Positions 1 through 64,000 of a stretch of DNA of 64,000 nt are shown piece by piece. Made by a program: the position numbers and the translations under genes. Where the stretch lies: assembly GCF_029869925.1 (NCBI RefSeq), contig NZ_CP118605.1, positions 2,490,501 through 2,554,500 of the forward strand, given 5' to 3'. The DNA is from Microbulbifer bruguierae. Lineage in GTDB: Bacteria > Pseudomonadota > Gammaproteobacteria > Pseudomonadales > Cellvibrionaceae. The notes under the pieces were generated by a model. The model saw only the letters and a program-made list of their open reading frames with translations. It made no database searches and was not told the origin of the DNA. Position 1 is the stretch's first letter, and the number at the start of each line of letters is the position of its first letter.

Positions 1-1744
1 ATTCCAGGTCCACTTCAAAGCCTTTGCCCACACCCTTGTCGGCATTCAACAAACGGTTGAAGTTGCCACCCCCGCCCACGGCCGTGAGCTGGATATCATC
101 GATCTCGTAGTAAAACACCGCGGTGTTGAGGCGCAGGGTGTTTTCCAGCAGATCGGCCTTGTAGCCCAGCTCAAACGAGGTAATGGTTTCCGAATCCGCC
201 ACCGACGGGCTGCCTTCGAAAGCCACATCGCGTGCCTGGATGGACTGGGCGCGGAAGCCTTCAGACAGACGCACATAGACGCTGGTGTCATCGCTCAGGG
301 CGTAGTTAAGGCTGGTTTCCCAGCTGAGCTGATCGTCATCGATCTTCACCGGGTCGTAATCCTGGATGCTGGCAGCACCGATGACCACCGCAAAGCCGTC
401 AACATTCTGATCGCCCACCATCAGGGATTTTTCGTCGTAGGTGTAACGCAGGCCCAGGGTACCGGTCAGCGCCTCGCTGAAATCGTAGGACGTCTGGCCG
501 AACAGCGCCCAGGAGGTATTGCCGTGGCTGACGGTGGTGGCGCCATAGAAGCCATCGATACTGGTCACATCCAGGTCGGCATCGTAATAGAAACCACCCA
601 GCTGCCACTGCAGCGGGTCACTGGTATTGCTGGCGAGGCGGATTTCCTGGGTGAGCTGGGACACATCCGCCTGGTCTTCGGTGAGCGCGCTGAAGGGGAT
701 AAAGCCCGGACCAGAACCCTCAACACCGCCGTCAATATCGCCCTTACTGGAGCCGTCGGCACTCTCGTAGGCAGAGATACTCGTCAGCAGCGCTTCCCCC
801 AGATCCCACTCGAGCTTCAGTGAAGAACCGGCGCTCTCGTACTTCTGCGGGTTGTTGTCGCCGCTGTCGTAGTAGACCGAATCGCGGTCGAAATTGTCGT
901 TCAGCTCGCCCTCTTTACCGGGCTCGAAAATATTCGCGCGGAAAATACTCGCGGTGCCATCCAGATCGCGCTGGTGCACATTCAGCAGCGCGGAGAAATC
1001 CTCCGACGGCGTCCACAACAACTGTGCGCGCATGGCCAGCTCGGTAAAGCCGCCCATGGCATCGGTTTCGCCGGTGTAGGTGTTATCCATCCAGTCGCCG
1101 CGCTCCTGGCGCAGCACCGACACCCGGCCCGCCAGCTTGCCATCCACCAGGGCGCCACCAAAGGCGCCCTCCACGTTGGTGGTGCCCAGTCCACCGGCGG
1201 CAAAATTGATATAGCCGTCGCTTTCCATGGTCGGCTTGCGACTGTCGAATTTGATCACGCCGGCAGTGGTGTTGCGCCCGAACAGAGTCCCCTGGGGACC
1301 GCGCACCACTTCCATCTGCTCCACGTCAAATATCGGGAAGCTTTTCAGCACCACATTTTCCTGCACCACATCGTCGAAGATGATGGATACCGGCTGTGAG
1401 GCGGCCAGATCAAAATCCGAGTTGCCGAGGCCGCGGATATAGAAACGCGGCGCGGCACGGCCGTTGGAGGATTCCGCATAGAGGTTCGGCACCCGCGCCG
1501 CCAGCGCGAGGATGTCTTCGCCCGCGGAGAAAATACTGTCGAAACCCTCACCGGACAGTGCCGCCACCGAAATCGGAACTTCCTGCAGACTTTCGGCGCG
1601 TTTCTGCGCGGTGACCGTGACTTCTTCCAGCATTGCCGATTTGCGTTTGCTGCCGATGTCGTCGCCTTCCGCGCCAATGGCAGCGCCGGGCAGCGTCGCC
1701 GCGATGGCTGTGGCGAGAAGAGTTTGGGTAATAGCCTTGCTCAT
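1..1744 (-). CDS. TonB-dependent receptor, 5' part (runs off left edge)
   Basis: The frame opens with ATG at 1742-1744 and stays open to the left edge, so about 581 residues are visible and the C-terminal strands are missing. It begins with a signal peptide (about residues 1-24), followed by the TonB-box/plug start LEEVTVTAQKRAESLQ (about 39-54). The plug shows the YIRGLGNSDFD and EVVRGPQGTLFGRNTTAG motifs, and a 22-strand barrel-type sequence follows. The family imports large or scarce ligands across the outer membrane using TonB-ExbBD energy. The substrate cannot be read from sequence; the style is that of the large receptor group of marine gammaproteobacteria. The TetR gene lies upstream on the same strand. 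An operator-like 14-mer about 205 bp before the start codon suggests control by that regulator (inference). Family call is secure. Confidence 0.93.
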   Translation of the reverse strand, partial: MSKAITQTLLATAIAATLPGAAIGAEGDDIGSKRKSAMLEEVTVTAQKRAESLQEVPISVAALSGEGFDSIFSAGEDILALAARVPNLYAESSNGRAAPRFYIRGLGNSDFDLAASQPVSIIFDDVVQENVVLKSFPIFDVEQMEVVRGPQGTLFGRNTTAGVIKFDSRKPTMESDGYINFAAGGLGTTNVEGAFGGALVDGKLAGRVSVLRQERGDWMDNTYTGETDAMGGFTELAMRAQLLWTPSEDFSALLNVHQRDLDGTASIFRANIFEPGKEGELNDNFDRDSVYYDSGDNNPQKYESAGSSLKLEWDLGEALLTSISAYESADGSSKGDIDGGVEGSGPGFIPFSALTEDQADVSQLTQEIRLASNTSDPLQWQLGGFYYDADLDVTSIDGFYGATTVSHGNTSWALFGQTSYDFSEALTGTLGLRYTYDEKSLMVGDQNVDGFAVVIGAASIQDYDPVKIDDDQLSWETSLNYALSDDTSVYVRLSEGFRAQSIQARDVAFEGSPSVADSETITSFELGYKADLLENTLRLNTAVFYYEIDDIQLTAVGGGGNFNRLLNADKGVGKGFEVDLE

Positions 1745-2088
1745 TGAGTCAGTTTCCTGTGCGCAGCAACCGATCCGCCCCGAAGGGCCGCCGGCGGCTT
1801 TTTGTTCTCGTTATGCTTATGGTCCTGAGGTGTTTTCGCACCCATTTTCGAATTTCTGGTGCGAGTTCCTGGCTGTGCAAAACACCAGCACAAACAGGTC
1901 CCCCAGTCGGGTACTCCGTCTAATGAGAGCAACGAGCGTGCCAATATTTAACCGATTGGTCAGGTTCCAACCGACAAATCAACAATTGCCGGATCTGCCA
2001 ATGGATGGGATTGAATGAATGTGATGGGAAAGCGGAGGTCCGGGAGTCTGTCGCCACTGCGCCGGGGAGGGTCGCCTTGCGGGTAATC
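1745..2088. other. Intergenic region between receptor and tetR
   Basis: Non-coding leader of the left-edge receptor, about 344 bases, lying between two minus-strand genes. I see no credible gene in it. It carries the operator-like 14-mer at 1949-1962, followed by further GGTT/AACC half-sites around 1963-1973. I could not assign a clear -35/-10 pair. Confidence 0.6.
1949..1962. promoter_or_regulatory. Operator-like palindrome upstream of receptor gene
   Basis: TAACCGATTGGTCA is an imperfect palindrome that fits T-R-ACC-R-AT-Y-GGT-Y-A. It differs by one base from the site at 2840-2853 upstream of tetR. It resembles the ACC...GGT symmetry of RutR-type operators, which fits the RutR-like C-terminal domain of the neighbouring TetR protein. 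Binding is inferred. Confidence 0.5.
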
Positions 2089-2757
2089 CTATGACGAGGT
2101 GCCGCCGATACCGCAGCCCCGCAGGATCATGCCAGTCACGAACTCTGTAATGCGCTCGATGGTTTCCTCGTCGTACTCACGGCGGTTGGTCGCCAGCAAC
2201 ACCTGGGTTTCGAAATCCGCGTAGTGCTGGGTGGTCGACCAGATCATGAAGATCAGCAGGGAGGGATCGACACTGCGCATCTTGCCCTGCCCCATCCAGG
2301 CCTCAAACACCTGCGACTTGGCCCGTAGCCAGGCGCGCAGTTCGGTACGGATATAGTTCTGCAGATAGGGCGCGCCGGCGATGATTTCCGAAGCAAACAG
2401 CTTGGAGCTCAGCGGCTGCTCGCAGGCGAGACGCACCTTGCTGGCGGTATAGGCGGCGAGTACCTCGCCCGGGTCGTCCTGTGGCGAAATACTTTCCAGC
2501 CCCTGATTCCACTCCGCAATGATCCGCTCCAGCACGGCGGAGTACAGCAGGCTTTTGTTGCGGAAGTAATAGTGGATATTCGCCTTCGGTAGCCCCGCGG
2601 CCTCGGCAATGGCCATCATGCTGGCGCCCTTGTATCCGTGCTGGGCAAAAACGGCGGTGGCGGCATCCAGAATCAACTGGTAATTCTTCTCGCGGATTCG
2701 GCCCGATTTGTACTTTTTATCGGACTCTATCGCCTCTCGCACACTGCCTAGACTCAT
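2089..2757 (-). CDS. TetR-family regulator, RutR-like
   Basis: This 222-residue protein is of normal TetR length. The N-terminal helix-turn-helix covers about residues 25-75 (AQHGYKGASMMAIAEAAGLP, then KANIHYYFRNKSLLYSAVL). The C-terminal ligand domain carries LIFMIWSTTQHYADFETQV, the stretch I know from the RutR/YcdC branch. RutR binds pyrimidines, but the ligand here is unknown. The gene lies between two receptor genes: the left-edge receptor is downstream on the same strand and the other receptor is divergent. Near-identical 14-mers in front of this gene and in front of the left-edge receptor suggest autoregulation and control of receptor expression. Additional AACCGATT and CACCGATT half-sites sit just upstream of the start codon at 2760-2780. 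Start is ATG. Confidence 0.92.
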   Translation of the reverse strand: MSLGSVREAIESDKKYKSGRIREKNYQLILDAATAVFAQHGYKGASMMAIAEAAGLPKANIHYYFRNKSLLYSAVLERIIAEWNQGLESISPQDDPGEVLAAYTASKVRLACEQPLSSKLFASEIIAGAPYLQNYIRTELRAWLRAKSQVFEAWMGQGKMRSVDPSLLIFMIWSTTQHYADFETQVLLATNRREYDEETIERITEFVTGMILRGCGIGGTSS

Positions 2758-3381
2758 TCAACCGATTCCTTGCACCGATTTCTTTTCGATTTCTTGCACA
2801 GATTCATCCTGCGATAACCCCGGGGCAGGCGCAGACTCCTAACCGATTGGACAGCATTTTTAATGCCAGAGAAAGAGCGGCACCCGGAAGGCGCTAAATC
2901 ATCAGGCGGAAATGCCTCCCTGCCCCGGCTGTGGACAGCTTCTGCGAGAAAGTCCGCCCGCTAGCGGCCCCCACGCGATTGCCCCCTTCAAAAATCCCTT
3001 TTGGCCACAGAAAAGCACCAAAAACAGGCCATCTCCCTGGTTTTCGCACCGTTTTAACCCAGAAGGAGCCCTGCACAAGTTATCCACAGCCAGCGTCGGC
3101 AATCCTCCCAACCCCCACCTCGTATACACATACCAGGGTGTGATGGCGCCAATATCCACAAAAATTCCCTGATCGAACTCTTTATCCGGCGGTGCCGCCA
3201 ATTTCTGACAGTTTGGTCAGCTTTTGGCACATTTCATGCTGAACTGCTGACAGATCCAGCAGATCTGCGATCGCGCGCGTCTCATCCGCCCGCACCTGCA
3301 GGCAGGGGCAATCGCCGCTGGACCTGGCCTGAGTCGTTGTAAATGGCCTGCAACCCAAACCATTCACAAGGTGACAGAACA
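2758..3381. other. Divergent intergenic region tetR / receptor
   Basis: About 624 bases with no convincing gene. It holds AACCGATT repeats next to tetR, the operator-like 14-mer at 2840-2853, a perfect DnaA-box 9-mer TTATCCACA at 3080-3088 with near-matches at 3122-3130 and 3152-3160, and the AAGGTGA ribosome-binding site of the plus-strand receptor at about 3368-3374. Short open frames here have no family resemblance. Confidence 0.6.
2840..2853. promoter_or_regulatory. Operator-like palindrome upstream of tetR
   Basis: TAACCGATTGGACA lies 83 bp before the tetR start codon and is identical at 13 of 14 positions to the site at 1949-1962. This is the expected arrangement for an autoregulated TetR repressor; binding itself is inferred. 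Confidence 0.5.
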
Positions 3382-5640
3382 ATGAGCCGCTCCACTTCAC
3401 AACCCCAACGACCCAGCTCCCGGATCCGATCTCCGCTCAGCCTGGCCATCGCCCTCGCCAGCAGCGCCATGACGCCGGCACTGCTGCACGCGAACCAGCT
3501 GGAGGAAGTCACCGTCGTGGCGGAGAAACGCAGCGAGAGCCTGCAGGATCTGTCGCAGGCGGTGACCGCCATGTCCAGCAGCGACCTGGAGACCAAGGGC
3601 ATCGAATCTTTCGTCGATCTGAGTGGTGTGGCGCCCGGGGTGACCGTGGCCAAGAACGAAGGCTACAAGACCGTCATCTCCATCCGCGGGGTGGGTAATG
3701 AGGCCAACCAGAACGCCATTGCCAACCCGTCGGTGTCCTACCACATGGACGGCATTTACGTGGCCTCCCCCTTTGCGCTGCAGACCGACTTTATCGATGT
3801 CGAGCGCATCGAGGTGTTGCGCGGCCCCCAGGGCACCCTGTTCGGCCAGAACTCCACCGGCGGCGCCATCAATGTGATCAGCCGCGCCCCCTCTACCGAG
3901 GTATTCACTGCCAAGGTGGACACCACCTTCGGCAGTTACAACCTGCAGAAGCTGCGCGCCTCGGTCAACGTGCCGCTGTCGGAGTCCATCGCCATGCGCA
4001 CCTCGGTCACCAGCGCCACCCGCGACGGCTTCTCCAAGAATGTACTGAACGGGCAGGAACTGGACGACATGGACAATCTCAGCCTGCGCACCGACTGGCT
4101 GTTCAATCTCAGCGACAGCACCAGCCTGCGGGTCTTCGGCCAGGCGTTTGACGAGGACGCCAACGGCGCGGCCATCAAGGGGATCGACGACCCCACCCCG
4201 GACGCCCGCGAACTGGCGCAGGACACCCGCTCCAAGTACACCCTCGAATCCCGCATTGTCGGCGGTATTCTGGAATCCGACCTCGGTGCGGTCACCGTCA
4301 AATCCCTCGCCAGCTGGCAGAAGGACGACATCCTGGTGGTGCGTGACAACGACCGCCATTCCTACGCAGTGAACCCCGAGTACACCATCAGTGCGTTCGA
4401 CCCGGAAACCTCGGTGGTGGAAACCAAGACTTTCGAAATCAACATGATTTCCAATGAGCCACTGTTCGATAAAGTCGACTGGATCGTCGGTGCCTTCTAT
4501 CTGGATACCGAACTGGAAAACCATATCCGCGAGGAGCTGGATGCCAACGGCAACGGCGTGCTCGACGGTTACGCGGAGTCCTTCCCGGCGGTGTTTGACG
4601 GCGATGCGGGCTTCATCTCCGACGCCTTCCCCACCCGCGAGTCCCTGTCGCTCTATGGCCAGACCACCTTTTACGCCAGCGATACCACCCGCCTGATCAC
4701 CGGCCTGCGCTACACCGAGGACGAGGTCTACAGCGAAGTGTCCAACTTTTTCGTACCTTCGCCGGATATCATCGAGGCCGAGACCGATGTGGTCACCGGC
4801 CGTCTGGCCCTGGAACAGGACCTGGGCAATGACGCCATGGTGTACGGTTCCTACACCCGCGGTTTCAAACCCGGCGGCAGCAACCTCACCTACGGCAGCA
4901 GCGACGACGGCTCCCCCGCACTGGTGGATCCCACCTTCAAGGACGAGACCATCGACGCCTTCGAACTGGGTGTGAAAGCCGAAATGCTCGGCGGCCTGCT
5001 GCGCACCAACCTGGCCTCCTTCTATTACATCTACGAGAACCTGCAATTCCAGGCCACCGACCCGGACATCTTCCAGGGCGGCGTGGCCAATATTCCCGAG
5101 TCGGAGATCTACGGCACCGAGCTGGAAGTGACCGCCCTGCTCGGCAGCGCCTGGTTACTGGACCTCAAGCTGGCGGCAATCGAATCCGAGATCACCTCCG
5201 ACTTCGACGCGCTGGACAACGTGGCCGTGAGCGGCACCTTCTTTGGCGACGAACTGCTGCGCTACAACAGCCGCGAAAATGTAAAAGGCAAGGAACTGGC
5301 CAAGACCCCCGGCGTCACCGCCGACCTCAGCCTGCAGTACAGCAACACCTTCGCATCCGGCACCGCCTTTACCGGCACCCTGCAGTACACCTACCGCGGC
5401 AGCTTCAGCCAGCGCATCTTCGAAAATCCGGCGGTGGACAAGGTGCCGGCCTACAACCTGGTCAACGCCGTTGCCGCCTTCGACCTGCCCAACAGCTGGG
5501 GCTTCGACCTGATGGCCATGAACCTGTTTGACGAGGACGGCGTCAACTCGCGCATGAGCGACGTCTTCGGCGTCAACGCCACCGGCGAAGAACTCATCCC
5601 GCCCCGCCAGCTGATGGCCCGCGCGCGCTACCAGTTCTAA
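3382..5640 (+). CDS. TonB-dependent receptor
   Basis: This 752-residue outer-membrane receptor is full length. I chose ATG 3382 rather than an upstream in-frame codon at 3343 because AAGGTGA sits about 8 bases before it and a signal peptide follows directly (about residues 1-37). The TonB-box/plug start EEVTVVAEKRSESLQ is at 41-55. The plug motifs ISIRGVGNE and EVLRGPQGTLFGQNSTGGA are intact, and the protein ends in the aromatic -RYQF expected for BamA-dependent insertion. It is divergent from tetR, with no downstream partner before the tRNA. Ligand unknown; the receptor may be in the same regulon as the left-edge receptor, although I did not find the 14-mer close to its own start. Confidence 0.95.
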   Translation: MSRSTSQPQRPSSRIRSPLSLAIALASSAMTPALLHANQLEEVTVVAEKRSESLQDLSQAVTAMSSSDLETKGIESFVDLSGVAPGVTVAKNEGYKTVISIRGVGNEANQNAIANPSVSYHMDGIYVASPFALQTDFIDVERIEVLRGPQGTLFGQNSTGGAINVISRAPSTEVFTAKVDTTFGSYNLQKLRASVNVPLSESIAMRTSVTSATRDGFSKNVLNGQELDDMDNLSLRTDWLFNLSDSTSLRVFGQAFDEDANGAAIKGIDDPTPDARELAQDTRSKYTLESRIVGGILESDLGAVTVKSLASWQKDDILVVRDNDRHSYAVNPEYTISAFDPETSVVETKTFEINMISNEPLFDKVDWIVGAFYLDTELENHIREELDANGNGVLDGYAESFPAVFDGDAGFISDAFPTRESLSLYGQTTFYASDTTRLITGLRYTEDEVYSEVSNFFVPSPDIIEAETDVVTGRLALEQDLGNDAMVYGSYTRGFKPGGSNLTYGSSDDGSPALVDPTFKDETIDAFELGVKAEMLGGLLRTNLASFYYIYENLQFQATDPDIFQGGVANIPESEIYGTELEVTALLGSAWLLDLKLAAIESEITSDFDALDNVAVSGTFFGDELLRYNSRENVKGKELAKTPGVTADLSLQYSNTFASGTAFTGTLQYTYRGSFSQRIFENPAVDKVPAYNLVNAVAAFDLPNSWGFDLMAMNLFDEDGVNSRMSDVFGVNATGEELIPPRQLMARARYQF

Positions 5641-5650
5641 TCTCAGAACC

Positions 5651-5685
5651 TGTGCCAATCCGCCCCGACAAGGCGGATTGGCACA
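5651..5685. terminator. Perfect 14-bp hairpin after receptor gene
   Basis: TGTGCCAATCCGCC (5651-5664) pairs perfectly with GGCGGATTGGCACA (5672-5685) around a 7-base loop, 10 bases after the receptor stop. No U-run follows on the plus strand, so it may be a weak terminator, an mRNA-stabilising hairpin or a repeat element. Confidence 0.55.
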
Positions 5686-5702
5686 AAACTCAAATCCCTG
5701 CT

Positions 5703-5730
5703 TTGCCCCATCCCGGGGCTTCTGTATAAT
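5703..5730 (+). promoter_or_regulatory. Predicted promoter of tRNA-Arg
   Basis: TTGCCC (5703-5708), a 16-base spacer and a consensus TATAAT (5725-5730) precede the tRNA by about 46 bases. A GC-rich discriminator (CCGCGTCCGCGCC) follows the -10 box, typical of stable-RNA promoters under stringent control. Confidence 0.65.
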
Positions 5731-5776
5731 CCGCGTCCGCGCCGGGGTAATGTAACCCCTTGATTCGGCGCCAGTT

Positions 5777-5853
5777 CCGCCCGTAGCTCAGCTGGATAGA
5801 GCGTTGCCCTCCGGAGGCAAAGGTCAGAGGTTCGAATCCTCTCGGGCGGGCCA
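5777..5853 (+). tRNA. tRNA-Arg (anticodon CCG)
   Basis: A complete cloverleaf of 77 nt with encoded CCA. The acceptor stem is CCGCCCG/CGGGCGG. The D stem is GCTC/GAGC with AGCTGGATA in the loop. The anticodon stem is TTGCC/GGCAA around CTCCGGA, giving anticodon CCG. The variable loop is AGGTC. The T stem is AGAGG/CCTCT with loop TTCGAAT. It matches the layout of enterobacterial tRNA-Arg(CCG) and decodes CGG. Its own promoter precedes it and a strong terminator follows at once. Its 3' end is echoed by a degenerate repeat downstream. Confidence 0.97.
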
Positions 5854-5896
5854 TATAAAAGAAAAGGCCACCCAACGGGTGGCCTTTTCTTTTATA
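5854..5896 (+). terminator. Rho-independent terminator of tRNA-Arg
   Basis: It begins right after the CCA end. A 20-bp stem made of TATAAAAGAAAAGGCCACCC and its exact complement closes on a 3-base loop (AAC, 5874-5876), and the descending arm contains TTTTCTTTT. It could act in both directions. Confidence 0.9.
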
Positions 5897-6076
5897 TCGT
5901 CCCAAGCCCCAGGGCTTCGCCCAATTCCCAGGTTCGACTCGGAGGCGCAATGCGCCGGAGAGCAGCGACCGAAGGGAGCTAATCCTCTCGGGTGACCTTG
6001 CTCATATATCACCCCAAGCCCCCAGGGCTTCGCCCAACTCCCAGATTCAACACGAAGACGCAAAGCGCCCGAAAGC
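5894..6076 (+). repeat. Two degenerate repeats with a tRNA 3'-end echo
   Basis: Two copies of a roughly 72-bp unit lie at 5894-5965 and 6005-6076. Both share CCCAAGCCCC, AGGGCTTCGCCCAA and GCGCAA-type blocks. Between them, AATCCTCTCGGG (5981-5992) exactly repeats the tRNA T-arm/acceptor sequence at 5835-5846. The arrangement is tRNA tail - spacer - tRNA-tail echo - spacer. It suggests either a decayed second tRNA-Arg copy or an old attachment-site duplication. No complete second cloverleaf can be folded. The second copy ends 7 bases before the small gene at 6084. Confidence 0.7.
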
Positions 6077-6083
6077 AGTATCG

Positions 6084-6353
6084 CTATTTACGCATCGCCC
6101 CGGAAATCGCAACCAATAGACACAACACGATCACAGCAGCGACACCAAACCAGATACCCAAGCGACGGTTTCCCACCTGTTCCCGCTCGATATTTTCCAA
6201 TAACTGAACCAACTCAGATTCTGACAAGGGCCCACAATGGGGACATTTTTCATTGTCTTCACGTACATACTGAAGCCCACATCGATCACAAACGTCGGTT
6301 AACTTTTCATGTCGCAACGCTGCGGCCTTCGCCCCCAGCCCACCAATATTCAT
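6084..6353 (-). CDS. Small zinc-ribbon membrane protein
   Basis: An 89-residue hypothetical protein. CDRC at about 22-25 and CPHC at about 37-40 form a CxxC...CxxC zinc-ribbon knuckle with an arginine-rich linker. A single hydrophobic helix (about 67-85, GIWFGVAAVIVLCLLVAIS) near the C-terminus should anchor it in the inner membrane with the ribbon in the cytoplasm. It is the most 3' of five small minus-strand genes next to the tRNA. No function can be assigned. Coding status rests on the two CxxC pairs and the well-formed helix. Confidence 0.65.
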   Translation of the reverse strand: MNIGGLGAKAAALRHEKLTDVCDRCGLQYVREDNEKCPHCGPLSESELVQLLENIEREQVGNRRLGIWFGVAAVIVLCLLVAISGAMRK

Positions 6354-6431
6354 CTTCGATCTCGCTTACACAGAAATACCAATGCAGACTTGCCGTATTC
6401 GGACGTTTTTCGCAAAAAAACAATCCGCAAC

Positions 6432-6827
6432 CTACATCGAAGTAAGCAACTGCCAAGCCACCGCAACCTGTGCAAAAAATCCCGCAATGAACGCCAAGGT
6501 ACGAACCCACGGGATTCCGAGGGCGTAGGAAATGGCATGCACCACCCGCGCCCAGAAATACACAACGCATGCCGTTACGGTTACGGAGTTACTGATACCA
6601 GCGGCCTGTGCAATAAGAACCAAAATGGCAAAGATCACCAGGTTCTCTATGGCATTAACATGTGCTTTTTGCAGGCGGACCGCCCACGGCGACTGAGGTT
6701 TGGGGGCAGCGGGATAACCCACCGTGTCGAACAACCCCCAGACAGCAAACCGGTTAAGAATGTACGGAGCCCACAACACAGCCGTAAAGATGGTAACGAG
6801 CGTCAAGTAATAAAGTTCACTATTCAT
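6432..6827 (-). CDS. MAPEG-family membrane protein
   Basis: A 131-residue protein with four predicted membrane helices. The MAPEG pattern is visible: an N-terminal helix, then RLQKAHVNAIENLVIFAILVL (about 50-70; the conserved E-N-L segment), and a C-terminal YFWARVVHAISYALGIPWVRT. MAPEG proteins include glutathione transferases/peroxidases acting on lipophilic substrates, but bacterial members are mostly uncharacterised. A near-perfect AGGAGG ribosome-binding site lies just before the ATG. It is next to other small membrane genes and I see no functional link to them. Confidence 0.88.
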   Translation of the reverse strand: MNSELYYLTLVTIFTAVLWAPYILNRFAVWGLFDTVGYPAAPKPQSPWAVRLQKAHVNAIENLVIFAILVLIAQAAGISNSVTVTACVVYFWARVVHAISYALGIPWVRTLAFIAGFFAQVAVAWQLLTSM

Positions 6828-6963
6828 AACTCTTCCTCCTTTTTTTGGTTGGATTTGGGTGTCGCTATCTACAGCCCGACACTGACCTCGGGGTGCACTC
6901 GTAACTATGTGCTCCTCCCCCCAAGTTTATACGCTACTACACTCTATATATGCCTCTACTATT

Positions 6964-7278
6964 TCAAACGTTGACGCTGGCATATATTGACTGGATCGCA
7001 ACATAAAGGCAGGATGCCACGCAAATTACAGCTATCCAGCCGTCGCTGAGAAACCCGAAATAGCTACCAGCGGCTGCCACAGCGATTGTCATTCCTGCAA
7101 TGAACGACGATCTTCCGATTTTGACGGCCAACTCGGGAATTTCCCTCATTCCACTTTCTTTCCAGCCCGCTATCAGATCATATTTCTTTTTTACGCCAAT
7201 CGCATAGGAAAAAGCCATTAGTGGAAACACACCGAGAAGTAACAACAAAATGGGTAACATCTGGGATTGATCATTCAT
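6964..7278 (-). CDS. Small membrane protein (DUF3784-like)
   Basis: A 104-residue protein with three hydrophobic helices (about 8-27, 55-72 and 80-98). KKKYDLIAGWKES after the first helix resembles the DUF3784 pattern, in which a short basic loop carries K-Y-x-L-I-x-G. Start is ATG with GGAG about 8 bases upstream (the complement of CTCC near 7287). Function unknown. It belongs to the cluster of small AT-richer genes after the tRNA. Confidence 0.65.
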   Translation of the reverse strand: MNDQSQMLPILLLLLGVFPLMAFSYAIGVKKKYDLIAGWKESGMREIPELAVKIGRSSFIAGMTIAVAAAGSYFGFLSDGWIAVICVASCLYVAIQSIYASVNV

Positions 7279-7345
7279 ACTTACACTCCTGTTACTACTG
7301 ATACCTATGCGGTCTTACTCATAAAAATAAAATGAACTCTACATA

Positions 7346-7687
7346 TTATTTTTCCTGATTGATTGACCTCAGGCCAATAAAGAGCAACCTGAAACTTTCA
7401 AGAATAAAGTAAACAACGATTGCATAGGCCCAACCAAACAATACTCCTAACAGCCGGGGGGCACCGTCTCGCCGGGAGAGCTCCGCTAAAATTTCTTGAT
7501 CGGGGGCATAATTGATCGAATAGGTCCAGAAAATATAGGTTGATCCGGCAATCAATATCCAGCCGCCAAAGAACAGCAATCCAAGCCGAAAATACCACGT
7601 ATATTGACGGAGGAAAATAAAGGAAATCGCCAGCACCATTGCCGGCGCAAGACTGATTGCACTCCGGGTCAATTCATACAGACTCAT
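7346..7687 (-). CDS. Hypothetical small membrane protein
   Basis: A 113-residue protein with about three membrane helices (about 14-26, 33-54 and 81-103). It opens MSLYELTRSAISLAPAMV and ends in a charged tail. I recognise no family. It is transcribed in the same direction as its neighbours at 6964 and 7853 but separated from them by 67-165 bases, so an operon is uncertain. Composition is AT-richer than the flanking receptors. Confidence 0.55.
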   Translation of the reverse strand: MSLYELTRSAISLAPAMVLAISFIFLRQYTWYFRLGLLFFGGWILIAGSTYIFWTYSINYAPDQEILAELSRRDGAPRLLGVLFGWAYAIVVYFILESFRLLFIGLRSINQEK

Positions 7688-7852
7688 ATTTCAACGTGAC
7701 TTAACCCGCTTTCGCACGCACCTAATAGTTAGCAATTGATTTTACACTCGAAGTCATTTGGTGAAAAACGACTTCTCTCAGTTAGATGGCGGCGCGTGTA
7801 AAAGCGAGTTAGGTTCCTAGCCTTGTCGCTCGGCCTTGTTATCTTTTCCTAC

Positions 7853-8212
7853 TTATGGCTTGTAGGTTTCGCACCTATGAATCAACCACTCGCTGCCTGT
7901 TTTCGGATGAATGCTAACAAGCGACTGCCCTCGGAGCTCCCATTTATATGAGCCCGTATACTCAACACCATCGTAGATAAAGATATATTCAATTTCTATT
8001 TTATTTTCTTCCGGCAAGGTGACTTTCAGAAGATCCATTTTTTCTTCGTAGCCGTAAATTACATTTTCACGAATGTGCACGATTGAGTCTGTGGCCGCTT
8101 TGCCGTACTCACAATGTCTATCCCAAGTACCCCAGTACTCTTCCGGGATACTATTGTTCGCACCATGTCCATACAAAGAAACGAATGTAAGTAAAACGAC
8201 CAAATATTTCAC
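7853..8212 (-). CDS. Hypothetical exported protein
   Basis: A 119-residue protein when started at GTG 8212. I chose this start because TAAGGAGTC (8221-8229) lies 8 bases upstream and a clean signal peptide follows (MKYLVVLLTFVSLYGHGA). A longer in-frame reading from TTG 8272 would bury the signal. The mature part starts IPEEYWGTWDRHCEYGK and ends in RCETYKP, giving two cysteines that could pair. The short beta-rich pattern (GSYKWELRG, SEWLIHRC) resembles small periplasmic lipocalin-like or DUF domains, but I cannot name a family. Confidence 0.6.
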   Translation of the reverse strand: MKYLVVLLTFVSLYGHGANNSIPEEYWGTWDRHCEYGKAATDSIVHIRENVIYGYEEKMDLLKVTLPEENKIEIEYIFIYDGVEYTGSYKWELRGQSLVSIHPKTGSEWLIHRCETYKP

Positions 8213-8607
8213 TGAACGATGACTCCTTATTAAAGATAACAATTTATTAAAGTCCCTCCGGCTCACTATCAACTTGGCTACTATTTACCGGTGGCGAAAT
8301 TTGAGATCAAGGACAAAACTTTTTAAAAACAACCCCTTACCGATCCTATATCTATCTTGAACCAGTATTAACAAGCCAAAAGCTTAAGTCGCCTGAATAA
8401 ACATCGGTCGCTTGAGATTATTAGACACATCAATAAAGTCAACGACTTACCGTTCACATCCAGTAAATAGAAGCCTTCGGCGCATTCATTCAGCGATTCG
8501 CGCCTGACATTCGCGGCTTTTACGGGATACCAATATATTTGCCGCAAAAAAAAAAGCCCCACCAATCGGCAGGGCTTTAGTACCAAAGAGCTAATCGCTC
8601 TCAGTTT
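8213..8607. other. AT-rich intergenic stretch
   Basis: Nearly 400 bases between two minus-strand genes. The only interpretable element is the terminator at 8546-8579. A 72-codon frame at 8368-8586 runs through that terminator and has no family resemblance, so I treat the stretch as non-coding. Confidence 0.6.
8546..8579 (-). terminator. Rho-independent terminator of CurA-like gene
   Basis: Read on the minus strand, AAAGCCCTGCCGATTGGTGG forms a stem of AAAGCCC with GGGCTTT, followed by a run of about ten T. It lies about 30 bases after the oxidoreductase stop. Confidence 0.88.
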
Positions 8608-9597
8608 TCAGAGCTTGACCAGCAGCTTGCCCTGGTTGCCGCCACCAAACAGCAGGTTGATGCCGTCGATAGCGCTTTCCAGACCCTCAAGAACGTGGGT
8701 ACGGTAACGGATCTGTCCGTTCTGAACATACCGGGTCAGGGCCTCGGTGGCTTCCTGGGCTTTGTCCAGATGATCCGGCACTACGAAACCTTCAATTCGC
8801 AGTCCTTTGAGATTGATGTCCATCCAGTTCGGGCCCGGTGCGGGTTTTTCCAGGTTGTACTCGGAAATCATACCGCACAGGATGATGCGACCGAAGCGGT
8901 TCATACGCTCGTAGGCGAGCTGCTGAATCGGGCCGCCGGTGTTTTCGAAGAACAGGTCGATGCCGTTCGGGCAGGCAGCGTCGAGCTCGGCGGCGAGGTC
9001 GTTGGACTTGTAGTTGATGGCCTTGTCGAAGCCCAGTTCCTCTTCCAGCCAGCGGCACTTTTCGTCGCTGCCCGCGGTGCCTACAACACGCAGTCCTTCC
9101 GCCTTGGCGATCTGGCCCACCAGTGAACCGACGGAGCCCGCGGCGCCGCTGATCAGGATGGTTTCTCCTGCCTGCGGGCGGCCGATCTTGATCAGGCCGA
9201 TATAAGCCGTCATGCCGGTGACGAAGAATACGGACAGCAGCGCTTCCGGGTCGAGGGAGGCATCGACCACCTGCATCTCCTCATTGCCGAGCACGTATTC
9301 CGCCCAGCCGGTGGTGCCGATGACCCGCGCCCCTACCGGGTACGCGGCATTGCGGGACTCGACCACTTCACCCACACCGTAGGAGCGCATCACTTCGCCG
9401 ATCTGCACCGGCGGAATGTAGCTGTCTTCCCGTGCGTTGAGCCAGGTGCGCATGGCGGGATCCAGGGACATGTAGGTCTGCTTGACCAGGAACTGGCCTT
9501 CTTCCAGTGCCGGGGTTTCCAGTTCTACGGTTTCGAAGATATCCGATGTGATATCGCCGCTCGGGCGCTTGGTCAGTTGAATAGCTTTATAGGTCAT
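8608..9597 (-). CDS. NADP-dependent oxidoreductase, CurA/LTB4DH-like MDR
   Basis: A 329-residue zinc-free medium-chain reductase. The N-terminal part carries YMSLDPAMRTWLN (about 42-54), typical of the CurA/leukotriene-B4-dehydrogenase group. The Rossmann motif SGAAGSVGSLVGQIAK lies near 150-165, and GRIILCGMISEYN follows near 237-249. Relatives reduce alpha,beta-unsaturated ketones and aldehydes with NADPH; the cellular substrate here is unknown. An AraC-family regulator is encoded immediately upstream on the same strand, 196 bases away, so it may control this gene. A strong terminator follows. Confidence 0.9.
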   Translation of the reverse strand: MTYKAIQLTKRPSGDITSDIFETVELETPALEEGQFLVKQTYMSLDPAMRTWLNAREDSYIPPVQIGEVMRSYGVGEVVESRNAAYPVGARVIGTTGWAEYVLGNEEMQVVDASLDPEALLSVFFVTGMTAYIGLIKIGRPQAGETILISGAAGSVGSLVGQIAKAEGLRVVGTAGSDEKCRWLEEELGFDKAINYKSNDLAAELDAACPNGIDLFFENTGGPIQQLAYERMNRFGRIILCGMISEYNLEKPAPGPNWMDINLKGLRIEGFVVPDHLDKAQEATEALTRYVQNGQIRYRTHVLEGLESAIDGINLLFGGGNQGKLLVKL

Positions 9598-9793
9598 ACA
9601 ACACTCTTTGCTGGACTGCTTGGCAATAGATTAGATCGTCTTGCCACTGCCCGCGGCACTATAGGAGCCGGGTCAATGGTTTGCCGCATTGTCCTCACAA
9701 AGCCATGGTGCGCATTTGTCATATTGCGCAAATAATTTGTCAATTCACGCCAAGCTGATTGTTTTCGAGTGGGCCGTTTTTTGCCGTGCAGCG

Positions 9794-10849
9794 CTAACGC
9801 AGCCAGGATGGACGCCGGCGCTCGCGCACCGGCTTTTTGGCTCCGGTGGACTTGCTGTTGGCTTCACGCCATTGACGGGGGCTCATGCCAAACCAGCGCT
9901 GGAAGGCTTTGGAAAATGTCGCCAGATCGGCGTAGCCGAGCAGTCCCGCCAGCTGGGTCAGACTGATATCGGACTCTTTCAGGTAGCGGGTGGCCTCGGC
10001 CTGGCGGGTTTCGTTCAGCAGCGCCTGAAAACTCGTGCCCTCTTCCATCAGCATTCGCTGCAGGGAGCGTGTGCCGAGCATCATGTAATTGGCGACATAA
10101 TTGAGAGAAACCTTGCCGTTCGGCAGCAGGCTGCGCAGCAGTTGGCCGACGAACGCGGGCAATTCCTTTGGGGCAAGCTCATCCAGTTTATCGATATGCG
10201 CCTGCATCAGGGCGTGAAGGGCCGGATCGGCATCGCTCAGCGGCGCTTCCAGCAGGGCTGCATCAAAAACCCAGGCGTTTCTGTCGCTGTTGAAGTCGGG
10301 CGTAATATTCAATAGTCGCGCGTAAGTGCGCGCGGGGGCTCCAGCGGCAGTCTGCAGGTAGAGCGCCCGCGGGGCCCAATGGCGTCCCAACAACATTTTC
10401 AACAACTGCCAGCCCACTGCCACACCGTGCTCAATGACCTGTCGGGAGGGGATGCCTTCGCGGAGAACCGGGGTGTAGTCGAGAATGACCAGCCGGTTGT
10501 GGACTTCCATCTGCACGGCACCGCTGCTGGAGTGCAGGTGATAGTAGCGCGCAAGCTCGGCCAGGGATTCTCCCACGGTATTGGCGTTCTTCACCAGATA
10601 CAGGAGCTGACCAAAAACCGCGGTGCCCTGGCGCAGCCCCAGCTCCAGTCCGAACAGTGGGTGACCGGATTCTCGCGCACAATCGTCCAGTAGCATTGCC
10701 ATGCGCTGGAAAGAAATCATGTTGTCCGGATGCGTGAGGGTGTCGCCGGGGAGACCTGCCCGTTGCAGCATTCCCCGCGGGTCGAGCCCCACTTCGCGAC
10801 AGGCCTCATCAAACATCACCAGTGATGAGGCCTTGGAAAATTCTTCCAT
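9794..10849 (-). CDS. AraC-family transcriptional regulator
   Basis: A 351-residue protein. Its N-terminal half (about 15-200) is the arabinose-binding-like domain of the larger AraC/OruR-type regulators, with ARESGHPLFGLELGLRQG and LAELARYYHLHS. The C-terminal double helix-turn-helix spans about 240-335: ISLTQLAGLLGYADLATFSK, then AFQRWFGMSPRQWRE. It ends in a basic tail (KKPVRERRRPSWLR). It lies upstream of the CurA-like reductase in the same orientation and divergent from the large cytochrome gene, so either could be its target. Ligand unknown. Confidence 0.92.
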   Translation of the reverse strand: MEEFSKASSLVMFDEACREVGLDPRGMLQRAGLPGDTLTHPDNMISFQRMAMLLDDCARESGHPLFGLELGLRQGTAVFGQLLYLVKNANTVGESLAELARYYHLHSSSGAVQMEVHNRLVILDYTPVLREGIPSRQVIEHGVAVGWQLLKMLLGRHWAPRALYLQTAAGAPARTYARLLNITPDFNSDRNAWVFDAALLEAPLSDADPALHALMQAHIDKLDELAPKELPAFVGQLLRSLLPNGKVSLNYVANYMMLGTRSLQRMLMEEGTSFQALLNETRQAEATRYLKESDISLTQLAGLLGYADLATFSKAFQRWFGMSPRQWREANSKSTGAKKPVRERRRPSWLR

Positions 10850-11252
10850 CCGTGAACCCTGATTACCTCTTTATCAAGCAGTCCGACTACCGCGGCCCCT
10901 AAAGTGCCGGCAGTTATCCTTGGTGTGGCGGGAAAATGCAAATAATGACGGCATCTGACAACGAATGCTTCCAGCAGAAGAGAGTGTAGTTTCCAGCCGA
11001 TATGCCCCTGTCCATGGGCCGCCCGTCGCAGTTTTCTTCCCAAAATCATCACACCCCAGGCCAATTCGTCCATTCCGACGAAGCCCCCCGCCACGAAACG
11101 GAATACTGTCAGCACAGCTCCAATTATAAAAATGACAATCCGTCCACAAACATTTTTTTGCCGACGCATCCGCGGCGGCGATCCATGGCAGTTCCTGAAT
11201 TCGGTGGTAGACCTGCCAATTTAAAAGCGATGAAAAAGGAGAGCCAAATGCC
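10850..11252. other. Divergent intergenic region araC-type / cytochrome
   Basis: About 400 bases with no credible gene. The ribosome-binding site AAAAAGGAGA of the cytochrome gene is at about 11234-11243. No palindrome or promoter stood out enough to assign. Confidence 0.55.
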
Positions 11253-13418
11253 ATGTTGGAGCCAATCAGTAGAATAATCGCGGGGTACCCGCGCACGTAT
11301 ACAGCCTCGATAAAAACAGCCCTGTTCTCATCGATTCTCACCTGTTGTTCCTTAGAATCTGTTGCCTATACCGGTACAGATACAGAGTATGAAGATCCCT
11401 ACTACGACCCCAGCGCGTATTCCACACCACACGGTGTGTACAACCGCCCCGCCGATTACGATCCCAATGCGCTGCTCGGTAGCAGCAATGGGGGCTGGGC
11501 AGTATGGGATTTCTGTTATGGCAAACCGGATGAGGCCGAGCTGCCTGAAGATCCCCGCGCACTGGTGCAGGAAGGCATCAGCGATGGCCGCGCAGTGCAC
11601 TTCAATGCCTATTACAAGAACTGCCACTTGGACCCGGAAGCGGTGCGCGAAGTGGGTGCCGCCACTACCTGTGGTGAATTGCGCGAGCGCTTCGACCGGG
11701 GCGAGCGCCTGCTGACTGGCGGCTCACCGGGTGTCGGCGCGCTGTTTGCGGGTACCGATCCTTACACCATCGAAGCCGCGCTGGGTATTTCGACGCTGCT
11801 ACCGAGCCAGTACAACGACCTGTGGAAATCCTGGGGCGGCTACGTATCGAAACCCACTAACTTTGACCAGTTGGTGGCCGAGCGTTACGGCTCGGTGTTA
11901 CCGGCAGAGCGCAATCCCTACCCACTGAAAGGGGAAAACCCCAATCTCACCAACGGCGGCTCCGGCCAGTTACCGCTGATGTTTACACAAATGCGCTATC
12001 CCGACGGCACCTGGACCGGCCGCATTGGCGTGACCTGCCATGCTTGCCACAGTGGTGCGGTGGACGGTAAACCGACTCTCGGTGGCGGCAGCTCGCTGGC
12101 GGACCTGGACCTGTTCCTGCGCGACGGGCTGCCTCAGGGCTACCTCGCCTCCGTGGCTACCCTCGCCAACCTGAGCCACACCCGCGGCACCAACAATGCC
12201 AGCGATGTGAATCTGGCGTTTCTCTTCCCGGACCAGGGTCTCTATTCCGCTCGGGATGCAGTGGACCTGATCACCTCCGGCTCCACCGCCAGTATGGATA
12301 CCCCGGCGTGGTGGAATCTGGGGCACCGCCCGGTGAAGTTTGTCGATGGCATGTTCCCGGCGGATGCACCGCGTATCGACCAGGTGTTCTACACCCCCTT
12401 CTTCGGCCTGTTCGGCGAGATCCTCGGTCCTCTGAGCGACGCCGGCCAGAAATACATGCGCGACAATGGCCCGCCCATCAATGCCTGGATCGAAACCCTC
12501 AAGGCACCGAAATATCCCGGCACTATCGATACCGCGCTGGCGGAGGAAGGTGCGGTGCTGTTCCACGAGCTGGATATGTGGGCACCGGAGCGCAACAACA
12601 CAGTGCGCCGCCCCGAGGGCAACGGCAGCTGCGCCGGCTGTCACGGCGCCTATGCACCGCGCTACGTGAACGACCCCGAATACCTCGCCAGTCCGGTACT
12701 GGAAGGCATGGCCTCCTACATTGTTCCGCAGGAAATCATCGGTACCGATGCGGTGCGCTGGAAAACCAACAACGAGGGTATGCAGCGCGCTGGCTCGGTG
12801 AATTTCTTCGGCTATCCGCCCACCAAGGGCACGGACCAGGATTGTGGCCCGCAGAACCAGGAGCGCCTGCGTGGCGATCGCGAGCTGGGTTACCTGGCAC
12901 CACCGCTCTACGGGGTGTGGGCGAGCGCGCCGTACATGCACAACGGCTCGATTCCGAACGTGTGGGAAATTCTCAAACCGTCGGAGCGCGAACCGCTGTG
13001 GCGCCGGCAATCCAACAATAAGCTGTCCAACCCCTGGTACAACAATGGCAACGTACTGATGGGTTACGACACCAAACTGGATACCGCCTATGACGCAACC
13101 AAAATGGGCTGGAAGTACGATGCCATCGACTGCGAGTGGCGCTCGTTCTGGAATCCGTCGGTATCACCGTTCCGCACCTGCGACCCCAACGACAAGCATG
13201 CAACGCCGCTGGCGCAGGAGATTCTGGATGACATTTACGGAAATCTGATTTTGACCTGGAATGTTTTCTTCCCGCCGACGCTGACCATGCGACAGATGGA
13301 AGATCGCAAGATCTACAACACCCTGCTGTTCAGCCATGGCAATGAAGGCCACGAGTTCAACAGTGTGCTGACCGACCACGAGCGGCTGGCAATTATTGAA
13401 TATCTCAAGACCCTGTAA
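11253..13418 (+). CDS. RoxA-like dihaem c-type cytochrome
   Basis: A 721-residue exported protein with a hydrophobic segment near 22-40 serving as signal. Two canonical haem-c sites are seen: CHACH at 262-266 and CAGCH at 460-464. Their separation of 198 residues matches, from memory, the haem spacing of rubber oxygenase RoxA. The C-terminal block PPLYGVWASAPYMHNGSIPN followed by WEILKPSERE (about 548-577) is the MauG/RoxA-type signature. RoxA-group enzymes cleave polyisoprene or related alkenes with oxygen; many homologues have no known substrate. Relatedness to cytochrome-c peroxidases is the fallback call. No oxidoreductase partner is adjacent. A terminator follows. AAGGAG is correctly spaced before ATG 11253. 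Confidence 0.8.
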   Translation: MLEPISRIIAGYPRTYTASIKTALFSSILTCCSLESVAYTGTDTEYEDPYYDPSAYSTPHGVYNRPADYDPNALLGSSNGGWAVWDFCYGKPDEAELPEDPRALVQEGISDGRAVHFNAYYKNCHLDPEAVREVGAATTCGELRERFDRGERLLTGGSPGVGALFAGTDPYTIEAALGISTLLPSQYNDLWKSWGGYVSKPTNFDQLVAERYGSVLPAERNPYPLKGENPNLTNGGSGQLPLMFTQMRYPDGTWTGRIGVTCHACHSGAVDGKPTLGGGSSLADLDLFLRDGLPQGYLASVATLANLSHTRGTNNASDVNLAFLFPDQGLYSARDAVDLITSGSTASMDTPAWWNLGHRPVKFVDGMFPADAPRIDQVFYTPFFGLFGEILGPLSDAGQKYMRDNGPPINAWIETLKAPKYPGTIDTALAEEGAVLFHELDMWAPERNNTVRRPEGNGSCAGCHGAYAPRYVNDPEYLASPVLEGMASYIVPQEIIGTDAVRWKTNNEGMQRAGSVNFFGYPPTKGTDQDCGPQNQERLRGDRELGYLAPPLYGVWASAPYMHNGSIPNVWEILKPSEREPLWRRQSNNKLSNPWYNNGNVLMGYDTKLDTAYDATKMGWKYDAIDCEWRSFWNPSVSPFRTCDPNDKHATPLAQEILDDIYGNLILTWNVFFPPTLTMRQMEDRKIYNTLLFSHGNEGHEFNSVLTDHERLAIIEYLKTL

Positions 13419-13427
13419 GCGACCGTT

Positions 13428-13465
13428 AAAAAAGCCACACCCGTGCGCACAGGTGTGGCTTTTTT
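13428..13465 (+). terminator. Rho-independent terminator of cytochrome gene
   Basis: AAAAAAGCCACACC pairs with GGTGTGGCTTTTTT around a 10-base loop, starting 10 bases after the cytochrome stop codon, and the T-run is present. Confidence 0.92.
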
Positions 13466-13778
13466 ATCGGCAATACTTCGTTTCATCACAAATCTGTCCC
13501 TGATTTTTTCCAAATTGCAACGGCGCCTTAACGTGCAAAAAAATGCGCGCGACAATGCACAACCATGTATATGGCCTGGTCTACACGACACAAAAACAGC
13601 ATAGCGTTCTGGTAAACGGGCGTTGAGCGCCTTCTGGACTTCTGACCGCGGGTTACACAATTCCCTGCCAGTGAATGCCGAATAACTACTACAGCTCCGG
13701 GCGCAAGGCGCCCAATGCAACGCACTCCGTCTCGCACCAACTATTCTTCCCTGTACCAAAGATCACAGGTGTCTGATT
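13466..13778. other. Intergenic region upstream of DUF3604 gene
   Basis: About 313 bases with no gene I can support. A small perfect hairpin GGGCGC-AAG-GCGCCC lies at 13699-13713, about 65 bases before the GTG start. The promoter of the DUF3604 operon should lie in this region, but I cannot place it. Confidence 0.5.
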
Positions 13779-15602
13779 GTGCACAGTTCCAGTTTGCCCG
13801 CGCTGTATTGCGCCACGTTATTCGCCGTTCTCGGTTTTGGCTCGCACGCCGCCTTTGCCGAAACGCCCGCCGGTGTCAAACAAAACCCGCTCAAGGATGC
13901 CTACTTCGGCGAAACTCACGTGCACACCGGTGTTTCCATGGATGCTTTTATTGCCGGCACCAGGCTGACACCGGATGACGCCTACCGTTTTGCCAGGGGT
14001 GAAGAGATGAAGGTCAATGGCAGCATGCACAAAATCCAGCGCCCGCTGGATTTCTGTGCCGTCACCGACCACGCCGAATTTATTGGTGAGGCCTACAGCC
14101 TGATGAATCCGGGCGCGCCGGGCTACGACGATCCGGTGGCCAAGCAGTTTCGCGAAGCGACAGATTTGAAAACCGCCCTTGGCCTGTATGCGAAATATGT
14201 ACTGACGCCACTCGCCACAGGGAAAGATCCACACCCGCCCTTTTTCCAGGGTGTGGAAGCCATCAAATCCAGCTGGAAAAAAAATATCGAAGCGACCGAA
14301 AAACACTATCAACCTGGCAAGTTCACCACCATCCACGCCTATGAATGGACCTCGGCGCCCGGTGGGGGCAATTTGCATCGAAACGTTTTCTTCCGCGACA
14401 GCAATGTTCCGGATATGCCATTTTCCGCCAACGACGGACCCGACCCGGAACAACTTTGGAAGTGGATGCAAGCCCAGCGGGATGAAGGCAAGAAGGTGTT
14501 CGCCGTCCCACACAACTCGAACGAAAGCAAGGGGCTGCTTTTCACCGAAACCACCCTCGCTGGAAAGCCCATCACCAAGAACTATGTAGAAACCCGGGCC
14601 AGTATGGAACCGTTGATCGAAATGATGCAGATCAAGGGTAACTCGGAAGTTGTGCCCAATTTCTGGCCCAACGACGAATTCGCCAACTTTGAAAATGCGG
14701 TTACCCTGCAGGACTACAACGACCGCAAATTCAAGAAAGAGAACTTCGTGCGCTACGGCCTCACCCGCGGTCTCAAATACAAGCAAGATCTCGGTACCAA
14801 CCCATTCAAGTACGGATTTGTCGGCGGCACCGACAGCCACAATGGCACTCCCAGCAACGTCGCGGAGGACAATTACTCCGTGGGGAGCCACGGACTGGCC
14901 GATCGCACCGCGGAAGATCGCGCCAACAATGTACTCGAAGGGGAAATGTTGGTGGCCGATCTCAATCCCGGCGCCATTGCCGGCGTCTGGGCCACATCCA
15001 ATACCCGCGGCGCCATCTGGGATGGCATGCTGGCGAAAGAAACCTTTGCCACCAGTGGTCCGCGAATGAAAGTGCGCGCCTTTGCCGGCCAGGGATTTGC
15101 GCCCAGCTACAACTCCTATGAGAAACTGGTGAAGGATGGCTACGCCAAGGGTGTGCCCATGGGCGGTGATTACACTGGCGACAAGGCGCCGCAGATTCTG
15201 GTGTGGGCGGTAAAAGACCCCATCGGCCCGAACCTGGATCGCATCCAGATCATCAAGGGCTGGGTGGAAGATGGCGAGATGAAGGACACCATCTACAATG
15301 TGGTCGCGTCCGGCGAGCGCCTGCAGAATGACGGCAGCGTCACCCCCATTGATGCGCCCATCAACCTGAAAACCGGCCAGTTCAATACGCAAAAAGGCAG
15401 CCCTGAGCTTATGGGCATATGGACCGACCCGGACTACGATCCCAAGCAGCACGCTTACTATTATGTGCGCGTCCTGCAACTGCCGACCGCGCGCTGGTCA
15501 CTGTACGATGAAATCCGCAAAGGTGTGAAATTCCCGGAGCGTGTGCAGAAACAGATTGTCGAACGGGCCTGGGGTTCACCCATCTGGCACGAGCCAAAAT
15601 AG
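13779..15602 (+). CDS. DUF3604 exported metal-dependent hydrolase-like protein
   Basis: A 607-residue protein starting at GTG 13779, with AGGTG about 9 bases upstream and a signal peptide (about 1-28, cut near AFA-ETP). DUF3604 has PHP-type metal ligands. Here they are seen as FGETHVHTG (H47, H49), AVTDHAEF (D97, H98), TIHAYEWTS and FVGGTDSHNG (about 346-356). Function of the family is unproven; a periplasmic phosphoesterase-like role is plausible. It heads a run of co-directional genes: the PPIase starts 21 bases later, then a HupE/UreJ-type protein overlaps that, and a TonB-dependent receptor follows at 17689. Confidence 0.92.
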   Translation: MHSSSLPALYCATLFAVLGFGSHAAFAETPAGVKQNPLKDAYFGETHVHTGVSMDAFIAGTRLTPDDAYRFARGEEMKVNGSMHKIQRPLDFCAVTDHAEFIGEAYSLMNPGAPGYDDPVAKQFREATDLKTALGLYAKYVLTPLATGKDPHPPFFQGVEAIKSSWKKNIEATEKHYQPGKFTTIHAYEWTSAPGGGNLHRNVFFRDSNVPDMPFSANDGPDPEQLWKWMQAQRDEGKKVFAVPHNSNESKGLLFTETTLAGKPITKNYVETRASMEPLIEMMQIKGNSEVVPNFWPNDEFANFENAVTLQDYNDRKFKKENFVRYGLTRGLKYKQDLGTNPFKYGFVGGTDSHNGTPSNVAEDNYSVGSHGLADRTAEDRANNVLEGEMLVADLNPGAIAGVWATSNTRGAIWDGMLAKETFATSGPRMKVRAFAGQGFAPSYNSYEKLVKDGYAKGVPMGGDYTGDKAPQILVWAVKDPIGPNLDRIQIIKGWVEDGEMKDTIYNVVASGERLQNDGSVTPIDAPINLKTGQFNTQKGSPELMGIWTDPDYDPKQHAYYYVRVLQLPTARWSLYDEIRKGVKFPERVQKQIVERAWGSPIWHEPK

Positions 15603-15622
15603 TCGAGCGCGAGGAATAATAA

Positions 15623-16552
15623 TTGCCCATGCTCCTGCGATTGCTCCGCGAGCCATTTATTCACTTCGTCGCGCTTGGTGCGGTCATTTTTGCCGCATAC
15701 ACCTGGATAAACAGAAATGCGCCCGACAGCGAAAGTGCAAATGCGGATAATCGTATTGTCATCGACCAGCAGGAGCTCGATCACCTGATCAGCCTGTGGA
15801 AACTGCAGTGGAAGCGGGAACCCGATGCCGGTGAGTTGCAGGCAATCATCGATCGCCACCTGCGCCAGGAAGTGTTCTATCGCGAAGCCCTGCGTATGAA
15901 TCTGGATCACAACGATCAGATCATCAAGAAACGTCTCGCGCAAAAAATGGAAGCGGTTGCCATCGATCTGGGCAACCTGATGCAACCGCCCACCGATGAG
16001 CGGCTCCGGGAATACTTCCTGAGCCACGAGGACCTGTTCACACTGCCACAGTCCTTTGCCCTACAACAGGTGCTGTTTCTGCCGCAGGAAATGGACACCG
16101 TACAGGTGCAGGCACAGCTGTCTTCCCTGCGCGACGGCGCCGATTTTCCTGAAAGCCGCATAAACAAGCTCTCGCTCGACAACCACTGGCCGTTGACGTC
16201 ACTCAGTGAACTCGACAGCGCGTTCGGCGGAGACTTCGCATCGGCACTGGCTAACTTGCCTGTGGGCAAATGGTCCGGGCCAATCCGCTCCGGATTCGGC
16301 TGGCACCTGGTGTATATCGAAACCAACCAGCCGCCGGCAATGCCTCAATTCGCGCAGGTAAAAGACTTCGTAGCGCGCCAGTACGAATACGAGTCGGGAC
16401 TGGAAGCCCAGGACCGCGTCTTCAACGAGTTACTCGCTGGCTACCAGGTAGAAATCACAGCGGAACGGATACCCGGCAATCTCAAGCCGGTAACCACGAC
16501 TTCCGCAATCAACACCCCAGCAAGCAAACCAGTCACTTTCGCCGAGCCATGA
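15623..16552 (+). CDS. Membrane-anchored parvulin-type peptidyl-prolyl isomerase
   Basis: A 309-residue protein. An N-terminal membrane helix (FIHFVALGAVIFAAYTWI, about 12-29) is followed by a SurA/PpiD-like chaperone stretch, and then by a rotamase domain (about 140-235) ending FGGDFASALANLPVGKWSGP. TTG 15623 has GAGGA about 8 bases upstream; ATG 15629 is an alternative start. The family assists folding of exported or outer-membrane proteins, which fits its position between an exported DUF3604 protein and a receptor gene. The stop overlaps the next start (ATGA), so translation is coupled. The C-terminal tail past about 285 is Thr/Pro-rich. Confidence 0.88.
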   Translation: MPMLLRLLREPFIHFVALGAVIFAAYTWINRNAPDSESANADNRIVIDQQELDHLISLWKLQWKREPDAGELQAIIDRHLRQEVFYREALRMNLDHNDQIIKKRLAQKMEAVAIDLGNLMQPPTDERLREYFLSHEDLFTLPQSFALQQVLFLPQEMDTVQVQAQLSSLRDGADFPESRINKLSLDNHWPLTSLSELDSAFGGDFASALANLPVGKWSGPIRSGFGWHLVYIETNQPPAMPQFAQVKDFVARQYEYESGLEAQDRVFNELLAGYQVEITAERIPGNLKPVTTTSAINTPASKPVTFAEP

Positions 16553-17538
16553 AAAACATACTCGCTGGCCTGCTCGCCCTCACCTGGCTCGGGTTGGCCG
16601 TCGCCAGTAACGCCCATGAAATCCGGCCCGCCTATCTGCAGATCGAGGAAACGGCGACACACAGCTACGGTCTACTATGGAAGGTGCCGCGCCGCGGCAT
16701 GTCGGCGGTAGACATCCAGCCACGTTTCGCTGACGGCTTTGAGCTGAAAGGGGGCCGTGAAACCCTGCTCGATGGCTATGTGGTGTACCACTATCGGTTA
16801 AGCGGACAGGGCGGGCTTCCGGGCACAACGCTCAGCATCCGCAACCTCACCCAGACCACAATTGATGTACTGGTGAACCTGAGAACGCTTAATGGAGAAC
16901 AGCAGACCTTCCTCCTGCGCCCCTCCGCCAACCAGATCGCCATCCCGCGCGCCCCGGGCAAATGGCAGATAGTGAATACTTACACTGCGCTCGGTATGGA
17001 GCATATATGGCTCGGTATCGACCACCTGCTGTTTGTGCTGGCGCTGATCATGCTGACCCGTGGATTCGCCAGTATCGTCAAAACCATAACCGCCTTCACC
17101 CTCGCCCACAGCATCACGCTCGGGCTCGCAACTCTCGGCTACGTGAGAGTGCCCGCTCCGCCGGTGGAGGCCATTATTGCACTCAGTATCCTGTACCTGG
17201 CGCTGGAAATACTGCGCGGCATCAATGGCCAGAAAACGCTGACCGGGCAGATGCCGTGGCTGGTAGCGTTTACCTTTGGCCTGCTCCACGGCTTTGGTTT
17301 TGCCGGCGCGCTAACCGAAATCGGCTTGCCTCAGGCAGATATCCCACTGGCGCTGGCGGCATTCAATATCGGGGTGGAATTGGGGCAACTGGTGTTTGTC
17401 GGCGCCGTCCTGCTGCTGATTTACATACTCCGATACAAAACGCACTGGCCCATCAGTGCACGTAAAATTCCGCCCTATACCATCGGCGCGGTCAGTGCTT
17501 TCTGGGTAATCGAGCGCGTTGCAGCGTTCGCCACTTGA
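16549..17538 (+). CDS. HupE/UreJ-type membrane protein
   Basis: A 329-residue protein. I chose ATG 16549 because it overlaps the upstream stop as ATGA and opens a signal peptide (MKNILAGLLALTWLGLAVASNA). A longer frame starting at 16270 lies inside the PPIase gene and is rejected. A soluble domain (about 23-145, HEIRPAYLQIEET) precedes a multi-helix HupE/UreJ_2 domain with HIWLGIDHLLFVLALIMLTR, FTLAHSITLGLATLG and FGLLHGFGFAGAL; the His-rich helices resemble nickel/cobalt permeases. The family is suspected of metal transport, but substrate here is unknown. Confidence 0.9.
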   Translation: MKNILAGLLALTWLGLAVASNAHEIRPAYLQIEETATHSYGLLWKVPRRGMSAVDIQPRFADGFELKGGRETLLDGYVVYHYRLSGQGGLPGTTLSIRNLTQTTIDVLVNLRTLNGEQQTFLLRPSANQIAIPRAPGKWQIVNTYTALGMEHIWLGIDHLLFVLALIMLTRGFASIVKTITAFTLAHSITLGLATLGYVRVPAPPVEAIIALSILYLALEILRGINGQKTLTGQMPWLVAFTFGLLHGFGFAGALTEIGLPQADIPLALAAFNIGVELGQLVFVGAVLLLIYILRYKTHWPISARKIPPYTIGAVSAFWVIERVAAFAT

Positions 17539-17688
17539 CGCCCACCCCTCGCCTTCCAGCAGAAATACTGTGTCGCCGGTTCGCCAGAGGGCGATCAGCA
17601 GCGGCTGTCGCCATTCGGTAATAACACCGTATTAGTTCATCGCTAGCATCCAGCACATATATCTACTCAGAAAAGCGCTGGAGTCCCC

Positions 17689-19938
17689 ATGAACCGAAAC
17701 AAGAAACCGAATTTTCCTCTTTCCACCCTGGCCTGTGTTATTTCCGCTTTCGCCCTGCAGGCTCAGGCACAGCAAAACACACAACTGGAGGAAGTGATCG
17801 TCACGGCGCAGAAGCGCACACAGGCGATCCAGGATGTGCCGCTGACCGTCAGCAGCCTGGATGGCGATACCCTGAATGAACTGGGTATCGATCGCTTCGA
17901 CAGCCTGTCTGACCTGGTTCCGGGTCTTGTGGTGCAGCAGCAGAGCGTGAACAACAACGGTTATGTGATCCGCGGTATCACCTCCGACGACGGCAGCGCG
18001 CCGGGGGCGGCGCGGGTGTCGGTGTACCTGAACGGCACCGATGTTTCCCGCTCGCGCACTTCCTATTTCGAGGTGTACGACATGGAGCGCATCGAGGTGG
18101 TGAAGGGCCCACAGGCCACCCTGTTCGGTACGGCCGCTTCCATCGGTGCGATGAGCTTTATTACCGCCAGGCCGCAGCAGGAATTTGCCTCGTCTCTAAC
18201 CGTGGGCGCCGGCAATTTCGAACTGCGCAAGCTGGAGGGGATGCTGACCGGCGGCAATGAAACCGTTCAGGGCCGCCTGGCGTTCGTCACCCGCGAGCGC
18301 GCGGGCTATGTGGAAAACACCAGCGGCGAGGCGGACCTGAACGGCTACGAGCGCGAGGCCATTCGTCCCAGTCTGCGATTCACCCCCAGCGACGACCTCA
18401 CCATCGACCTTGTCTACAACTACGACAAGGCCAGTGACCCGGGCACGGCTTTTGTCAGCCAGGACGTTCTGTTTACCGATAACGCCGCGCTGAGCGTACC
18501 GGACAACAATGTGCTGGGCATGAACGATATCGGCGTGGAGCGCACGGTGAAGGATTTCAATGCGACCCTGAGCTGGGAACTGGGCAACGAGCTGTCGCTC
18601 ACCTATATCGGCGCGCAGCGGGAACACGATTCTCTGGAAGCCTTTGATGCGGACGGCACCGGTTTCGAGATGCTGAACTTTTCCGAACTGGCCAGCGGCG
18701 ACCAGTCCAGCCACGAGCTGCGCCTGAACTTCAGCGGCGAGCGTATCAATGGCTTTGTGGGTGCGAGCTATTTCGAGGAAGACGCGACGCAGTTTGTCGG
18801 CTTTGCCACCGAAGAGGGGACTTTCCTCAGCTGCGCGGGTGCGCTCTCGGGTATCGGTATTACGGGTTGCAACGCAGACAGCACCGCGCTGCTGACTGGC
18901 GGCACCCTCACTGCGCTGGCCTACGAAAGCTATTACGCTAACGGCGCCGACAACAGCAGCCTCAATCTGTTTGTCGATGTCTCTTACCAAGTGACCCCGC
19001 AACTGGAAGCCACCGTGGGCGCCCGTCTGGTGCGCGAGAAGCGTGAATCCAGTTACACCAGTGCCCTGCCGGTTTCCCAGATCCGGGCTTCCCAGGGGAT
19101 GATGACTGACCTGTTCTTTGGCCTGGCCCTCAACACCGACGGCGAGATGATCCGCGGGGACTCCGATAATTCCGCAGTGCTGCCGCGCTTCAACCTGCTG
19201 TATACCCTGAACGACAACGTGAACCTGTACGGCACCCTCTCCAAAGGTGAGCGCTCGGAGGTGATCGACATGTCGTCCGGACTCGAAAACCTGATTCCGG
19301 CGGAAGAGATCGACAACTACGAACTGGGTATCAAGGGCCGCCTCGCGGGCACACCACTGGATTATGCGGTGGCCGCCTTCTACCAGAACTACGATAACTT
19401 CCAGGTGAATGTGGTCGACCAGGACAGCGGCCAGACCCGCACGGAAAATGCCGGTTCTGCCACCAACACCGGCCTCGAGGCGGAACTGCGCTGGAGTGCC
19501 ACGGAAAACCTGCAGCTGCTGGCGAATATGGCCTACATCGATGCGGGTATCGACGATGATTCCGGCAACGGTACCTACGCCGGCAACCAGTTCCGCCTGC
19601 AGCCGGAGCTGACCGGTGCCCTCAGCTATCTCTATGAAACAGCCATCAGCAACAGCCTGCTGTTTACCAGCAGCGGCAGCTGGAGTTATCGCTCTTCGGT
19701 GTACTTCGACATCGCCAACCAGTTTGAGGAAGACGCGGTAGACCTGCTCAACCTGCGCGCCGGTATCGCCGCCAGCGACCGCAACTGGGCACTGACCCTG
19801 GCAGCCAGCAATCTGCTGGACGAGGAGTACATCATGGATGCGGGCAATACCGGTTCTTCCTTCGGCTACCCCACCTATATCCAGGGTGCGCCGCGTACCT
19901 TGAGCCTGGAGTTCAGCAAGCGCTTCGGGGCGTTTTGA
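17689..19938 (+). CDS. TonB-dependent receptor
   Basis: A 749-residue receptor. Signal peptide about 1-28 (ends LQAQAQ). TonB-box/plug start QLEEVIVTAQKRTQAIQDVP at about 32-51. The plug shows YVIRGITSDDGS and IEVVKGPQATLFGTAASIGA, where the usual N-T/S-T-G-G is replaced by T-A-A-S-I-G. The protein ends EFSKRFGAF. It begins 150 bases after the HupE/UreJ gene and may share its regulation; repeated pairing of receptor with DUF3604, PPIase and HupE would suggest one uptake system (inference). Ligand not predictable from sequence. Confidence 0.93.
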   Translation: MNRNKKPNFPLSTLACVISAFALQAQAQQNTQLEEVIVTAQKRTQAIQDVPLTVSSLDGDTLNELGIDRFDSLSDLVPGLVVQQQSVNNNGYVIRGITSDDGSAPGAARVSVYLNGTDVSRSRTSYFEVYDMERIEVVKGPQATLFGTAASIGAMSFITARPQQEFASSLTVGAGNFELRKLEGMLTGGNETVQGRLAFVTRERAGYVENTSGEADLNGYEREAIRPSLRFTPSDDLTIDLVYNYDKASDPGTAFVSQDVLFTDNAALSVPDNNVLGMNDIGVERTVKDFNATLSWELGNELSLTYIGAQREHDSLEAFDADGTGFEMLNFSELASGDQSSHELRLNFSGERINGFVGASYFEEDATQFVGFATEEGTFLSCAGALSGIGITGCNADSTALLTGGTLTALAYESYYANGADNSSLNLFVDVSYQVTPQLEATVGARLVREKRESSYTSALPVSQIRASQGMMTDLFFGLALNTDGEMIRGDSDNSAVLPRFNLLYTLNDNVNLYGTLSKGERSEVIDMSSGLENLIPAEEIDNYELGIKGRLAGTPLDYAVAAFYQNYDNFQVNVVDQDSGQTRTENAGSATNTGLEAELRWSATENLQLLANMAYIDAGIDDDSGNGTYAGNQFRLQPELTGALSYLYETAISNSLLFTSSGSWSYRSSVYFDIANQFEEDAVDLLNLRAGIAASDRNWALTLAASNLLDEEYIMDAGNTGSSFGYPTYIQGAPRTLSLEFSKRFGAF

Positions 19939-19965
19939 TCCCGAGCCAGAGCGAAACCGGTAACA

Positions 19966-19995
19966 GTAAGCCAGCGCATCTATGCACTGGCTTAC
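19966..19995 (+). terminator. Terminator-like hairpin after receptor gene
   Basis: GTAAGCCAG...GCAT pairs with ATGC...CTGGCTTAC with one internal mismatch, 28 bases after the receptor stop. The following sequence is TTATT rather than a clean U-run, so efficiency is doubtful. Confidence 0.55.
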
Positions 19996-20255
19996 TTATT
20001 CACAGACTGCCAAAACCGATTGGGCAAAAACACTTTATCCACAAGTTTTTTGCCCACAGCTTCTCGGGACAGACCTGTGCATATCTACTGGATATCCCGA
20101 CGCAGCCCAGCAACCGCGTCCATCTCGTGGCCGCGGTCGAAATTGCGTCACTTTTACTGCACCCACCGAATTCACACCAGCCAATTCACACCAGGCGATG
20201 CACGATGCGGTGGCTATCCACGGCAACAAACTCGGGGCTGTCGATGTTATCCACA
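19996..20255 (+). promoter_or_regulatory. Cluster of three DnaA-box 9-mers
   Basis: TTATTCACA at 19996-20004 and TTATCCACA at 20035-20043 and 20247-20255 all fit the TTATNCACA consensus on the same strand. The third lies inside the 3' end of phoD. No replication gene is nearby, so an origin is unlikely; a DnaA-binding or titration site, or coincidence, are the options. Confidence 0.35.
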
Positions 20256-21877
20256 AAGTTCCACTCGGCTTCCACCCCATCGCGACGGAAGGTCAGCGCC
20301 ATATAGCCACGCTGGTGCAGGTTGCAGTATTGCAGCTCGTCCACCAGTACCGGCATGCCCGCAGCCAGCTCGGTCGCGGCTTTCCCGTTCAGCTTCAGAT
20401 AGGTTTCCATACCCGGCGAGGTCACACTCGGGGTCGCGAACTCCACCCCCACCATGTCTCCCCTGACGTCGTGCAGGTGGGAGTACCAGGCGTTGTGGGT
20501 ATCCCCCGCCACCACCACCAGGTTTTTGCCCAGACCTTTTACCTGTTCGTACACAGCTTCGCGCTCTACCGCATAGCCATCCCAGGCATCGAGGTTGTAG
20601 GGCACTACCTTTTCCAGGCGTGCGCGCTGTTGGTCAGTGATCGGCTTGCCCTGCAAACTGGCCGCCTTGAGACCGATCAATTCTGCGGTGAGGTCCGGAC
20701 TACCGCCCCGGTGAAAGCTGTTCATCATTTCTGTCGGCAGCAACATCTTGCCCATCAACACCTGCTGACCCAGTAATTGCCAGTGGCCGGTGGACGCGCT
20801 GAGGGTTTCCTGTAGCCACTGCAGTTGCGGTTTGCCCAGCAGCGAACGGGCGGGATCTGCCAGGGCGGCAGAGAAGGCATGACCGTCGAAATTGCCTTCG
20901 CGGTCCATAAAGCTCTGGAAATCAATTTGCTGATCGCGACCAACCACCCGGGTATCCAGCATATGCAGGTCCAGCAGGTCGCCGAAACTGAAGCTGCGGT
21001 AGATCTGTGGATTGCGCTCGCCCATGGGCGGGCGGATCGGCAGCCACTCGTAATAGGCCTGCACGGCGGCGACGCGGCGGGCAAAGAAGTCACCTTCGTC
21101 AGCACTGTGATTCTGCGCGCCGGCCTTCCAGGTATCGTTCGCGATTTCGTGGTCGTCCCACACCGCAATAAACGGCGCAGCGGCGTGCAGTGCCTGTAAT
21201 CCCTGGTCCGTGCGGTAGAGGGCGTAGCGCTTGCGGTAATCGGTGAGGGTATAGAGTTCGCCGCGGTTATCTTCCGGCAGCGCGCGGTCAATTTCCGCAG
21301 AGCGCTCTGTAGCGTAACCACCCTGTTCGTACTCGTAGATGTAATCACCGAGATGCAACACCGCATCCCAATCGCCCCGGTCGGCGGCCAGCTGATACGC
21401 ATTGAAATAACCCGCCGGGTAGTTGGAGCAGGAGAATACCGCGAGCTTCAGCTGTTCTATGCCCGCTTCCGGCAATGTCTTGGTGCGCCCTACCGGGCTC
21501 TGCTCGCTGGCGCCAATAAAGCGGTAGTAATACGCAGTGTTTGGCTGCAGTCCCTGCACGTCGACCTTGACCGTGTAATCCCGCGCGAGATCGGTTTCCG
21601 CGCCACCGCGGCGGACGATCTCGCTGAATTCAAGATCGCTGGAGAGCTCCCAGGTCACCCGCGTCGGCCCGGTGGGCTCAGTGCCCGCTGCCGGTGTCGC
21701 GCGGGTCCACAGGATCACCGCGTCCTGCTGCGGGTCGCCACTGGCTACGCCGTGCTCGAACGCCACCTCGGAGGGCAATTGCGGCCGGGTCATGGCCTGC
21801 AATGGTGTGGAGACGGCCACGCCGCCGGCAGCCGCGAGTGCGGTCTGGATGAAATTGCGTCGGGTAAATTGGCGCAT
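20186..21877 (-). CDS. phoD: PhoD-type alkaline phosphatase/phosphodiesterase
   Basis: A 563-residue Tat-exported enzyme. The twin-arginine motif TRRNFIQTAL is at 5-14. An N-terminal Fn3-like PhoD_N domain (about 38-135) is followed by the catalytic domain with VFSCSNYPAGY (metal-ligating Cys near 150), LHLGDYIYEYEQGG (174-187), WDDHEIANDTWK (240-251) and GDTHNAWYSHLHD near the C-terminus. The family hydrolyses phosphomono- and diesters in the periplasm using Ca/Fe. Start ATG 21877 has an AGGGGGGATC-type ribosome-binding site. It is divergent from the CAP-family gene. No Pho box could be assigned with confidence. Confidence 0.93.
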   Translation of the reverse strand: MRQFTRRNFIQTALAAAGGVAVSTPLQAMTRPQLPSEVAFEHGVASGDPQQDAVILWTRATPAAGTEPTGPTRVTWELSSDLEFSEIVRRGGAETDLARDYTVKVDVQGLQPNTAYYYRFIGASEQSPVGRTKTLPEAGIEQLKLAVFSCSNYPAGYFNAYQLAADRGDWDAVLHLGDYIYEYEQGGYATERSAEIDRALPEDNRGELYTLTDYRKRYALYRTDQGLQALHAAAPFIAVWDDHEIANDTWKAGAQNHSADEGDFFARRVAAVQAYYEWLPIRPPMGERNPQIYRSFSFGDLLDLHMLDTRVVGRDQQIDFQSFMDREGNFDGHAFSAALADPARSLLGKPQLQWLQETLSASTGHWQLLGQQVLMGKMLLPTEMMNSFHRGGSPDLTAELIGLKAASLQGKPITDQQRARLEKVVPYNLDAWDGYAVEREAVYEQVKGLGKNLVVVAGDTHNAWYSHLHDVRGDMVGVEFATPSVTSPGMETYLKLNGKAATELAAGMPVLVDELQYCNLHQRGYMALTFRRDGVEAEWNFVDNIDSPEFVAVDSHRIVHRLV

Positions 21878-22136
21878 CCCCTGATCCCCCCTGGTAATTG
21901 AGTTTGACCACTCAGCCTAGGGAAAAGTTATGACAGGAAAACGAACATACATTTAACTTCGCTGATTACTGGCCACTGCATTACCTGGCCCCCGGCGCAT
22001 GTTCGCGGCCAGACCATCAACCGACAGGTACGCCAGCTTGGTGGCAGCGGCTACTTGAAGTCCTTGTGAACGTGGATCCGGCCATGTACGGCAATACCAT
22101 TTGCCAAATGGCCAATTCCACCGGGAGGACGATCCT

Positions 22137-22769
22137 GTGAAAACCTCATTCAGCATACGGGCAGGTTTAATGGCAATCGCCATCTGTCTGAGCGCTCACA
22201 CCTCAGCTGCCAGCGAGCCTGAATGCGGTGCGCCAGGGGAATGCCTGGCGCTGGACCTGCACAACCAGGTGCGCAAAGACCTGAACGCCGGACGCCTTCC
22301 CAACAGCCCACAACCCAGCCCGCCAGTGGCCATGCTGGTCTACGACCGGGCACTCGCGCGCACCGCTTACCAGTGGTCCGCTACCCAGTGCAGCGGGCGG
22401 CGAGGGCACAATGACCAGCGGCGCGCGCACTTTATCGCCAACGGCGGCAACCCGGCGCACCCCTGGGTGGGAGAAAACCTCTATTTCGCCAGCGAGTCAC
22501 TTTCCGACACCGACGCCCTCACCCGCGCCGTCGCCGCCTGGGCAACAGAAGCGAGGGACTATCGCTACCAACCCTTTAAGGTGATGAAGACCGGCCATTA
22601 CAGCCAGCTAATCTGGAATACGATCGATACGATTGAAAACGGCAAGAAGGTACCGCGCGCGGTCGGCTGTGGAGTCTACCGCTGTGAAAAAGGCCGCTAC
22701 CGAACCATCGTGACCTGCAACTATGCCCCGGGCGGCAATATTCACGGTGTAGTGCCCTACCGTATATAA
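22137..22769 (+). CDS. Secreted CAP-superfamily (SCP/PR1-like) protein
   Basis: A 210-residue protein. GTG 22137 is the start because GGGAGGA lies about 8 bases upstream and a signal peptide follows directly (MKTSFSIRAGLMAIAICLSA). The CAP domain shows LDLHNQVRKDLNAG (about 38-51), WSATQCSGRRGHNDQ, WVGENLYFAS, GHYSQLIWNT (about 160-169), VGCGVYRC and CNYAPGGNIHG. The His and Glu residues of the CAP cavity are kept. Several cysteines suggest disulfides. Bacterial CAP proteins are mostly of unknown role. It is the last gene before the defence island. Confidence 0.92.
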   Translation: MKTSFSIRAGLMAIAICLSAHTSAASEPECGAPGECLALDLHNQVRKDLNAGRLPNSPQPSPPVAMLVYDRALARTAYQWSATQCSGRRGHNDQRRAHFIANGGNPAHPWVGENLYFASESLSDTDALTRAVAAWATEARDYRYQPFKVMKTGHYSQLIWNTIDTIENGKKVPRAVGCGVYRCEKGRYRTIVTCNYAPGGNIHGVVPYRI

Positions 22770-22923
22770 ACAGGCAATATTTCATCCCCGCGAATCTAAC
22801 GGGGGCTTGCTATCCGAGTTCTATTTTTACCTAGCAATATTACGGAGCCATAGAGCCGAACTTGGGCACAACACCTGAATTCACAGTGCGAATTTTCCCA
22901 GCCAATTTATCCTGGGTCTTTAC

Positions 22924-22951
22924 TTGATACTCGCAAAAGACGCACTATTAT
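22924..22951 (+). promoter_or_regulatory. Predicted promoter of Nmad2-Nmad3-mrr
   Basis: TTGATA (22924-22929), a 16-base spacer and TATTAT (22946-22951) form a good sigma-70-type promoter, 43 bases before the first gene of the defence island. Confidence 0.5.
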
Positions 22952-22994
22952 CGCTTCCGACAACGCCAATAAATAAAACAAAAGGCAATTGAGA

Positions 22995-23711
22995 ATGCGG
23001 CTCTTCAGTTATAAACAGACCCACGATACAGGCTTTGCCCCCAATCCATTTGGCTTAACGCTGACACTGGCGACTTGTAAACCATTAATCCGTAAGCACA
23101 AGCATGTCGGAGACTGGATTGCAGGCTTTACTTCGATCGAGCTCTCGGGAACGGCGGTAGGCGAAGAACGATTGATTTACTTGATGCGAGTGGGAGAAAA
23201 GTTAGCCATTGCTGATTATTTCCACGACCCACGTTTTGCAGACAAAATCCCACAACTTGGTCGCAGGGGCGCCGAATACAAGGCAGGCGATAACATCTAT
23301 CGCCCCCTTGGGCCTGGAGCGGTATTACCGGAACAGTTCGAACAGCTGGAAAACCCCAATCATTGGGCGGGCAACGGCCCCAGCCAATTTGATTTACTAC
23401 GAGATCTCTCTGGTCGATCTGTATTGATCGCGGATGAATTTTACTATTTCGGCCGCAATGCAATCGCCCTACCCTTTGATGTAAGACCGGCGGTTCCACG
23501 AGGGCAGTCAGGTGCCGGCAAACTTTCCAGTGAAGCGCTGGCACAACGCTGCGTAGATTACATCCGCAAGCACTATAAGCCGGGACGACATGGAGTCCCC
23601 CATCAATGGCCCGAAGACACCAATAGCTGCGGTATAAAATCCTGCAGCGCGGCCAAGCCAGTCTCTCCACAAAAACCAAGAGCATCACGAGCGACATGCG
23701 GCTCATCTTAA
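22995..23711 (+). CDS. Nmad2-family putative nucleotide-modification protein
   Basis: A 238-residue protein. ATG 22995 is preferred over TTG 22989 because AAAGGC then sits at a proper distance. The N-terminus RLFSYKQTHDTGFAPNPFG, LTLATCKPLIRKHKHVGDW and IAGFTSIEL match what I know of nucleotide-modification-associated domain 2. The family was predicted from its linkage to restriction and base-modification genes; no biochemistry is known to me. Its 3' end overlaps the Nmad3 start by 16 bases. With mrr downstream the three genes form one operon. The last 45 residues (Ser/Pro/Lys-rich) look less conserved. Confidence 0.82.
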   Translation: MRLFSYKQTHDTGFAPNPFGLTLTLATCKPLIRKHKHVGDWIAGFTSIELSGTAVGEERLIYLMRVGEKLAIADYFHDPRFADKIPQLGRRGAEYKAGDNIYRPLGPGAVLPEQFEQLENPNHWAGNGPSQFDLLRDLSGRSVLIADEFYYFGRNAIALPFDVRPAVPRGQSGAGKLSSEALAQRCVDYIRKHYKPGRHGVPHQWPEDTNSCGIKSCSAAKPVSPQKPRASRATCGSS

Positions 23712-24550
23712 GCCGTAAGGGCTTCGACTCTTCCGCGGGCGGCTGCCCCAGCCCAATACTGCCCGACGGCCGTTTGTGCAGCCTGCCCATTCCCGATAAG
23801 CAGTCACCCTGGCGTTATTGCGATATCACTGTGAATGGAGAAAACGCGGGTAAACTGGTTACTGATTTAACCGGCGAGGCCAAGCGCGCCGGTCATTTCG
23901 CTCATATCGACCCGGATGTGGATCGCAGAGCGCTACCGCGCGATGCCAACTGGCGCGGTCTGCTGGGGCAGGACAGCACGGCACAGGCGCACCTGCGCAA
24001 CCAGGGGGTAACGGTCGGCGACCTGTTTCTGTTCTTTGGACTCTTCCGGCCCGTTGAAGACGCCGATGGCCGCTGGCAGTTTATAAAAGCCGAACCAGCC
24101 CGCCATATTATCTGGGGATGGTTACAGGTGGGCGCGGTGTATTCGGTGTCCAAGCTTGCTCCAGCGGCCCTACCCTGGGCGCGCTACCACCCCCATTTTT
24201 CCGGCGAGCGTGGCCCGCTCAATACCCTCTATGAAGCGAGCCAGGAACTATCGCTGCCCAATGGCAATCGGCCCGAAGTGAGCGGCTACGGCATCTTCAA
24301 CCACTACCAGCCAGCGCGACAGCTCAGCGCGCAAGAAAGTCGCAAACCGAGCCAGTGGCGCTTGCCCCAGGCTTTTTATCCACCCTCAATGGAAGCCGCG
24401 TTAACCTATCACCAGAAGCCGGAACGCTGGCAATTGGAAGAAAATCACTGCCGGTTAAATTCCGCGGCACGCGGACAAGAATTTGTATTGGATACCGAAA
24501 AGTACCCAGAGATACACCCGTGGCTAGCGTCACTATTTACCAACGAATAA
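23696..24550 (+). CDS. Nmad3-family putative nucleotide-modification protein
   Basis: A 284-residue protein starting at ATG 23696 inside the end of the Nmad2 gene. The N-terminus MRLILSRKGFDSSAGGCPSP and the following LCSLPIPDKQSP are the Nmad3 hallmark. Further conserved-looking blocks are HIDPDVDRRALPR, GVTVGDLFLFFGLFRPVE, HIIWGWLQVGAVY and a late FHN/F-x-P region around 200-250. The family is predicted to act in nucleic-acid modification. The mrr gene follows after 13 bases, so a shared transcript is likely. A role in marking host DNA or recognising marked phage DNA is inference. Confidence 0.82.
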   Translation: MRLILSRKGFDSSAGGCPSPILPDGRLCSLPIPDKQSPWRYCDITVNGENAGKLVTDLTGEAKRAGHFAHIDPDVDRRALPRDANWRGLLGQDSTAQAHLRNQGVTVGDLFLFFGLFRPVEDADGRWQFIKAEPARHIIWGWLQVGAVYSVSKLAPAALPWARYHPHFSGERGPLNTLYEASQELSLPNGNRPEVSGYGIFNHYQPARQLSAQESRKPSQWRLPQAFYPPSMEAALTYHQKPERWQLEENHCRLNSAARGQEFVLDTEKYPEIHPWLASLFTNE

Positions 24551-24563
24551 TCATCAATAGACT

Positions 24564-25502
24564 ATGACGATTCCAAAATACGATGAAATCATCCCCCATG
24601 CGCTGCGCTACCTAGCGGAGCATGGCGAGACCCGTTACCGCGATCTTGAACAACCGCTTGCTGCTTATTTCGGGCTCACACAGGAAGAGTTGGAAAAGCC
24701 CTACGCGTCTGGCAACGGCACCGTTTTCTTGGACCGTATCTCCTGGGCGCTGAGCTATCTCAATATGGCCAACCTGGTGGAAAAGCCGGGGCGCGGCATC
24801 TACAAGGCGGCGCCGGCCGCAGAGTCTTATCTTGAAGACGACATGGCGTTGCGCACCTTTGTACGGCAAAAGGCCGCGGAGCACACTGCGAGGAAGCAGC
24901 GCGAGCGCGAGCAAGGTGAAGTGAGCGACGCAGGCCCCATGCTTACCGAGTCGGCCGAGCACCTCACGCCGCTAGACACCCTCAACGCCGCCTTTGACGC
25001 CATCCGCACGGAAACACTGGAAAACATTCTGGATACCATCCTCTCCAAGTCACCCTATGAGCTGGAGAAGTTGGTGGTGAAGTTACTGGGACGTATGGGT
25101 TACGGCGGCCAGATCAAGGATTCCGGACAGGTCACCCAGGCGAGTAATGACGGCGGTATCGACGGCATTATCAAAGAGGACGTGCTCGGCTTTGGCCGCG
25201 TGCATATTCAAGTAAAACGCTACGCCCGTGATAACAGCGTGGGGCGTGAAGATATTCAGGGCTTTGTCGGCGCGCTGGCGGTGGCGCAATCTAACAAGGG
25301 CGTGTTTATTACCACGTCCCGATTCACTAGCGGTGCCAAGGAATATGCCCGCAGCCTTAACGGCAGCACTCATGTGGTGCTAATCGATGGGATGGAATTG
25401 GCCCGCTATATCTACGATTACGGGCTGGGCATGCAGGTGGAACAGGTGATCGAACTGAAAAAACTGGACGCCGATTTCTGGGATGAAATGAAAGACGCCT
25501 AA
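24564..25502 (+). CDS. mrr: Mrr-type restriction endonuclease
   Basis: A 312-residue protein. The N-terminal winged-helix Mrr_N domain (about 1-90) carries ALRYLAEHGETRYRDLEQPL and WALSYLNMANLVEKPGRGIY. A charged linker (about 100-130) leads to the PD-(D/E)xK catalytic domain: ELEKLVVKLLGRMGYGG (E169-type helix), NDGGIDGIIKED (D200) and VHIQVKRYA (Q216, K218). Mrr enzymes cut modified or foreign DNA. It closes the Nmad2-Nmad3-mrr operon and is convergent with hsdR, with a hairpin on its stop codon. All catalytic residues appear intact. Confidence 0.94.
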   Translation: MTIPKYDEIIPHALRYLAEHGETRYRDLEQPLAAYFGLTQEELEKPYASGNGTVFLDRISWALSYLNMANLVEKPGRGIYKAAPAAESYLEDDMALRTFVRQKAAEHTARKQREREQGEVSDAGPMLTESAEHLTPLDTLNAAFDAIRTETLENILDTILSKSPYELEKLVVKLLGRMGYGGQIKDSGQVTQASNDGGIDGIIKEDVLGFGRVHIQVKRYARDNSVGREDIQGFVGALAVAQSNKGVFITTSRFTSGAKEYARSLNGSTHVVLIDGMELARYIYDYGLGMQVEQVIELKKLDADFWDEMKDA

Positions 25503-25513
25503 TAAGGCGTCTT
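25492..25513. terminator. Hairpin between mrr and hsdR
   Basis: AAGACGCC (25492-25499) pairs with GGCGTCTT (25506-25513) around TAATAA, overlapping the mrr stop codon. The two operons converge here; a bidirectional terminator is likely, though the T-runs are short. Confidence 0.55.
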
Positions 25514-25535
25514 CATCCAGCGGAAATGGAACAAC

Positions 25536-28500
25536 TCAAATCGCTCCAGCGCGATCGCCCTGGTAGCGCTTGAAGTTCTCCGCCTGCTCGAAGATTTCCT
25601 TGTACACCTCATCGCGATCCACCGGCGGGTAGCCGTGTTTCGCCAGCACCAGAATCAGGCCGACCTTCAGTTCGGCCTTGATGTCGTCGCGCTGGCTCCA
25701 ATCGGTGTACTTGGACTTGTCATCCACCACGTCCTTCACCGCTTTGGATAACTCCAGCAGCTTTTCTTCCGGATAGCTGAAATCGTATTTGACCGCGAGC
25801 TTTTTCAGGATGTCGTAAAAGGCTTTCTCTTCCAGATCAATGCCGAGATCGCTGAAGGATTCTTTCTCCCGCTTGAGTGCCTGGATCAGGTCAATAATCT
25901 CATCGGAGAAATCTTCCAGCACCTCACTCACCAGCACATCGTCTTCCTTGCGCTCGTTGTAGTGATCCACCAGCTGGCGGAACTTCTCCGAGAAATCCAT
26001 GCCCTTGGTCTTGTTGATCTTCTTGAAATCCTCGATCGCCTTGGCCAACAGCTTCTGCAGCAATTTGATCTTGGTATTCGGCAGTTTGATTTTTTCGATC
26101 TTGGCCAGGTAGTCGTCGGCAAAGATATCCGTCTCGCCGGCGTCGTCTTCGCCCAGCTTGAAGATCTCCTCAACCCCGTCGGCCTTCAGCGCCTCGGCGA
26201 TCATCTCGCGCACGCGGGCATTCATCTGCGCCACATCCGGGGCATCGCCCTTGGTGAGCTTGAATACGATCGAGCGTACCGCCAGGTAAAAGTGAATCAG
26301 GTCGCGCTCAGCCTGGCTGACCGCTTCTGAGCCACAGCAGATGTCATAGGCGGCCTTGAGACGCTTCACCAGCGCCATAAAGCGCTTTTCTATCTTGTCG
26401 GTGAGCTGCACATACTCGGCGGCCATGTTCAGGCAGTTGAGCTGCTCCAGCGGGCTGCCGGTGAAGTAGGGCTTGCTGTCGAATTTGTGGAAAATCTTGT
26501 TCAGCAGGTCCAGGTGATCCTTGACCACGATCACCGACTGGGCGATCTCCTCGATATTCTGCTGGTCGGCCTTGTTGTAGTGGGCCAGGGCCAGGTTCAT
26601 CTGCTTCTTGATGCCAATGTAGTCCACCACCAGACCATTATCCTTGCCCTCGTACTTGCGGTTTACGCGGGAGATGGTCTGGATCAGGTTATGGCGCTGG
26701 ATGGGCTTGTCGATATAGATGGTATCCAGGAAGGGCACATCGAAGCCGGTGAGCCACATATCCACCACAATGGCGATCTTGAAGTTGGATTTGGGGTTCT
26801 TGAACTGGCGGTCCAGCTCCTTGCGGTACTCTTTGGTACCCAGCATCTCGTAGAGCGTATTGTCGTCGTCCTTGCCCCGGGTCATGATCATCTTGATCCG
26901 CGCCATGGGCTTGATCTCTTTGCGCTCCCTGTCGGTGAGCTCCACGCCCTCTTCCGCTGCCAGCACGGCATTCCACGCGGGCCGCAGCGCGATCACCTCT
27001 TGCCAGAAACGATAGGCGATCTCGCGGCTGCTGCACACGAACATCGCCTTGCCCTTGATGGTGGCGCCTTCTTGCAGGCGCTGCTCGTAGTGGTGCACGA
27101 AGTCGCTGGCCAGCGCCTTGATGCGATCCGGGTCGCCGAGGATCGCATTCATATTGGCGCTGGCCTTCTTGCTCTCCTCGATCTGGTAGTCGCTGGTGCC
27201 GGCTTCCGCGCACTCGGCGTAGTAGTCCTCGATCTCCTTGAGCTTGTCGTTGTCCAGCATCACCTTGGCGGCGCGGCCCTCGTAGACGATGCGCACGGTG
27301 ATCTCGTCCTTCACCGACTCGGTCATGGTGTAGCTGTCCACCACCTCGCCGAACACATCCAGGGTGGCGTCGATGGGGGTACCGGTGAAGCCTACATAGG
27401 TGGCGTTAGGCAGGGAGTCGTGCAGGTACTTGGCGAAGCCGTAGGTGCGCTTCACGCCCTTGTCGGTCACGCGCACCTTCTGGTCCAGGTTGATCTGGCT
27501 GCGGTGGGCCTCGTCACTGATACAGATCACATTGGCGCGCTCGGTCAGCAGCTCGGTGTCTTCGGTGAACTTGTGAATGGTGGTCAGGAACACCCCGCCG
27601 CTATTGCGGCCTTTCAGCAGTTGCCGCAGGTGTTCGCGGCTCTCCGCGCTCACCACATGCTGGTCGCCGATATAGCCCTTGGCGTTGGTGAACTGGCCGG
27701 AGAGCTGGTCATCCAAATCCGTGCGATCGGTAATCAGCACGATGGTGGGGCTGGCGAACTCCACGCTCTTCATCAACAGGCGCGTGAGGAACAGCATGGT
27801 GAAGCTCTTGCCGCAGCCGGTGGCGCCGAAGTAGGTGCCGCCCTTGCCGTCGCCGTCCGGTTTGCGGTGCCGCAGGATGTTCTGGTACAGCCGGGTGGCG
27901 GCGTAGAACTGCGGGTAGCGGCAGACGATCTTGTCTTCGCGCTTGGACACATCCGGGAAGTAGACAAAATGCCGGATCACCTCGCGCAGGCGCGCCTTGT
28001 CGAACAGCCCCTCGAGCATGGTGTGCAGCGCGTTGATGCCGTCCTGCTCGATGGTTTCGTCGCCGGTGACCTTGCGCCAGGTGTAGAAGAAATCGTAGGG
28101 CGCAAATAGCGAACCCATGCGTGAGTTGACGCCGTCACTGATCACGCACAGGGCGTTGTATTTCATCAGCTCGGGAATATCGCGCGCGTAGCGGGTGGTG
28201 AGCTGCTTCCAGGCATCATAGATGGTGGCGTTTTCGCGGATCGCGCTCTTGAATTCAAACACCACCAGCGGCAGGCCGTTGATATACAGGATGGCATCGG
28301 GAATGCGCTTTTCTCTCCCCTCGATTTCCAGCTGGTCAACGACCCGGTAGATATTGCGCTCACCGTAGCCGCGTAGCTTTTCCGCCACCAGCGTTTCCAC
28401 CTCGCCCTCGGCGGGCATGCGCTGCTCCGGCAGGCCCGCGTAGTCGATGAGCTGGATGTACAGGTCTTTTTGGCTGCGGTCTTCGCGCTTCAGCAGAAAG

Positions 28501-28766
28501 CCATCCGCGACGCGCTTGTGGATGGTCTTGTTGCTGTCGTACAGATCGGCGGCGGGCAGCCGTTCCAGTTCGGTGATGACCGCCTCGATTTCTACCGGGG
28601 TGATCTTGTCCTCGGCGTAACGCAGGCCGAGAAAGCGGCGCAGGTCGTCCTTGATCAACACCTCGCTGGGCGATCGCTGCAGCTGGCCACCCGGGGTATT
28701 GGGAAAACCCTGCCGGTCCAGCATGGCAATGATCGCCTGCTCCAATTTGGCCTCGGTAAAGCTCAT
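25536..28766 (-). CDS. hsdR: Type I restriction endonuclease subunit R
   Basis: About 1076 residues from ATG 28766. ATG 28772 is two codons longer but would put TAAGGCG only 2 bases from the start. The ribosome-binding site overlaps the stop of the DUF6933 gene, so hsdR is coupled to the embedded cluster. Numbered from 28772, the nuclease motif is PDAILYINGLPLVVFEFKS (D159, E173, K175). Walker A GATGCGKS is at 316-323, ISDEAHRSQ (DEAH) at 419-427, and GFTGTPID follows. The C-terminal HsdM-contact region is present. The motor translocates DNA and cuts unmethylated sites with HsdM/HsdS. Its N-terminus is matched by a diverged remnant at 36261-36515. Confidence 0.95.
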   Translation of the reverse strand: MSFTEAKLEQAIIAMLDRQGFPNTPGGQLQRSPSEVLIKDDLRRFLGLRYAEDKITPVEIEAVITELERLPAADLYDSNKTIHKRVADGFLLKREDRSQKDLYIQLIDYAGLPEQRMPAEGEVETLVAEKLRGYGERNIYRVVDQLEIEGREKRIPDAILYINGLPLVVFEFKSAIRENATIYDAWKQLTTRYARDIPELMKYNALCVISDGVNSRMGSLFAPYDFFYTWRKVTGDETIEQDGINALHTMLEGLFDKARLREVIRHFVYFPDVSKREDKIVCRYPQFYAATRLYQNILRHRKPDGDGKGGTYFGATGCGKSFTMLFLTRLLMKSVEFASPTIVLITDRTDLDDQLSGQFTNAKGYIGDQHVVSAESREHLRQLLKGRNSGGVFLTTIHKFTEDTELLTERANVICISDEAHRSQINLDQKVRVTDKGVKRTYGFAKYLHDSLPNATYVGFTGTPIDATLDVFGEVVDSYTMTESVKDEITVRIVYEGRAAKVMLDNDKLKEIEDYYAECAEAGTSDYQIEESKKASANMNAILGDPDRIKALASDFVHHYEQRLQEGATIKGKAMFVCSSREIAYRFWQEVIALRPAWNAVLAAEEGVELTDRERKEIKPMARIKMIMTRGKDDDNTLYEMLGTKEYRKELDRQFKNPKSNFKIAIVVDMWLTGFDVPFLDTIYIDKPIQRHNLIQTISRVNRKYEGKDNGLVVDYIGIKKQMNLALAHYNKADQQNIEEIAQSVIVVKDHLDLLNKIFHKFDSKPYFTGSPLEQLNCLNMAAEYVQLTDKIEKRFMALVKRLKAAYDICCGSEAVSQAERDLIHFYLAVRSIVFKLTKGDAPDVAQMNARVREMIAEALKADGVEEIFKLGEDDAGETDIFADDYLAKIEKIKLPNTKIKLLQKLLAKAIEDFKKINKTKGMDFSEKFRQLVDHYNERKEDDVLVSEVLEDFSDEIIDLIQALKREKESFSDLGIDLEEKAFYDILKKLAVKYDFSYPEEKLLELSKAVKDVVDDKSKYTDWSQRDDIKAELKVGLILVLAKHGYPPVDRDEVYKEIFEQAENFKRYQGDRAGAI

Positions 28767-28777
28767 TTCCATTCGCC

Positions 28778-29431
28778 TTATTTATTCTTTTTGCGAAATT
28801 CCAACAAGTTGACGATATTGCCCGGCAGTACGGTTTCCCGTTGTAGTACCGGCACAGGACTTTGTATTGCGCGGGGCAGCCCATCCAGCAATTGCAGAAA
28901 CGCTTTTACCGGCCAGACAGCGTTTTTGCGGCCTTTGACGGTGCACGGGCGGTCGGCCAGCCACGCCGCCAAACGGTGTCCGGTAATCTCGGCCACATGA
29001 ACACCATGGTGATATAGGCTGTATTCGGCATCCTGCGCCATCTGATTCATAGTGCCTTGCACCGAACGGTCACAGTCACTGTCGAAACTCAGCCGTGACA
29101 GGTGTGCTGCGACTGTATCCAGCTGCACCTGGCTGGCGTTGCATTTCAATAGAGTATTCATCAGCGCATCCCCAAACCACCAATCCAGCTCCGCGAGATC
29201 GGGCTTGGTCAGCGCCGGGATAAACAGGGGAAAACGGGTTTCATCGTGCACAAGCAGCACGCAGTTACGCCTCTGAATGGTCAAAAAATTCGCGTGCCAG
29301 CCGCTCAGGGGGCTGACATCAGCGCCCGCTGATTCCGCCAGGTGCTGGCTGCGGGGCAACAACGGTAAATGGCCATCATCGTCGATAATCAGCTTTGCCA
29401 GAAGTTTTTTAGTGCCATGGACGATGATCAT
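28778..29431 (-). CDS. DUF6933-like protein, last cargo gene
   Basis: A 217-residue protein. The N-terminal half matches the DUF6933 pattern: HGTKKLLAKLIID, then SGWHANFLTIQRRNCVLLVH and DETRFPLFIPALTKPDLAEL. The C-terminal half (DAEYSLYHHGVHVAEITGHR, LAAWLADRPC) ends in a short basic tail. Function is unknown; DUF6933 proteins are small cytoplasmic proteins usually found singly. ATG overlaps the glycosyltransferase stop by 4 bases and its own stop overlaps the hsdR ribosome-binding site, making it the link between cargo and restriction subunit. Confidence 0.78.
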   Translation of the reverse strand: MIIVHGTKKLLAKLIIDDDGHLPLLPRSQHLAESAGADVSPLSGWHANFLTIQRRNCVLLVHDETRFPLFIPALTKPDLAELDWWFGDALMNTLLKCNASQVQLDTVAAHLSRLSFDSDCDRSVQGTMNQMAQDAEYSLYHHGVHVAEITGHRLAAWLADRPCTVKGRKNAVWPVKAFLQLLDGLPRAIQSPVPVLQRETVLPGNIVNLLEFRKKNK

Positions 29432-31935
29432 ACGAACTCTGCGGCTTCAGCCGGTGTTATATCCGTTACGGAACCAACTGGGCGTGCGCCATTGATAACT
29501 GACCACAACTTATAACCATTTAGAGCATATATTGCACCACTGGATACCGCTCTGGCGAAAATTTGGTCGATTTGACGTATCTGAGACGCCACATCGTAGC
29601 TTCCGGTGATTTCCCTGACCTTTTCGATTTGCTCTAGCACTTTTCCGTTCAGATGATCAAGGCGAAAGTCTTCCAATGCCGTTTTCGCCACTTTTATGAC
29701 CTGGCTATGAAGATTTGCAGAATGGTTCATCAACCGCTCATTCTGCGTCAACAAATTGCATAGTTGGAGGATCAGCTGATCAGCCCGGAGGTGGTTAATG
29801 GTAATCCTCTCCAGGTAGTCTTCCACCATTCGGGAAAACCGGTCCTGAATGCTCCGCTTACTGGAAAACTTCCCATCGCAGAATTCTTCAAACACTCGGT
29901 AAAAACACAAGCCAATTATATCGTCCGCCAATTTTGTCGCACTGATTTCACCAGGGCCATTCTGCATCCTTCGATGGTGGCGCAGGGGGAGAGAGACCTC
30001 TTCGATCTTGACCCCCATGTTTTTTACCATATGAATTGCCGTTATAAAATCGCTGCGCCTAACCTGCGTCGATACTTCACCCCGGTCGATTGTTGGTGAT
30101 AGATTGGGAGCTTCGACAAGCAGTGACAAATTTCGATACAACGCTATACCGCCACGCCTGTGGCTGTTACGGCCAGTGTTAGCGTTCCAGGCTTCTGCTG
30201 ACGCCAGTAGAGGCCGGGTAATATTCGCCTGCTCATTTAGATATTGAATATCCGTGAGAAACGCACTAAAAATCTCTGCGACTTTATGCCCATCCGACAA
30301 CGATACTGGCTGCCACGCAACTGGTCGCTCAAGGTGATCATAACGGGCAGAGGAAAAATCGTAGTAATAATCATCCCCACCGCTCACCTCTTTGAGCGAG
30401 CGAACATTCGAAGCGTAATTTGTGTCGGGATCAAGACGAACGAAATTTAGCAGTGAATAGTAAAGGTCCAGCAACTGTGTACGCAATGAACTGTAGAACG
30501 GCAGGGCCGGCGCATCCGAATAGGGCGACACAATAATATCTGCATCGCAATTTTTAATTAGCCAGCTGAGCTTACCAAGAAAATTTAATTTTTTACTTTC
30601 TAGAGCACCATTCTCTATGCTTAGGGATTCGAACTGTAGATCATCATCGAGAATTAATACCCTGCAGTCCGGCCCTTGTGATTTCGCTTCTTCCCAGCAA
30701 AAAAAATGAAGCAGACTTCTAGAGAACGCTATTGATTTCCGACTAATTGCGTTGAGCTCAAACACCGAGTGGTAAGGAAAACGAGAATAATGCCTTTTCT
30801 GTTCAGCAAGATCTAAAATACGAACAGAGAAATTTTTCGGAGAAACTGCCTGCAAGGCAAATTTGATTGCCTCTTCACGATCACCATTGGTCAACAATAA
30901 ATAATGACACTGGCCGACGAACTTCGGCTCTTGCTGAATTTGTCGTTCCAGGGAGGATAGCTGGTTTTTGACGTTGCGTGCACAAGACGAGGCCACACCA
31001 ATCACTAACTTTACCGGCGGTTCATCTTCATAGGTTCGGTAGTGCGCAACGTCATGGGCGGTTTCTTTAACACTCTGCCTTCGGTAGCCAAATAGGCGTT
31101 CAGCCCGCTTTAGCGAGGCTTCGTGGATCGACGTATCCATACGTGATGCGTATTTATCATAGAAAAGGTCCAGCCCCTTGTGCTTGCCCGCCTGACACCG
31201 AGTGACCCGCTCACCAGTGTGCGCATGGTGACGGAGCAACGGTCGCGTATTGACCAGAATATTCTGGCCACGTGACTCACTGACTTCCAGAATACGAATC
31301 GCGAAGTCCCGATCCTGGGTGCTGGGCATGGATTCGTCATATCCACCAGCCCGCCAAAAAGTTTCAGCATCAATGAATGTGTTACTGCCCTGCCAACCGG
31401 GGTTGCCAATAAAAAATTCATCCAGCGTCAAATGTTCTGGCAGCAGGTGGATGGGTCGGTCCTGGCCAAATTCGTAACGGTGAAATGCGGAGACCACAGC
31501 CACAGCATAGAAATCCTCCTCGGCCAACCGCTGACAGCAGCTGGCCAGGTACTGGGGATACCATTCATCATCGTCATCGAGAATAGCGAAATAGAGCGGA
31601 TTGTCAGCAGGGCGATTTTGCCAGGCTGCCATAGCACCGCTATTCCAGGCGCCACTGCCTGAACGCCCCCGTGTTCGTGAATTTCGGATTACCTCGGTTT
31701 TGTACCAGTGGTCCGGCACGCCGTGCGGGAATTTTGTCGAAAAGAATGTGTCCCGGAGCCTTTTTACCCGCCGCCTAATCGACAGATATTCCTCCTGGCA
31801 AGCATTATCATCTACGACATAGATACGCCAAGGAATCACATTTTCCTGTGCATACACCGATCTAAGCGACCGCTCAATCAACAAATCAGTACGCCGCATT
31901 GAAGTTGCGATAATCACGGCAATGGATACGCTCAT
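29428..31935 (-). CDS. Two-domain GT-A glycosyltransferase
   Basis: An 835-residue protein, much longer than a simple family-2 glycosyltransferase. Domain 1 (about 1-260) is GT2: IAVIIATSMRRTDLLIERSL at 5-24, YVVDDN at 39-44, FAILDDDDEWYPQYL at 116-130 (the metal-binding DxD), and an N-terminal-to-acceptor region with STQDRDFAIRILE. A second GT-A-like domain begins near 308 (KLVIGVASSCARNVKNQLSS) with its own acidic motif VLILDDDLQFE at 426-436. The last 250 residues are helical with coiled-coil-like stretches. No membrane helix is seen. It overlaps both neighbours by 4 bases. Donor and acceptor are unknown. Codon composition is AT-richer than the genes around it. Confidence 0.82.
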   Translation of the reverse strand: MSVSIAVIIATSMRRTDLLIERSLRSVYAQENVIPWRIYVVDDNACQEEYLSIRRRVKRLRDTFFSTKFPHGVPDHWYKTEVIRNSRTRGRSGSGAWNSGAMAAWQNRPADNPLYFAILDDDDEWYPQYLASCCQRLAEEDFYAVAVVSAFHRYEFGQDRPIHLLPEHLTLDEFFIGNPGWQGSNTFIDAETFWRAGGYDESMPSTQDRDFAIRILEVSESRGQNILVNTRPLLRHHAHTGERVTRCQAGKHKGLDLFYDKYASRMDTSIHEASLKRAERLFGYRRQSVKETAHDVAHYRTYEDEPPVKLVIGVASSCARNVKNQLSSLERQIQQEPKFVGQCHYLLLTNGDREEAIKFALQAVSPKNFSVRILDLAEQKRHYSRFPYHSVFELNAISRKSIAFSRSLLHFFCWEEAKSQGPDCRVLILDDDLQFESLSIENGALESKKLNFLGKLSWLIKNCDADIIVSPYSDAPALPFYSSLRTQLLDLYYSLLNFVRLDPDTNYASNVRSLKEVSGGDDYYYDFSSARYDHLERPVAWQPVSLSDGHKVAEIFSAFLTDIQYLNEQANITRPLLASAEAWNANTGRNSHRRGGIALYRNLSLLVEAPNLSPTIDRGEVSTQVRRSDFITAIHMVKNMGVKIEEVSLPLRHHRRMQNGPGEISATKLADDIIGLCFYRVFEEFCDGKFSSKRSIQDRFSRMVEDYLERITINHLRADQLILQLCNLLTQNERLMNHSANLHSQVIKVAKTALEDFRLDHLNGKVLEQIEKVREITGSYDVASQIRQIDQIFARAVSSGAIYALNGYKLWSVINGARPVGSVTDITPAEAAEFV

Positions 31936-32660
31936 AATGCATGCTCCACGTTCCCACGCACAGATCCCAGCCTACCTTCCGATAGCCCGCAATCATCCAA
32001 ATCCAGGCCAAAATAGTTGCGCAACGCTGACAACTGACTGGAGAGGCTCGTGAAGCGGAGACTACGCGTCGCCTTATGATCGGAGAAAATTCGCAATTCA
32101 TCCCCTTTAAGAAACAGAAATTTGTCACCAATAACCTGGGCATATCTCAGCCCGGCACTGAACGGATAGTTCATCTCCCCGCTAAAGCGCCGTGCAATTG
32201 CCGTGATTACCGCCGATTCCGGCTCCAGCCTTAGCGGTATACTCTGCGACAGGGTTTCGCTCCCCGGCTTGAGTTGATATACATCCAGGAACGCATCGCG
32301 GAGCCGAGTTTGAAATACAATGCCGAAAGCCCGATAGCGAACTTCTCGAGCCGCGGGAAACAGGCGAATACTCGGCCAAGCGTTGCCAACATCTGCGTAA
32401 TAGACGCCGTCATCCAGCTCCAAGGCCAGCACACGATGGCACAACTGATGATTTATCCACGCATTATGCAGCCTTGCACTGACACCAGCGCTCTGTAGCC
32501 GTGCCTGGAACGCCAGCACCTTGTCGGAGCAGGTCCCCCCTTCGAGCGCGCAAGAAGGGCCGCATAACCCCAAATAAAGGAGATTGTGGAAAGGCGTGGC
32601 CCGAAACTCGTCCAGCATCAGTTGTTCGATTTCATGAATTGAAAGAGCGCCCTTGTTCAT
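31932..32660 (-). CDS. Arylamine N-acetyltransferase-like protein
   Basis: A 242-residue protein with the NAT fold pattern. TPFHNLLYL (22-30) stands for the usual IPFENL. GGTCSDKVLAFQARLQSAG carries the nucleophile C44. CHRVLALELDDG gives H75 and YYADVGNAW gives D90, completing a Cys-His-Asp triad. The C-terminal part (MNYPFSAGLRYAQVIGDKFL) also fits. NATs transfer acyl groups from CoA to amines; relatives such as RifF close amide bonds in natural products. It overlaps both adjacent genes by 4 bases. Substrate unknown. The triad resembles transglutaminase proteases, but the strand order and flanking motifs favour NAT. Confidence 0.8.
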   Translation of the reverse strand: MNKGALSIHEIEQLMLDEFRATPFHNLLYLGLCGPSCALEGGTCSDKVLAFQARLQSAGVSARLHNAWINHQLCHRVLALELDDGVYYADVGNAWPSIRLFPAAREVRYRAFGIVFQTRLRDAFLDVYQLKPGSETLSQSIPLRLEPESAVITAIARRFSGEMNYPFSAGLRYAQVIGDKFLFLKGDELRIFSDHKATRSLRFTSLSSQLSALRNYFGLDLDDCGLSEGRLGSVRGNVEHAL

Positions 32661-34174
32661 TTGTGATCCACCCCGCGCCGATCGATGAGTTCGTCAAAAA
32701 CGGGGTAGGCGGAAAAATAGGGATGGGTTTCAAAATTCCGGCCATCGAAACTCGCCAAAAAGTGGTGGCGCCAGATTAGGCGCAGAGCTTCCCGTTCCGT
32801 GCAACCGTTCCTGCGCAGGTGCCGAACCACCAATGCGCGCATACCGCTACCGACATCACACGAGGTTTTGCGGCGCAAAACTATCTGCTCTGGCAACAGC
32901 TCTTTGACGGCTTCACGCAATACAATTTTATTGTTACGGCTGTCCTCACTCCGTCGATAGAGGTCGTCATAGTCCAGCGCTAATGCCCAGTTATAGAGGT
33001 CGCGATCGAGAAATGGACAACGCGTCTCTATGGCATGGGCCATACCGGTTAGGTCAATGCGGCGAAGCTCGGTACTGCGCAAGTTAGCCAGCAACTGTTC
33101 ACGAGTTTCCCGCCAGGGATCGGTATTGCGGTAGTGATGATAGCCACCAAACAATTCATCGGCCCCTTCGCCCGACAGAACCACCTTCAAACCATCTTCG
33201 CGCGCGGCCTCTGCGAGCAGGTAAGTACAGAGGCCATTGCTGATAACGGAAGGGTTGTAACTTTCGGCGACGTAGACCAGCTGGTGAATTAGCTGTGACA
33301 GCGCATTACCAGTCGGAAGGGTCAAGTAGCGCACGTTCGTAAGCTTGAGGTGATCGACCAATAGCCGCGCGTGGTCATGGTCCGCAGCGCCCGGTGCACT
33401 CAGGCAATAATAGCGTGCGTCGGGACGTCGGTGATGAACGAGAGCCGCGATCGCTGAACTATCCAGCCCTCCACTCAGAAAGACACCGACGGGCTCACCA
33501 GCTGCCGGCAGGCGCTTTTCAACAGCCAAGGCCAGCAAAGTACGCAGCGCGCTGGCTTTGCTATTGGAGGCCGGTGATTGCGGACTTGGAAGGTTTGTTT
33601 TCGCCTCGCACTCCGGCTCCATTGCGGAGAGATTTGTGCAGTGACCGTTTTCAAGATTGATTTCACTCACGCCGGATGGCAACGCCGTAAAATCATCGAC
33701 GCGGTCAAGCGCCTTCAATTCGCTGGTGATAAACCGTTCCGAGCCGGAGCGACCCCAAAATAGCGGCTTTTTGCCCATGGCATCGCGCAATACAAGCAGG
33801 CGCTGCGCACGCTCGTCTACCACGACTCCGGCAAAAAAACCGTCCAGGTTTTCCAGGGCTGCCACGCCCAGCTTATCCAGCATGGCCGGCACCACATGGC
33901 AGTCGTTGCTCGACGCGAGCTTCAGCTGGTAGCGCTCGCGTAACTCGGCCGCGTTATAGATTTCGCCATTGATCGCCGCGACATAACTGCCGGAGCGGTA
34001 GGGCTGCTGTCCGGCAGGAGATTTATCATTGATCGCCAGCCTGGCAAATCCCAGGCTCAGTGCACCGCTGTGCCAGTGGTACTGGGCATCGGGGCCGCGG
34101 TGGGCAATGCGTTGCAGGCACGCCGGAAGTCGTTCGGCTGCACGAGGACCATGCAGTAATACTAGGCCGCACAT
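32657..34174 (-). CDS. Asparagine-synthetase-like amidotransferase
   Basis: A 505-residue protein. I set the start at ATG 34174 because the mature enzyme needs Cys at position 2 (MCGLVLLHGP); a GTG 11 codons earlier would block that nucleophile. The glutaminase domain has AHRGPDAQYHW (24-34), FARLAIND and NGEIYNA (69-75). The synthetase domain has the PPi-loop SGGLDSS (234-240) and LSGEGADELFGGYHHY (333-348). Both half-reactions appear possible: glutamine-derived ammonia and ATP activation of a carboxylate. Housekeeping AsnB makes asparagine, but relatives build amide bonds in lasso peptides and other products. Its tight embedding with NAT- and M20-like genes suggests a dedicated substrate (inference). 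Confidence 0.87.
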   Translation of the reverse strand: MCGLVLLHGPRAAERLPACLQRIAHRGPDAQYHWHSGALSLGFARLAINDKSPAGQQPYRSGSYVAAINGEIYNAAELRERYQLKLASSNDCHVVPAMLDKLGVAALENLDGFFAGVVVDERAQRLLVLRDAMGKKPLFWGRSGSERFITSELKALDRVDDFTALPSGVSEINLENGHCTNLSAMEPECEAKTNLPSPQSPASNSKASALRTLLALAVEKRLPAAGEPVGVFLSGGLDSSAIAALVHHRRPDARYYCLSAPGAADHDHARLLVDHLKLTNVRYLTLPTGNALSQLIHQLVYVAESYNPSVISNGLCTYLLAEAAREDGLKVVLSGEGADELFGGYHHYRNTDPWRETREQLLANLRSTELRRIDLTGMAHAIETRCPFLDRDLYNWALALDYDDLYRRSEDSRNNKIVLREAVKELLPEQIVLRRKTSCDVGSGMRALVVRHLRRNGCTEREALRLIWRHHFLASFDGRNFETHPYFSAYPVFDELIDRRGVDHK

Positions 34175-35004
34175 GGTGCCTCTACTTGTGCGACTCGATG
34201 CCTGCACCAGGTCAAAAAGCGGTCGAACAACGGGAAATATTGTTCCAGCAATTCCACACTGATGGATTCATTGTCGCGGTGTATACGTGCCGAGTAATCG
34301 TTGGGTCCAAATCCCAGATAGAGGCTGCCATCGGGCAGGTTTTCGATCAGTGGGCAGGGGCCGAATTTAGACAGGGTGCGGGTCTCTATGCGCGCTTTGC
34401 CATCGAACAACACACTGTTGAGCGAACAGGCCAATGTCTCGCGCTCGCTAGCGGATAGCGCTGCGCCGTGCTGGAATATGAGTGGCGCACCATCGCGATA
34501 GTAGCCGGTCTCCTCCACGCACAGGCAGTTTTTCAAAGGGGCCAGTTCCGCCGGAAATAACGCGTGGGCCAGGGGCGCACCGACTTCCTCTTCGCCCTGA
34601 ATCAGCCAGAGCATATTGGGTAACGCCTCTCCTCGCGCGATGCGGGCCTCGATCACCGAAAGCCTGGCCAGCAGTACCGCCTTGTTGTCGGCAACGCCGC
34701 GCCCCCACAGGCGGCCATCCCGCTGCGTCAATTGAAACGGCGGCGAGTGCCAATCCTCCTGCGGCCGTATCCGCTCCACGTCATAATGGTTGTACAGGAT
34801 CAGGGGCGCCCCATCGGAATCCCCAAACCTTGCCACCAGCAACGGCTGATCAGTGCGCGCCACTCCCTTTACTTGCACATCAAACCCCAGCCGCAGCAGG
34901 CGCATGCGCAGATAATGCACGGCGGCGCGATTGGCCTGTTCGTCGCCGGCAACGGTGGGCAGTGCGACAAAATCGGTTAACTCATCCAGGTACGGCGTCA
35001 GCAC
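34162..35004 (-). CDS. Compact M20-family metallohydrolase lacking the lid domain
   Basis: A 280-residue protein; M20 peptidases usually have about 400 or more. Metal ligands are kept: YNHYDVERIRPQEDW (H73, catalytic D75), GRGVADNKAV (D106), QGEEEVGAP (catalytic E138 and metal E139), a likely E164/E165 in VEETGYY, and GFGPNDYSARIHRDNESI (H242). The dimerisation/lid domain that normally sits between the last two ligand groups is reduced to about 60 residues (175-235). M20 enzymes hydrolyse amide bonds of peptides, acyl amino acids and related compounds. The 3' end overlaps the amidotransferase start by 13 bases; the 5' end overlaps the SLOG-kinase gene by 23 bases. Confidence 0.83.
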   Translation of the reverse strand: MLTPYLDELTDFVALPTVAGDEQANRAAVHYLRMRLLRLGFDVQVKGVARTDQPLLVARFGDSDGAPLILYNHYDVERIRPQEDWHSPPFQLTQRDGRLWGRGVADNKAVLLARLSVIEARIARGEALPNMLWLIQGEEEVGAPLAHALFPAELAPLKNCLCVEETGYYRDGAPLIFQHGAALSASERETLACSLNSVLFDGKARIETRTLSKFGPCPLIENLPDGSLYLGFGPNDYSARIHRDNESISVELLEQYFPLFDRFLTWCRHRVAQVEAPCAA

Positions 35005-36211
35005 GGGTTACCTCTGCGTAAAACTGATCAAACCGGCTCGCCAGTTCTGATGCGCTGTGCGCAACACCCTCGCAGGCGGCAATACCGTCAAAATCATCGT
35101 GGTCATTGGTGTAGCGACACATACGCTTGAAATCCGCATGCGCGCTGTAATACACGGTCAGAAACGCGCGTTTACACATGCTGAGAAACAGTGCATGGCT
35201 ATACGGCATCAAATCGCGGCCGATATCGATGCACACCAAGCGATTGTCGTCAGTGCAGCGAAAGTTCTCCGCCTTCACATTGCTCAGACAACAGCCAGCG
35301 GCACGCATGGCGCGCAGGAAAGCCACCATCGGCTGCCTCTGGCCGCCCGTGTAGGCGTGCGAGGCAAAGTCCGGGTAGTGGACAACCAGATAATCTCCCA
35401 GATGCACTTCGAACAACGGTACCGGGGCAACGGTCGCCTGAGACTGTACAAGGGTCTGCGCGATGCCGCTCAGGTGCGTAAACAGCAGTATGGTGAAATC
35501 GGTAGGATGGAAAATCTTGCAGATGCGCTGACCGCATCGAAACACCGTGCCCTCGGAGCCATACCCGAGAAGTTCTGGCGCACCGATGTTCCGGGCATCG
35601 GCAAACGTGGCCTGCAGGTAATCGCGCTGTTCCGCCTGCTTAACCGCGCTGGCCGCTATCCCCCGATAAGCCGGCAGGTTGCGGCCGTGCAGGTGCCGTA
35701 AAAAGCGACTTAACGCGTCCATATCCGGGCATAGGGCGATGGCTTCCTCGCGGCGCTCGTCCAGCGCCAATGTTTGCAGGCGGGTATGCCAGCCCTCGCC
35801 GCCCACACAGGCTATGGGTTTGCGCATCTGCCAGGCGAGTGCAATCTCGGACAGCGTGCCGGAACCACCATCCAGGGCAATGACGCCATCACAGGCTGCC
35901 ATCAATACCGCATTGCGCGCAACGCCCAAGCCGGTGGGCAGTGCGATATCGATGTAGGGATTGGCTTCGGCTTTGTTGTAGGAAGGCAGTACGCCGATCA
36001 CGTCGCCGGGCTGGTGCCGGGCCGAGCTGCGGGCCCCGCGCGCCGCCTGCTCCATTACGCCGCCCATGCCGCCACTGATCAGCCGGTAACCGCTGTCGAT
36101 CAGCAGCTTGCCCACGTCAAAAGCGAGCATCCGCTGTACCTCGCTCAGCTGATTGCTGGCCGACCCCACCACGGCGATCTGCATGCGCTGATTACGACTC
36201 AAATTATCCAT
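34982..36211 (-). CDS. SLOG (TIGR00725-type) and kinase-like fusion, first cargo gene
   Basis: A 409-residue fusion. The N-terminal SLOG domain (about 8-175) shows IAVVGSAS, LISGGMGGVMEQAARGA (44-60), ANPYIDIALPTGLGVARN and LDGGSGTLSEIAL (113-125), as in the TIGR00725 branch of LOG-like nucleotide-binding proteins. The C-terminal part (about 205-400) looks like a protein-kinase/phosphotransferase fold: LLGYGSEGTVF (214-224, glycine loop), CKIF (K232), LSNVKAENF (309-317) in place of the catalytic loop, and CIDIGRDL (D329) in place of DFG. The usual catalytic Asp is Asn311, so it may be a pseudokinase. It starts 4 bases after a relic hsdS stop codon. Confidence 0.77.
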   Translation of the reverse strand: MDNLSRNQRMQIAVVGSASNQLSEVQRMLAFDVGKLLIDSGYRLISGGMGGVMEQAARGARSSARHQPGDVIGVLPSYNKAEANPYIDIALPTGLGVARNAVLMAACDGVIALDGGSGTLSEIALAWQMRKPIACVGGEGWHTRLQTLALDERREEAIALCPDMDALSRFLRHLHGRNLPAYRGIAASAVKQAEQRDYLQATFADARNIGAPELLGYGSEGTVFRCGQRICKIFHPTDFTILLFTHLSGIAQTLVQSQATVAPVPLFEVHLGDYLVVHYPDFASHAYTGGQRQPMVAFLRAMRAAGCCLSNVKAENFRCTDDNRLVCIDIGRDLMPYSHALFLSMCKRAFLTVYYSAHADFKRMCRYTNDHDDFDGIAACEGVAHSASELASRFDQFYAEVTRADAVPG

Positions 36212-36215
36212 CCGG

Positions 36216-36248
36216 CTACATCACTTCGGCCAGTTGCCGTTTGGCTTA
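36216..36248 (-). pseudogene. 3' remnant of a second hsdS
   Basis: Read on the minus strand, these bases encode A-K-R-Q-L-A-E-V-M-stop, against A-E-H-Q-L-A-E-V-I-stop at the end of the intact hsdS. At base level 36220-36247 matches 36525-36552 closely (about 22 of 28 positions by eye). The stop lies 4 bases before the SLOG-kinase ATG, the same spacing as hsdS to the hsdR' remnant. Only the last nine codons survive. Confidence 0.7.
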
Positions 36249-36305
36249 ATAAATACATTTTTAATGAATTGATTGTGATGACTGGTTAAAACCAGTGGTG
36301 GGCAG
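36249..36305. other. Recombination junction between hsdR' and hsdS' relics
   Basis: An AT-rich filler (36249-36280) followed by the palindrome ACTGGTT-AA-AACCAGT (36281-36296). Similarity to hsdS ends on one side and similarity to hsdR ends on the other at about 36300. No insertion sequence, integrase or target-site duplication is visible. Confidence 0.55.
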
Positions 36306-36515
36306 CCGTTCCAGTTCGGTGATCACCGCCTCGATTTCCGCGGGGGTGATCTTGTCCTCGGCGTAGCGCCCGGCGAGAAAGCGGCGCAGGTCGTCCTTGA
36401 TCAATACCTCGGTGGGCGCACGTTGCAACTGGCCGCCGGGCGTGTTCGGAAAGCCCCGCTGTTCCAGAAGGGCAATGATCGCTTTCTCCAACTTTTCTTC
36501 CGTGAATTTGGACAT
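36261..36515 (-). pseudogene. hsdR: 5' remnant of an hsdR gene
   Basis: An 84-codon frame whose first 70 residues align with the start of the full HsdR at about four identical residues in five (shared blocks GFPNTPGGQLQR, EVLIKDDLRRFL and EIEAVITELERLP). After ERLP the similarity stops and the frame soon ends. It starts 4 bases after the hsdS stop, where hsdR normally begins. The divergence shows it is not a recent copy of the intact hsdR. It is too short to hold the nuclease or motor domains, so it is a relic. Confidence 0.85.
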
Positions 36516-36519
36516 AGGC

Positions 36520-37906
36520 TTATATCACCTCGGCAAGCTGGTGTTCGGCTTCGGGGACTTGAAGCTGGCCAGAAAGCAATTTTGGAAGCAAAGAATCCCG
36601 AAGTGCAGTTAGAGTCATTACATTTGAGTTGCGACCGAAAATACTTTTAGTAAAGGGAGATACATTTTTTTCGAACTGGAAAAGAATTTGTTCACCCGGA
36701 TTTAACGTTGGAACCGACTCAATATGACCTTTTGTCACCGCTTCTCTAGATGCGCCCGCATTTTGGCCCATCAGGTAGCTCTTAGTTTTTCCATTTAAGA
36801 GATGAAGATGCAGATACTTGGAGGGAACCCCAGTAATGGGCCTAACAATTGCAACGTGCTGATTAACCCTTGCCGGCAGAGCATCGGGGGTAACGATACA
36901 AGTTCTCAAAATAGAAGCACCAGTTATATTGAGAAGGACATCGCCTTCTTCTAGAGTAACTCCTTTAAGCTGCTTTGCTGCTTCATTATTGATATGAGCT
37001 AATCCATCCCAGGTAAATTCGGAGTCATATACATTCTGGCTTCGAATTAAAGATACACCGTCTTTTACGTATACTTGGCTACCACCTCGAGGGGTAGAAC
37101 CACTACCAATTTTTGAAGTCAGAGAGCGTAGCGAAACGACCTCCCATGCTTCTGGCACCCAGCCCATTTCTTCAGAAAATACAAAACTGCTGGGAAACAG
37201 CCGCTGAATCTCGGCCGGCAGGGGCTGCGCGGAGGTGCTGGCGCCGCTGCGCATTTCTTGTCTGGCGCGCGCTCTGGCTTGCAGGGCGTCGGGGATGGGA
37301 TTGCCGGCGGCCAGGGCGTTGTCGATAACCGGATCAAAATCCATAAACCAGCTTTTAAACAGCGCCTGGGCCATGGACTCCAGGGTGGAATTGATTTGGC
37401 GATTGAGCTCGATTTTGTCATCGAGAGCTGCGAGTATTTGGGCAATAGCTTTCTGCTCTCCTAGCGGAGGGAACGGAAAAATTAAATCCAATAAATTGCC
37501 CACTTTTATACTTGGCTGTGCAGCGCCAATATTTAGGTTCATCAGGGATGGGCGATTCAACTTAAGCAGGTAATAAAGGTATTTATTGTCGTGTTCTTCA
37601 TTACAACGCAATCCAATTGTGTTCTGAATTATTACACACCTACAACTTGGGGTAATGCCGACTTGACCATATCCGTTGCCGACCAGCGTAACTAACACAT
37701 CGTCTTCTTTAATATGCTTTCTGATAAACGAGTTGTATGTATCCTCATCAATAAATCTGCGAACATCATTTATGTTGATTCGCCAATCACTAGTGATCAA
37801 ATAGTTATCTATAACTGGTATCCCTGTTTCAGCATATGCCTTAGGGTTCTTGCCTCGGTTATCAGCTACGAACTCGACGACATCACCCAGTCGGAGTTCC
37901 TGCCAC

Positions 37907-37917
<11 letters not shown>
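36520..37917 (-). CDS. hsdS: Type I restriction-modification specificity subunit
   Basis: A 465-residue protein with two target-recognition domains: TRD1 at about 5-150 and TRD2 at about 255-410. The central conserved helix region is PPLGEQKAIAQILAALDDKI and the following NRQINSTLESMAQALFKSWF. The distal repeat ends TLTALRDSLLPKLLSGQLQV. It sets the bipartite DNA target for both methylation and cutting. The TRD-coding parts are visibly AT-richer than the conserved helices, as expected for domains exchanged between strains. It overlaps hsdM by 11 bases. Target sequence cannot be predicted by eye. Confidence 0.94.
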
Positions 37918-39523
<1,606 letters not shown>

Positions 39524-39792
39524 AGGTATCTCTGGCTGATTGTTCGGAAGACGTCTTGTATTGGTACTTTTGACTCATTGGTCACGCAAAGTCTGCGGCT
39601 GGCCACAACGGCCGAGCTTTGGTGTGGCCTTGTTCAACCCCAATACGTTAATTAGTACGCCAGATTACCAAAATGGGGCAGCAGCGGCGACACATCCGAT
39701 ACTGTTTAAGCCGTAGCCGGAGGAAGTGCTACAGGATGGGGTTACGCAGAGATTCATGGTACGCAGAGATAACGGCTTTCCACAGGTGAACC

Positions 39793-40815
39793 CTAAATTT
39801 CCAGCACAACCTTGCCCACCGACTGACCACTGCGCAGGCATTCGATTGCCTCGTGGGCTTCGGCAAAGGAGAACCTGTGACCTACGTGGGGAGACGGCAA
39901 GCCCAGTTGGGCGGTGCCGTTCAGCAGTTGATCGAACAGCGCCTGCTCATGCCACAACCAGATCAGGTTGAAAGCAAGCACGGATTTATTGCTGCTGATC
40001 ATGTCCAGCACATCGTAACGGGGCCGCTTCATGTAGCGCCACGCGGCTTTGGACCAGTTGGGTCGGTTTCCGGGGGTAAATTCGGCGGCGCCGAAGACGA
40101 CCAGGCGCCCCATGGGGGCGAGCGCGTTGAAGGATTGTAGCTGTACCTTGCCGCCGATTCCGTCGAGTACCGCGTGCAATGGCCGACCGGCGAGCTGGTG
40201 TTTTAACTGGGCGGGAAAATCCGGGCCGCGCAGGATAACTTCGTTAAAGCCCTGCTCCGCGAGAAACTCTTGTTTAGCCACCGTGCCCACCGTACCCACG
40301 GGCACCGCTCCCATCTGCCGCGCCATGCGCATGGCCTGCAGGCCGACGCCACCGGCAGCACTGTGGATCAACACGACCTGGCCCGGTTTCACCCCGCCGA
40401 GGTCGCCCAGCGCGTATAACGCGGTCAGGCTCTGTACGGGAAAGGCCGCGCCCTCGGCAAAGCACCAGCCCTCGGGCAGCTTGCGGCAGTGCTGCGGCAG
40501 TACGTCGAGGGTGTCTGCGTAGCTACCGAAGCGAGTGCAACCGTAAATTCTGTCGCCCACCTCGAGGTCCGTTTCCGCCTGTTCCCCCAGCGCGCTGACG
40601 ATACCGGAAAATTCCAGCCCGGGCACAAAGCTGTCCTCCGGGGTTGCCGAGTAAAGCCCGGTCAGCGCAAAGATGTCGGCGAAGTTCAGACCCACCGCTT
40701 TGACGTCGATGCGAATCTTGTCCTCGTCCAGGGGCCGCAGCTCCTCCAGCACCGGTCGCAGATTGCTGATGGCTCCGGCTTTTTCCGTGCGCCAGACGCG
40801 CCGAGTCTGATTCAT
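39793..40815 (-). CDS. VAT1-like quinone oxidoreductase (MDR family)
   Basis: A 340-residue zinc-free medium-chain dehydrogenase/reductase. The GroES-like half has VGLNFADIFALTGLY (about 41-55) and VPGLEFSGIVSALG. The Rossmann half has VLIHSAAGGVGLQAMRMARQ (about 148-167) and a VAT1-type insert with NRPNWSKAAWRYMKRPRYD. Relatives reduce quinones or enones with NADPH; the substrate here is unknown. It stands alone on the minus strand, after the hsd operon promoter region, and is divergent from the FAN1-like gene. The protein ends KVVLEI. Confidence 0.9.
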   Translation of the reverse strand: MNQTRRVWRTEKAGAISNLRPVLEELRPLDEDKIRIDVKAVGLNFADIFALTGLYSATPEDSFVPGLEFSGIVSALGEQAETDLEVGDRIYGCTRFGSYADTLDVLPQHCRKLPEGWCFAEGAAFPVQSLTALYALGDLGGVKPGQVVLIHSAAGGVGLQAMRMARQMGAVPVGTVGTVAKQEFLAEQGFNEVILRGPDFPAQLKHQLAGRPLHAVLDGIGGKVQLQSFNALAPMGRLVVFGAAEFTPGNRPNWSKAAWRYMKRPRYDVLDMISSNKSVLAFNLIWLWHEQALFDQLLNGTAQLGLPSPHVGHRFSFAEAHEAIECLRSGQSVGKVVLEI

Positions 40816-41066
40816 TCCCTGTTATCGCTCGTTCCTGGATGTGATTTGGATGTGATATGCAGCCGCAGAGAGTACCCATTGCATAGACTCACTGCCATAG
40901 CGCGAAAGAGCTATGGCCCACCGGTCGCGCCCGGGGTTTGTCCGCTCCACCCCCAATGCTGTATAACCATACAGCACCCAAAAGCGCTCCCGATGCCCTG
41001 GATCTCTAGTGCGAGTGCATCTAAATCTTCTTCTGCCATTTTTTATGCAAACACCTGACCAGTCTT

Positions 41067-42752
41067 ATGACTTCTGTCGTTGAATTACCCGCAAACTATT
41101 ACCTGAATAACTTCCTTTCGCTGATGGAGTTTGTGACGGAACGCTACGCAGCACTTCTATCACAGGAGGAGCGACAGTTTTGCGCGAGGTTTCACCGACT
41201 GGATAAGGACAGCCAGCAACTGTACGTGCGCCTGCTGTCACGCAAGGGGGTTCCCTCGCCGGCGGGAGCACTTTTTCGCCAGAGCAAGCTCGTTTACGTG
41301 GAGATTAGCGATCTGCCCGCCGCTGCGGCTCAACTGGTACAGGCCGGACTGCTGCAGCGTAACCCCGTGTTGTCGGTGGAAGCCCTGTTACCGCTGTTTA
41401 CCAAGGCGGAGTTACTTGCCAGCAGCCAAACCCCACTGGCAAAAACACTTAAGCGCCCGGCACTGGAGCAGGCGCTGCTGGCGCAGGCCGGGGAAGCGGT
41501 CGCCGATCGCCTGCTGAGCGGTGAATCCCTGCTCGCTGTACAGGCAGCGGAATGTTTCGAGACCTTCAAACTGTGCTTTTTCGGCAACCTGAATCAGGAT
41601 CTGACCGACTACGTGCTGCGGGATCTGGGGCTGTTGCGCTACGAGCGCTATCCCCTGGAGCGGGAACGGTTGCCGTTTCAACACCGCGCCCAGATCGAAC
41701 AACACCTGCATTATTACCAGTGCCTGGCGGAAGCAGAAACGGCGATGCAGTCGGGAAGCGACGCCATTCAGCAGCTTGCAGCAAAACTTCCGCAAGCGAA
41801 CGGCGAAGATGCGACCCTGGCGCGCAGGGTAGATCGCCTGCGCCTGCATCTGGCACGGCAGCTCGAGCGCCTCGACGCACTGGACGCGGCAGAACAGCTG
41901 TATGGCCAATGCACACGGCCGCCGGCGCGGGAGCGTCGCGCACGTATTGCGGTACAGCGCGGCGATACCGGCAGCGGCCTGGCGCTCTGCCGGGAAATCA
42001 TGGCAACCCCCTGGGATGAGGCGGAGCAGGAATTCGCCGAGGGATTCGGCTACCGGACCGCCAAAGCCACGATTCACCGAACCGACTGGCCGGCGCCGGA
42101 AAAATACCGGCCACCGACCGAAACCGTTTCCCTGCAACCGGGACCCGAATGCGTCGAGCTGCAGGCCGCGTCCCATCTCGCACAGTCATCGGCAACCGGC
42201 GACGATATGCAGCCTCCTGCGCAGTGTTTCTATGTAGAAAACACCCTGTTCAACGGCGTACTCGGCCTGTATGTATGGGACATTGTGTTTGCGCCGATAC
42301 CCGGTGCATTTTTCAATCCGTTTCAGATCGCACCCAGCGATTTTCGCACCGGGGACTTTTATCGCCAGCGCCGCACGGCGTTCGAGCAACGCCTGTCGGA
42401 ATTGGATCGGCAGAGCCTGCAGCAACGGGTGTGGGAAAATTATCGGAACAAATCCGGTATCGCCAACCCCCTGGTGACCTGGGAAGCACTCCCGAAAACC
42501 CTGCTGGAAATGGCACTGGAAAGAATTTCCCCACAACACTGGCAACAGATTTTCCGTCGCCTGCTGGCGGATATCGGCAACCACCGCAGCGGTCTGCCGG
42601 ATCTGATTCTGTTTCCCGCCGATGGCAGCTATGAACTGGTGGAAGTCAAAGGGCCCGGCGATCGCCTGCAACAGAACCAACAGCGCTGGCTGCGCTTCTT
42701 CGCCCGCCACCAAATCCCCCACCGTGTTGTGCATGTGGAGTGGCAGCCTTGA
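41067..42752 (+). CDS. FAN1-like VRR-NUC domain nuclease
   Basis: A 561-residue protein. The N-terminal part (about 5-110, YYLNNFLSLMEFVTERYAAL and VRLLSRKGVPSPAGALFRQS) resembles the SAP/winged region of bacterial FAN1. A TPR-like helical middle follows. The C-terminal VRR-NUC PD-(D/E)xK core is GNHRSGLPDLILF (about 507-519), then ELVEVKGPGDRLQQNQQRWL, giving the D...E-x-K triad. FAN1 enzymes cut branched DNA and help unhook interstrand crosslinks. It overlaps the helicase gene by 13 bases; coupled expression with a DEAD_2 helicase is the usual bacterial layout. Confidence 0.92.
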   Translation: MTSVVELPANYYLNNFLSLMEFVTERYAALLSQEERQFCARFHRLDKDSQQLYVRLLSRKGVPSPAGALFRQSKLVYVEISDLPAAAAQLVQAGLLQRNPVLSVEALLPLFTKAELLASSQTPLAKTLKRPALEQALLAQAGEAVADRLLSGESLLAVQAAECFETFKLCFFGNLNQDLTDYVLRDLGLLRYERYPLERERLPFQHRAQIEQHLHYYQCLAEAETAMQSGSDAIQQLAAKLPQANGEDATLARRVDRLRLHLARQLERLDALDAAEQLYGQCTRPPARERRARIAVQRGDTGSGLALCREIMATPWDEAEQEFAEGFGYRTAKATIHRTDWPAPEKYRPPTETVSLQPGPECVELQAASHLAQSSATGDDMQPPAQCFYVENTLFNGVLGLYVWDIVFAPIPGAFFNPFQIAPSDFRTGDFYRQRRTAFEQRLSELDRQSLQQRVWENYRNKSGIANPLVTWEALPKTLLEMALERISPQHWQQIFRRLLADIGNHRSGLPDLILFPADGSYELVEVKGPGDRLQQNQQRWLRFFARHQIPHRVVHVEWQP

Positions 42753-45301
42753 GCGAGGAAACAGCCCTGAGCGAACAAACAGCGCTGAGCGCAAAAACAG
42801 CCCTGAGCGCAAAGAAAGCCCTGCGGCTTTCCGTGGGCGAGCTGGTGGCCTTTGCCTGCCGCCGCGGTGATCTGATCGGCGATCGCACCCCCGGTCCCAG
42901 CGCCCAGGAGGGTATCCGCGCACACCAGAAACTGCAGAAAAAGCGCCCCCGCGGCAGTGAGGCGGAATTCAGCCTGGAAGTAAACCTTGTGTGCGATGGC
43001 TTGCCGGTTTCGCTCAGCGGGCGTGTGGATATCCTGCATCCAAAATCGGATCTGCACCGGCCGGCGCAGCTGGACGAAATCAAAACCACCTACTGCGCAC
43101 CGGATTTATTGTCGCAGTCTGTACGTGACCTGCACTGGGCACAGCTGAAAATTTACGGCTTCTGCTATCTGCAGCAACAGCAGTATTTGGCTGTGCACGA
43201 TTGCGACGGAAGCGTCGCGGAAGACGCTGTAACGCTGCAGATGTTGTGGCACAACCTCAAAGAGAAAAAAACCTATAGTGAGTCCACGCAGTACCAGCGG
43301 GATGAGCTGGAAACATTCACCCTCACCGCCCTGCGTGAATACGTGCAGTGGCACCGCCTGTGGCAACAGCATCGCACGCAGGTCCGGCAAACCTCCCGCA
43401 CCCTCGCATTTCCCTTTGCGGATTATCGCCCCGGCCAGCGCGCGCTGGCAGTAGCCGCTTACCGCTGCCTGCGCGACGGTGGCGAACTGGCGGTGGAGGC
43501 ACCTACGGGAATCGGCAAAACCGTCAGCACCCTGTTCCCGGCCATCAAGGCCTTGGCAGAAGCGCAGGTAGACCAGCTGGTTTATCTCACCGCAAAAAAT
43601 TCCGGCCGCGAAGTGGTGCGCCAGACCGCACAGATGTTTCATCAACGTGGACTGCGACTGTCGCTGTTGGAAATCCAGGCGCGGGACAAGACCTGTGCCT
43701 GCAACCTCGGCCTGTGCAGCCGCGATGCGGATGGAATCTGCCCGCGCACGCGGGGGTTTTTCGACCGTCTGCCGCAAGCCCGCCGGCAGCTGCTGGGCAA
43801 ACCGCTATTAACCGCCGAGGCAGTGGCGGAGGTGGCGGACAAGCTGCAACTGTGCCCCTTCGAGCTTTCTCTGCAGATGCTGCCCTGGGCGGATCTGGTG
43901 GTGTGCGATTTCAATTATGTATTCGATCCCCTGGTGCGTATGCAGCCGTTGCTGGATCAGAGCCGAAAACGCGCATTGCTGGTCGACGAAGCCCACAATC
44001 TCGGGGAGCGCGCACGCGCCATGTACAGCGCGGCACTGGAGCGCAGCAGCTGTCGTCGCGCCGCCGCTGACTGCAAAAGTACCCACCCCACCCTGCGACG
44101 CAGCATTCAGTCCCTGGTGCGGGCCCTGGAAAACTGGGCAGAGGCACAGTCGCAATCACATAACAGCAGGACGTTCGCACCAGGATCGAGCGGGGACGAT
44201 CCGGCGGCGCAGCACTGGCTCGGCGATCCCTCTGTACCCGAGCAGCTTCCCGTTGCCGTCAGTCGCGCGGTGCACAAGGTACTGGCCGTCGTCAGTGCAT
44301 TGTGGGAGCAATCGCGGCGGCCTCCGGAGGTTTTGGGAGACTGGCTGAAAAACCTGTTCCGCTATATCACGGTCGAGCAGTTACTGGGTAACCAGCATCG
44401 CTGCCTGACAAAAGTGCAAACCCGCGGTGACCGATGGCAGGAACAGCAGGTCCAATTACTGTGCCTGAACGCCGCGGACTTTCTGCAGCAAAGCTACCGG
44501 CAGTTTCACGCGGTGATCGCGTTTTCCGCCACTTTGCGGCCAGCGGCATTCATCTACCGGCAGTTGGGGCTGCAACAGCATTCACCACTGCTGACGTTAC
44601 CGTCCCCGTTTCATCCAGCGCAGCAGGGCGTTTTTCTCTGCCCCTATGTGGATACCCGCTATCGTGCTCGAGATGCCGCGATCAGCGCACTGGTGGAGAT
44701 GGTGACGCGGGTGTATGCAAGCCGGCCGGGCAATTATCTGGTGTTTTTCCCCTCCTACCGTTTCCTGCAGCGGGTGGCAGAGGAGTTTTCCCGGCGGCAA
44801 CCACACATCGCGCTGGTACAGCAGACACCCGGTGCCAGCGAACGCGCCCGCAGCGAATTTTTACAGCACTTCAGCGACGGCCGGCACAGCCTGGGCTTTG
44901 CGATTATGGGCGGTGTATTTGGTGAAGGGGTGGACTACCGGGGTGAGCAATTGGTCGGAACCATCGTGGTGGGCGTGGGTCTGCCGCAGGTGAATGTAGA
45001 GCAGGAACTGTTGCGCCAGGCCTGGAGCAGCGATAACGAAACCGCCAGCGGCTTTGATATGGCCTACCGCTATCCCGGCCTGACCCGGGTGCTGCAGACC
45101 GCGGGACGGGTGATCCGCACCGAATCTGATCGCGGTGTGGTGGTGCTCGCGGACGCACGCTTTACCGAGCCATTTTATCGCGACCTTTTTCCCGCGCACT
45201 GGCAACCGCAGACCTGCGATAATGGCGAAGCACTGTCCCGACAACTCGCGCAGTTCTGGCAGGCGACCACAGACCAGGAAACAGAAAACGGACCCGGCTG
45301 A
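42740..45301 (+). CDS. DEAD_2 (XPD/DinG-like) DNA helicase with nuclease-like N-terminus
   Basis: An 853-residue protein from GTG 42740 (TTG 42749 is an alternative). After a 6-residue-repeat leader (about 3-28), a Cas4-like PD-(D/E)xK region shows SGRVDIL (D97) and LDEIKTTY (E113, K115). The helicase core follows: APTGIGKT (254-261), cysteines in CACNLGLCSRDADGICP and LQLCPFELS that fit an XPD-type iron-sulfur cluster, VDEAHNLG (DEAH 416-419) and RYPGLTRVLQTAGRVIRTES (motif VI). It should unwind DNA 5'-3' during repair together with the upstream nuclease. The first codons overlap the FAN1-like gene. Confidence 0.93.
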   Translation: MAALSEETALSEQTALSAKTALSAKKALRLSVGELVAFACRRGDLIGDRTPGPSAQEGIRAHQKLQKKRPRGSEAEFSLEVNLVCDGLPVSLSGRVDILHPKSDLHRPAQLDEIKTTYCAPDLLSQSVRDLHWAQLKIYGFCYLQQQQYLAVHDCDGSVAEDAVTLQMLWHNLKEKKTYSESTQYQRDELETFTLTALREYVQWHRLWQQHRTQVRQTSRTLAFPFADYRPGQRALAVAAYRCLRDGGELAVEAPTGIGKTVSTLFPAIKALAEAQVDQLVYLTAKNSGREVVRQTAQMFHQRGLRLSLLEIQARDKTCACNLGLCSRDADGICPRTRGFFDRLPQARRQLLGKPLLTAEAVAEVADKLQLCPFELSLQMLPWADLVVCDFNYVFDPLVRMQPLLDQSRKRALLVDEAHNLGERARAMYSAALERSSCRRAAADCKSTHPTLRRSIQSLVRALENWAEAQSQSHNSRTFAPGSSGDDPAAQHWLGDPSVPEQLPVAVSRAVHKVLAVVSALWEQSRRPPEVLGDWLKNLFRYITVEQLLGNQHRCLTKVQTRGDRWQEQQVQLLCLNAADFLQQSYRQFHAVIAFSATLRPAAFIYRQLGLQQHSPLLTLPSPFHPAQQGVFLCPYVDTRYRARDAAISALVEMVTRVYASRPGNYLVFFPSYRFLQRVAEEFSRRQPHIALVQQTPGASERARSEFLQHFSDGRHSLGFAIMGGVFGEGVDYRGEQLVGTIVVGVGLPQVNVEQELLRQAWSSDNETASGFDMAYRYPGLTRVLQTAGRVIRTESDRGVVVLADARFTEPFYRDLFPAHWQPQTCDNGEALSRQLAQFWQATTDQETENGPG
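42746..42823 (+). repeat. 18-bp tandem repeat, four copies plus a partial copy
   Basis: Four in-frame 18-bp units (42746-42763, 42764-42781, 42782-42799, 42800-42817) with consensus GCCCTGAGCGMAMAAACA, followed by GCCCTG. They encode A-L-S-(E/A)-(E/Q/K)-(T/K) repeats at the N-terminus of the helicase. The first copy contains the stop codon of the upstream nuclease gene. Confidence 0.85.
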
Positions 45302-45358
45302 TTTTTCACGGCTATTTTTTCGGATATTTTTCCACCGGTACCATTTTTTAAATCGACT

Positions 45359-46159
45359 ATGGCACTCACACGCAATTTCTACCGCCGCAGTGCGCAGCAG
45401 CGCAGCCAGCAGAGCGTCACTTTCAGTGATGTGCGCAAACGCTTTGATTTCCGCTCCATCAGCATTGGTCGCTGGGTCACTGAGGCCGAGCGGGATCGCG
45501 CGGCAGGGCTGTTTTACGACGCGCTGGTAGACCTGATGACGATTCTGCAGGGACCGGAACTACTGGTGTCCCTGCGCGGCACCCTCGCATTCCAGTACGG
45601 CACCGGCGGCCGCCCCGGGGTTATGGCCCACTACGAACCCGCCAGCCGGACCTTCTCCCTGGCCAAGAATGCCGGCCCTGGCTCCATTGCTCACGAGTGG
45701 TTTCACGCCCTGGATCACTACCTCGCCGACAAGGCATTCAGTGATGTCTCTGGCCATATGTTTGCCTCCGAAGCCTGGCTGCGGGACGCCACCCCCAATC
45801 CACACCCGATCAACGACCGCCTGTTTGCCTGCTTCAGCGCGGTCATGCTGGACAAGTCCGGGGACAATCCCAGCGAGATGTTCCGCATCTCCCGGGAAGT
45901 CGACAAAGCCAATCGCTGTGTCTATTTCGCCGATCCGGCGGAAATGTGCGCGCGCGCGTTCGAGGCATTCGTGCAGGATGCCAGTATCAGCAACAACTTT
46001 CTGGTGGCGGGCACCAAGGCCAGCGACGAGGCGAAACTCGGGCTCTATCCCACCGGCGCCCATCGCCAGCGCATCAACTGCGCTTTCGCTGAATACTTTG
46101 CCTGCCTGGGCAGATCCCTGCGCGCAAACCTACAGCGCGAACGTGAAACATCCGGCTGA
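45359..46159 (+). CDS. CLCA_X-like putative zinc metalloprotein
   Basis: A 266-residue protein. The core is PGSIAHEWFHALDHYLADKA, with an HExxH zinc site (H112, E113, H116) followed by D119-H120. Later AEMCARAFEAFVQD and a C-terminal AFAEYFACLG complete the pattern. I recognise it as the protein often annotated CLCA_X next to the FAN1-like nuclease and helicase; it also resembles polyvalent-protein metallopeptidase domains. Role unknown; association with DNA repair is by neighbourhood only. It starts 57 bases after the helicase stop, behind a T-rich spacer. No signal peptide. Confidence 0.8.
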   Translation: MALTRNFYRRSAQQRSQQSVTFSDVRKRFDFRSISIGRWVTEAERDRAAGLFYDALVDLMTILQGPELLVSLRGTLAFQYGTGGRPGVMAHYEPASRTFSLAKNAGPGSIAHEWFHALDHYLADKAFSDVSGHMFASEAWLRDATPNPHPINDRLFACFSAVMLDKSGDNPSEMFRISREVDKANRCVYFADPAEMCARAFEAFVQDASISNNFLVAGTKASDEAKLGLYPTGAHRQRINCAFAEYFACLGRSLRANLQRERETSG

Positions 46160-46355
46160 ATACGCCATCCGGCACATTCCCGAGGTTTGTCGCGCGCGCG
46201 ACGCCGAATACAACTCGCCGGTTTTTCCCTGTGTTAGCATCCGTTCACTCTGCGTCGCGGCGGGAGCGCATTTCCAGCGTTCTATTTCACCACGTCATTG
46301 CAGAACTTCATTCCAGCAGTTTATTCCAGAACAAAAGGGAGAACCCTCACCCACC

Positions 46356-49301
46356 ATGTACCGGACAAAATTCACGCTTATCATTACCGCCCTGCTGCTT
46401 GTGGCCTGTGGCAAGGACCCGGCCGCACCCTCGGCGCAGTCGGCCCCGGACACACTGCCGGAGGGAGTCACCCTGGTGGAAGCCTTTGACGGTGACGGCG
46501 CGGAGATCGCCATCCCCTACAGCAAGTACCGCCTGAACAACGGCCTTACCGTGGTGCTGCACGAGGACCGCTCGGATCCGCTGGTACATGTGGATGTGAC
46601 CTACCATGTGGGCTCCAGCCGCGAGGATGCGGGCCGCTCCGGCTTTGCGCATTTCTTTGAGCACATGATGTTCCAGGGCTCGGTGAACGTTGCCGACGAG
46701 GAACACTTCAAGATCATTCAGGAATCCGGCGGTACCCTCAACGGCACCACCAATACCGACCGCACCAACTATTTCGAGACGGTACCGGCCAACCAGCTGG
46801 AAACCGTGCTGTGGCTGGAAGCGGATCGCATGGGGGTATTCCTGGATGCGGTGACCGAGGAAAAATTCGAGGTCCAGCGCGAGACGGTGAAAAACGAGCG
46901 CGGCCAGCGGGTGGACAACCGTCCCTACGGGCGCGCCCTCGAGACTCTCGCCGCCAGTACCTACCCGGACGGCCACCCCTATTCCTGGCCGACCATCGGC
47001 TGGCTGGAAGATCTGGACCGCGCAGACCTCAATGACCTGAAGCGCTTCTTCCTGCGCTGGTACGGCCCCAACAATGCGGTGCTGACCATTGGCGGTGATA
47101 TCGATGCGGCCCAGACCCTGGCGTGGGTGGCGAAATATTTCGGCTCCATTCCCGCCGGTCCCGAGGTCGAGAACCAGCCCAAGCAACCGGCCAAACTCGA
47201 CGCCGACCGCTATGTGACCCTGGAGGACAATATCCACCTGCCGGCGCTGGCGGTGATGATCCCCACGGTTTACAGCACACACGAAGACGAGCCAGCGCTC
47301 GACGCGGCGGCGCAGATCCTCGGCCAGGGTCAGGATTCCATGCTCTACCAGAGTCTGGTGCAGACCGGTCGCGCGGTACAGGCCAGCGTTTCCCATTCCT
47401 GTCGGGAACTGGCCTGTGAAATGTGGTTTATCGTGATCCAGAATCCCGCCTCCGGCGAAACCCTGGCAGAAATGGAAAAGGCCGTGCGCGAGACCCTGAA
47501 CGCGTTCGCCAAGCGCGGGGTGAGCGAGGACGACCTGGTCAAGTTCAAGGCCGGTTATGAGTCTTCCCGGGTATTCGGTCTGCAGTCCGTCTCCGGCAAG
47601 GTATCCACCCTGGCTGCATTCGAAACCTTTACCGGCAGTCCCAAGGGCATCGACAAGGAAATCCGTGACTATCTGGCGGTCGAGACCGCCGATGTAACCC
47701 GGGTGTTCGAGCAGTACATCGCCGGCAAACCGGCAACGCTGCTGAGTGTGGTTCCCAACGGCAAACCGGAGCTGGCAGCGGCACCGCAGAACTACCAGTG
47801 GCAGCGCACCGTTCCGGAAAGCTACGGCGATGACGACAAGGCCCTGGCCCTGCGTCCGGTCAGCGACAGTTTCGATCGCAGTGTGCGTCCCACCCCGGGA
47901 GTAAACCCCCAGGTAGAGCTGCCCAGCATCTGGGACGGCAAACTGGAAAATGGCGTGCGCCTGCTGGCGGTGCAAAACGCGGAAACCCCGACGGTTACCG
48001 TGCGCGCGGTGTTCGACATCGGTCAGCGGGATGAGCCCCGTGGCAAAGCCGGCCTGACGTCCCTGTTGACCTCACTGATGGGCGAAGCCACCAGCGAGCG
48101 CAGTGCGGCGGAATTTGCCGAGGCCCTGAACCGCCTGGGTGCCTCCATCAGTATCTCTCCGGGTCAATACGAAACCACCGTTACCCTGAATGTACTGACC
48201 AAGCACCTGGACCAGGCCATGCCGCTGATGCTTGAGCGCATTCTCAAGCCCAAGTTCACCGAGGAAGATTTTGCCCGTATCAAGCAGCAGACCATCGAAG
48301 GCCTGCAACAGGACCGCAAGACCCCTCAGGGCCTGGCGACCCGCGCCCTGGGCGCCGTGATGCGCGGTCCCGAGCACCCGCTCAGCTTCCCGGTGAGCGG
48401 ACTGCCGGGCACGGTGGAAAACATCACCCTCGACGATATCAAGGGTTACTACAAGGCTCACTTCCCCGCGCACCTTGGCGGTGTCACCGTCAGCACCAGC
48501 CTGCCACACGACGCAACCATCAAGGCGCTGAATGGCCTGGCAACCCTGAAGGTGACACAGGCAGCGCGCCCCGCCATCGCATTTACCGCGCCGGCAATAA
48601 AAGAGCGCACCGTGTATATCGTCAATAAAGACGGCGCGGCCCAATCCAGCCTGCGCACCAGCCAGCACGGCCTGCCCTATGACGCCCTCGGCGACTACTA
48701 CCTCGCTTACCTGGGTAACTTCCCGCTGGGCGGTAACTTCAACAGCCGCATCAACCTGAACCTGCGTGAAGACAAGGGCTACACCTACGGTGCCCGCACC
48801 TACCTGCAGGGTGGTCCGGAAGACGGCACCTACAGCTTTGGTTCCGAAGTGAAGAAAGAAGCTACGGCAGATGCGCTCAAGGAAGTGCTGCAGGAACTGG
48901 AAGCCTACGACCGCGACGGTATGACCCAGGCGGAGTTTGACTACCTGCGCTCTGCCATTGGCCAGCAGGAAGCACTCAGCTACGAAACCCCCGGTGCCAA
49001 GCTCGGCCTGCTGAGCAACATCCTGCGCTATGACCTGCCGTTGGACTACCGCAGCCAGCAGAACGCCATTCTGCAGGAGACCGACCGCGATACCGTCAAC
49101 AAGGTGATCCGCGGCCTGCTCAATCCACAGCAACAGGCAATCGTCATCGTCGGTGATGAAGCCAGCATCCGCGGGAACATCGAGGCCCTCGGCATGCCGG
49201 TAGTGGAGCTGGATGAAGATGGTTACGTGAAAGTGAAGGAAGCGAAGGAAGCAAAGGAAGGTGAAGAAGCGGCTGCGGCCGCGGAATCTGCCGGCCGTTA
49301 A
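46356..49301 (+). CDS. M16-family zinc protease, lipoprotein
   Basis: A 981-residue protein. ATG 46356 starts a lipoprotein signal with lipobox LVAC (Cys18); frames extending further upstream run through the preceding gene and lack a signal. The first M16 domain has the inverted zinc motif HFFEHMMF (H99, E102, H103), with NNGLTVVLHEDRS before it and VQRETVKNERGQRV after it. A second, non-catalytic M16 half starts near 520 (LENGVRLLAVQNAETPTVTV). The C-terminus is a Lys/Glu/Ala-rich tail. Pitrilysin-type enzymes degrade medium peptides in a clamshell chamber; here it should sit in the periplasm, tethered to a membrane. A strong terminator follows. Confidence 0.95.
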   Translation: MYRTKFTLIITALLLVACGKDPAAPSAQSAPDTLPEGVTLVEAFDGDGAEIAIPYSKYRLNNGLTVVLHEDRSDPLVHVDVTYHVGSSREDAGRSGFAHFFEHMMFQGSVNVADEEHFKIIQESGGTLNGTTNTDRTNYFETVPANQLETVLWLEADRMGVFLDAVTEEKFEVQRETVKNERGQRVDNRPYGRALETLAASTYPDGHPYSWPTIGWLEDLDRADLNDLKRFFLRWYGPNNAVLTIGGDIDAAQTLAWVAKYFGSIPAGPEVENQPKQPAKLDADRYVTLEDNIHLPALAVMIPTVYSTHEDEPALDAAAQILGQGQDSMLYQSLVQTGRAVQASVSHSCRELACEMWFIVIQNPASGETLAEMEKAVRETLNAFAKRGVSEDDLVKFKAGYESSRVFGLQSVSGKVSTLAAFETFTGSPKGIDKEIRDYLAVETADVTRVFEQYIAGKPATLLSVVPNGKPELAAAPQNYQWQRTVPESYGDDDKALALRPVSDSFDRSVRPTPGVNPQVELPSIWDGKLENGVRLLAVQNAETPTVTVRAVFDIGQRDEPRGKAGLTSLLTSLMGEATSERSAAEFAEALNRLGASISISPGQYETTVTLNVLTKHLDQAMPLMLERILKPKFTEEDFARIKQQTIEGLQQDRKTPQGLATRALGAVMRGPEHPLSFPVSGLPGTVENITLDDIKGYYKAHFPAHLGGVTVSTSLPHDATIKALNGLATLKVTQAARPAIAFTAPAIKERTVYIVNKDGAAQSSLRTSQHGLPYDALGDYYLAYLGNFPLGGNFNSRINLNLREDKGYTYGARTYLQGGPEDGTYSFGSEVKKEATADALKEVLQELEAYDRDGMTQAEFDYLRSAIGQQEALSYETPGAKLGLLSNILRYDLPLDYRSQQNAILQETDRDTVNKVIRGLLNPQQQAIVIVGDEASIRGNIEALGMPVVELDEDGYVKVKEAKEAKEGEEAAAAAESAGR

Positions 49302-49339
49302 ACCAGGTTGGTTTACACTCTGACTTACACACCGACCAC

Positions 49340-49373
49340 AAAAAAAGGCCCGCCATTGGCGGGCCTTTTTTTT
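49340..49373. terminator. Bidirectional rho-independent terminator
   Basis: AAAAAAGGCCCGCC pairs with GGCGGGCCTTTTTT around ATT, with A- and T-runs on both sides. It serves the M16 gene on the plus strand and the dipeptidase gene on the minus strand, which ends at 49379. Confidence 0.93.
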
Positions 49374-49378
49374 GCAGA

Positions 49379-50722
49379 TTACCCCTCGGATTTTTGCAAA
49401 GACGCGGCTACCGCCTGTACCTCGCCCATCACCCGCATCAGATTACCGCTCCACAGCAGACCGATTTCTTCCTCAGTGTAATTGCGCTTGAGCAGTTCTT
49501 CGGTCACCGTCGCAGTTTCCGAGGCATCGTTCCAACCGGAAACACCACCGCCACCGTCGAAGTCAGAGCTGATACCCACATGCTCTATGCCGATCTTCTG
49601 CACCAGATAATCGATGTGATCGACAAAGTCCTGCACGTTTACCGGTGGCGTCACCGGGTCGACCTCCTTCTCGACAATAGGCGCCACCTGTGCGCGCAGC
49701 TGCATAAAGCCATGCATATATTCATGACGGGCATCGTGATCCAGCTTGGCGACTTCCGACCAGTCCAGCATTTTGAAACCGCTGCTTTGCGCTTCCCTGG
49801 CCATGATTTCAAATGCCTTGTTTTTCCAGGCATCGTATTTTTCGCCATTCAGGTACGCAGCAAAGGCAACGGTTTGCACTACACCACCGTTTTCCTTGAT
49901 CGCCATCAGTTCTTCGTCGTCCAGGTTACGACTGTGATCGTTCATCGCGCGCGCGGAAGAGTGGGAAGCAATAACCGGCGCCTTGGTCAGTTCCAGTGTC
50001 TGCATGTTCGCGAGTTTTGAGGGGTGCGACAGGTCGATAATAATTCCAACCCGGTTCATTTCCTCAACCAGTTCCCGCCCGAGATCGCTGAGACCGTTGT
50101 GCAGCCACACTCCGTCACTTTCACCGGTATTGGAATCGGCAAACTGGCTGTGGCCGTTGTGTGCCAGTGACATATAGCGCGCACCACGATCGTAGAAATC
50201 CTGCACCAGGCTGATATTGGTCCCTAGCGGATAGGCATTTTCCACCCCGATCAATGCCACCAGTTTGCCCGCGTCCGTCAGGGCTTTAACCTCTTCCGCG
50301 GTGGTCGCAAAACCGATTCGATCCGGCGCAATTTCATCGGTCAGACGATGTACCGCTTCGAATTTGGCAAGGGCGTTTGCAAGTGCAGCGGCATAGCCCT
50401 CTTCACTGAGTTCACCCTGGCCGGTGTAGACGCTAAACCAGATGGCATCCAGACCACCCTGTTCGAGCTTGGCGAGATCAACCTGGGTTTGCAGCCCCTG
50501 GGTGTAATTCACATCGTCGGTAAAATTGCTCACATCCAGATCCACGTGGGTATCCATGGTGAGCAAACGTTGATGGAATGTTTCAACGGTTTCCGGCGCT
50601 GCACTCTCAATGCTCTCAATGCTCTCGACAGTCTCAACAGCAACAGGCGCGCCATCCTCCCGCGCGCAACCGGCGAGCAGCGCGCCGGTTACACAAAGAG
50701 CAATATTCAGTTTTTTATACAT
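49379..50722 (-). CDS. M19 membrane dipeptidase, lipoprotein
   Basis: A 447-residue protein with lipobox LLAGC (Cys19). A short acidic linker with VES/IES repeats (about 28-48) leads to the M19 zinc amidohydrolase fold: LLTMDTHVDLDV (H59, D61), LIGVENAYPLG (the Glu bridging the metals), ARYMSLAHNGHSQFADS, IIIDLSHPSKLA, VIASHSSARAMNDHSRNLDD and GISSDFDGGGG. The family splits dipeptides, including D-residue-containing ones. The TonB-dependent receptor gene lies 52 bases upstream on the same strand, suggesting an import-and-hydrolysis pair. It is insulated on the other side by the terminator. Confidence 0.94.
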   Translation of the reverse strand: MYKKLNIALCVTGALLAGCAREDGAPVAVETVESIESIESAAPETVETFHQRLLTMDTHVDLDVSNFTDDVNYTQGLQTQVDLAKLEQGGLDAIWFSVYTGQGELSEEGYAAALANALAKFEAVHRLTDEIAPDRIGFATTAEEVKALTDAGKLVALIGVENAYPLGTNISLVQDFYDRGARYMSLAHNGHSQFADSNTGESDGVWLHNGLSDLGRELVEEMNRVGIIIDLSHPSKLANMQTLELTKAPVIASHSSARAMNDHSRNLDDEELMAIKENGGVVQTVAFAAYLNGEKYDAWKNKAFEIMAREAQSSGFKMLDWSEVAKLDHDARHEYMHGFMQLRAQVAPIVEKEVDPVTPPVNVQDFVDHIDYLVQKIGIEHVGISSDFDGGGGVSGWNDASETATVTEELLKRNYTEEEIGLLWSGNLMRVMGEVQAVAASLQKSEG

Positions 50723-50758
50723 AATTTTTCCGTTTGCAAACTTCGCTTAATAACTGGC

Positions 50759-50784
50759 TTTTAGAAACCAGCTTTTAGAAACTA
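50759..50784. repeat. 12-bp direct repeat across the receptor stop codon
   Basis: GCTTTTAGAAAC occurs at 50759-50770 and again at 50773-50784 (period 14). The second copy contains the receptor stop codon and last codons. A small tandem duplication, probably slippage, with no effect on the protein. Confidence 0.6.
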
Positions 50785-53096
50785 TAAGTCACCGTGCCCT
50801 GGAAAGTGCGTGGACTCAGCGGACGGTAGTAAGGGGAGCCCGCATACACGAATGACATCACCTGAGTATCAAATACGTTATCCAGGTTCAAACGCAGATT
50901 TGCGTTGTTCAAGCCAATTGCCTCTCCGCTGAAATCCACATAGGCACTGGCCACGGTGTAATCATCCATCTCGAACATCTCGGCGTAATCCGCGTAGCGT
51001 TTGCCGGTATATTTGAGCGAGAAGTTGGCAACCGCCCAATCGGTGGGTTCCCAGGTGACGCCGCCGGTCAGCAGCCATTCCGGACTGTCCGCCAATTTAC
51101 TGCCGGCCGGATTGTTGCCAAAGCCATCGGACAGCTCGGCGCTGTTATAGCTCACGTTCGCGTTGAAGTAGACGGAATCTTTAAATACTGCTGGCATATA
51201 CACACCGGACAGCTCCACACCCCATGCGGTGGTTTCGCCGACGTTGGTATAGAAAGCTTCGGGCTCGCCGGTGGCCGGGTTCAGTACGTTACCCGCGACC
51301 AGTCGATTGTCGAAACTGGTGTAATACATGGACACGGCACCGTTATAGTGCGGGCGACTGGTGCGGTAACCGATTTCAATATTTTCCGCTGTCTCCCCTT
51401 TCGGCGCCGGGGCCTCAAAGCTGGTGGCAATAGAGAAAATATCGTCCGCGCCTTTCGGCAGGGCGAAGTTTTCGGAAATGGAGCCAAACACCTGATCGGT
51501 ATCATTCAGGTTATACACCGCACCAACCATGGGCATGAAGTTGTCGGAATATTTGGCACCCACAGACTGCGGGCCGTAACCCGGCATGCCGCCAATTTCA
51601 TAGTCGGCGTAGTCCCGGTAACCCTCGAGCGCATAATCGACAGTGAGCGATTTCGCTCCAACCTCGACATTCAGCCGCTCGTCCATCAGTGCAATACTAT
51701 CTTTTACATAGAACTGCATGGTTTCCCGGGTACTGGTGTAATTTCTACGGTAATAGGCCACCTCATCCCAGATCACCTTGCCATCGGCACTGCCATCGGT
51801 TTTGTTGTAACGCAACTGCGAGCGGTTGTAGGTTTCATCCTCAAACCAGCCACCGAATTGCAGCTTGTGGTCGCCGAGCTGCCACTCGATTCCAGTGACC
51901 AGACCCTGGCGCTCACCGCCCACACCGGAGTAACCAAACTGTACGCCGCGCGGATGTACTACATCCAGACCAGCCGCCGCCTGACGCTCATAAATCGACA
52001 GCGAGTTGCCGTAGCTGTCCGGTGATACTCCGTAGCCGTCTTTGTCTTCGAAATACAAAGTAGAATTCAGGTAGACATCCGCAGTAAGGTCGGTGGCGAG
52101 AGAAACTGTATAGAGTTTGTCGTCGCGGATATTGACGCGGTCTTCATAGTAAAGTGTACAGTTGCTGCCGGTGTTGACCGGAGTGAAGTCCTGATCGTCG
52201 ATGCTGCCATCGCCATTAAAGTCGTAGACCCCAGGCATCGGATTATTACAGCCTGCGGGTAGTTCGCTGAGGTAGGCGTAGTAGTAGTCCGCGTCAAACG
52301 TACTTTCGGTACCTGACGGTGAGTCATAATCGTAAAAGTCGTTGCTGATGAAGCTGGCCTGGACATAGGTGTCTTCGTCAAATTCGTATCTTGCTTTACT
52401 TTCGATATGCTCGCGGTCAATGGTGCCTGGACCACGCCAGAGATCACTGTCGGTTTTTGAGCGACTGACATAGGCAGAAAAGCCATTGATGTCACCGGTC
52501 TCAAGACGGACAAAACTCCGCAGCAGATTATCATCACCGGAAGTCAGTGAGACAAAGGCACCCGCCTGATCAGAGGGTTCGATGGAGTTGTAGGAAACAA
52601 TGGGGCCGAGTGATGTATAACTGGGCATGGAAACGTCCCCCGCACCAGGAGAGGCCAGCACGGATCCCAGATTTTCATTGTCGACATAGCGGAAAATCGG
52701 GCTGCCGCCGAAGGCATCCGAACGCCCCATAGGTACGCCATCCAGGACAAAGCCGACCTGGGCAAGGCTGAACGCCCGCACCTGTACCGAGTTGCCGAAT
52801 TCATACAACCCCAGAGCACCATCGGTCTGCACGTTGAAGCCCGGCAGGCTCTCGAGCATTTTCAATCCGGAGATACCGGCCGGAGCGGAGAGCAGCTCGT
52901 CGCGGGTCACACCGACGGTATTGCTGACTTTGTCTTCACCGATCGCGAGGTCGGCCTGGGACGTGCGCTTGGCCTGCACCACCACCTCTTCCATTTGTCC
53001 CGACTCAGCGGCTTGCTCTGCCGCGATGGTTGGAAATGCGGTTAGCGCTCCGGAAATTGCCAGTAAATACGCAGCCGATTTTGTGTTGCTCGCCAT
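50775..53096 (-). CDS. TonB-dependent receptor
   Basis: A 773-residue receptor. ATG 53096 is preferred over an in-frame start at 53189 because GGGGAAGGG precedes it and a signal peptide follows (MASNTKSAAYLLAISGALTA). The TonB-box-like MEEVVVQAKRTSQADLAIGE is at about 35-54. The plug is atypical: VQVRAFSLAQVGFVLDGVPM replaces the common IRG motif, and no RGPQGTLFG is present. The protein ends with a C-terminal Phe (VTYSF). This is a different subfamily from the three other receptors in the window. Downstream, in the same orientation, is the M19 dipeptidase, so a peptide-like ligand is an attractive guess. Confidence 0.92.
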   Translation of the reverse strand: MASNTKSAAYLLAISGALTAFPTIAAEQAAESGQMEEVVVQAKRTSQADLAIGEDKVSNTVGVTRDELLSAPAGISGLKMLESLPGFNVQTDGALGLYEFGNSVQVRAFSLAQVGFVLDGVPMGRSDAFGGSPIFRYVDNENLGSVLASPGAGDVSMPSYTSLGPIVSYNSIEPSDQAGAFVSLTSGDDNLLRSFVRLETGDINGFSAYVSRSKTDSDLWRGPGTIDREHIESKARYEFDEDTYVQASFISNDFYDYDSPSGTESTFDADYYYAYLSELPAGCNNPMPGVYDFNGDGSIDDQDFTPVNTGSNCTLYYEDRVNIRDDKLYTVSLATDLTADVYLNSTLYFEDKDGYGVSPDSYGNSLSIYERQAAAGLDVVHPRGVQFGYSGVGGERQGLVTGIEWQLGDHKLQFGGWFEDETYNRSQLRYNKTDGSADGKVIWDEVAYYRRNYTSTRETMQFYVKDSIALMDERLNVEVGAKSLTVDYALEGYRDYADYEIGGMPGYGPQSVGAKYSDNFMPMVGAVYNLNDTDQVFGSISENFALPKGADDIFSIATSFEAPAPKGETAENIEIGYRTSRPHYNGAVSMYYTSFDNRLVAGNVLNPATGEPEAFYTNVGETTAWGVELSGVYMPAVFKDSVYFNANVSYNSAELSDGFGNNPAGSKLADSPEWLLTGGVTWEPTDWAVANFSLKYTGKRYADYAEMFEMDDYTVASAYVDFSGEAIGLNNANLRLNLDNVFDTQVMSFVYAGSPYYRPLSPRTFQGTVTYSF

Positions 53097-53308
53097 ATGC
53101 CCTTCCCCACTCAGGTAATAAATAGTTGCTGCGGCGATACGCAGCATCCCGTCGGCAGGACAATCTGTAGCAGCATTCTGTACAAGCATTGCTTCCCGGC
53201 GAGGGGACTACAGTGGAAACAGCAACATGTGTGCCACCAGTTCGGCGACATGGAAACGTGGGAGGCGATTGTGCGATAAAGCGAAGCAATACTTCGTTGA
53301 GATGAATA

Positions 53309-53331
53309 CGCCCCGGTGTTTTACCGGGGCG
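53309..53331 (-). terminator. Hairpin downstream of DUF885 gene
   Basis: CGCCCCGGT (53309-53317) pairs perfectly with ACCGGGGCG (53323-53331) around a 5-base loop, about 22 bases past the DUF885 stop on the minus strand. No good T-run follows, and a second small hairpin (CGAAG...CTTCG) lies at 53282-53296. Confidence 0.5.
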
Positions 53332-53352
53332 GAGGTTCCAGGGGCAGGTGTG

Positions 53353-55131
53353 TCAGTTTTTCTGGTTGCGGATAAAACGATGTATTTGTAGTTCAAGCAT
53401 CGACAGAGGCAATGCACCATTGGCGAGCAACGCATCGTGGAACTTGCGCAGGTCGAAATTATTGCCCAGCTGTTTTTCCGCCATTGACCGCAGCTCGCGG
53501 ATTTTGATTTCCCCCATTTTGTACGACAGCGCCTGCCCCGGCCACGAGATATAGCGATCCACTTCTGCACGCACGTTGGCCTGGGACAGGGATGTATTGT
53601 CGGCGAGGAAATCCAATGCCTGCTGCCGGGTCCAGCCCTGGGAGTGGATACCGGTGTCGATTACCAGGCGACAAGCCCGCCACATTTCGTAGCTGAGTCG
53701 GCCGAAGTCCTGGTGCGGAGTTTCATACACCCCCATTTCAGTACCGAGGCGCTCGGAATACAGCCCCCAGCCTTCGCCATAAGCACTGAGGTAGAGGTTA
53801 CGGCGGAACTTGGGCACATTTTCCAGCTCCAGCGAAAGCGCACCTTGCAGGTGGTGGCCGGGGACCGCTTCATGAAGGGTCAGCGCCACTAGCTCGTATA
53901 GCGGGCGCTGGTCCAGTGCGTAGGTATTAAGCCAGTAAGCACCACCGCGGGTACCACCAATGGCTGCCGGATTGTAGGACGCGGTGGTGTAGTTGGGAGC
54001 GATTTCGTCCGGCACCGGCACCACACCATAGGGCAGGCGCGGCAGCTTGCCGAAGAATTCCGGCAGGCGGTAGTCAATGCGTTTGGCAATGTAGGATGCT
54101 TCCTTCAGCAGCTCTCTGGGAGTCTTGGCATAGAACTGCGGATCGGTGCGCAGGAACTCGGTGAATTCCTCAAAACTGCCATCAAATCCGGACTCGCCAA
54201 TCAGCTGGTTCATTTCTTCGCGAATGCGCTTTACTTCCGCGAGGCCGATTTTGTGAATGTCTTCCGGCGCCATGTACTGGGTGACATAGGTGCGGATCGT
54301 ATGGCGGTAGTAGTCCTTGCCACCGGGCAGGTCTTCCGCCGCCAGGGATTCACTCGCTGCGCTCAAGTAGTCCCCTTCGAGGAAGGTCGCCACGCGCTCG
54401 AAGGCTGGAATGGCATGCTCCTTGATCGCCGCGGCACCGGCCTTTTGCAGACGCCGTTTATCGGTCGAGGAGAAGTTTTCCGGAAGGTTTTGGAACGGCT
54501 CGTACAGGCTGCTCTTTGTGGGGTCGTCATAGACCTGGGCGCGCACCGTGGGTGCGATGCCCTCCACCACGATCTTGGGCAGCACGAAGCCATCCTTTAT
54601 ACCCACGCGCATGTTGGCCAGGTTCTCATCGAAGTAACGACCGAAATCCTTGATGCGCTTGATGTAGTCTTCGTAGTCGGACACTTTTGGCATATTGAGG
54701 CCACTGCTGGCGTCCAGGGCTGCACTCCAGAAGCTGTAAAAAGTATTGACCGGAATACGGTCCAGATACAGTTCATTGCCCTCAATCGAGTTGGTCAGCA
54801 CCCAGGTCAGCAGGTCCTTGTTGACCCGCTCGGCTTCCTCCAGCTGTTTGCTGTCGATCTTCTTCAGGCGCGCCACAAACGCCTTTTCCGCCTGCAGGCG
54901 GCGGGCACGATCCTTTTCAGAAACGCCGGGCAGGCGATCACTGTAGCCCTTTTCACCCATGCGGCTGGCGGTAATGGGGTCTTCACGCAGACTGTATTGC
55001 CAGTGGTCATCAATGATGGACTGCAACTGCTCGGCGGCGGTCGCCGCCTGCGCTGCGGGCGCGACGAGCGCGGCGATTACGATAAGAAATGACAGCAGCC
55101 GCAGCGGCTGCGCCCGGGACAGTCGGAACAT
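53353..55131 (-). CDS. DUF885 metallopeptidase-like exported protein
   Basis: A 592-residue protein with a signal peptide (about 1-29, ends AAQA-ATA). The DUF885 zinc site HEAVPGHHLQ is at 420-429 (H420, E421, H426 and neighbours), and AYGEGWGLYSERL lies about 35 residues later, giving the third ligand as in gluzincin-like enzymes. Earlier blocks such as YDDPTKSSLYEPFQNLP and LPYGVVPVPDEIAP are typical of the family. DUF885 proteins are predicted carboxypeptidase-like enzymes. It lies upstream of the receptor on the same strand but a hairpin separates them. It is divergent from the TldD cluster. Confidence 0.93.
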   Translation of the reverse strand: MFRLSRAQPLRLLSFLIVIAALVAPAAQAATAAEQLQSIIDDHWQYSLREDPITASRMGEKGYSDRLPGVSEKDRARRLQAEKAFVARLKKIDSKQLEEAERVNKDLLTWVLTNSIEGNELYLDRIPVNTFYSFWSAALDASSGLNMPKVSDYEDYIKRIKDFGRYFDENLANMRVGIKDGFVLPKIVVEGIAPTVRAQVYDDPTKSSLYEPFQNLPENFSSTDKRRLQKAGAAAIKEHAIPAFERVATFLEGDYLSAASESLAAEDLPGGKDYYRHTIRTYVTQYMAPEDIHKIGLAEVKRIREEMNQLIGESGFDGSFEEFTEFLRTDPQFYAKTPRELLKEASYIAKRIDYRLPEFFGKLPRLPYGVVPVPDEIAPNYTTASYNPAAIGGTRGGAYWLNTYALDQRPLYELVALTLHEAVPGHHLQGALSLELENVPKFRRNLYLSAYGEGWGLYSERLGTEMGVYETPHQDFGRLSYEMWRACRLVIDTGIHSQGWTRQQALDFLADNTSLSQANVRAEVDRYISWPGQALSYKMGEIKIRELRSMAEKQLGNNFDLRKFHDALLANGALPLSMLELQIHRFIRNQKN

Positions 55132-55500
55132 GGTGGATCTCTCCGATGTGCTTTTATTGCGAATGGTACTTTTGCGCGCAACTTTACCATGGCCGCTATC
55201 GGAAAAGAGGCCGCGGGCGCATCATCAGGGCTAAACGACGGCTGCTGTCGACCAGACGGGCCGGTGTAGTGAAATATCCTGCTTATCGACCGATTCTCGC
55301 CACATGCACCAAGCGGGTGCCCGGTAACCATTCAGCCTCGCCATGCTTCCATTCAACGACTCATTGCTTTACAAAAGAGCCGCAACGCGATTTCCTGTGG
55401 GGCTGGACCGCTGTGATCCAGCGGATATAAAAATAAACAGACATCCCGCCACAACGCCGTATCACAGCGGCATGCATGGTGTGGGTGCGCGGGGAGGACC
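55132..55500. other. Divergent intergenic region DUF885 / tldD
   Basis: About 370 bases without a credible gene. The strong ribosome-binding site GGGGAGGA (55491-55498) of the first tldD is at the right end. Promoters for both directions should lie here, but I could not assign one with confidence. Confidence 0.55.
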
Positions 55501-57132
55501 ATGGATAGAAGACGATTCATCAAGCTCGCCGGTGTCGGTGCCGGAGGCATTGCGCTGCCGCTCTATGGGGCACAGGTATCCGCCGGGCAACTTATCAACG
55601 GCGGCATTGATGTAGGCAGGAAAAAAGCCCTTTCCGACATCGTACTCAACGCCGCAGGCAAAGCCGGCGCCAGCTATACCGATGTGCGCATCGGCCGCTA
55701 CCTCAACCAGTTTCTGCTCACCCGCGAGACCAACGTCGAAAATATCGTCAATACCGAATCTTTCGGGGCCGGTATCCGGGTAATCGCCAATGGCACCTGG
55801 GGCTTTGCCGCGACCAATGATCTCACCGAGGACGGTATTGCCCGTGCAGCGCGCCAGGCAGTGGCGGTGGCCAAGGCAAATTCCAAATACCAGACCGAGC
55901 CGGTGCAGCTGGCACCGGTAAAAGGCGTTGGGGAGGTTTCCTGGCAGACGCCCATCAAGAAGAACGCGATCAAAGTGCCCATCAGTGAAAAGGTAGATTT
56001 CCTGATGGACGTGAACCAGAGCGCAATGGAAGCCGGGGCCAGCTTTATCAACTCTGCCCTGTATCTGGTCAACGAACAGAAATACTTTGCCTCCAGTGAT
56101 GGCTCCTACATCGACCAGGACATTCACCGCCTGTGGGCGCCAATGCAGGTGACCGTGGTGGATAAGGATTCCGGGCAGTTCAAAACCCGCGATGGCCTGA
56201 GTACACCGGTGGGAATGGGCTACGAATATCTCGACGGGCGCGAAGACGACAAGATTGCCGGCCCCACCACCCTGTACAAAGACTCCTACGATATGGCCGA
56301 GGATGCCGTGCTCGCAGCAGAGCAGGCGAAGGTGAAACTGTCGGCCAAATCCATTGAGCCGGGCAAATACGACCTGGTACTCGAGCCACTGCACCTGCGC
56401 CTGACCATACACGAGTCTGTAGGTCACCCGCTGGAGCTCGACCGCGTACTCGGCTATGAGGCCAACTACGCTGGCACGTCTTTCGCAACCCTGGACAAGT
56501 GGCGCAGCGGCAAGTTCAAGTACGGCAGCGACAAGGTCAATATCTTCGCCGACAGAACACAGACCGGCTCACTGGGCGCTGTGGGATACGATGACGAAGG
56601 CGTGCAAGCCAAGCGCTGGGATCTGATCAAGGATGGCGTGCTGGTGAATTACCAGGCCACCCGCGACCAGGTACATATGATCGACCAGAAGGAATCCCAC
56701 GGCTGCTCCTACGCCGATAGCTGGTCCAGTGTGCAGTTCCAGCGTATGCCGAATGTTTCTCTCGCCCCCGGCAAGGAAAAATACTCGGTCAAAGAAATGA
56801 TTCGCGATGTCGAAAAAGGTATCTACATCGTGGGCCGCGGGTCTTACTCCATCGACCAGCAGCGGTACAACTTCCAGTTTGGCGGCCAGCTGTTTTACGA
56901 AATCAAGAATGGGGAGATTGTCGGCCAGGTAGAGGATGTCGCCTACCAGTCGAATACACAGGAATTCTGGAATTCCTGCAGTGCCATCTGCGATAGCAGC
57001 GATTACCGTCTCGGCGGTACCTTTTTCGATGGCAAAGGGCAGCCCAGCCAGGTAAGCGCAGTTTCGCACGGTTGTGCGACGAGTCGCTTCGACAAAATCA
57101 ACGTGATCAATACCAAGCGTAAGATCGGCTAA
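55501..57132 (+). CDS. tldD: TldD-family metalloprotease, Tat-exported (copy 1)
   Basis: A 543-residue protein. It starts with a twin-arginine signal DRRRFIKLAG (2-11) and a hydrophobic stretch, unlike cytoplasmic E. coli TldD. The zinc motif HESVGH (H304, E305, H309) lies in LRLTIHESVGHPLELDRVLG, followed by GYDDEGVQA and QFGGQLFYEIKNGEIVG. TldD/TldE heterodimers degrade unfolded or modified small peptides. Next is a TldE-like gene after 32 bases, then a second TldD paralogue very similar to this one throughout. The three form one operon by spacing and strong ribosome-binding sites. Confidence 0.94.
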   Translation: MDRRRFIKLAGVGAGGIALPLYGAQVSAGQLINGGIDVGRKKALSDIVLNAAGKAGASYTDVRIGRYLNQFLLTRETNVENIVNTESFGAGIRVIANGTWGFAATNDLTEDGIARAARQAVAVAKANSKYQTEPVQLAPVKGVGEVSWQTPIKKNAIKVPISEKVDFLMDVNQSAMEAGASFINSALYLVNEQKYFASSDGSYIDQDIHRLWAPMQVTVVDKDSGQFKTRDGLSTPVGMGYEYLDGREDDKIAGPTTLYKDSYDMAEDAVLAAEQAKVKLSAKSIEPGKYDLVLEPLHLRLTIHESVGHPLELDRVLGYEANYAGTSFATLDKWRSGKFKYGSDKVNIFADRTQTGSLGAVGYDDEGVQAKRWDLIKDGVLVNYQATRDQVHMIDQKESHGCSYADSWSSVQFQRMPNVSLAPGKEKYSVKEMIRDVEKGIYIVGRGSYSIDQQRYNFQFGGQLFYEIKNGEIVGQVEDVAYQSNTQEFWNSCSAICDSSDYRLGGTFFDGKGQPSQVSAVSHGCATSRFDKINVINTKRKIG

Positions 57133-57164
57133 ACGAAAAACAATAAATTTTTGGAGCAGACAAG

Positions 57165-58502
57165 ATGGCAATTTTATCCAGAAGTGAAGCCAAAAACATT
57201 CTCGACAAGGTGCTGAAATACAGCAAGGCGGAAGGTGCCAGTGCACAGCTTTCCGGTGCGGAGACCGGCAACATCCGCTACGCGCGCAACAGTGTATCCA
57301 CTAGCGGTATCGTCAACGATATCGAACTGGCAGTAGAAGCACGCTTCGGTAAAAAGTCCGGCACCGCCACCATTAACGAGTTCAGCGATGCCTCGCTGGA
57401 AAAAGTGATGCGCCGCGCTGAAGAGCTGGCCAAGCTCTCCCCCGACAACCCCGAATCCATGCCACTGCTGGGTGAACAGAAATACATGGCGGTAAACGGT
57501 TTCGCCAAGTCCACCGCCGACATCACCCCGGACCAGCGCGCCAAGGCCGCCGCCGATTCCATCCAGGCCGCGATGAAGAAAGACGTAATCGCCGCAGGCT
57601 ATCTGGAAGACGCCCGCTCATTTGCCGCCGTTGCCAACACCAACGGACTGTTCGGCTACCACGCGTCCACTTCCGCCAACTTTACCGTCACCATGCGCAC
57701 CGAAAACGGTCTCGGCTCCGGCTGGGCGCAAAGTGACGTGACCGATATCGGTGACATGAATACTGCGTCCAGCTCGTCAATCGCAATCGACAAGGCGGTG
57801 CTGTCCCAGGAAGCGCGCGCGTTGGAGCCCGGCAAGTACACCGTTATCCTCGAACCCAGCGCGGTTTCCGGTCTGCTGGCCTACATGATGGGCAACTTCG
57901 ACACCCGCAGCGCCGACGAAGGTCGCAGCTTCCTGAGCAAGAAAGGCGGTGGCAATCGGGTTGGCGAGAAAATGTTCGACAAACGTGTGCACCTTTACTC
58001 TGATCCTTCTGATCTGAGCGTACCTGCGCAACCCTGGTCCGATGACGACCATATGGCCATGCAGCGCGTGGACTGGATCAAAGGCGGCGTGGTTGAAAAG
58101 CTTCCCTGCAGCCGCTACTGGGCGGAGCAATCCAAGAGCACCGCAACTCCAGAGCCCAACAACCTGATTATGGTAGGTGGCGACAAGTCCACCGAAGAAC
58201 TGATCAAGAATACCCGCCGCGGTGTACTGGTAACCCGCACCTGGTATATCCGCATGGTTGATCCGCAGTCTCTGTTGCTGACCGGCCTGACACGGGACGG
58301 AACCTTCTATATCGAGAACGGCAAGATCAAATACCCGATCAAGAATTTCCGCTTCAATGAAAGCCCCGTGATCATGCTTAACAATATCGAAGATATGGGC
58401 CGCGCCGAGCGTGTAAATATGGGATGGTTTGGCTATTCAGCGATGATTCCCGCGCTGAAAGTGCGCGACTTTACCTTCAGCAGCCTTTCCGACGCTGTTT
58501 AA
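57165..58502 (+). CDS. tldE: TldE/PmbA-like protease partner
   Basis: A 445-residue protein of the TldE/PmbA family, without the HExxxH zinc motif, as expected for the non-catalytic partner. Recognisable blocks are NIRYARNSVSTSGIVNDIEL (about 31-50), LEPGKYTVILEPSAVSGLLA and RGVLVTRTWYIRMVDPQSLL, then GLTRDGTFYIENGKI. It has no signal peptide (MAILSRSEAKNIL), although both flanking TldD proteins carry Tat signals; export as a folded complex with TldD would solve this (inference). GGAG lies 7 bases before ATG 57165. Confidence 0.92.
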   Translation: MAILSRSEAKNILDKVLKYSKAEGASAQLSGAETGNIRYARNSVSTSGIVNDIELAVEARFGKKSGTATINEFSDASLEKVMRRAEELAKLSPDNPESMPLLGEQKYMAVNGFAKSTADITPDQRAKAAADSIQAAMKKDVIAAGYLEDARSFAAVANTNGLFGYHASTSANFTVTMRTENGLGSGWAQSDVTDIGDMNTASSSSIAIDKAVLSQEARALEPGKYTVILEPSAVSGLLAYMMGNFDTRSADEGRSFLSKKGGGNRVGEKMFDKRVHLYSDPSDLSVPAQPWSDDDHMAMQRVDWIKGGVVEKLPCSRYWAEQSKSTATPEPNNLIMVGGDKSTEELIKNTRRGVLVTRTWYIRMVDPQSLLLTGLTRDGTFYIENGKIKYPIKNFRFNESPVIMLNNIEDMGRAERVNMGWFGYSAMIPALKVRDFTFSSLSDAV

Positions 58503-58534
58503 TGACTACTGCAGAAAAATATTAGGAGCGAACA

Positions 58535-60166
58535 ATGGATCGAAGAAAATTTCTGCAGTTGGGTGGTGCCGGTCTCGGCGTCTCCATGCTGCCACTGTCT
58601 GGCAACGTCATCGCCGAAAGCAAACTCACCCAGAGCGGCTTGGATGTCGCCGTCAAAAAAGAACTGGCGGACGCTGCACTGAATACCGCCACCAAGCTGG
58701 GGGCTTCCTACGCGGATGTGCGTATCGGCCGCTACCTGAACCAGTACGTCATCACCCGTGAAATGAATGTTCAGAACGTGGTGAATACCGAATCCATCGG
58801 CATGGGCGTACGCGTCATTGCCAACGGTACCTGGGGCTTTTCTGCCACCAACGATATGACCAGTGATGGTATCGCCCGCGCTACCGCGCAGGCGGTTGCC
58901 ACCGCCAAGGCGAATTCCAAATACCAGAAAGAGCCGGTGCAGCTCGCCCCGGTAAAAGGCCACGGTGAAGTCAGCTGGAAAACACCGATTCAGAAAAATG
59001 CCATGACCATTCCCCTGGTGGAAAAGGTTGATCTGCTGATGGAAGTGAACAAGGCTGCTCTGGATGCCGGAGCCAGCTTTATCAATTCCATGCTGTTTCT
59101 GGTCAATGAACAGAAGTATTTTGCCTCTACCGATGGCTCCTACATCGACCAGGATGTTCACCGTCTTTGGTCGCCGTTCAGCGTCACTGCAGTAGACAAG
59201 AAAGACGGCGGCTTCCGCACTCGCGACGGTCTCGGCATGCCAGTGGGCCGCGGCTTCGAATATCTCGATGGCCGTGCGGAACACAAAGTGCAGTCACAAA
59301 CTGTTTTGTATAGTGACTCCTACGACATGGTCGAAGATGCACGCCTGGCTGCCGAACAGGCCCAGGAAAAACTCAAAGCCAAGTCGGTTAAACCCGGCAA
59401 GTACGATCTGGTGCTGGACCCGTCACACCTATGGCTCACCATTCACGAGTCTGTGGGTCACCCACTGGAACTGGACCGCGTGCTGGGCTACGAAGCCAAC
59501 TTCGCTGGCACGTCCTTCGCCACCATCGACAAGTGGCAGAGCGGAAAATTCCAGTACGGCAGTGACAAGGTCAATCTGTTTGCCGACAAGGTGCAACCGG
59601 GTTCACTGGGTGCGGTCGGCTACGACGACGAAGGTGTGAAAACAGGTAGCTGGGATCTGGTGAAGGAAGGCGTACTGACCAACTACCAGGCGATTCGCGA
59701 CCAGGTGCACATGCTGGGACAAAAGGAATCCCAGGGTTGCTGTTATGCCGACAGCTGGTCCAGTGTGCAATTCCAGCGTATGGCCAACGTTTCCCTGCTC
59801 CCCGGTGAGAAAGAGTTAAGCGTTGACGACATGATCAAGGACGTGGAAAAAGGGATTTATATCGTCGGTGATGGCTCCTTCTCCATCGACCAGCAACGCT
59901 ATAACTTCCAGTTTGGTGGCCAGCTGTTCTATGAGATCGAGGACGGCAAAATCACCGGCATGCTGGAAGATGTTGCCTATCAGTCCAACACACAGGAATT
60001 CTGGAATTCCTGTTCGCAGATCTGTGACAAGAACGACTACCGTCTCGGTGGCTCCTTCTTCGACGGTAAAGGGCAACCAAGCCAGTCGAGTGCCGTTTCT
60101 CACGGCAGTTCCACCACGCGCTTCGATGGTGTGAACGTCATCAATACCAAACGCAAACTCGGATAA
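58535..60166 (+). CDS. tldD: TldD-family metalloprotease, Tat-exported (copy 2)
   Basis: A 543-residue paralogue of the protein encoded at 55501, equal in length, with the zinc motif at the same residue (H304-E305...H309 in LWLTIHESVGHPLELDRVLG). The signal is MDRRKFLQLGGAGLG, a consensus twin-arginine motif. The two copies are clearly homologous over their whole length, differing mostly at surface-type positions, so they arose by an older tandem duplication around tldE. AGGAG precedes the ATG. A 12-bp hairpin lies just after its stop. The two copies may compete for, or sequentially pair with, the single TldE. Confidence 0.94.
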   Translation: MDRRKFLQLGGAGLGVSMLPLSGNVIAESKLTQSGLDVAVKKELADAALNTATKLGASYADVRIGRYLNQYVITREMNVQNVVNTESIGMGVRVIANGTWGFSATNDMTSDGIARATAQAVATAKANSKYQKEPVQLAPVKGHGEVSWKTPIQKNAMTIPLVEKVDLLMEVNKAALDAGASFINSMLFLVNEQKYFASTDGSYIDQDVHRLWSPFSVTAVDKKDGGFRTRDGLGMPVGRGFEYLDGRAEHKVQSQTVLYSDSYDMVEDARLAAEQAQEKLKAKSVKPGKYDLVLDPSHLWLTIHESVGHPLELDRVLGYEANFAGTSFATIDKWQSGKFQYGSDKVNLFADKVQPGSLGAVGYDDEGVKTGSWDLVKEGVLTNYQAIRDQVHMLGQKESQGCCYADSWSSVQFQRMANVSLLPGEKELSVDDMIKDVEKGIYIVGDGSFSIDQQRYNFQFGGQLFYEIEDGKITGMLEDVAYQSNTQEFWNSCSQICDKNDYRLGGSFFDGKGQPSQSSAVSHGSSTTRFDGVNVINTKRKLG

Positions 60167-60177
60167 TACCGGGTATG

Positions 60178-60211
60178 GCAATCGCCATGTCGCTATCGGC
60201 ATGGCGATTGC
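60178..60211. terminator. Perfect 12-bp hairpin after tldD copy 2
   Basis: GCAATCGCCATG (60178-60189) pairs exactly with CATGGCGATTGC (60200-60211) around a 10-base loop, beginning 11 bases after the stop. No U-run follows. It could be a weak terminator, an mRNA 3'-end protector or an attenuator ahead of the DUF4159 gene. Confidence 0.55.
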
Positions 60212-60252
60212 AACTACCGGCCGATCCAATAAGAAGTTTCAGAGCTGTATCC

Positions 60253-60966
60253 GTGTCACTCACCCGCAAACAATTTCTGCAGCGCCTGTTGCTGGCCGGT
60301 GGCGGTTTCGCCATGTCGGGCGCGGTGCGTGCGCAGGGTGACAATTCACCGCAGTACGATTTTTATTTCACCCGCCTGATGTATGAATCCGGCGACTGGG
60401 ATGTGGACCAGCGCATGCCTTCCAATGTGCTCAACTCCCTGATCGAATATACGAACCTGAAGGTCGACCCCAGTGAACGCATAGTTCCGCTCGCGGATTC
60501 GGAAATGCTGCTGGCACCTTTCTGCTACTTGACCGGACACAAGCTGGTGGAATTTACCGCAGCGGAAGCGGGTAACTTCCGCGATTACGTCAACCGCGGT
60601 GGTTTTGTTTTTGTCGACGATTGCAACCATGATATCGACGGTCTTTTCGCCAAGTCTTTCGAGGCGCAAATGGTGAAGCTGTTTGGCGAAGACTGCCTGC
60701 AGAAATTACCCGACGACCACGACCTGTATCGCTGCTTTTTCCAGTTCGACGAACTTCCGGTAACCAGTTTTGAACTGAACGGCTGGGGCGATGATCTGGT
60801 ACACGACTACCTCAAAGCCATAGTGGTAAACGGCCGCATCGCGGTGCTTTACAGCAACAAGGACTTTGGTTGCGAGTGGGATTATGACTACCGCAACAAG
60901 CGCTGGCTCGCCATCGACAACACCAGGTTCGCCGTCAACATTGTTATCTACGCACTTACAAGCTGA
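60253..60966 (+). CDS. DUF4159 exported protein
   Basis: A 237-residue protein started at GTG 60253, so that the signal (LTRKQFLQRLLLAGGGFAMS, with a Tat-like R-K pair) is N-terminal. A longer frame from 60175 would run through the hairpin and is less likely. The DUF4159 domain includes FYFTRLMYESGDWDVD, DSEMLLAPFCYLTGHKLVEF, FRDYVNRGGFVFVDDCNHD and a late YSNKDFGCEWDYDY. It is usually encoded with MoxR, DUF58 and BatA-type proteins, as here; the MoxR-like gene starts 6 bases later. Start codon uncertain. Confidence 0.88.
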   Translation: MSLTRKQFLQRLLLAGGGFAMSGAVRAQGDNSPQYDFYFTRLMYESGDWDVDQRMPSNVLNSLIEYTNLKVDPSERIVPLADSEMLLAPFCYLTGHKLVEFTAAEAGNFRDYVNRGGFVFVDDCNHDIDGLFAKSFEAQMVKLFGEDCLQKLPDDHDLYRCFFQFDELPVTSFELNGWGDDLVHDYLKAIVVNGRIAVLYSNKDFGCEWDYDYRNKRWLAIDNTRFAVNIVIYALTS

Positions 60967-60972
60967 AACACC

Positions 60973-61980
60973 ATGGACATCACCTCGCCCGACAAGATTG
61001 AGCAAATGATCGAACAACAACATCGTGCGCTGGAGCGGCTGCGTGGCGAGATCGGCAAGGTTATTGTCGGCCAGCAGGAAGTAGTGGAGCAGATGCTGGT
61101 ATGTCTGCTTGCCCGCGGCCACGTGCTGCTTGAAGGTGTCCCCGGCCTCGGCAAAACCCTGCTGGTGAAGACCCTTGCGGATGCGTCCAGCCTGTTATTC
61201 AAGCGCGTACAGTTCACCCCGGATCTGATGCCGGGAGACATCCTCGGCAGTGAAATCCTCGAAGAGGACCACAGCACCGGCAAGCGCTTTTTCAAATTCC
61301 AGCCGGGCCCGATTTTTACCAATATTCTGCTGGCGGACGAAATCAACCGCACGCCGCCAAAAACCCAGGCCGCACTGCTGGAATCCATGCAGGAGTATTC
61401 CGTTACCGTGGCCGGTGAGACCATGGCGCTGCCCCAACCCTACTTCGTGCTGGCGACCCAGAACCCCATAGAGCAGGCCGGCACCTATCCGCTACCGGAG
61501 GCACAGCTGGACCGTTTCCTGCTGAATATCCATATCGATTATCCGCAGGAACAGGAAGAAGTGGCGATCCTGCGCGCAACTACCGGCGCCGCCGGTGCAA
61601 AACCGGAGCCGTGCCTCGATGCAGAACAGCTACAGGCGATGCAGAACCTGGTGCGCGAGGTGTCCGTCAGCGACAGCCTGTATCAATACGTCGCGCAGCT
61701 GGTGCGTGCGACCCGCAGTCACAACCGCGAAGACAGCCTCGCCCAGTGGATCAAATGGGGTGCCGGTCCCCGCGCCGGGCAGGCACTGATTCTTGCCGCC
61801 AAGGCACGCGCCTTCCTGCACCGCCGGCTGGCGGTGACCCGCGCTGATCTCCAGGCGTTACTGCTGCCGGTATTGCGCCACCGTATTCTGCTTAGCTTCC
61901 ACGCGCAGGCCGACGGTATCGATATTGAGCAGGTGCTACAGGAATTACTGCGCATCGTGCCGGAACCCGGACGGGACTGA
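60973..61980 (+). CDS. MoxR-family AAA+ ATPase
   Basis: A 335-residue ATPase. Walker A is GVPGLGKT (55-62), Walker B ILLADEINRTPPKTQAALLE (about 118-137), and sensor region FVLATQNPIEQAGTYPLPEA with the following QLDRF. The C-terminal lid (GAGPRAGQALILAAKARAFL) is typical. MoxR ATPases act as chaperones that load metals or mature complexes together with von Willebrand factor-A proteins. Here they are joined to DUF58 and BatA-like partners in one operon. Confidence 0.96.
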   Translation: MDITSPDKIEQMIEQQHRALERLRGEIGKVIVGQQEVVEQMLVCLLARGHVLLEGVPGLGKTLLVKTLADASSLLFKRVQFTPDLMPGDILGSEILEEDHSTGKRFFKFQPGPIFTNILLADEINRTPPKTQAALLESMQEYSVTVAGETMALPQPYFVLATQNPIEQAGTYPLPEAQLDRFLLNIHIDYPQEQEEVAILRATTGAAGAKPEPCLDAEQLQAMQNLVREVSVSDSLYQYVAQLVRATRSHNREDSLAQWIKWGAGPRAGQALILAAKARAFLHRRLAVTRADLQALLLPVLRHRILLSFHAQADGIDIEQVLQELLRIVPEPGRD

Positions 61981-61994
61981 CGGGGACCTTGTCC

Positions 61995-62891
61995 GTGCAA
62001 CTGACAAACCCGCTCACACTGGCGAGTATCCGCGACCTCGCATGGCTATCCCGGCACATCGCCGAAGGCATGCTGCTGGGTATGCAACACAGCCAGCGTC
62101 GCGGTGCCGGTATCGAGTTCCAGCAGTACCGCAGCTATGAACCCGGCGATGCCATCCGGCATATCGACTGGAAACTGTTTGCCCGTTCCGACCGCTATTT
62201 TGTGCGCGAGGCGGAACAGGAAAGTCAGATGCACGTGTGCATCGTGCTCGATACCAGTGCCTCCATGGCACAACCGAGTTTTACCTACCCGGAACTGAGC
62301 AAGCTGCAATATGCCAAGTGCTGGATTGCAACCTTGTGCTGGCTGCTACAAAACCAGGGCGATCGTTTTTCTCTATTGGCATTGAATGATCGCGGTAACC
62401 GCCATATTCCCGAGGGCCAGGGCGAGAGCCATCACCGCCGTATCGCGCTGGAGCTGGATTCGCTTGAAGCCGCAGGCCACTGGCCGCAGCATGCACAGCT
62501 GGCGCCGGTGTGGGCCCGATTCGAACACCCCTGTCAGGTAGTACTGGTAAGTGACTTCTTCGAACACCATGACCAGGGCGATATCAGGAATTTCGCCGCG
62601 CGTTTGTTCGCCGCCGGCCGGCCTTGCCTGCCGGTGCAGATACTGGTGGAGGCGGAGCAGACTTTTCCCTTCGATGGCGACCTGAAAATCCGCGATCCAG
62701 AGGCACCGGGCATTATTGAGCTCGGCGCCAGGCAACAGCGGGCGGATTACCTGTCCGCATTCGCCACTGCCCAGAACAGACTCACCGCGCATTTTTCCGC
62801 GCGGGAATGCCCGCTCACCACCACCACCGTGGAGACACCCATAGAGCAGTCATTACACACATTTATCAGCGCACACGGGAGAGTCGGCTGA
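61995..62891 (+). CDS. DUF58 (vWA-like) protein
   Basis: A 298-residue protein. GTG 61995 is preferred over TTG 61989 because GGGGA (61982-61986) then has a normal spacing. The DUF58 signature RGAGIEFQQYRSYEPGDAIR, HIDWKLFARSDRYFVRE lies at about 35-72. A MIDAS-like VLDTSASM follows at about 82-89 and VVLVSDFFEHHD near 180. DUF58 proteins are the vWA partners of MoxR ATPases. The stop is followed after one base by the BatA-like start. Confidence 0.93.
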   Translation: MQLTNPLTLASIRDLAWLSRHIAEGMLLGMQHSQRRGAGIEFQQYRSYEPGDAIRHIDWKLFARSDRYFVREAEQESQMHVCIVLDTSASMAQPSFTYPELSKLQYAKCWIATLCWLLQNQGDRFSLLALNDRGNRHIPEGQGESHHRRIALELDSLEAAGHWPQHAQLAPVWARFEHPCQVVLVSDFFEHHDQGDIRNFAARLFAAGRPCLPVQILVEAEQTFPFDGDLKIRDPEAPGIIELGARQQRADYLSAFATAQNRLTAHFSARECPLTTTTVETPIEQSLHTFISAHGRVG

Positions 62892-62892
62892 T

Positions 62893-64000
62893 ATGTCGTG
62901 GCCCCACGTTTTGTTGATCGAGTCCCCCGTCTGGCTGTGGTTATGCGCCTCACTTGCGATCCCGGTAGTGATTCACCTGTTGCGCCGCAGCAACCCCCGG
63001 GAAATTACCTTTGCGGCGGTGCACTGGCTGCAACAACAGCGCCACCGACGCTGGAAGAAACTGTTTCTGCGCGACACGTTATTACTGCTACTGCGGCTAT
63101 TGCTGCTCCTCCTCCTGATTCTCCTGCTGGTGCAGCCATTTCTGTTGCGGGATGCGCAGCCTTCAGACCAGGTGTTGTTGGTGGATCCGCAAGTTACTCC
63201 GGAGTCTCTCGCAAAATTTCTGTCGCAGCACCCCCAGATACATAAAAGTTTCTGGCTGCAGGCAACGCCCACCGCCACCGCCAGTGCGCGACCGCAGGCG
63301 ACAGATCTCTGGCAGACGCTGTCACAGCTCGCTGGCGTCGGCGAATTCCGGTACGCGCATATCCTGCTGCACAACGCAGTGAATCCAGACGGATACGATA
63401 CCCTGCGCGTCAGTCCCCACTGGCAGTGGCATTCGGTAAAGACCGATGCCGCAGATACGGCCCCCACGCCACCCCGGATTGCCCAGTTGGGCGAGGGCCC
63501 CACATGGCTGGCACCGGTGATCCAACAACTGGCAGAAGGCCCGCTGCCTGGGCTTGCACTGGAACAATATCCCGCTACCGCATTGCTGGATGCACAGGAT
63601 ATTGACTGGGTCATTTACGATACGCCCGGCGCATTGCCGGAACACCTGCACCAATTCGTGGAGAACGGCGGCCTGCTAATTACCGATAGGCGGGTAACCG
63701 GTGCAACGGCGTTGAAATTTTTCGAACGGGAAGCAGACAGCGAACTCGAGGCCAGTGCGATCGGACGCGGTAGCTGGCTGCGCTACCGCGGCGACTGGCA
63801 CCGCGAAGATTTTTTTCAACGTGCGCAACTGCCGCCGTCATTATGGCGGCACTGGTCCACACAAGATTGGCTCTGGCTACGGGATTCACGCGGCCGTTGG
63901 TCGATCGACACCGCTCAGGGATTCCCGGGAGTCGCAGTTGCCGATTCCGAGGTAATGCAGCAGTTTGCGAGCCCCCTGCGCAATGCCCTGCTACTGGCGT
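62893..64000 (+). CDS. BatA-like N-terminal membrane protein (runs off right edge)
   Basis: About 369 residues are visible and the frame is open at the right edge. The N-terminus is the BatA/TIGR02226 pattern: a first helix (VWLWLCASLAIPVVIHLLRR, about 13-32), a basic loop HWLQQQRHRRWKKLFLRDT, then a very hydrophobic Leu-rich second helix (about 64-83). A periplasmic part with VLLVDPQVTPESL and IDWVIYDTPGALPEH follows, resembling a degenerate vWA or glutamine-amidotransferase-like fold. It completes the DUF4159-MoxR-DUF58 set; proteins of this operon type are thought to act on envelope complexes (inference). Confidence 0.9.
   Translation, partial: MSWPHVLLIESPVWLWLCASLAIPVVIHLLRRSNPREITFAAVHWLQQQRHRRWKKLFLRDTLLLLLRLLLLLLLILLLVQPFLLRDAQPSDQVLLVDPQVTPESLAKFLSQHPQIHKSFWLQATPTATASARPQATDLWQTLSQLAGVGEFRYAHILLHNAVNPDGYDTLRVSPHWQWHSVKTDAADTAPTPPRIAQLGEGPTWLAPVIQQLAEGPLPGLALEQYPATALLDAQDIDWVIYDTPGALPEHLHQFVENGGLLITDRRVTGATALKFFEREADSELEASAIGRGSWLRYRGDWHREDFFQRAQLPPSLWRHWSTQDWLWLRDSRGRWSIDTAQGFPGVAVADSEVMQQFASPLRNALLLA

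Follow-up and report, generated by a model that had tools for sequence, protein, structure and literature searches.

Most bacterial immune systems described so far work by cutting, degradation or poisoning; a defensive small molecule is the product of only a few. The anticodon nucleases PrrC and RloC reside within type I restriction-modification operons, where they act as second-line defence. A second system in the slot between hsdS and hsdR of a type I operon has been described with DarTG2, a toxin-antitoxin pair of the RRDM island, and the same source proposes a recombining slot for type I operons with DarTG2 and other gene pairs (PMC12255303). COG3236/NADAR proteins have been connected, together with GTP cyclohydrolase II (GCH2), to the control of riboflavin overflow, in work cited by two further sources (PMC9503650, PMC11543638).

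Here, we analysed a stretch of 64,000 nucleotides (the window) from the genome of Microbulbifer bruguierae, which consists of a single 4.48 Mb contig. As originally predicted, six open reading frames (g1 to g6) lie on the minus strand with hsdS on one side and hsdR on the other (Table 1). The cargo thus resembles PrrC and RloC in lying within a type I operon and DarTG2 in occupying the same slot, but in place of a toxin-antitoxin pair it comprises five biosynthetic enzymes; the six window proteins gave no Pfam match to DarT or DarG (macro or NADAR) and, unlike PrrC and RloC, none to an anticodon nuclease or ABC-ATPase up to E 0.1. The position itself is not new, as hsdS–hsdR is already a described defence slot (DarTG2; PMC12255303); the novelty, as far as we searched, lies in the composition of the pathway. 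The further claim that no described system has this composition held up: none was found in the literature searched, and g1–g5 lack a strong match in PADLOC 2.0.0. Nothing recognised as relevant to these parts together, or to DUF6933 or PDC-S63, turned up in a literature whose scope excluded preprints and most subscription papers, and the five-enzyme pathway is apparently undescribed. On our main reading, to which we give a probability of about 0.48, g1–g5 would be a mobile biosynthetic module in the hsdS–hsdR slot that is expressed with hsdR and confers immunity through an intracellular small molecule; the antiviral role, the product, every reaction proposed below and the co-expression are what we infer from the sequence.

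Table 1 Features of the type I operon and its cargo (positions within the window)
Feature	Position	Strand	Basis
hsdM, type I methyltransferase	37907..39523	-	TIGR00497 179.7 bits, under cut-off 242.75
hsdS, specificity subunit	36520..37917	-	ORF and family profile search
5' end of a second, divergent hsdR (84-codon stub), marker of an insertion/recombination junction	36261..36515	-	REase_I 1.2e-10
g1, fusion of SLOG (LDcluster4/TIGR00725) and protein-kinase-like domain	34982..36211	-	Domain searches
g2, M20-family hydrolase without lid domain	34162..35004	-	Domain searches
g3, AsnB-like glutamine amidotransferase	32657..34174	-	Start set at Met-Cys-Gly; listed ORF from 34207
g4, arylamine-N-acetyltransferase (NAT)-like acyltransferase	31932..32660	-	Weak Pfam match and family profile
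g5, two-headed GT-A glycosyltransferase	29428..31935	-	Heads ~4-288 and ~307-684
g6, DUF6933 (PADLOC candidate PDC-S63), passenger	28778..29431	-	Domain searches
g6 stop codon and overlapping ribosome-binding-like AAGG, upstream of hsdR	28773..28780	-	Sequence
hsdR, type I restriction subunit	25536..28772	-	TIGR00348 461.6 bits, cut-off 284.55

Overlaps of 4–23 bases, also predicted, are present at each cargo junction (23 nt at g1/g2, 13 nt at g2/g3 and 4 nt apiece at g3/g4, g4/g5 and g5/g6), where the 13 nt hold for the g3 start at ATG 34174 and would become 46 nt with the GTG at 34207. The AAGG that resembles the hsdR ribosome-binding site sits on the stop codon of g6 (TAAGGCGA, then the hsdR ATG after a gap of 5 nt). 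We infer that cargo and hsdR are transcribed as a single unit; because promoter-like and terminator-like sites between 28600 and 40000 occur at chance level (8 vs 8.0 expected and 11 vs 11.8 expected, respectively), this rests on the gene overlaps.

The predicted identities of the parts were recovered by domain searches for the SLOG/TIGR00725 fusion, M20, AsnB-like, GT2 and DUF6933 proteins, and weakly for the NAT. In profile searches g1 matched LDcluster4 (6.8e-35) and TIGR00725 (116.8 bits, over the cut-off of 106.9). It differs from described LOG, TIGR00725 and Moco-carrier SLOG proteins in its kinase-like fusion and in lying far under the cut-off for cytokinin LOG enzymes (NF058542, 28.7 bits vs 300); PADLOC 2.0.0 returned weak SLOG matches only (PsyrA 2.9e-4, ShosA 0.012), and g2–g5 matched no PADLOC 2.0.0 model up to E 0.1. 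The kinase-like domain lacks the HRD aspartate of active protein kinases, with Asn at this position in the window protein (Asn in 27/36 sequences, Asp in 9/36); the DFG-like Asp is invariant among the aligned sequences. The 280-aa g2 protein matched the catalytic-domain model of M20 only (2e-15), and its likely metal ligands are invariant in seven sequences. With g3 (Asn_synthase 1.3e-51) the score for TIGR01536 (279.5 bits) exceeds the cut-off of 267.1, and the N-terminal Cys and the SGGLDSS motif are invariant in 18 sequences, which places the protein among predicted asparagine synthases (glutamine-hydrolysing), although its own substrate may differ. While g4 falls just under the cut-off of PF00797 (20.9 vs 22.8 bits), its family profile matched solved NATs (best 4.2e-4), and Cys44, His75 and Asp90, which by the NAT motif would form the Cys-His-Asp triad, are invariant in 22 sequences. 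The g5 protein (GT2 8.7e-10) shares with the polymerases K4CP and PmHS2 the two GT-A heads in one chain at 12–15% identity; in sister systems, unlike in these polymerases, the two heads are separated by a kinase-like domain. A nucleoside acceptor for g5 was considered from its likeness to the nucleoside 3'-O-glycosyltransferase AvpGT (18% identity), which is tied within 1 Z with WrtF, so that substrate specificity cannot be read from it.

The sixth gene (DUF6933 8.7e-44; PDC-S63 profile 1.5e-77) does not belong to the unit as first proposed: five of the six genes form a conserved operon, and we rejected DUF6933 as a pathway member, since neither of the two further Microbulbifer genomes with the cargo contains it. 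It occurs in 5/48 genomes of the genus, M. bruguierae counted, near other genes such as a Schlafen group 3 helicase or a cytosine methylase, and the four other DUF6933 loci read (one of them a 5-kb contig) hold no gene matching hsdM, hsdS or hsdR of the window. DUF6933 is a separate passenger in the cargo.

The order hsdM-hsdS-g1-g2-g3-g4-g5-hsdR was found in all six genomes read for their surroundings, namely M. bruguierae, G061, G066 (an uncultured Microbulbifer, L002), Thalassolituus marinus (L003/G792), G830 (whose contig starts within hsdM and stops within hsdR) and G835, a count that covers Microbulbifer and the Thalassolituus family and leaves outside further close relatives of the glycosyltransferase (GT), for example in Pokkaliibacter. 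The cargo is thus not confined to one genome, whereas such confinement would have spoken against the original prediction. By eye, from oxidoreductase and Mrr-like neighbours, the G061 cargo lies at the same chromosomal site as that of M. bruguierae, and the GT gene overlaps hsdR in all three Thalassolituus-family copies. Including the own genome, the GT was detected in 3/48 genomes of the genus and 5/390 of the order; since a search of 369 genomes of the class with g4 gave no match outside the own genome, the module is rare.

Cargo and host operon differ in their history. M. bruguierae and G061 are 66–76% identical in cargo proteins vs 95% in hsdM and 94% in hsdR, and hsdM is 92–96% identical among the Microbulbifer genomes compared. 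The concatenated cargo tree joins M. bruguierae and G066 and leaves G061 outside (ultrafast bootstrap 100), as do the single-gene trees (support 98, 91, 97, 66 and 95, the weak one being g4 with 66), while the hsdR tree joins M. bruguierae with G061 and the congener G011, apart from G066 (94), and the hsdM tree weakly groups M. bruguierae with G061 (74). With pN/pS of 0.22–0.31 for the cargo in three Microbulbifer pairs, that is, purifying selection, these discordant trees indicate that the cargo is selected and has had a history unlike that of hsdR.

A stub of a second hsdR beside hsdS, absent from the original prediction, begins 4 nt past hsdS, the same spacing as that of the intact hsdR at the empty site of G011. 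Its identity of 79% to the hsdR start of G011 and 74% to the resident hsdR shows that it is no fresh duplication, and it looks like a relic of another allele. G066 has a truncated SLFN_AlbA_2 gene in the place of the stub, and in G835 a DUF6933 remnant adjoins hsdR. The window type of hsdR occurs in 6/48 genomes of the genus (M. bruguierae counted), three with cargo and three with hsdR 4 to 24 nt past hsdS. Because of the stub, the AlbA_2 truncation, the DUF6933 remnant and the empty and filled sites, we conclude that the slot recombines. Such a slot could also trap metabolic cargo without any immune role, a hitch-hiking for which the stub, the truncated AlbA_2 of G066, a DUF6933 remnant in locus L143 and the discordant trees would all be expected, and which agrees with most of 16 sister loci having no individually named defence gene. 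We nevertheless regard it as quite improbable, since the cargo frames are open and under purifying selection, the cargo overlaps hsdR in the Thalassolituus-family copies, and sister forms lie independently near several kinds of defence genes.

A search with the GT alignment, from which we took the best 80 of 202 relatives found among species genomes, together with 14 loci of contigs classed as viral, placed the cargo in a wider family, whose domain orders were determined with iterated domain HMMs over 95 loci and proved to be one domain set in many orders. Type I, the form in the window, reads SLOG-KIN / M20 / AsnB / NAT / GTa-GTb (KIN, kinase-like domain; GTa and GTb, the two heads). Type II, GTa-KIN-GTb / GCH2-NADAR / AsnB / NAT, occurs in Psychrobacter, Vibrio furnissii, Shewanella, Sandaracinus, an Alteromonadaceae bin and others. 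Type III combines SLOG-KIN-MT (MT, methyltransferase) and GTa-GTb with a UDP-glucose dehydrogenase (L008) or epimerase (L007) in Helicobacter-like bacteria, Bacteroidetes, a spirochaete and one archaeal bin, and type IV consists of giant GTa-GTb-KIN-MT proteins and SLOG, for example in Planctomycetes, Rhodobacteraceae and three contigs called viral. Other arrangements include GCH2-NADAR-KIN in one chain and AsnB-NAT in another in two Bacteroidetes bins (L011 and L012, the second chain being AsnB-NAT-GTa-GTb in L011), GTa-GTb-KIN / M20 / AsnB-NAT in Kordia (L035) and a single AsnB-NAT-GTa-GTb chain of 1460 aa (P0049); the domain HMMs detected no KIN in two AsnB/NAT loci, L015 (a Poseidoniales bin) and L017. 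Such natural fusions (SLOG-KIN, GTa-KIN-GTb, GTa-GTb-KIN, AsnB-NAT, AsnB-NAT-GTa-GTb and GCH2-NADAR-KIN) are the strongest support for the parts sharing one pathway, to which the enzymes would therefore belong.

SLOG and GCH2-NADAR substitute for each other across this family, so that sister loci share the GCH2-NADAR fusion with the riboflavin-related proteins, but carry it beside GTs, AsnB and NAT, and the window has SLOG instead. LOG-like SLOG and NADAR domains are both described as ribosyl N-glycosidases (PMC9503650), which, with their exchange, suggests a common nucleotide entry step; this step could be wrong, because according to the same paper some SLOG clades are enzymes and others sense nucleotides without catalysis. 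The proposed pathway would start with cleavage of a nucleotide N-glycosidic bond, by the LOG-like SLOG here and by GCH2 and NADAR in the sister forms, to give a free heteroaromatic amine, which in the case of GCH2 and NADAR would be triaminopyrimidinone. With glutamine and ATP, the AsnB-like enzyme might then either amidate a carboxylate or couple it to that amine. NAT enzymes act on aromatic amines, and triaminopyrimidinone is one, so that we place the acylation by the NAT-like enzyme on the freed base; the M20 enzyme may trim an amide. The two GT-A heads would attach two sugars, and the kinase-like domain, in which the catalytic Asp normal for kinases is missing, could bind ATP and control or scaffold the assembly. 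No sensor or toxin is evident among the module genes, and since the module has no evident effector or exporter, we take the metabolite as the agent, which might itself hinder the phage or serve as an internal signal. Tentatively, it is possible that such loci represent a new immune class, in which a mobile, modular set of enzymes converts a cellular nucleotide, by acylation or amidation and the addition of two sugars, into a metabolite that blocks phage, with a swappable SLOG or GCH2-NADAR entry and a pseudokinase-like scaffold, the SLOG/M20 form serving in hsdS–hsdR (six copies read) as a second line behind restriction.

The same enzymes would also suit a Dpd-like hypermodification of nucleic acids, in which a GTP-derived base is amidated, glycosylated and put into DNA or RNA with the restriction-modification system as a partner: a route to a modified base could well employ GTP cyclohydrolase II, NADAR, an amidotransferase and GTs, NADARs undo guanine ADP-ribosylation according to PMC11543638 and PMC11125620, and genes for Nmad2, Nmad3 and Mrr directly adjoin the operon. 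However, the six genes include no DpdA or other base-inserting enzyme, such as the transglycosylase of the Dpd 7-deazaguanine system, and self DNA is already marked by HsdM, for which reasons we hold this to be very unlikely.

The main rival is a maker of surface glycan, since glycosaminoglycans are the products of the nearest two-headed enzymes and a UDP-glucose dehydrogenase accompanies type III. On this view the GT-A heads would assemble a short glycan or cap one, which AsnB and NAT decorate, with any effect on phage through a changed receptor, and kinase and methyltransferase of sister forms would act like WbdD. The GT heads and the kinase-like domain do occur in glycan-like settings, beside the UDP-glucose dehydrogenase or epimerase of methyltransferase types. 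Against this, the flanks of 17 sister loci (138 genes, flank genes only) contain no recurrent flippase, polymerase, ligase or export gene among the 25 commonest families (of 137 in all), the presence of SLOG or GCH2-NADAR is left unexplained, and neither the hsd slot nor the surroundings of sister loci with defence genes are envelope loci. We consider a surface glycan rather unlikely.

Defence genes were individually named at 6/16 type II loci: L144 adjoins DruE3 and DruH3 (Druantia III), L145 (with a broken GT) adjoins DdmD and has an integrase near, L017 adjoins a type I HsdR, L043 lies near a type I REase, TOTE and McrBC, L154 has a Cap4 nuclease and a TOTE primase-helicase in its vicinity, and L032 lies near WYL, with GmrSD_N 7 kb off. 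The other ten have none so named, two of them (L120 and L153) lying near integrases. Pooled type II flanks (107 genes, 41,363 aa, 16 loci, some of them related, with two Psychrobacter and, besides L040, five Vibrionaceae) matched 47 PADLOC families at 1e-40, the 25 listed including DdmD (two genes), LmuB (two), REase_I, Druantia, PDC-M16, MkoB and PrimPol, vs three families, all AbiEi, in the flanks of type III/IV (methyltransferase-type) loci (113 genes, 41,366 aa, 14 loci), a control set with other taxa, more metagenome bins and more spurious high-GC ORFs, read with models that favour well-studied taxa. These are counts of families rather than genes, in which several models may match one gene and matches are not tied to single loci. 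Both sets omit genes <150 or >1400 aa and were made to part the locus kinds after a mixed survey in which both were pooled (138 genes of 17 loci, genes <120 or >1300 aa omitted, and L014 of 18 loci omitted for size), which gave 51 PADLOC families at 1e-10, including AriA, PD-T4-4, PD-T4-2 and mad3; several flank contigs end within the flank. The predicted linkage to defence is therefore supported for AsnB/NAT relatives without SLOG, which have far more defence families beside them than the methyltransferase types (47 vs 3), but it is not general, and with AbiEi alone at 1e-40 around the 14 methyltransferase-type loci we dropped the idea that the whole family is a defence system. In these respects the forms with AsnB and NAT resemble cargo of a defensive kind, being mobile, sporadic, in the hsdS–hsdR slot or often near defence genes, and under selection.

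A cluster for a secondary metabolite, either an antibiotic or a signal to competitors, might merely share mobile islands with defence genes. It appears unlikely, as no exporter, self-resistance gene or regulator is found among the six genes and all six copies read sit at hsdS–hsdR. Returning to the proposed immune module, its compact operon, defined alternatives, natural fusions, empty site and plasmid-borne sister form make the question directly testable, and should an immune role fail to hold, the module would still represent an apparently undescribed biosynthetic pathway in bacteria and archaeal bins with possibly new nucleotide and sugar chemistry.

Type II was found in 6/315 genomes of the family of Vibrio furnissii and in 1/152 of the family of the Shewanella (seeds counted), and the Thalassolituus family holds five loci in 44 genomes, three of type I and two of type II. 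We set aside phage-borne copies, since 50,697 phage records gave no match to the window GT or the GCH2-NADAR-type GT and contigs classed as viral no relative of the NAT; three IMG/VR contigs (L082–L084) carry the giant methyltransferase type. Plasmids gave three weak matches to the window GT; the type II GT had two matches there, of which one covers almost the whole length. A complete four-gene type II copy with all domains, NADAR and kinase-like included, lies beside traC on a mobilizable Pseudoalteromonas plasmid (L158; NZ_CP032092.1, 116683-123205).

Immediately past the window hsdR, two genes with nucleotide modification associated domains (Nmad2 and Nmad3) are followed by an Mrr restriction endonuclease; the window locus is in itself a small defence/modification island. 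On the other side of the cargo slot, i.e., the hsdS-hsdR gap, the start of the window hsdS is near-identical to that of the Microbulbifer cargo carrier G066 (606 bits) but diverges from those of a second carrier, G061, and of the empty-site congener G011 (213 and 245 bits, respectively), a pattern of sequence likeness that points to specificity-domain exchange in hsdS, adjoining the slot.

Features at the cargo slot and at related loci (L-numbers; own coordinates each)
Feature	Locus	Coordinates	Strand	Remark
Nmad2	window	22989-24550	+	1.5e-47
Nmad3	window	24564-25502	+	1.7e-79
84-codon stub, different hsdR allele	window	36261-36515	-	
hsdS	window	36520-37917		compared pair
hsdS	L002 (G066)	3938-5323		compared pair
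DUF6933 (PDC-S63) relative	L133	5908-6453		
DUF6933 (PDC-S63) relative	L134	5669-6220		
Complete GCH2-NADAR type system	L158	14028-20550		NZ_CP032092.1 116683-123205
Type II (GCH2-NADAR) operon	L145	4353-9309		GT gene broken (363 aa)
Methyltransferase-type system	L025 (Helicobacter bilis)	6506-12198		GT split over two ORFs

The DUF6933 relatives at L133 and L134 (61–64% identity) lie in stretches where no matches to the window hsd genes were found; their neighbours are a Schlafen group 3 helicase and a cytosine-5 methylase. A broader set of proteins, built as GTa-GTa or GTa-KIN-GTa (L013, L016, L018, L020, L024, L036, L054, L056, and L063) carries the same kinase-like domain (KIN) as the cargo family, and SLOG, AsnB, and NAT were undetected by the domain HMMs in the available stretches of these nine loci.

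The L158 system sits immediately past traC on a mobilizable Pseudoalteromonas plasmid. DdmD adjoins the L145 operon, with an integrase close by. In Helicobacter bilis, the system is bracketed by flagellin-like and fliA/fliM-like genes (gene names judged by eye); among the pooled flank genes, two match FliMN_C.
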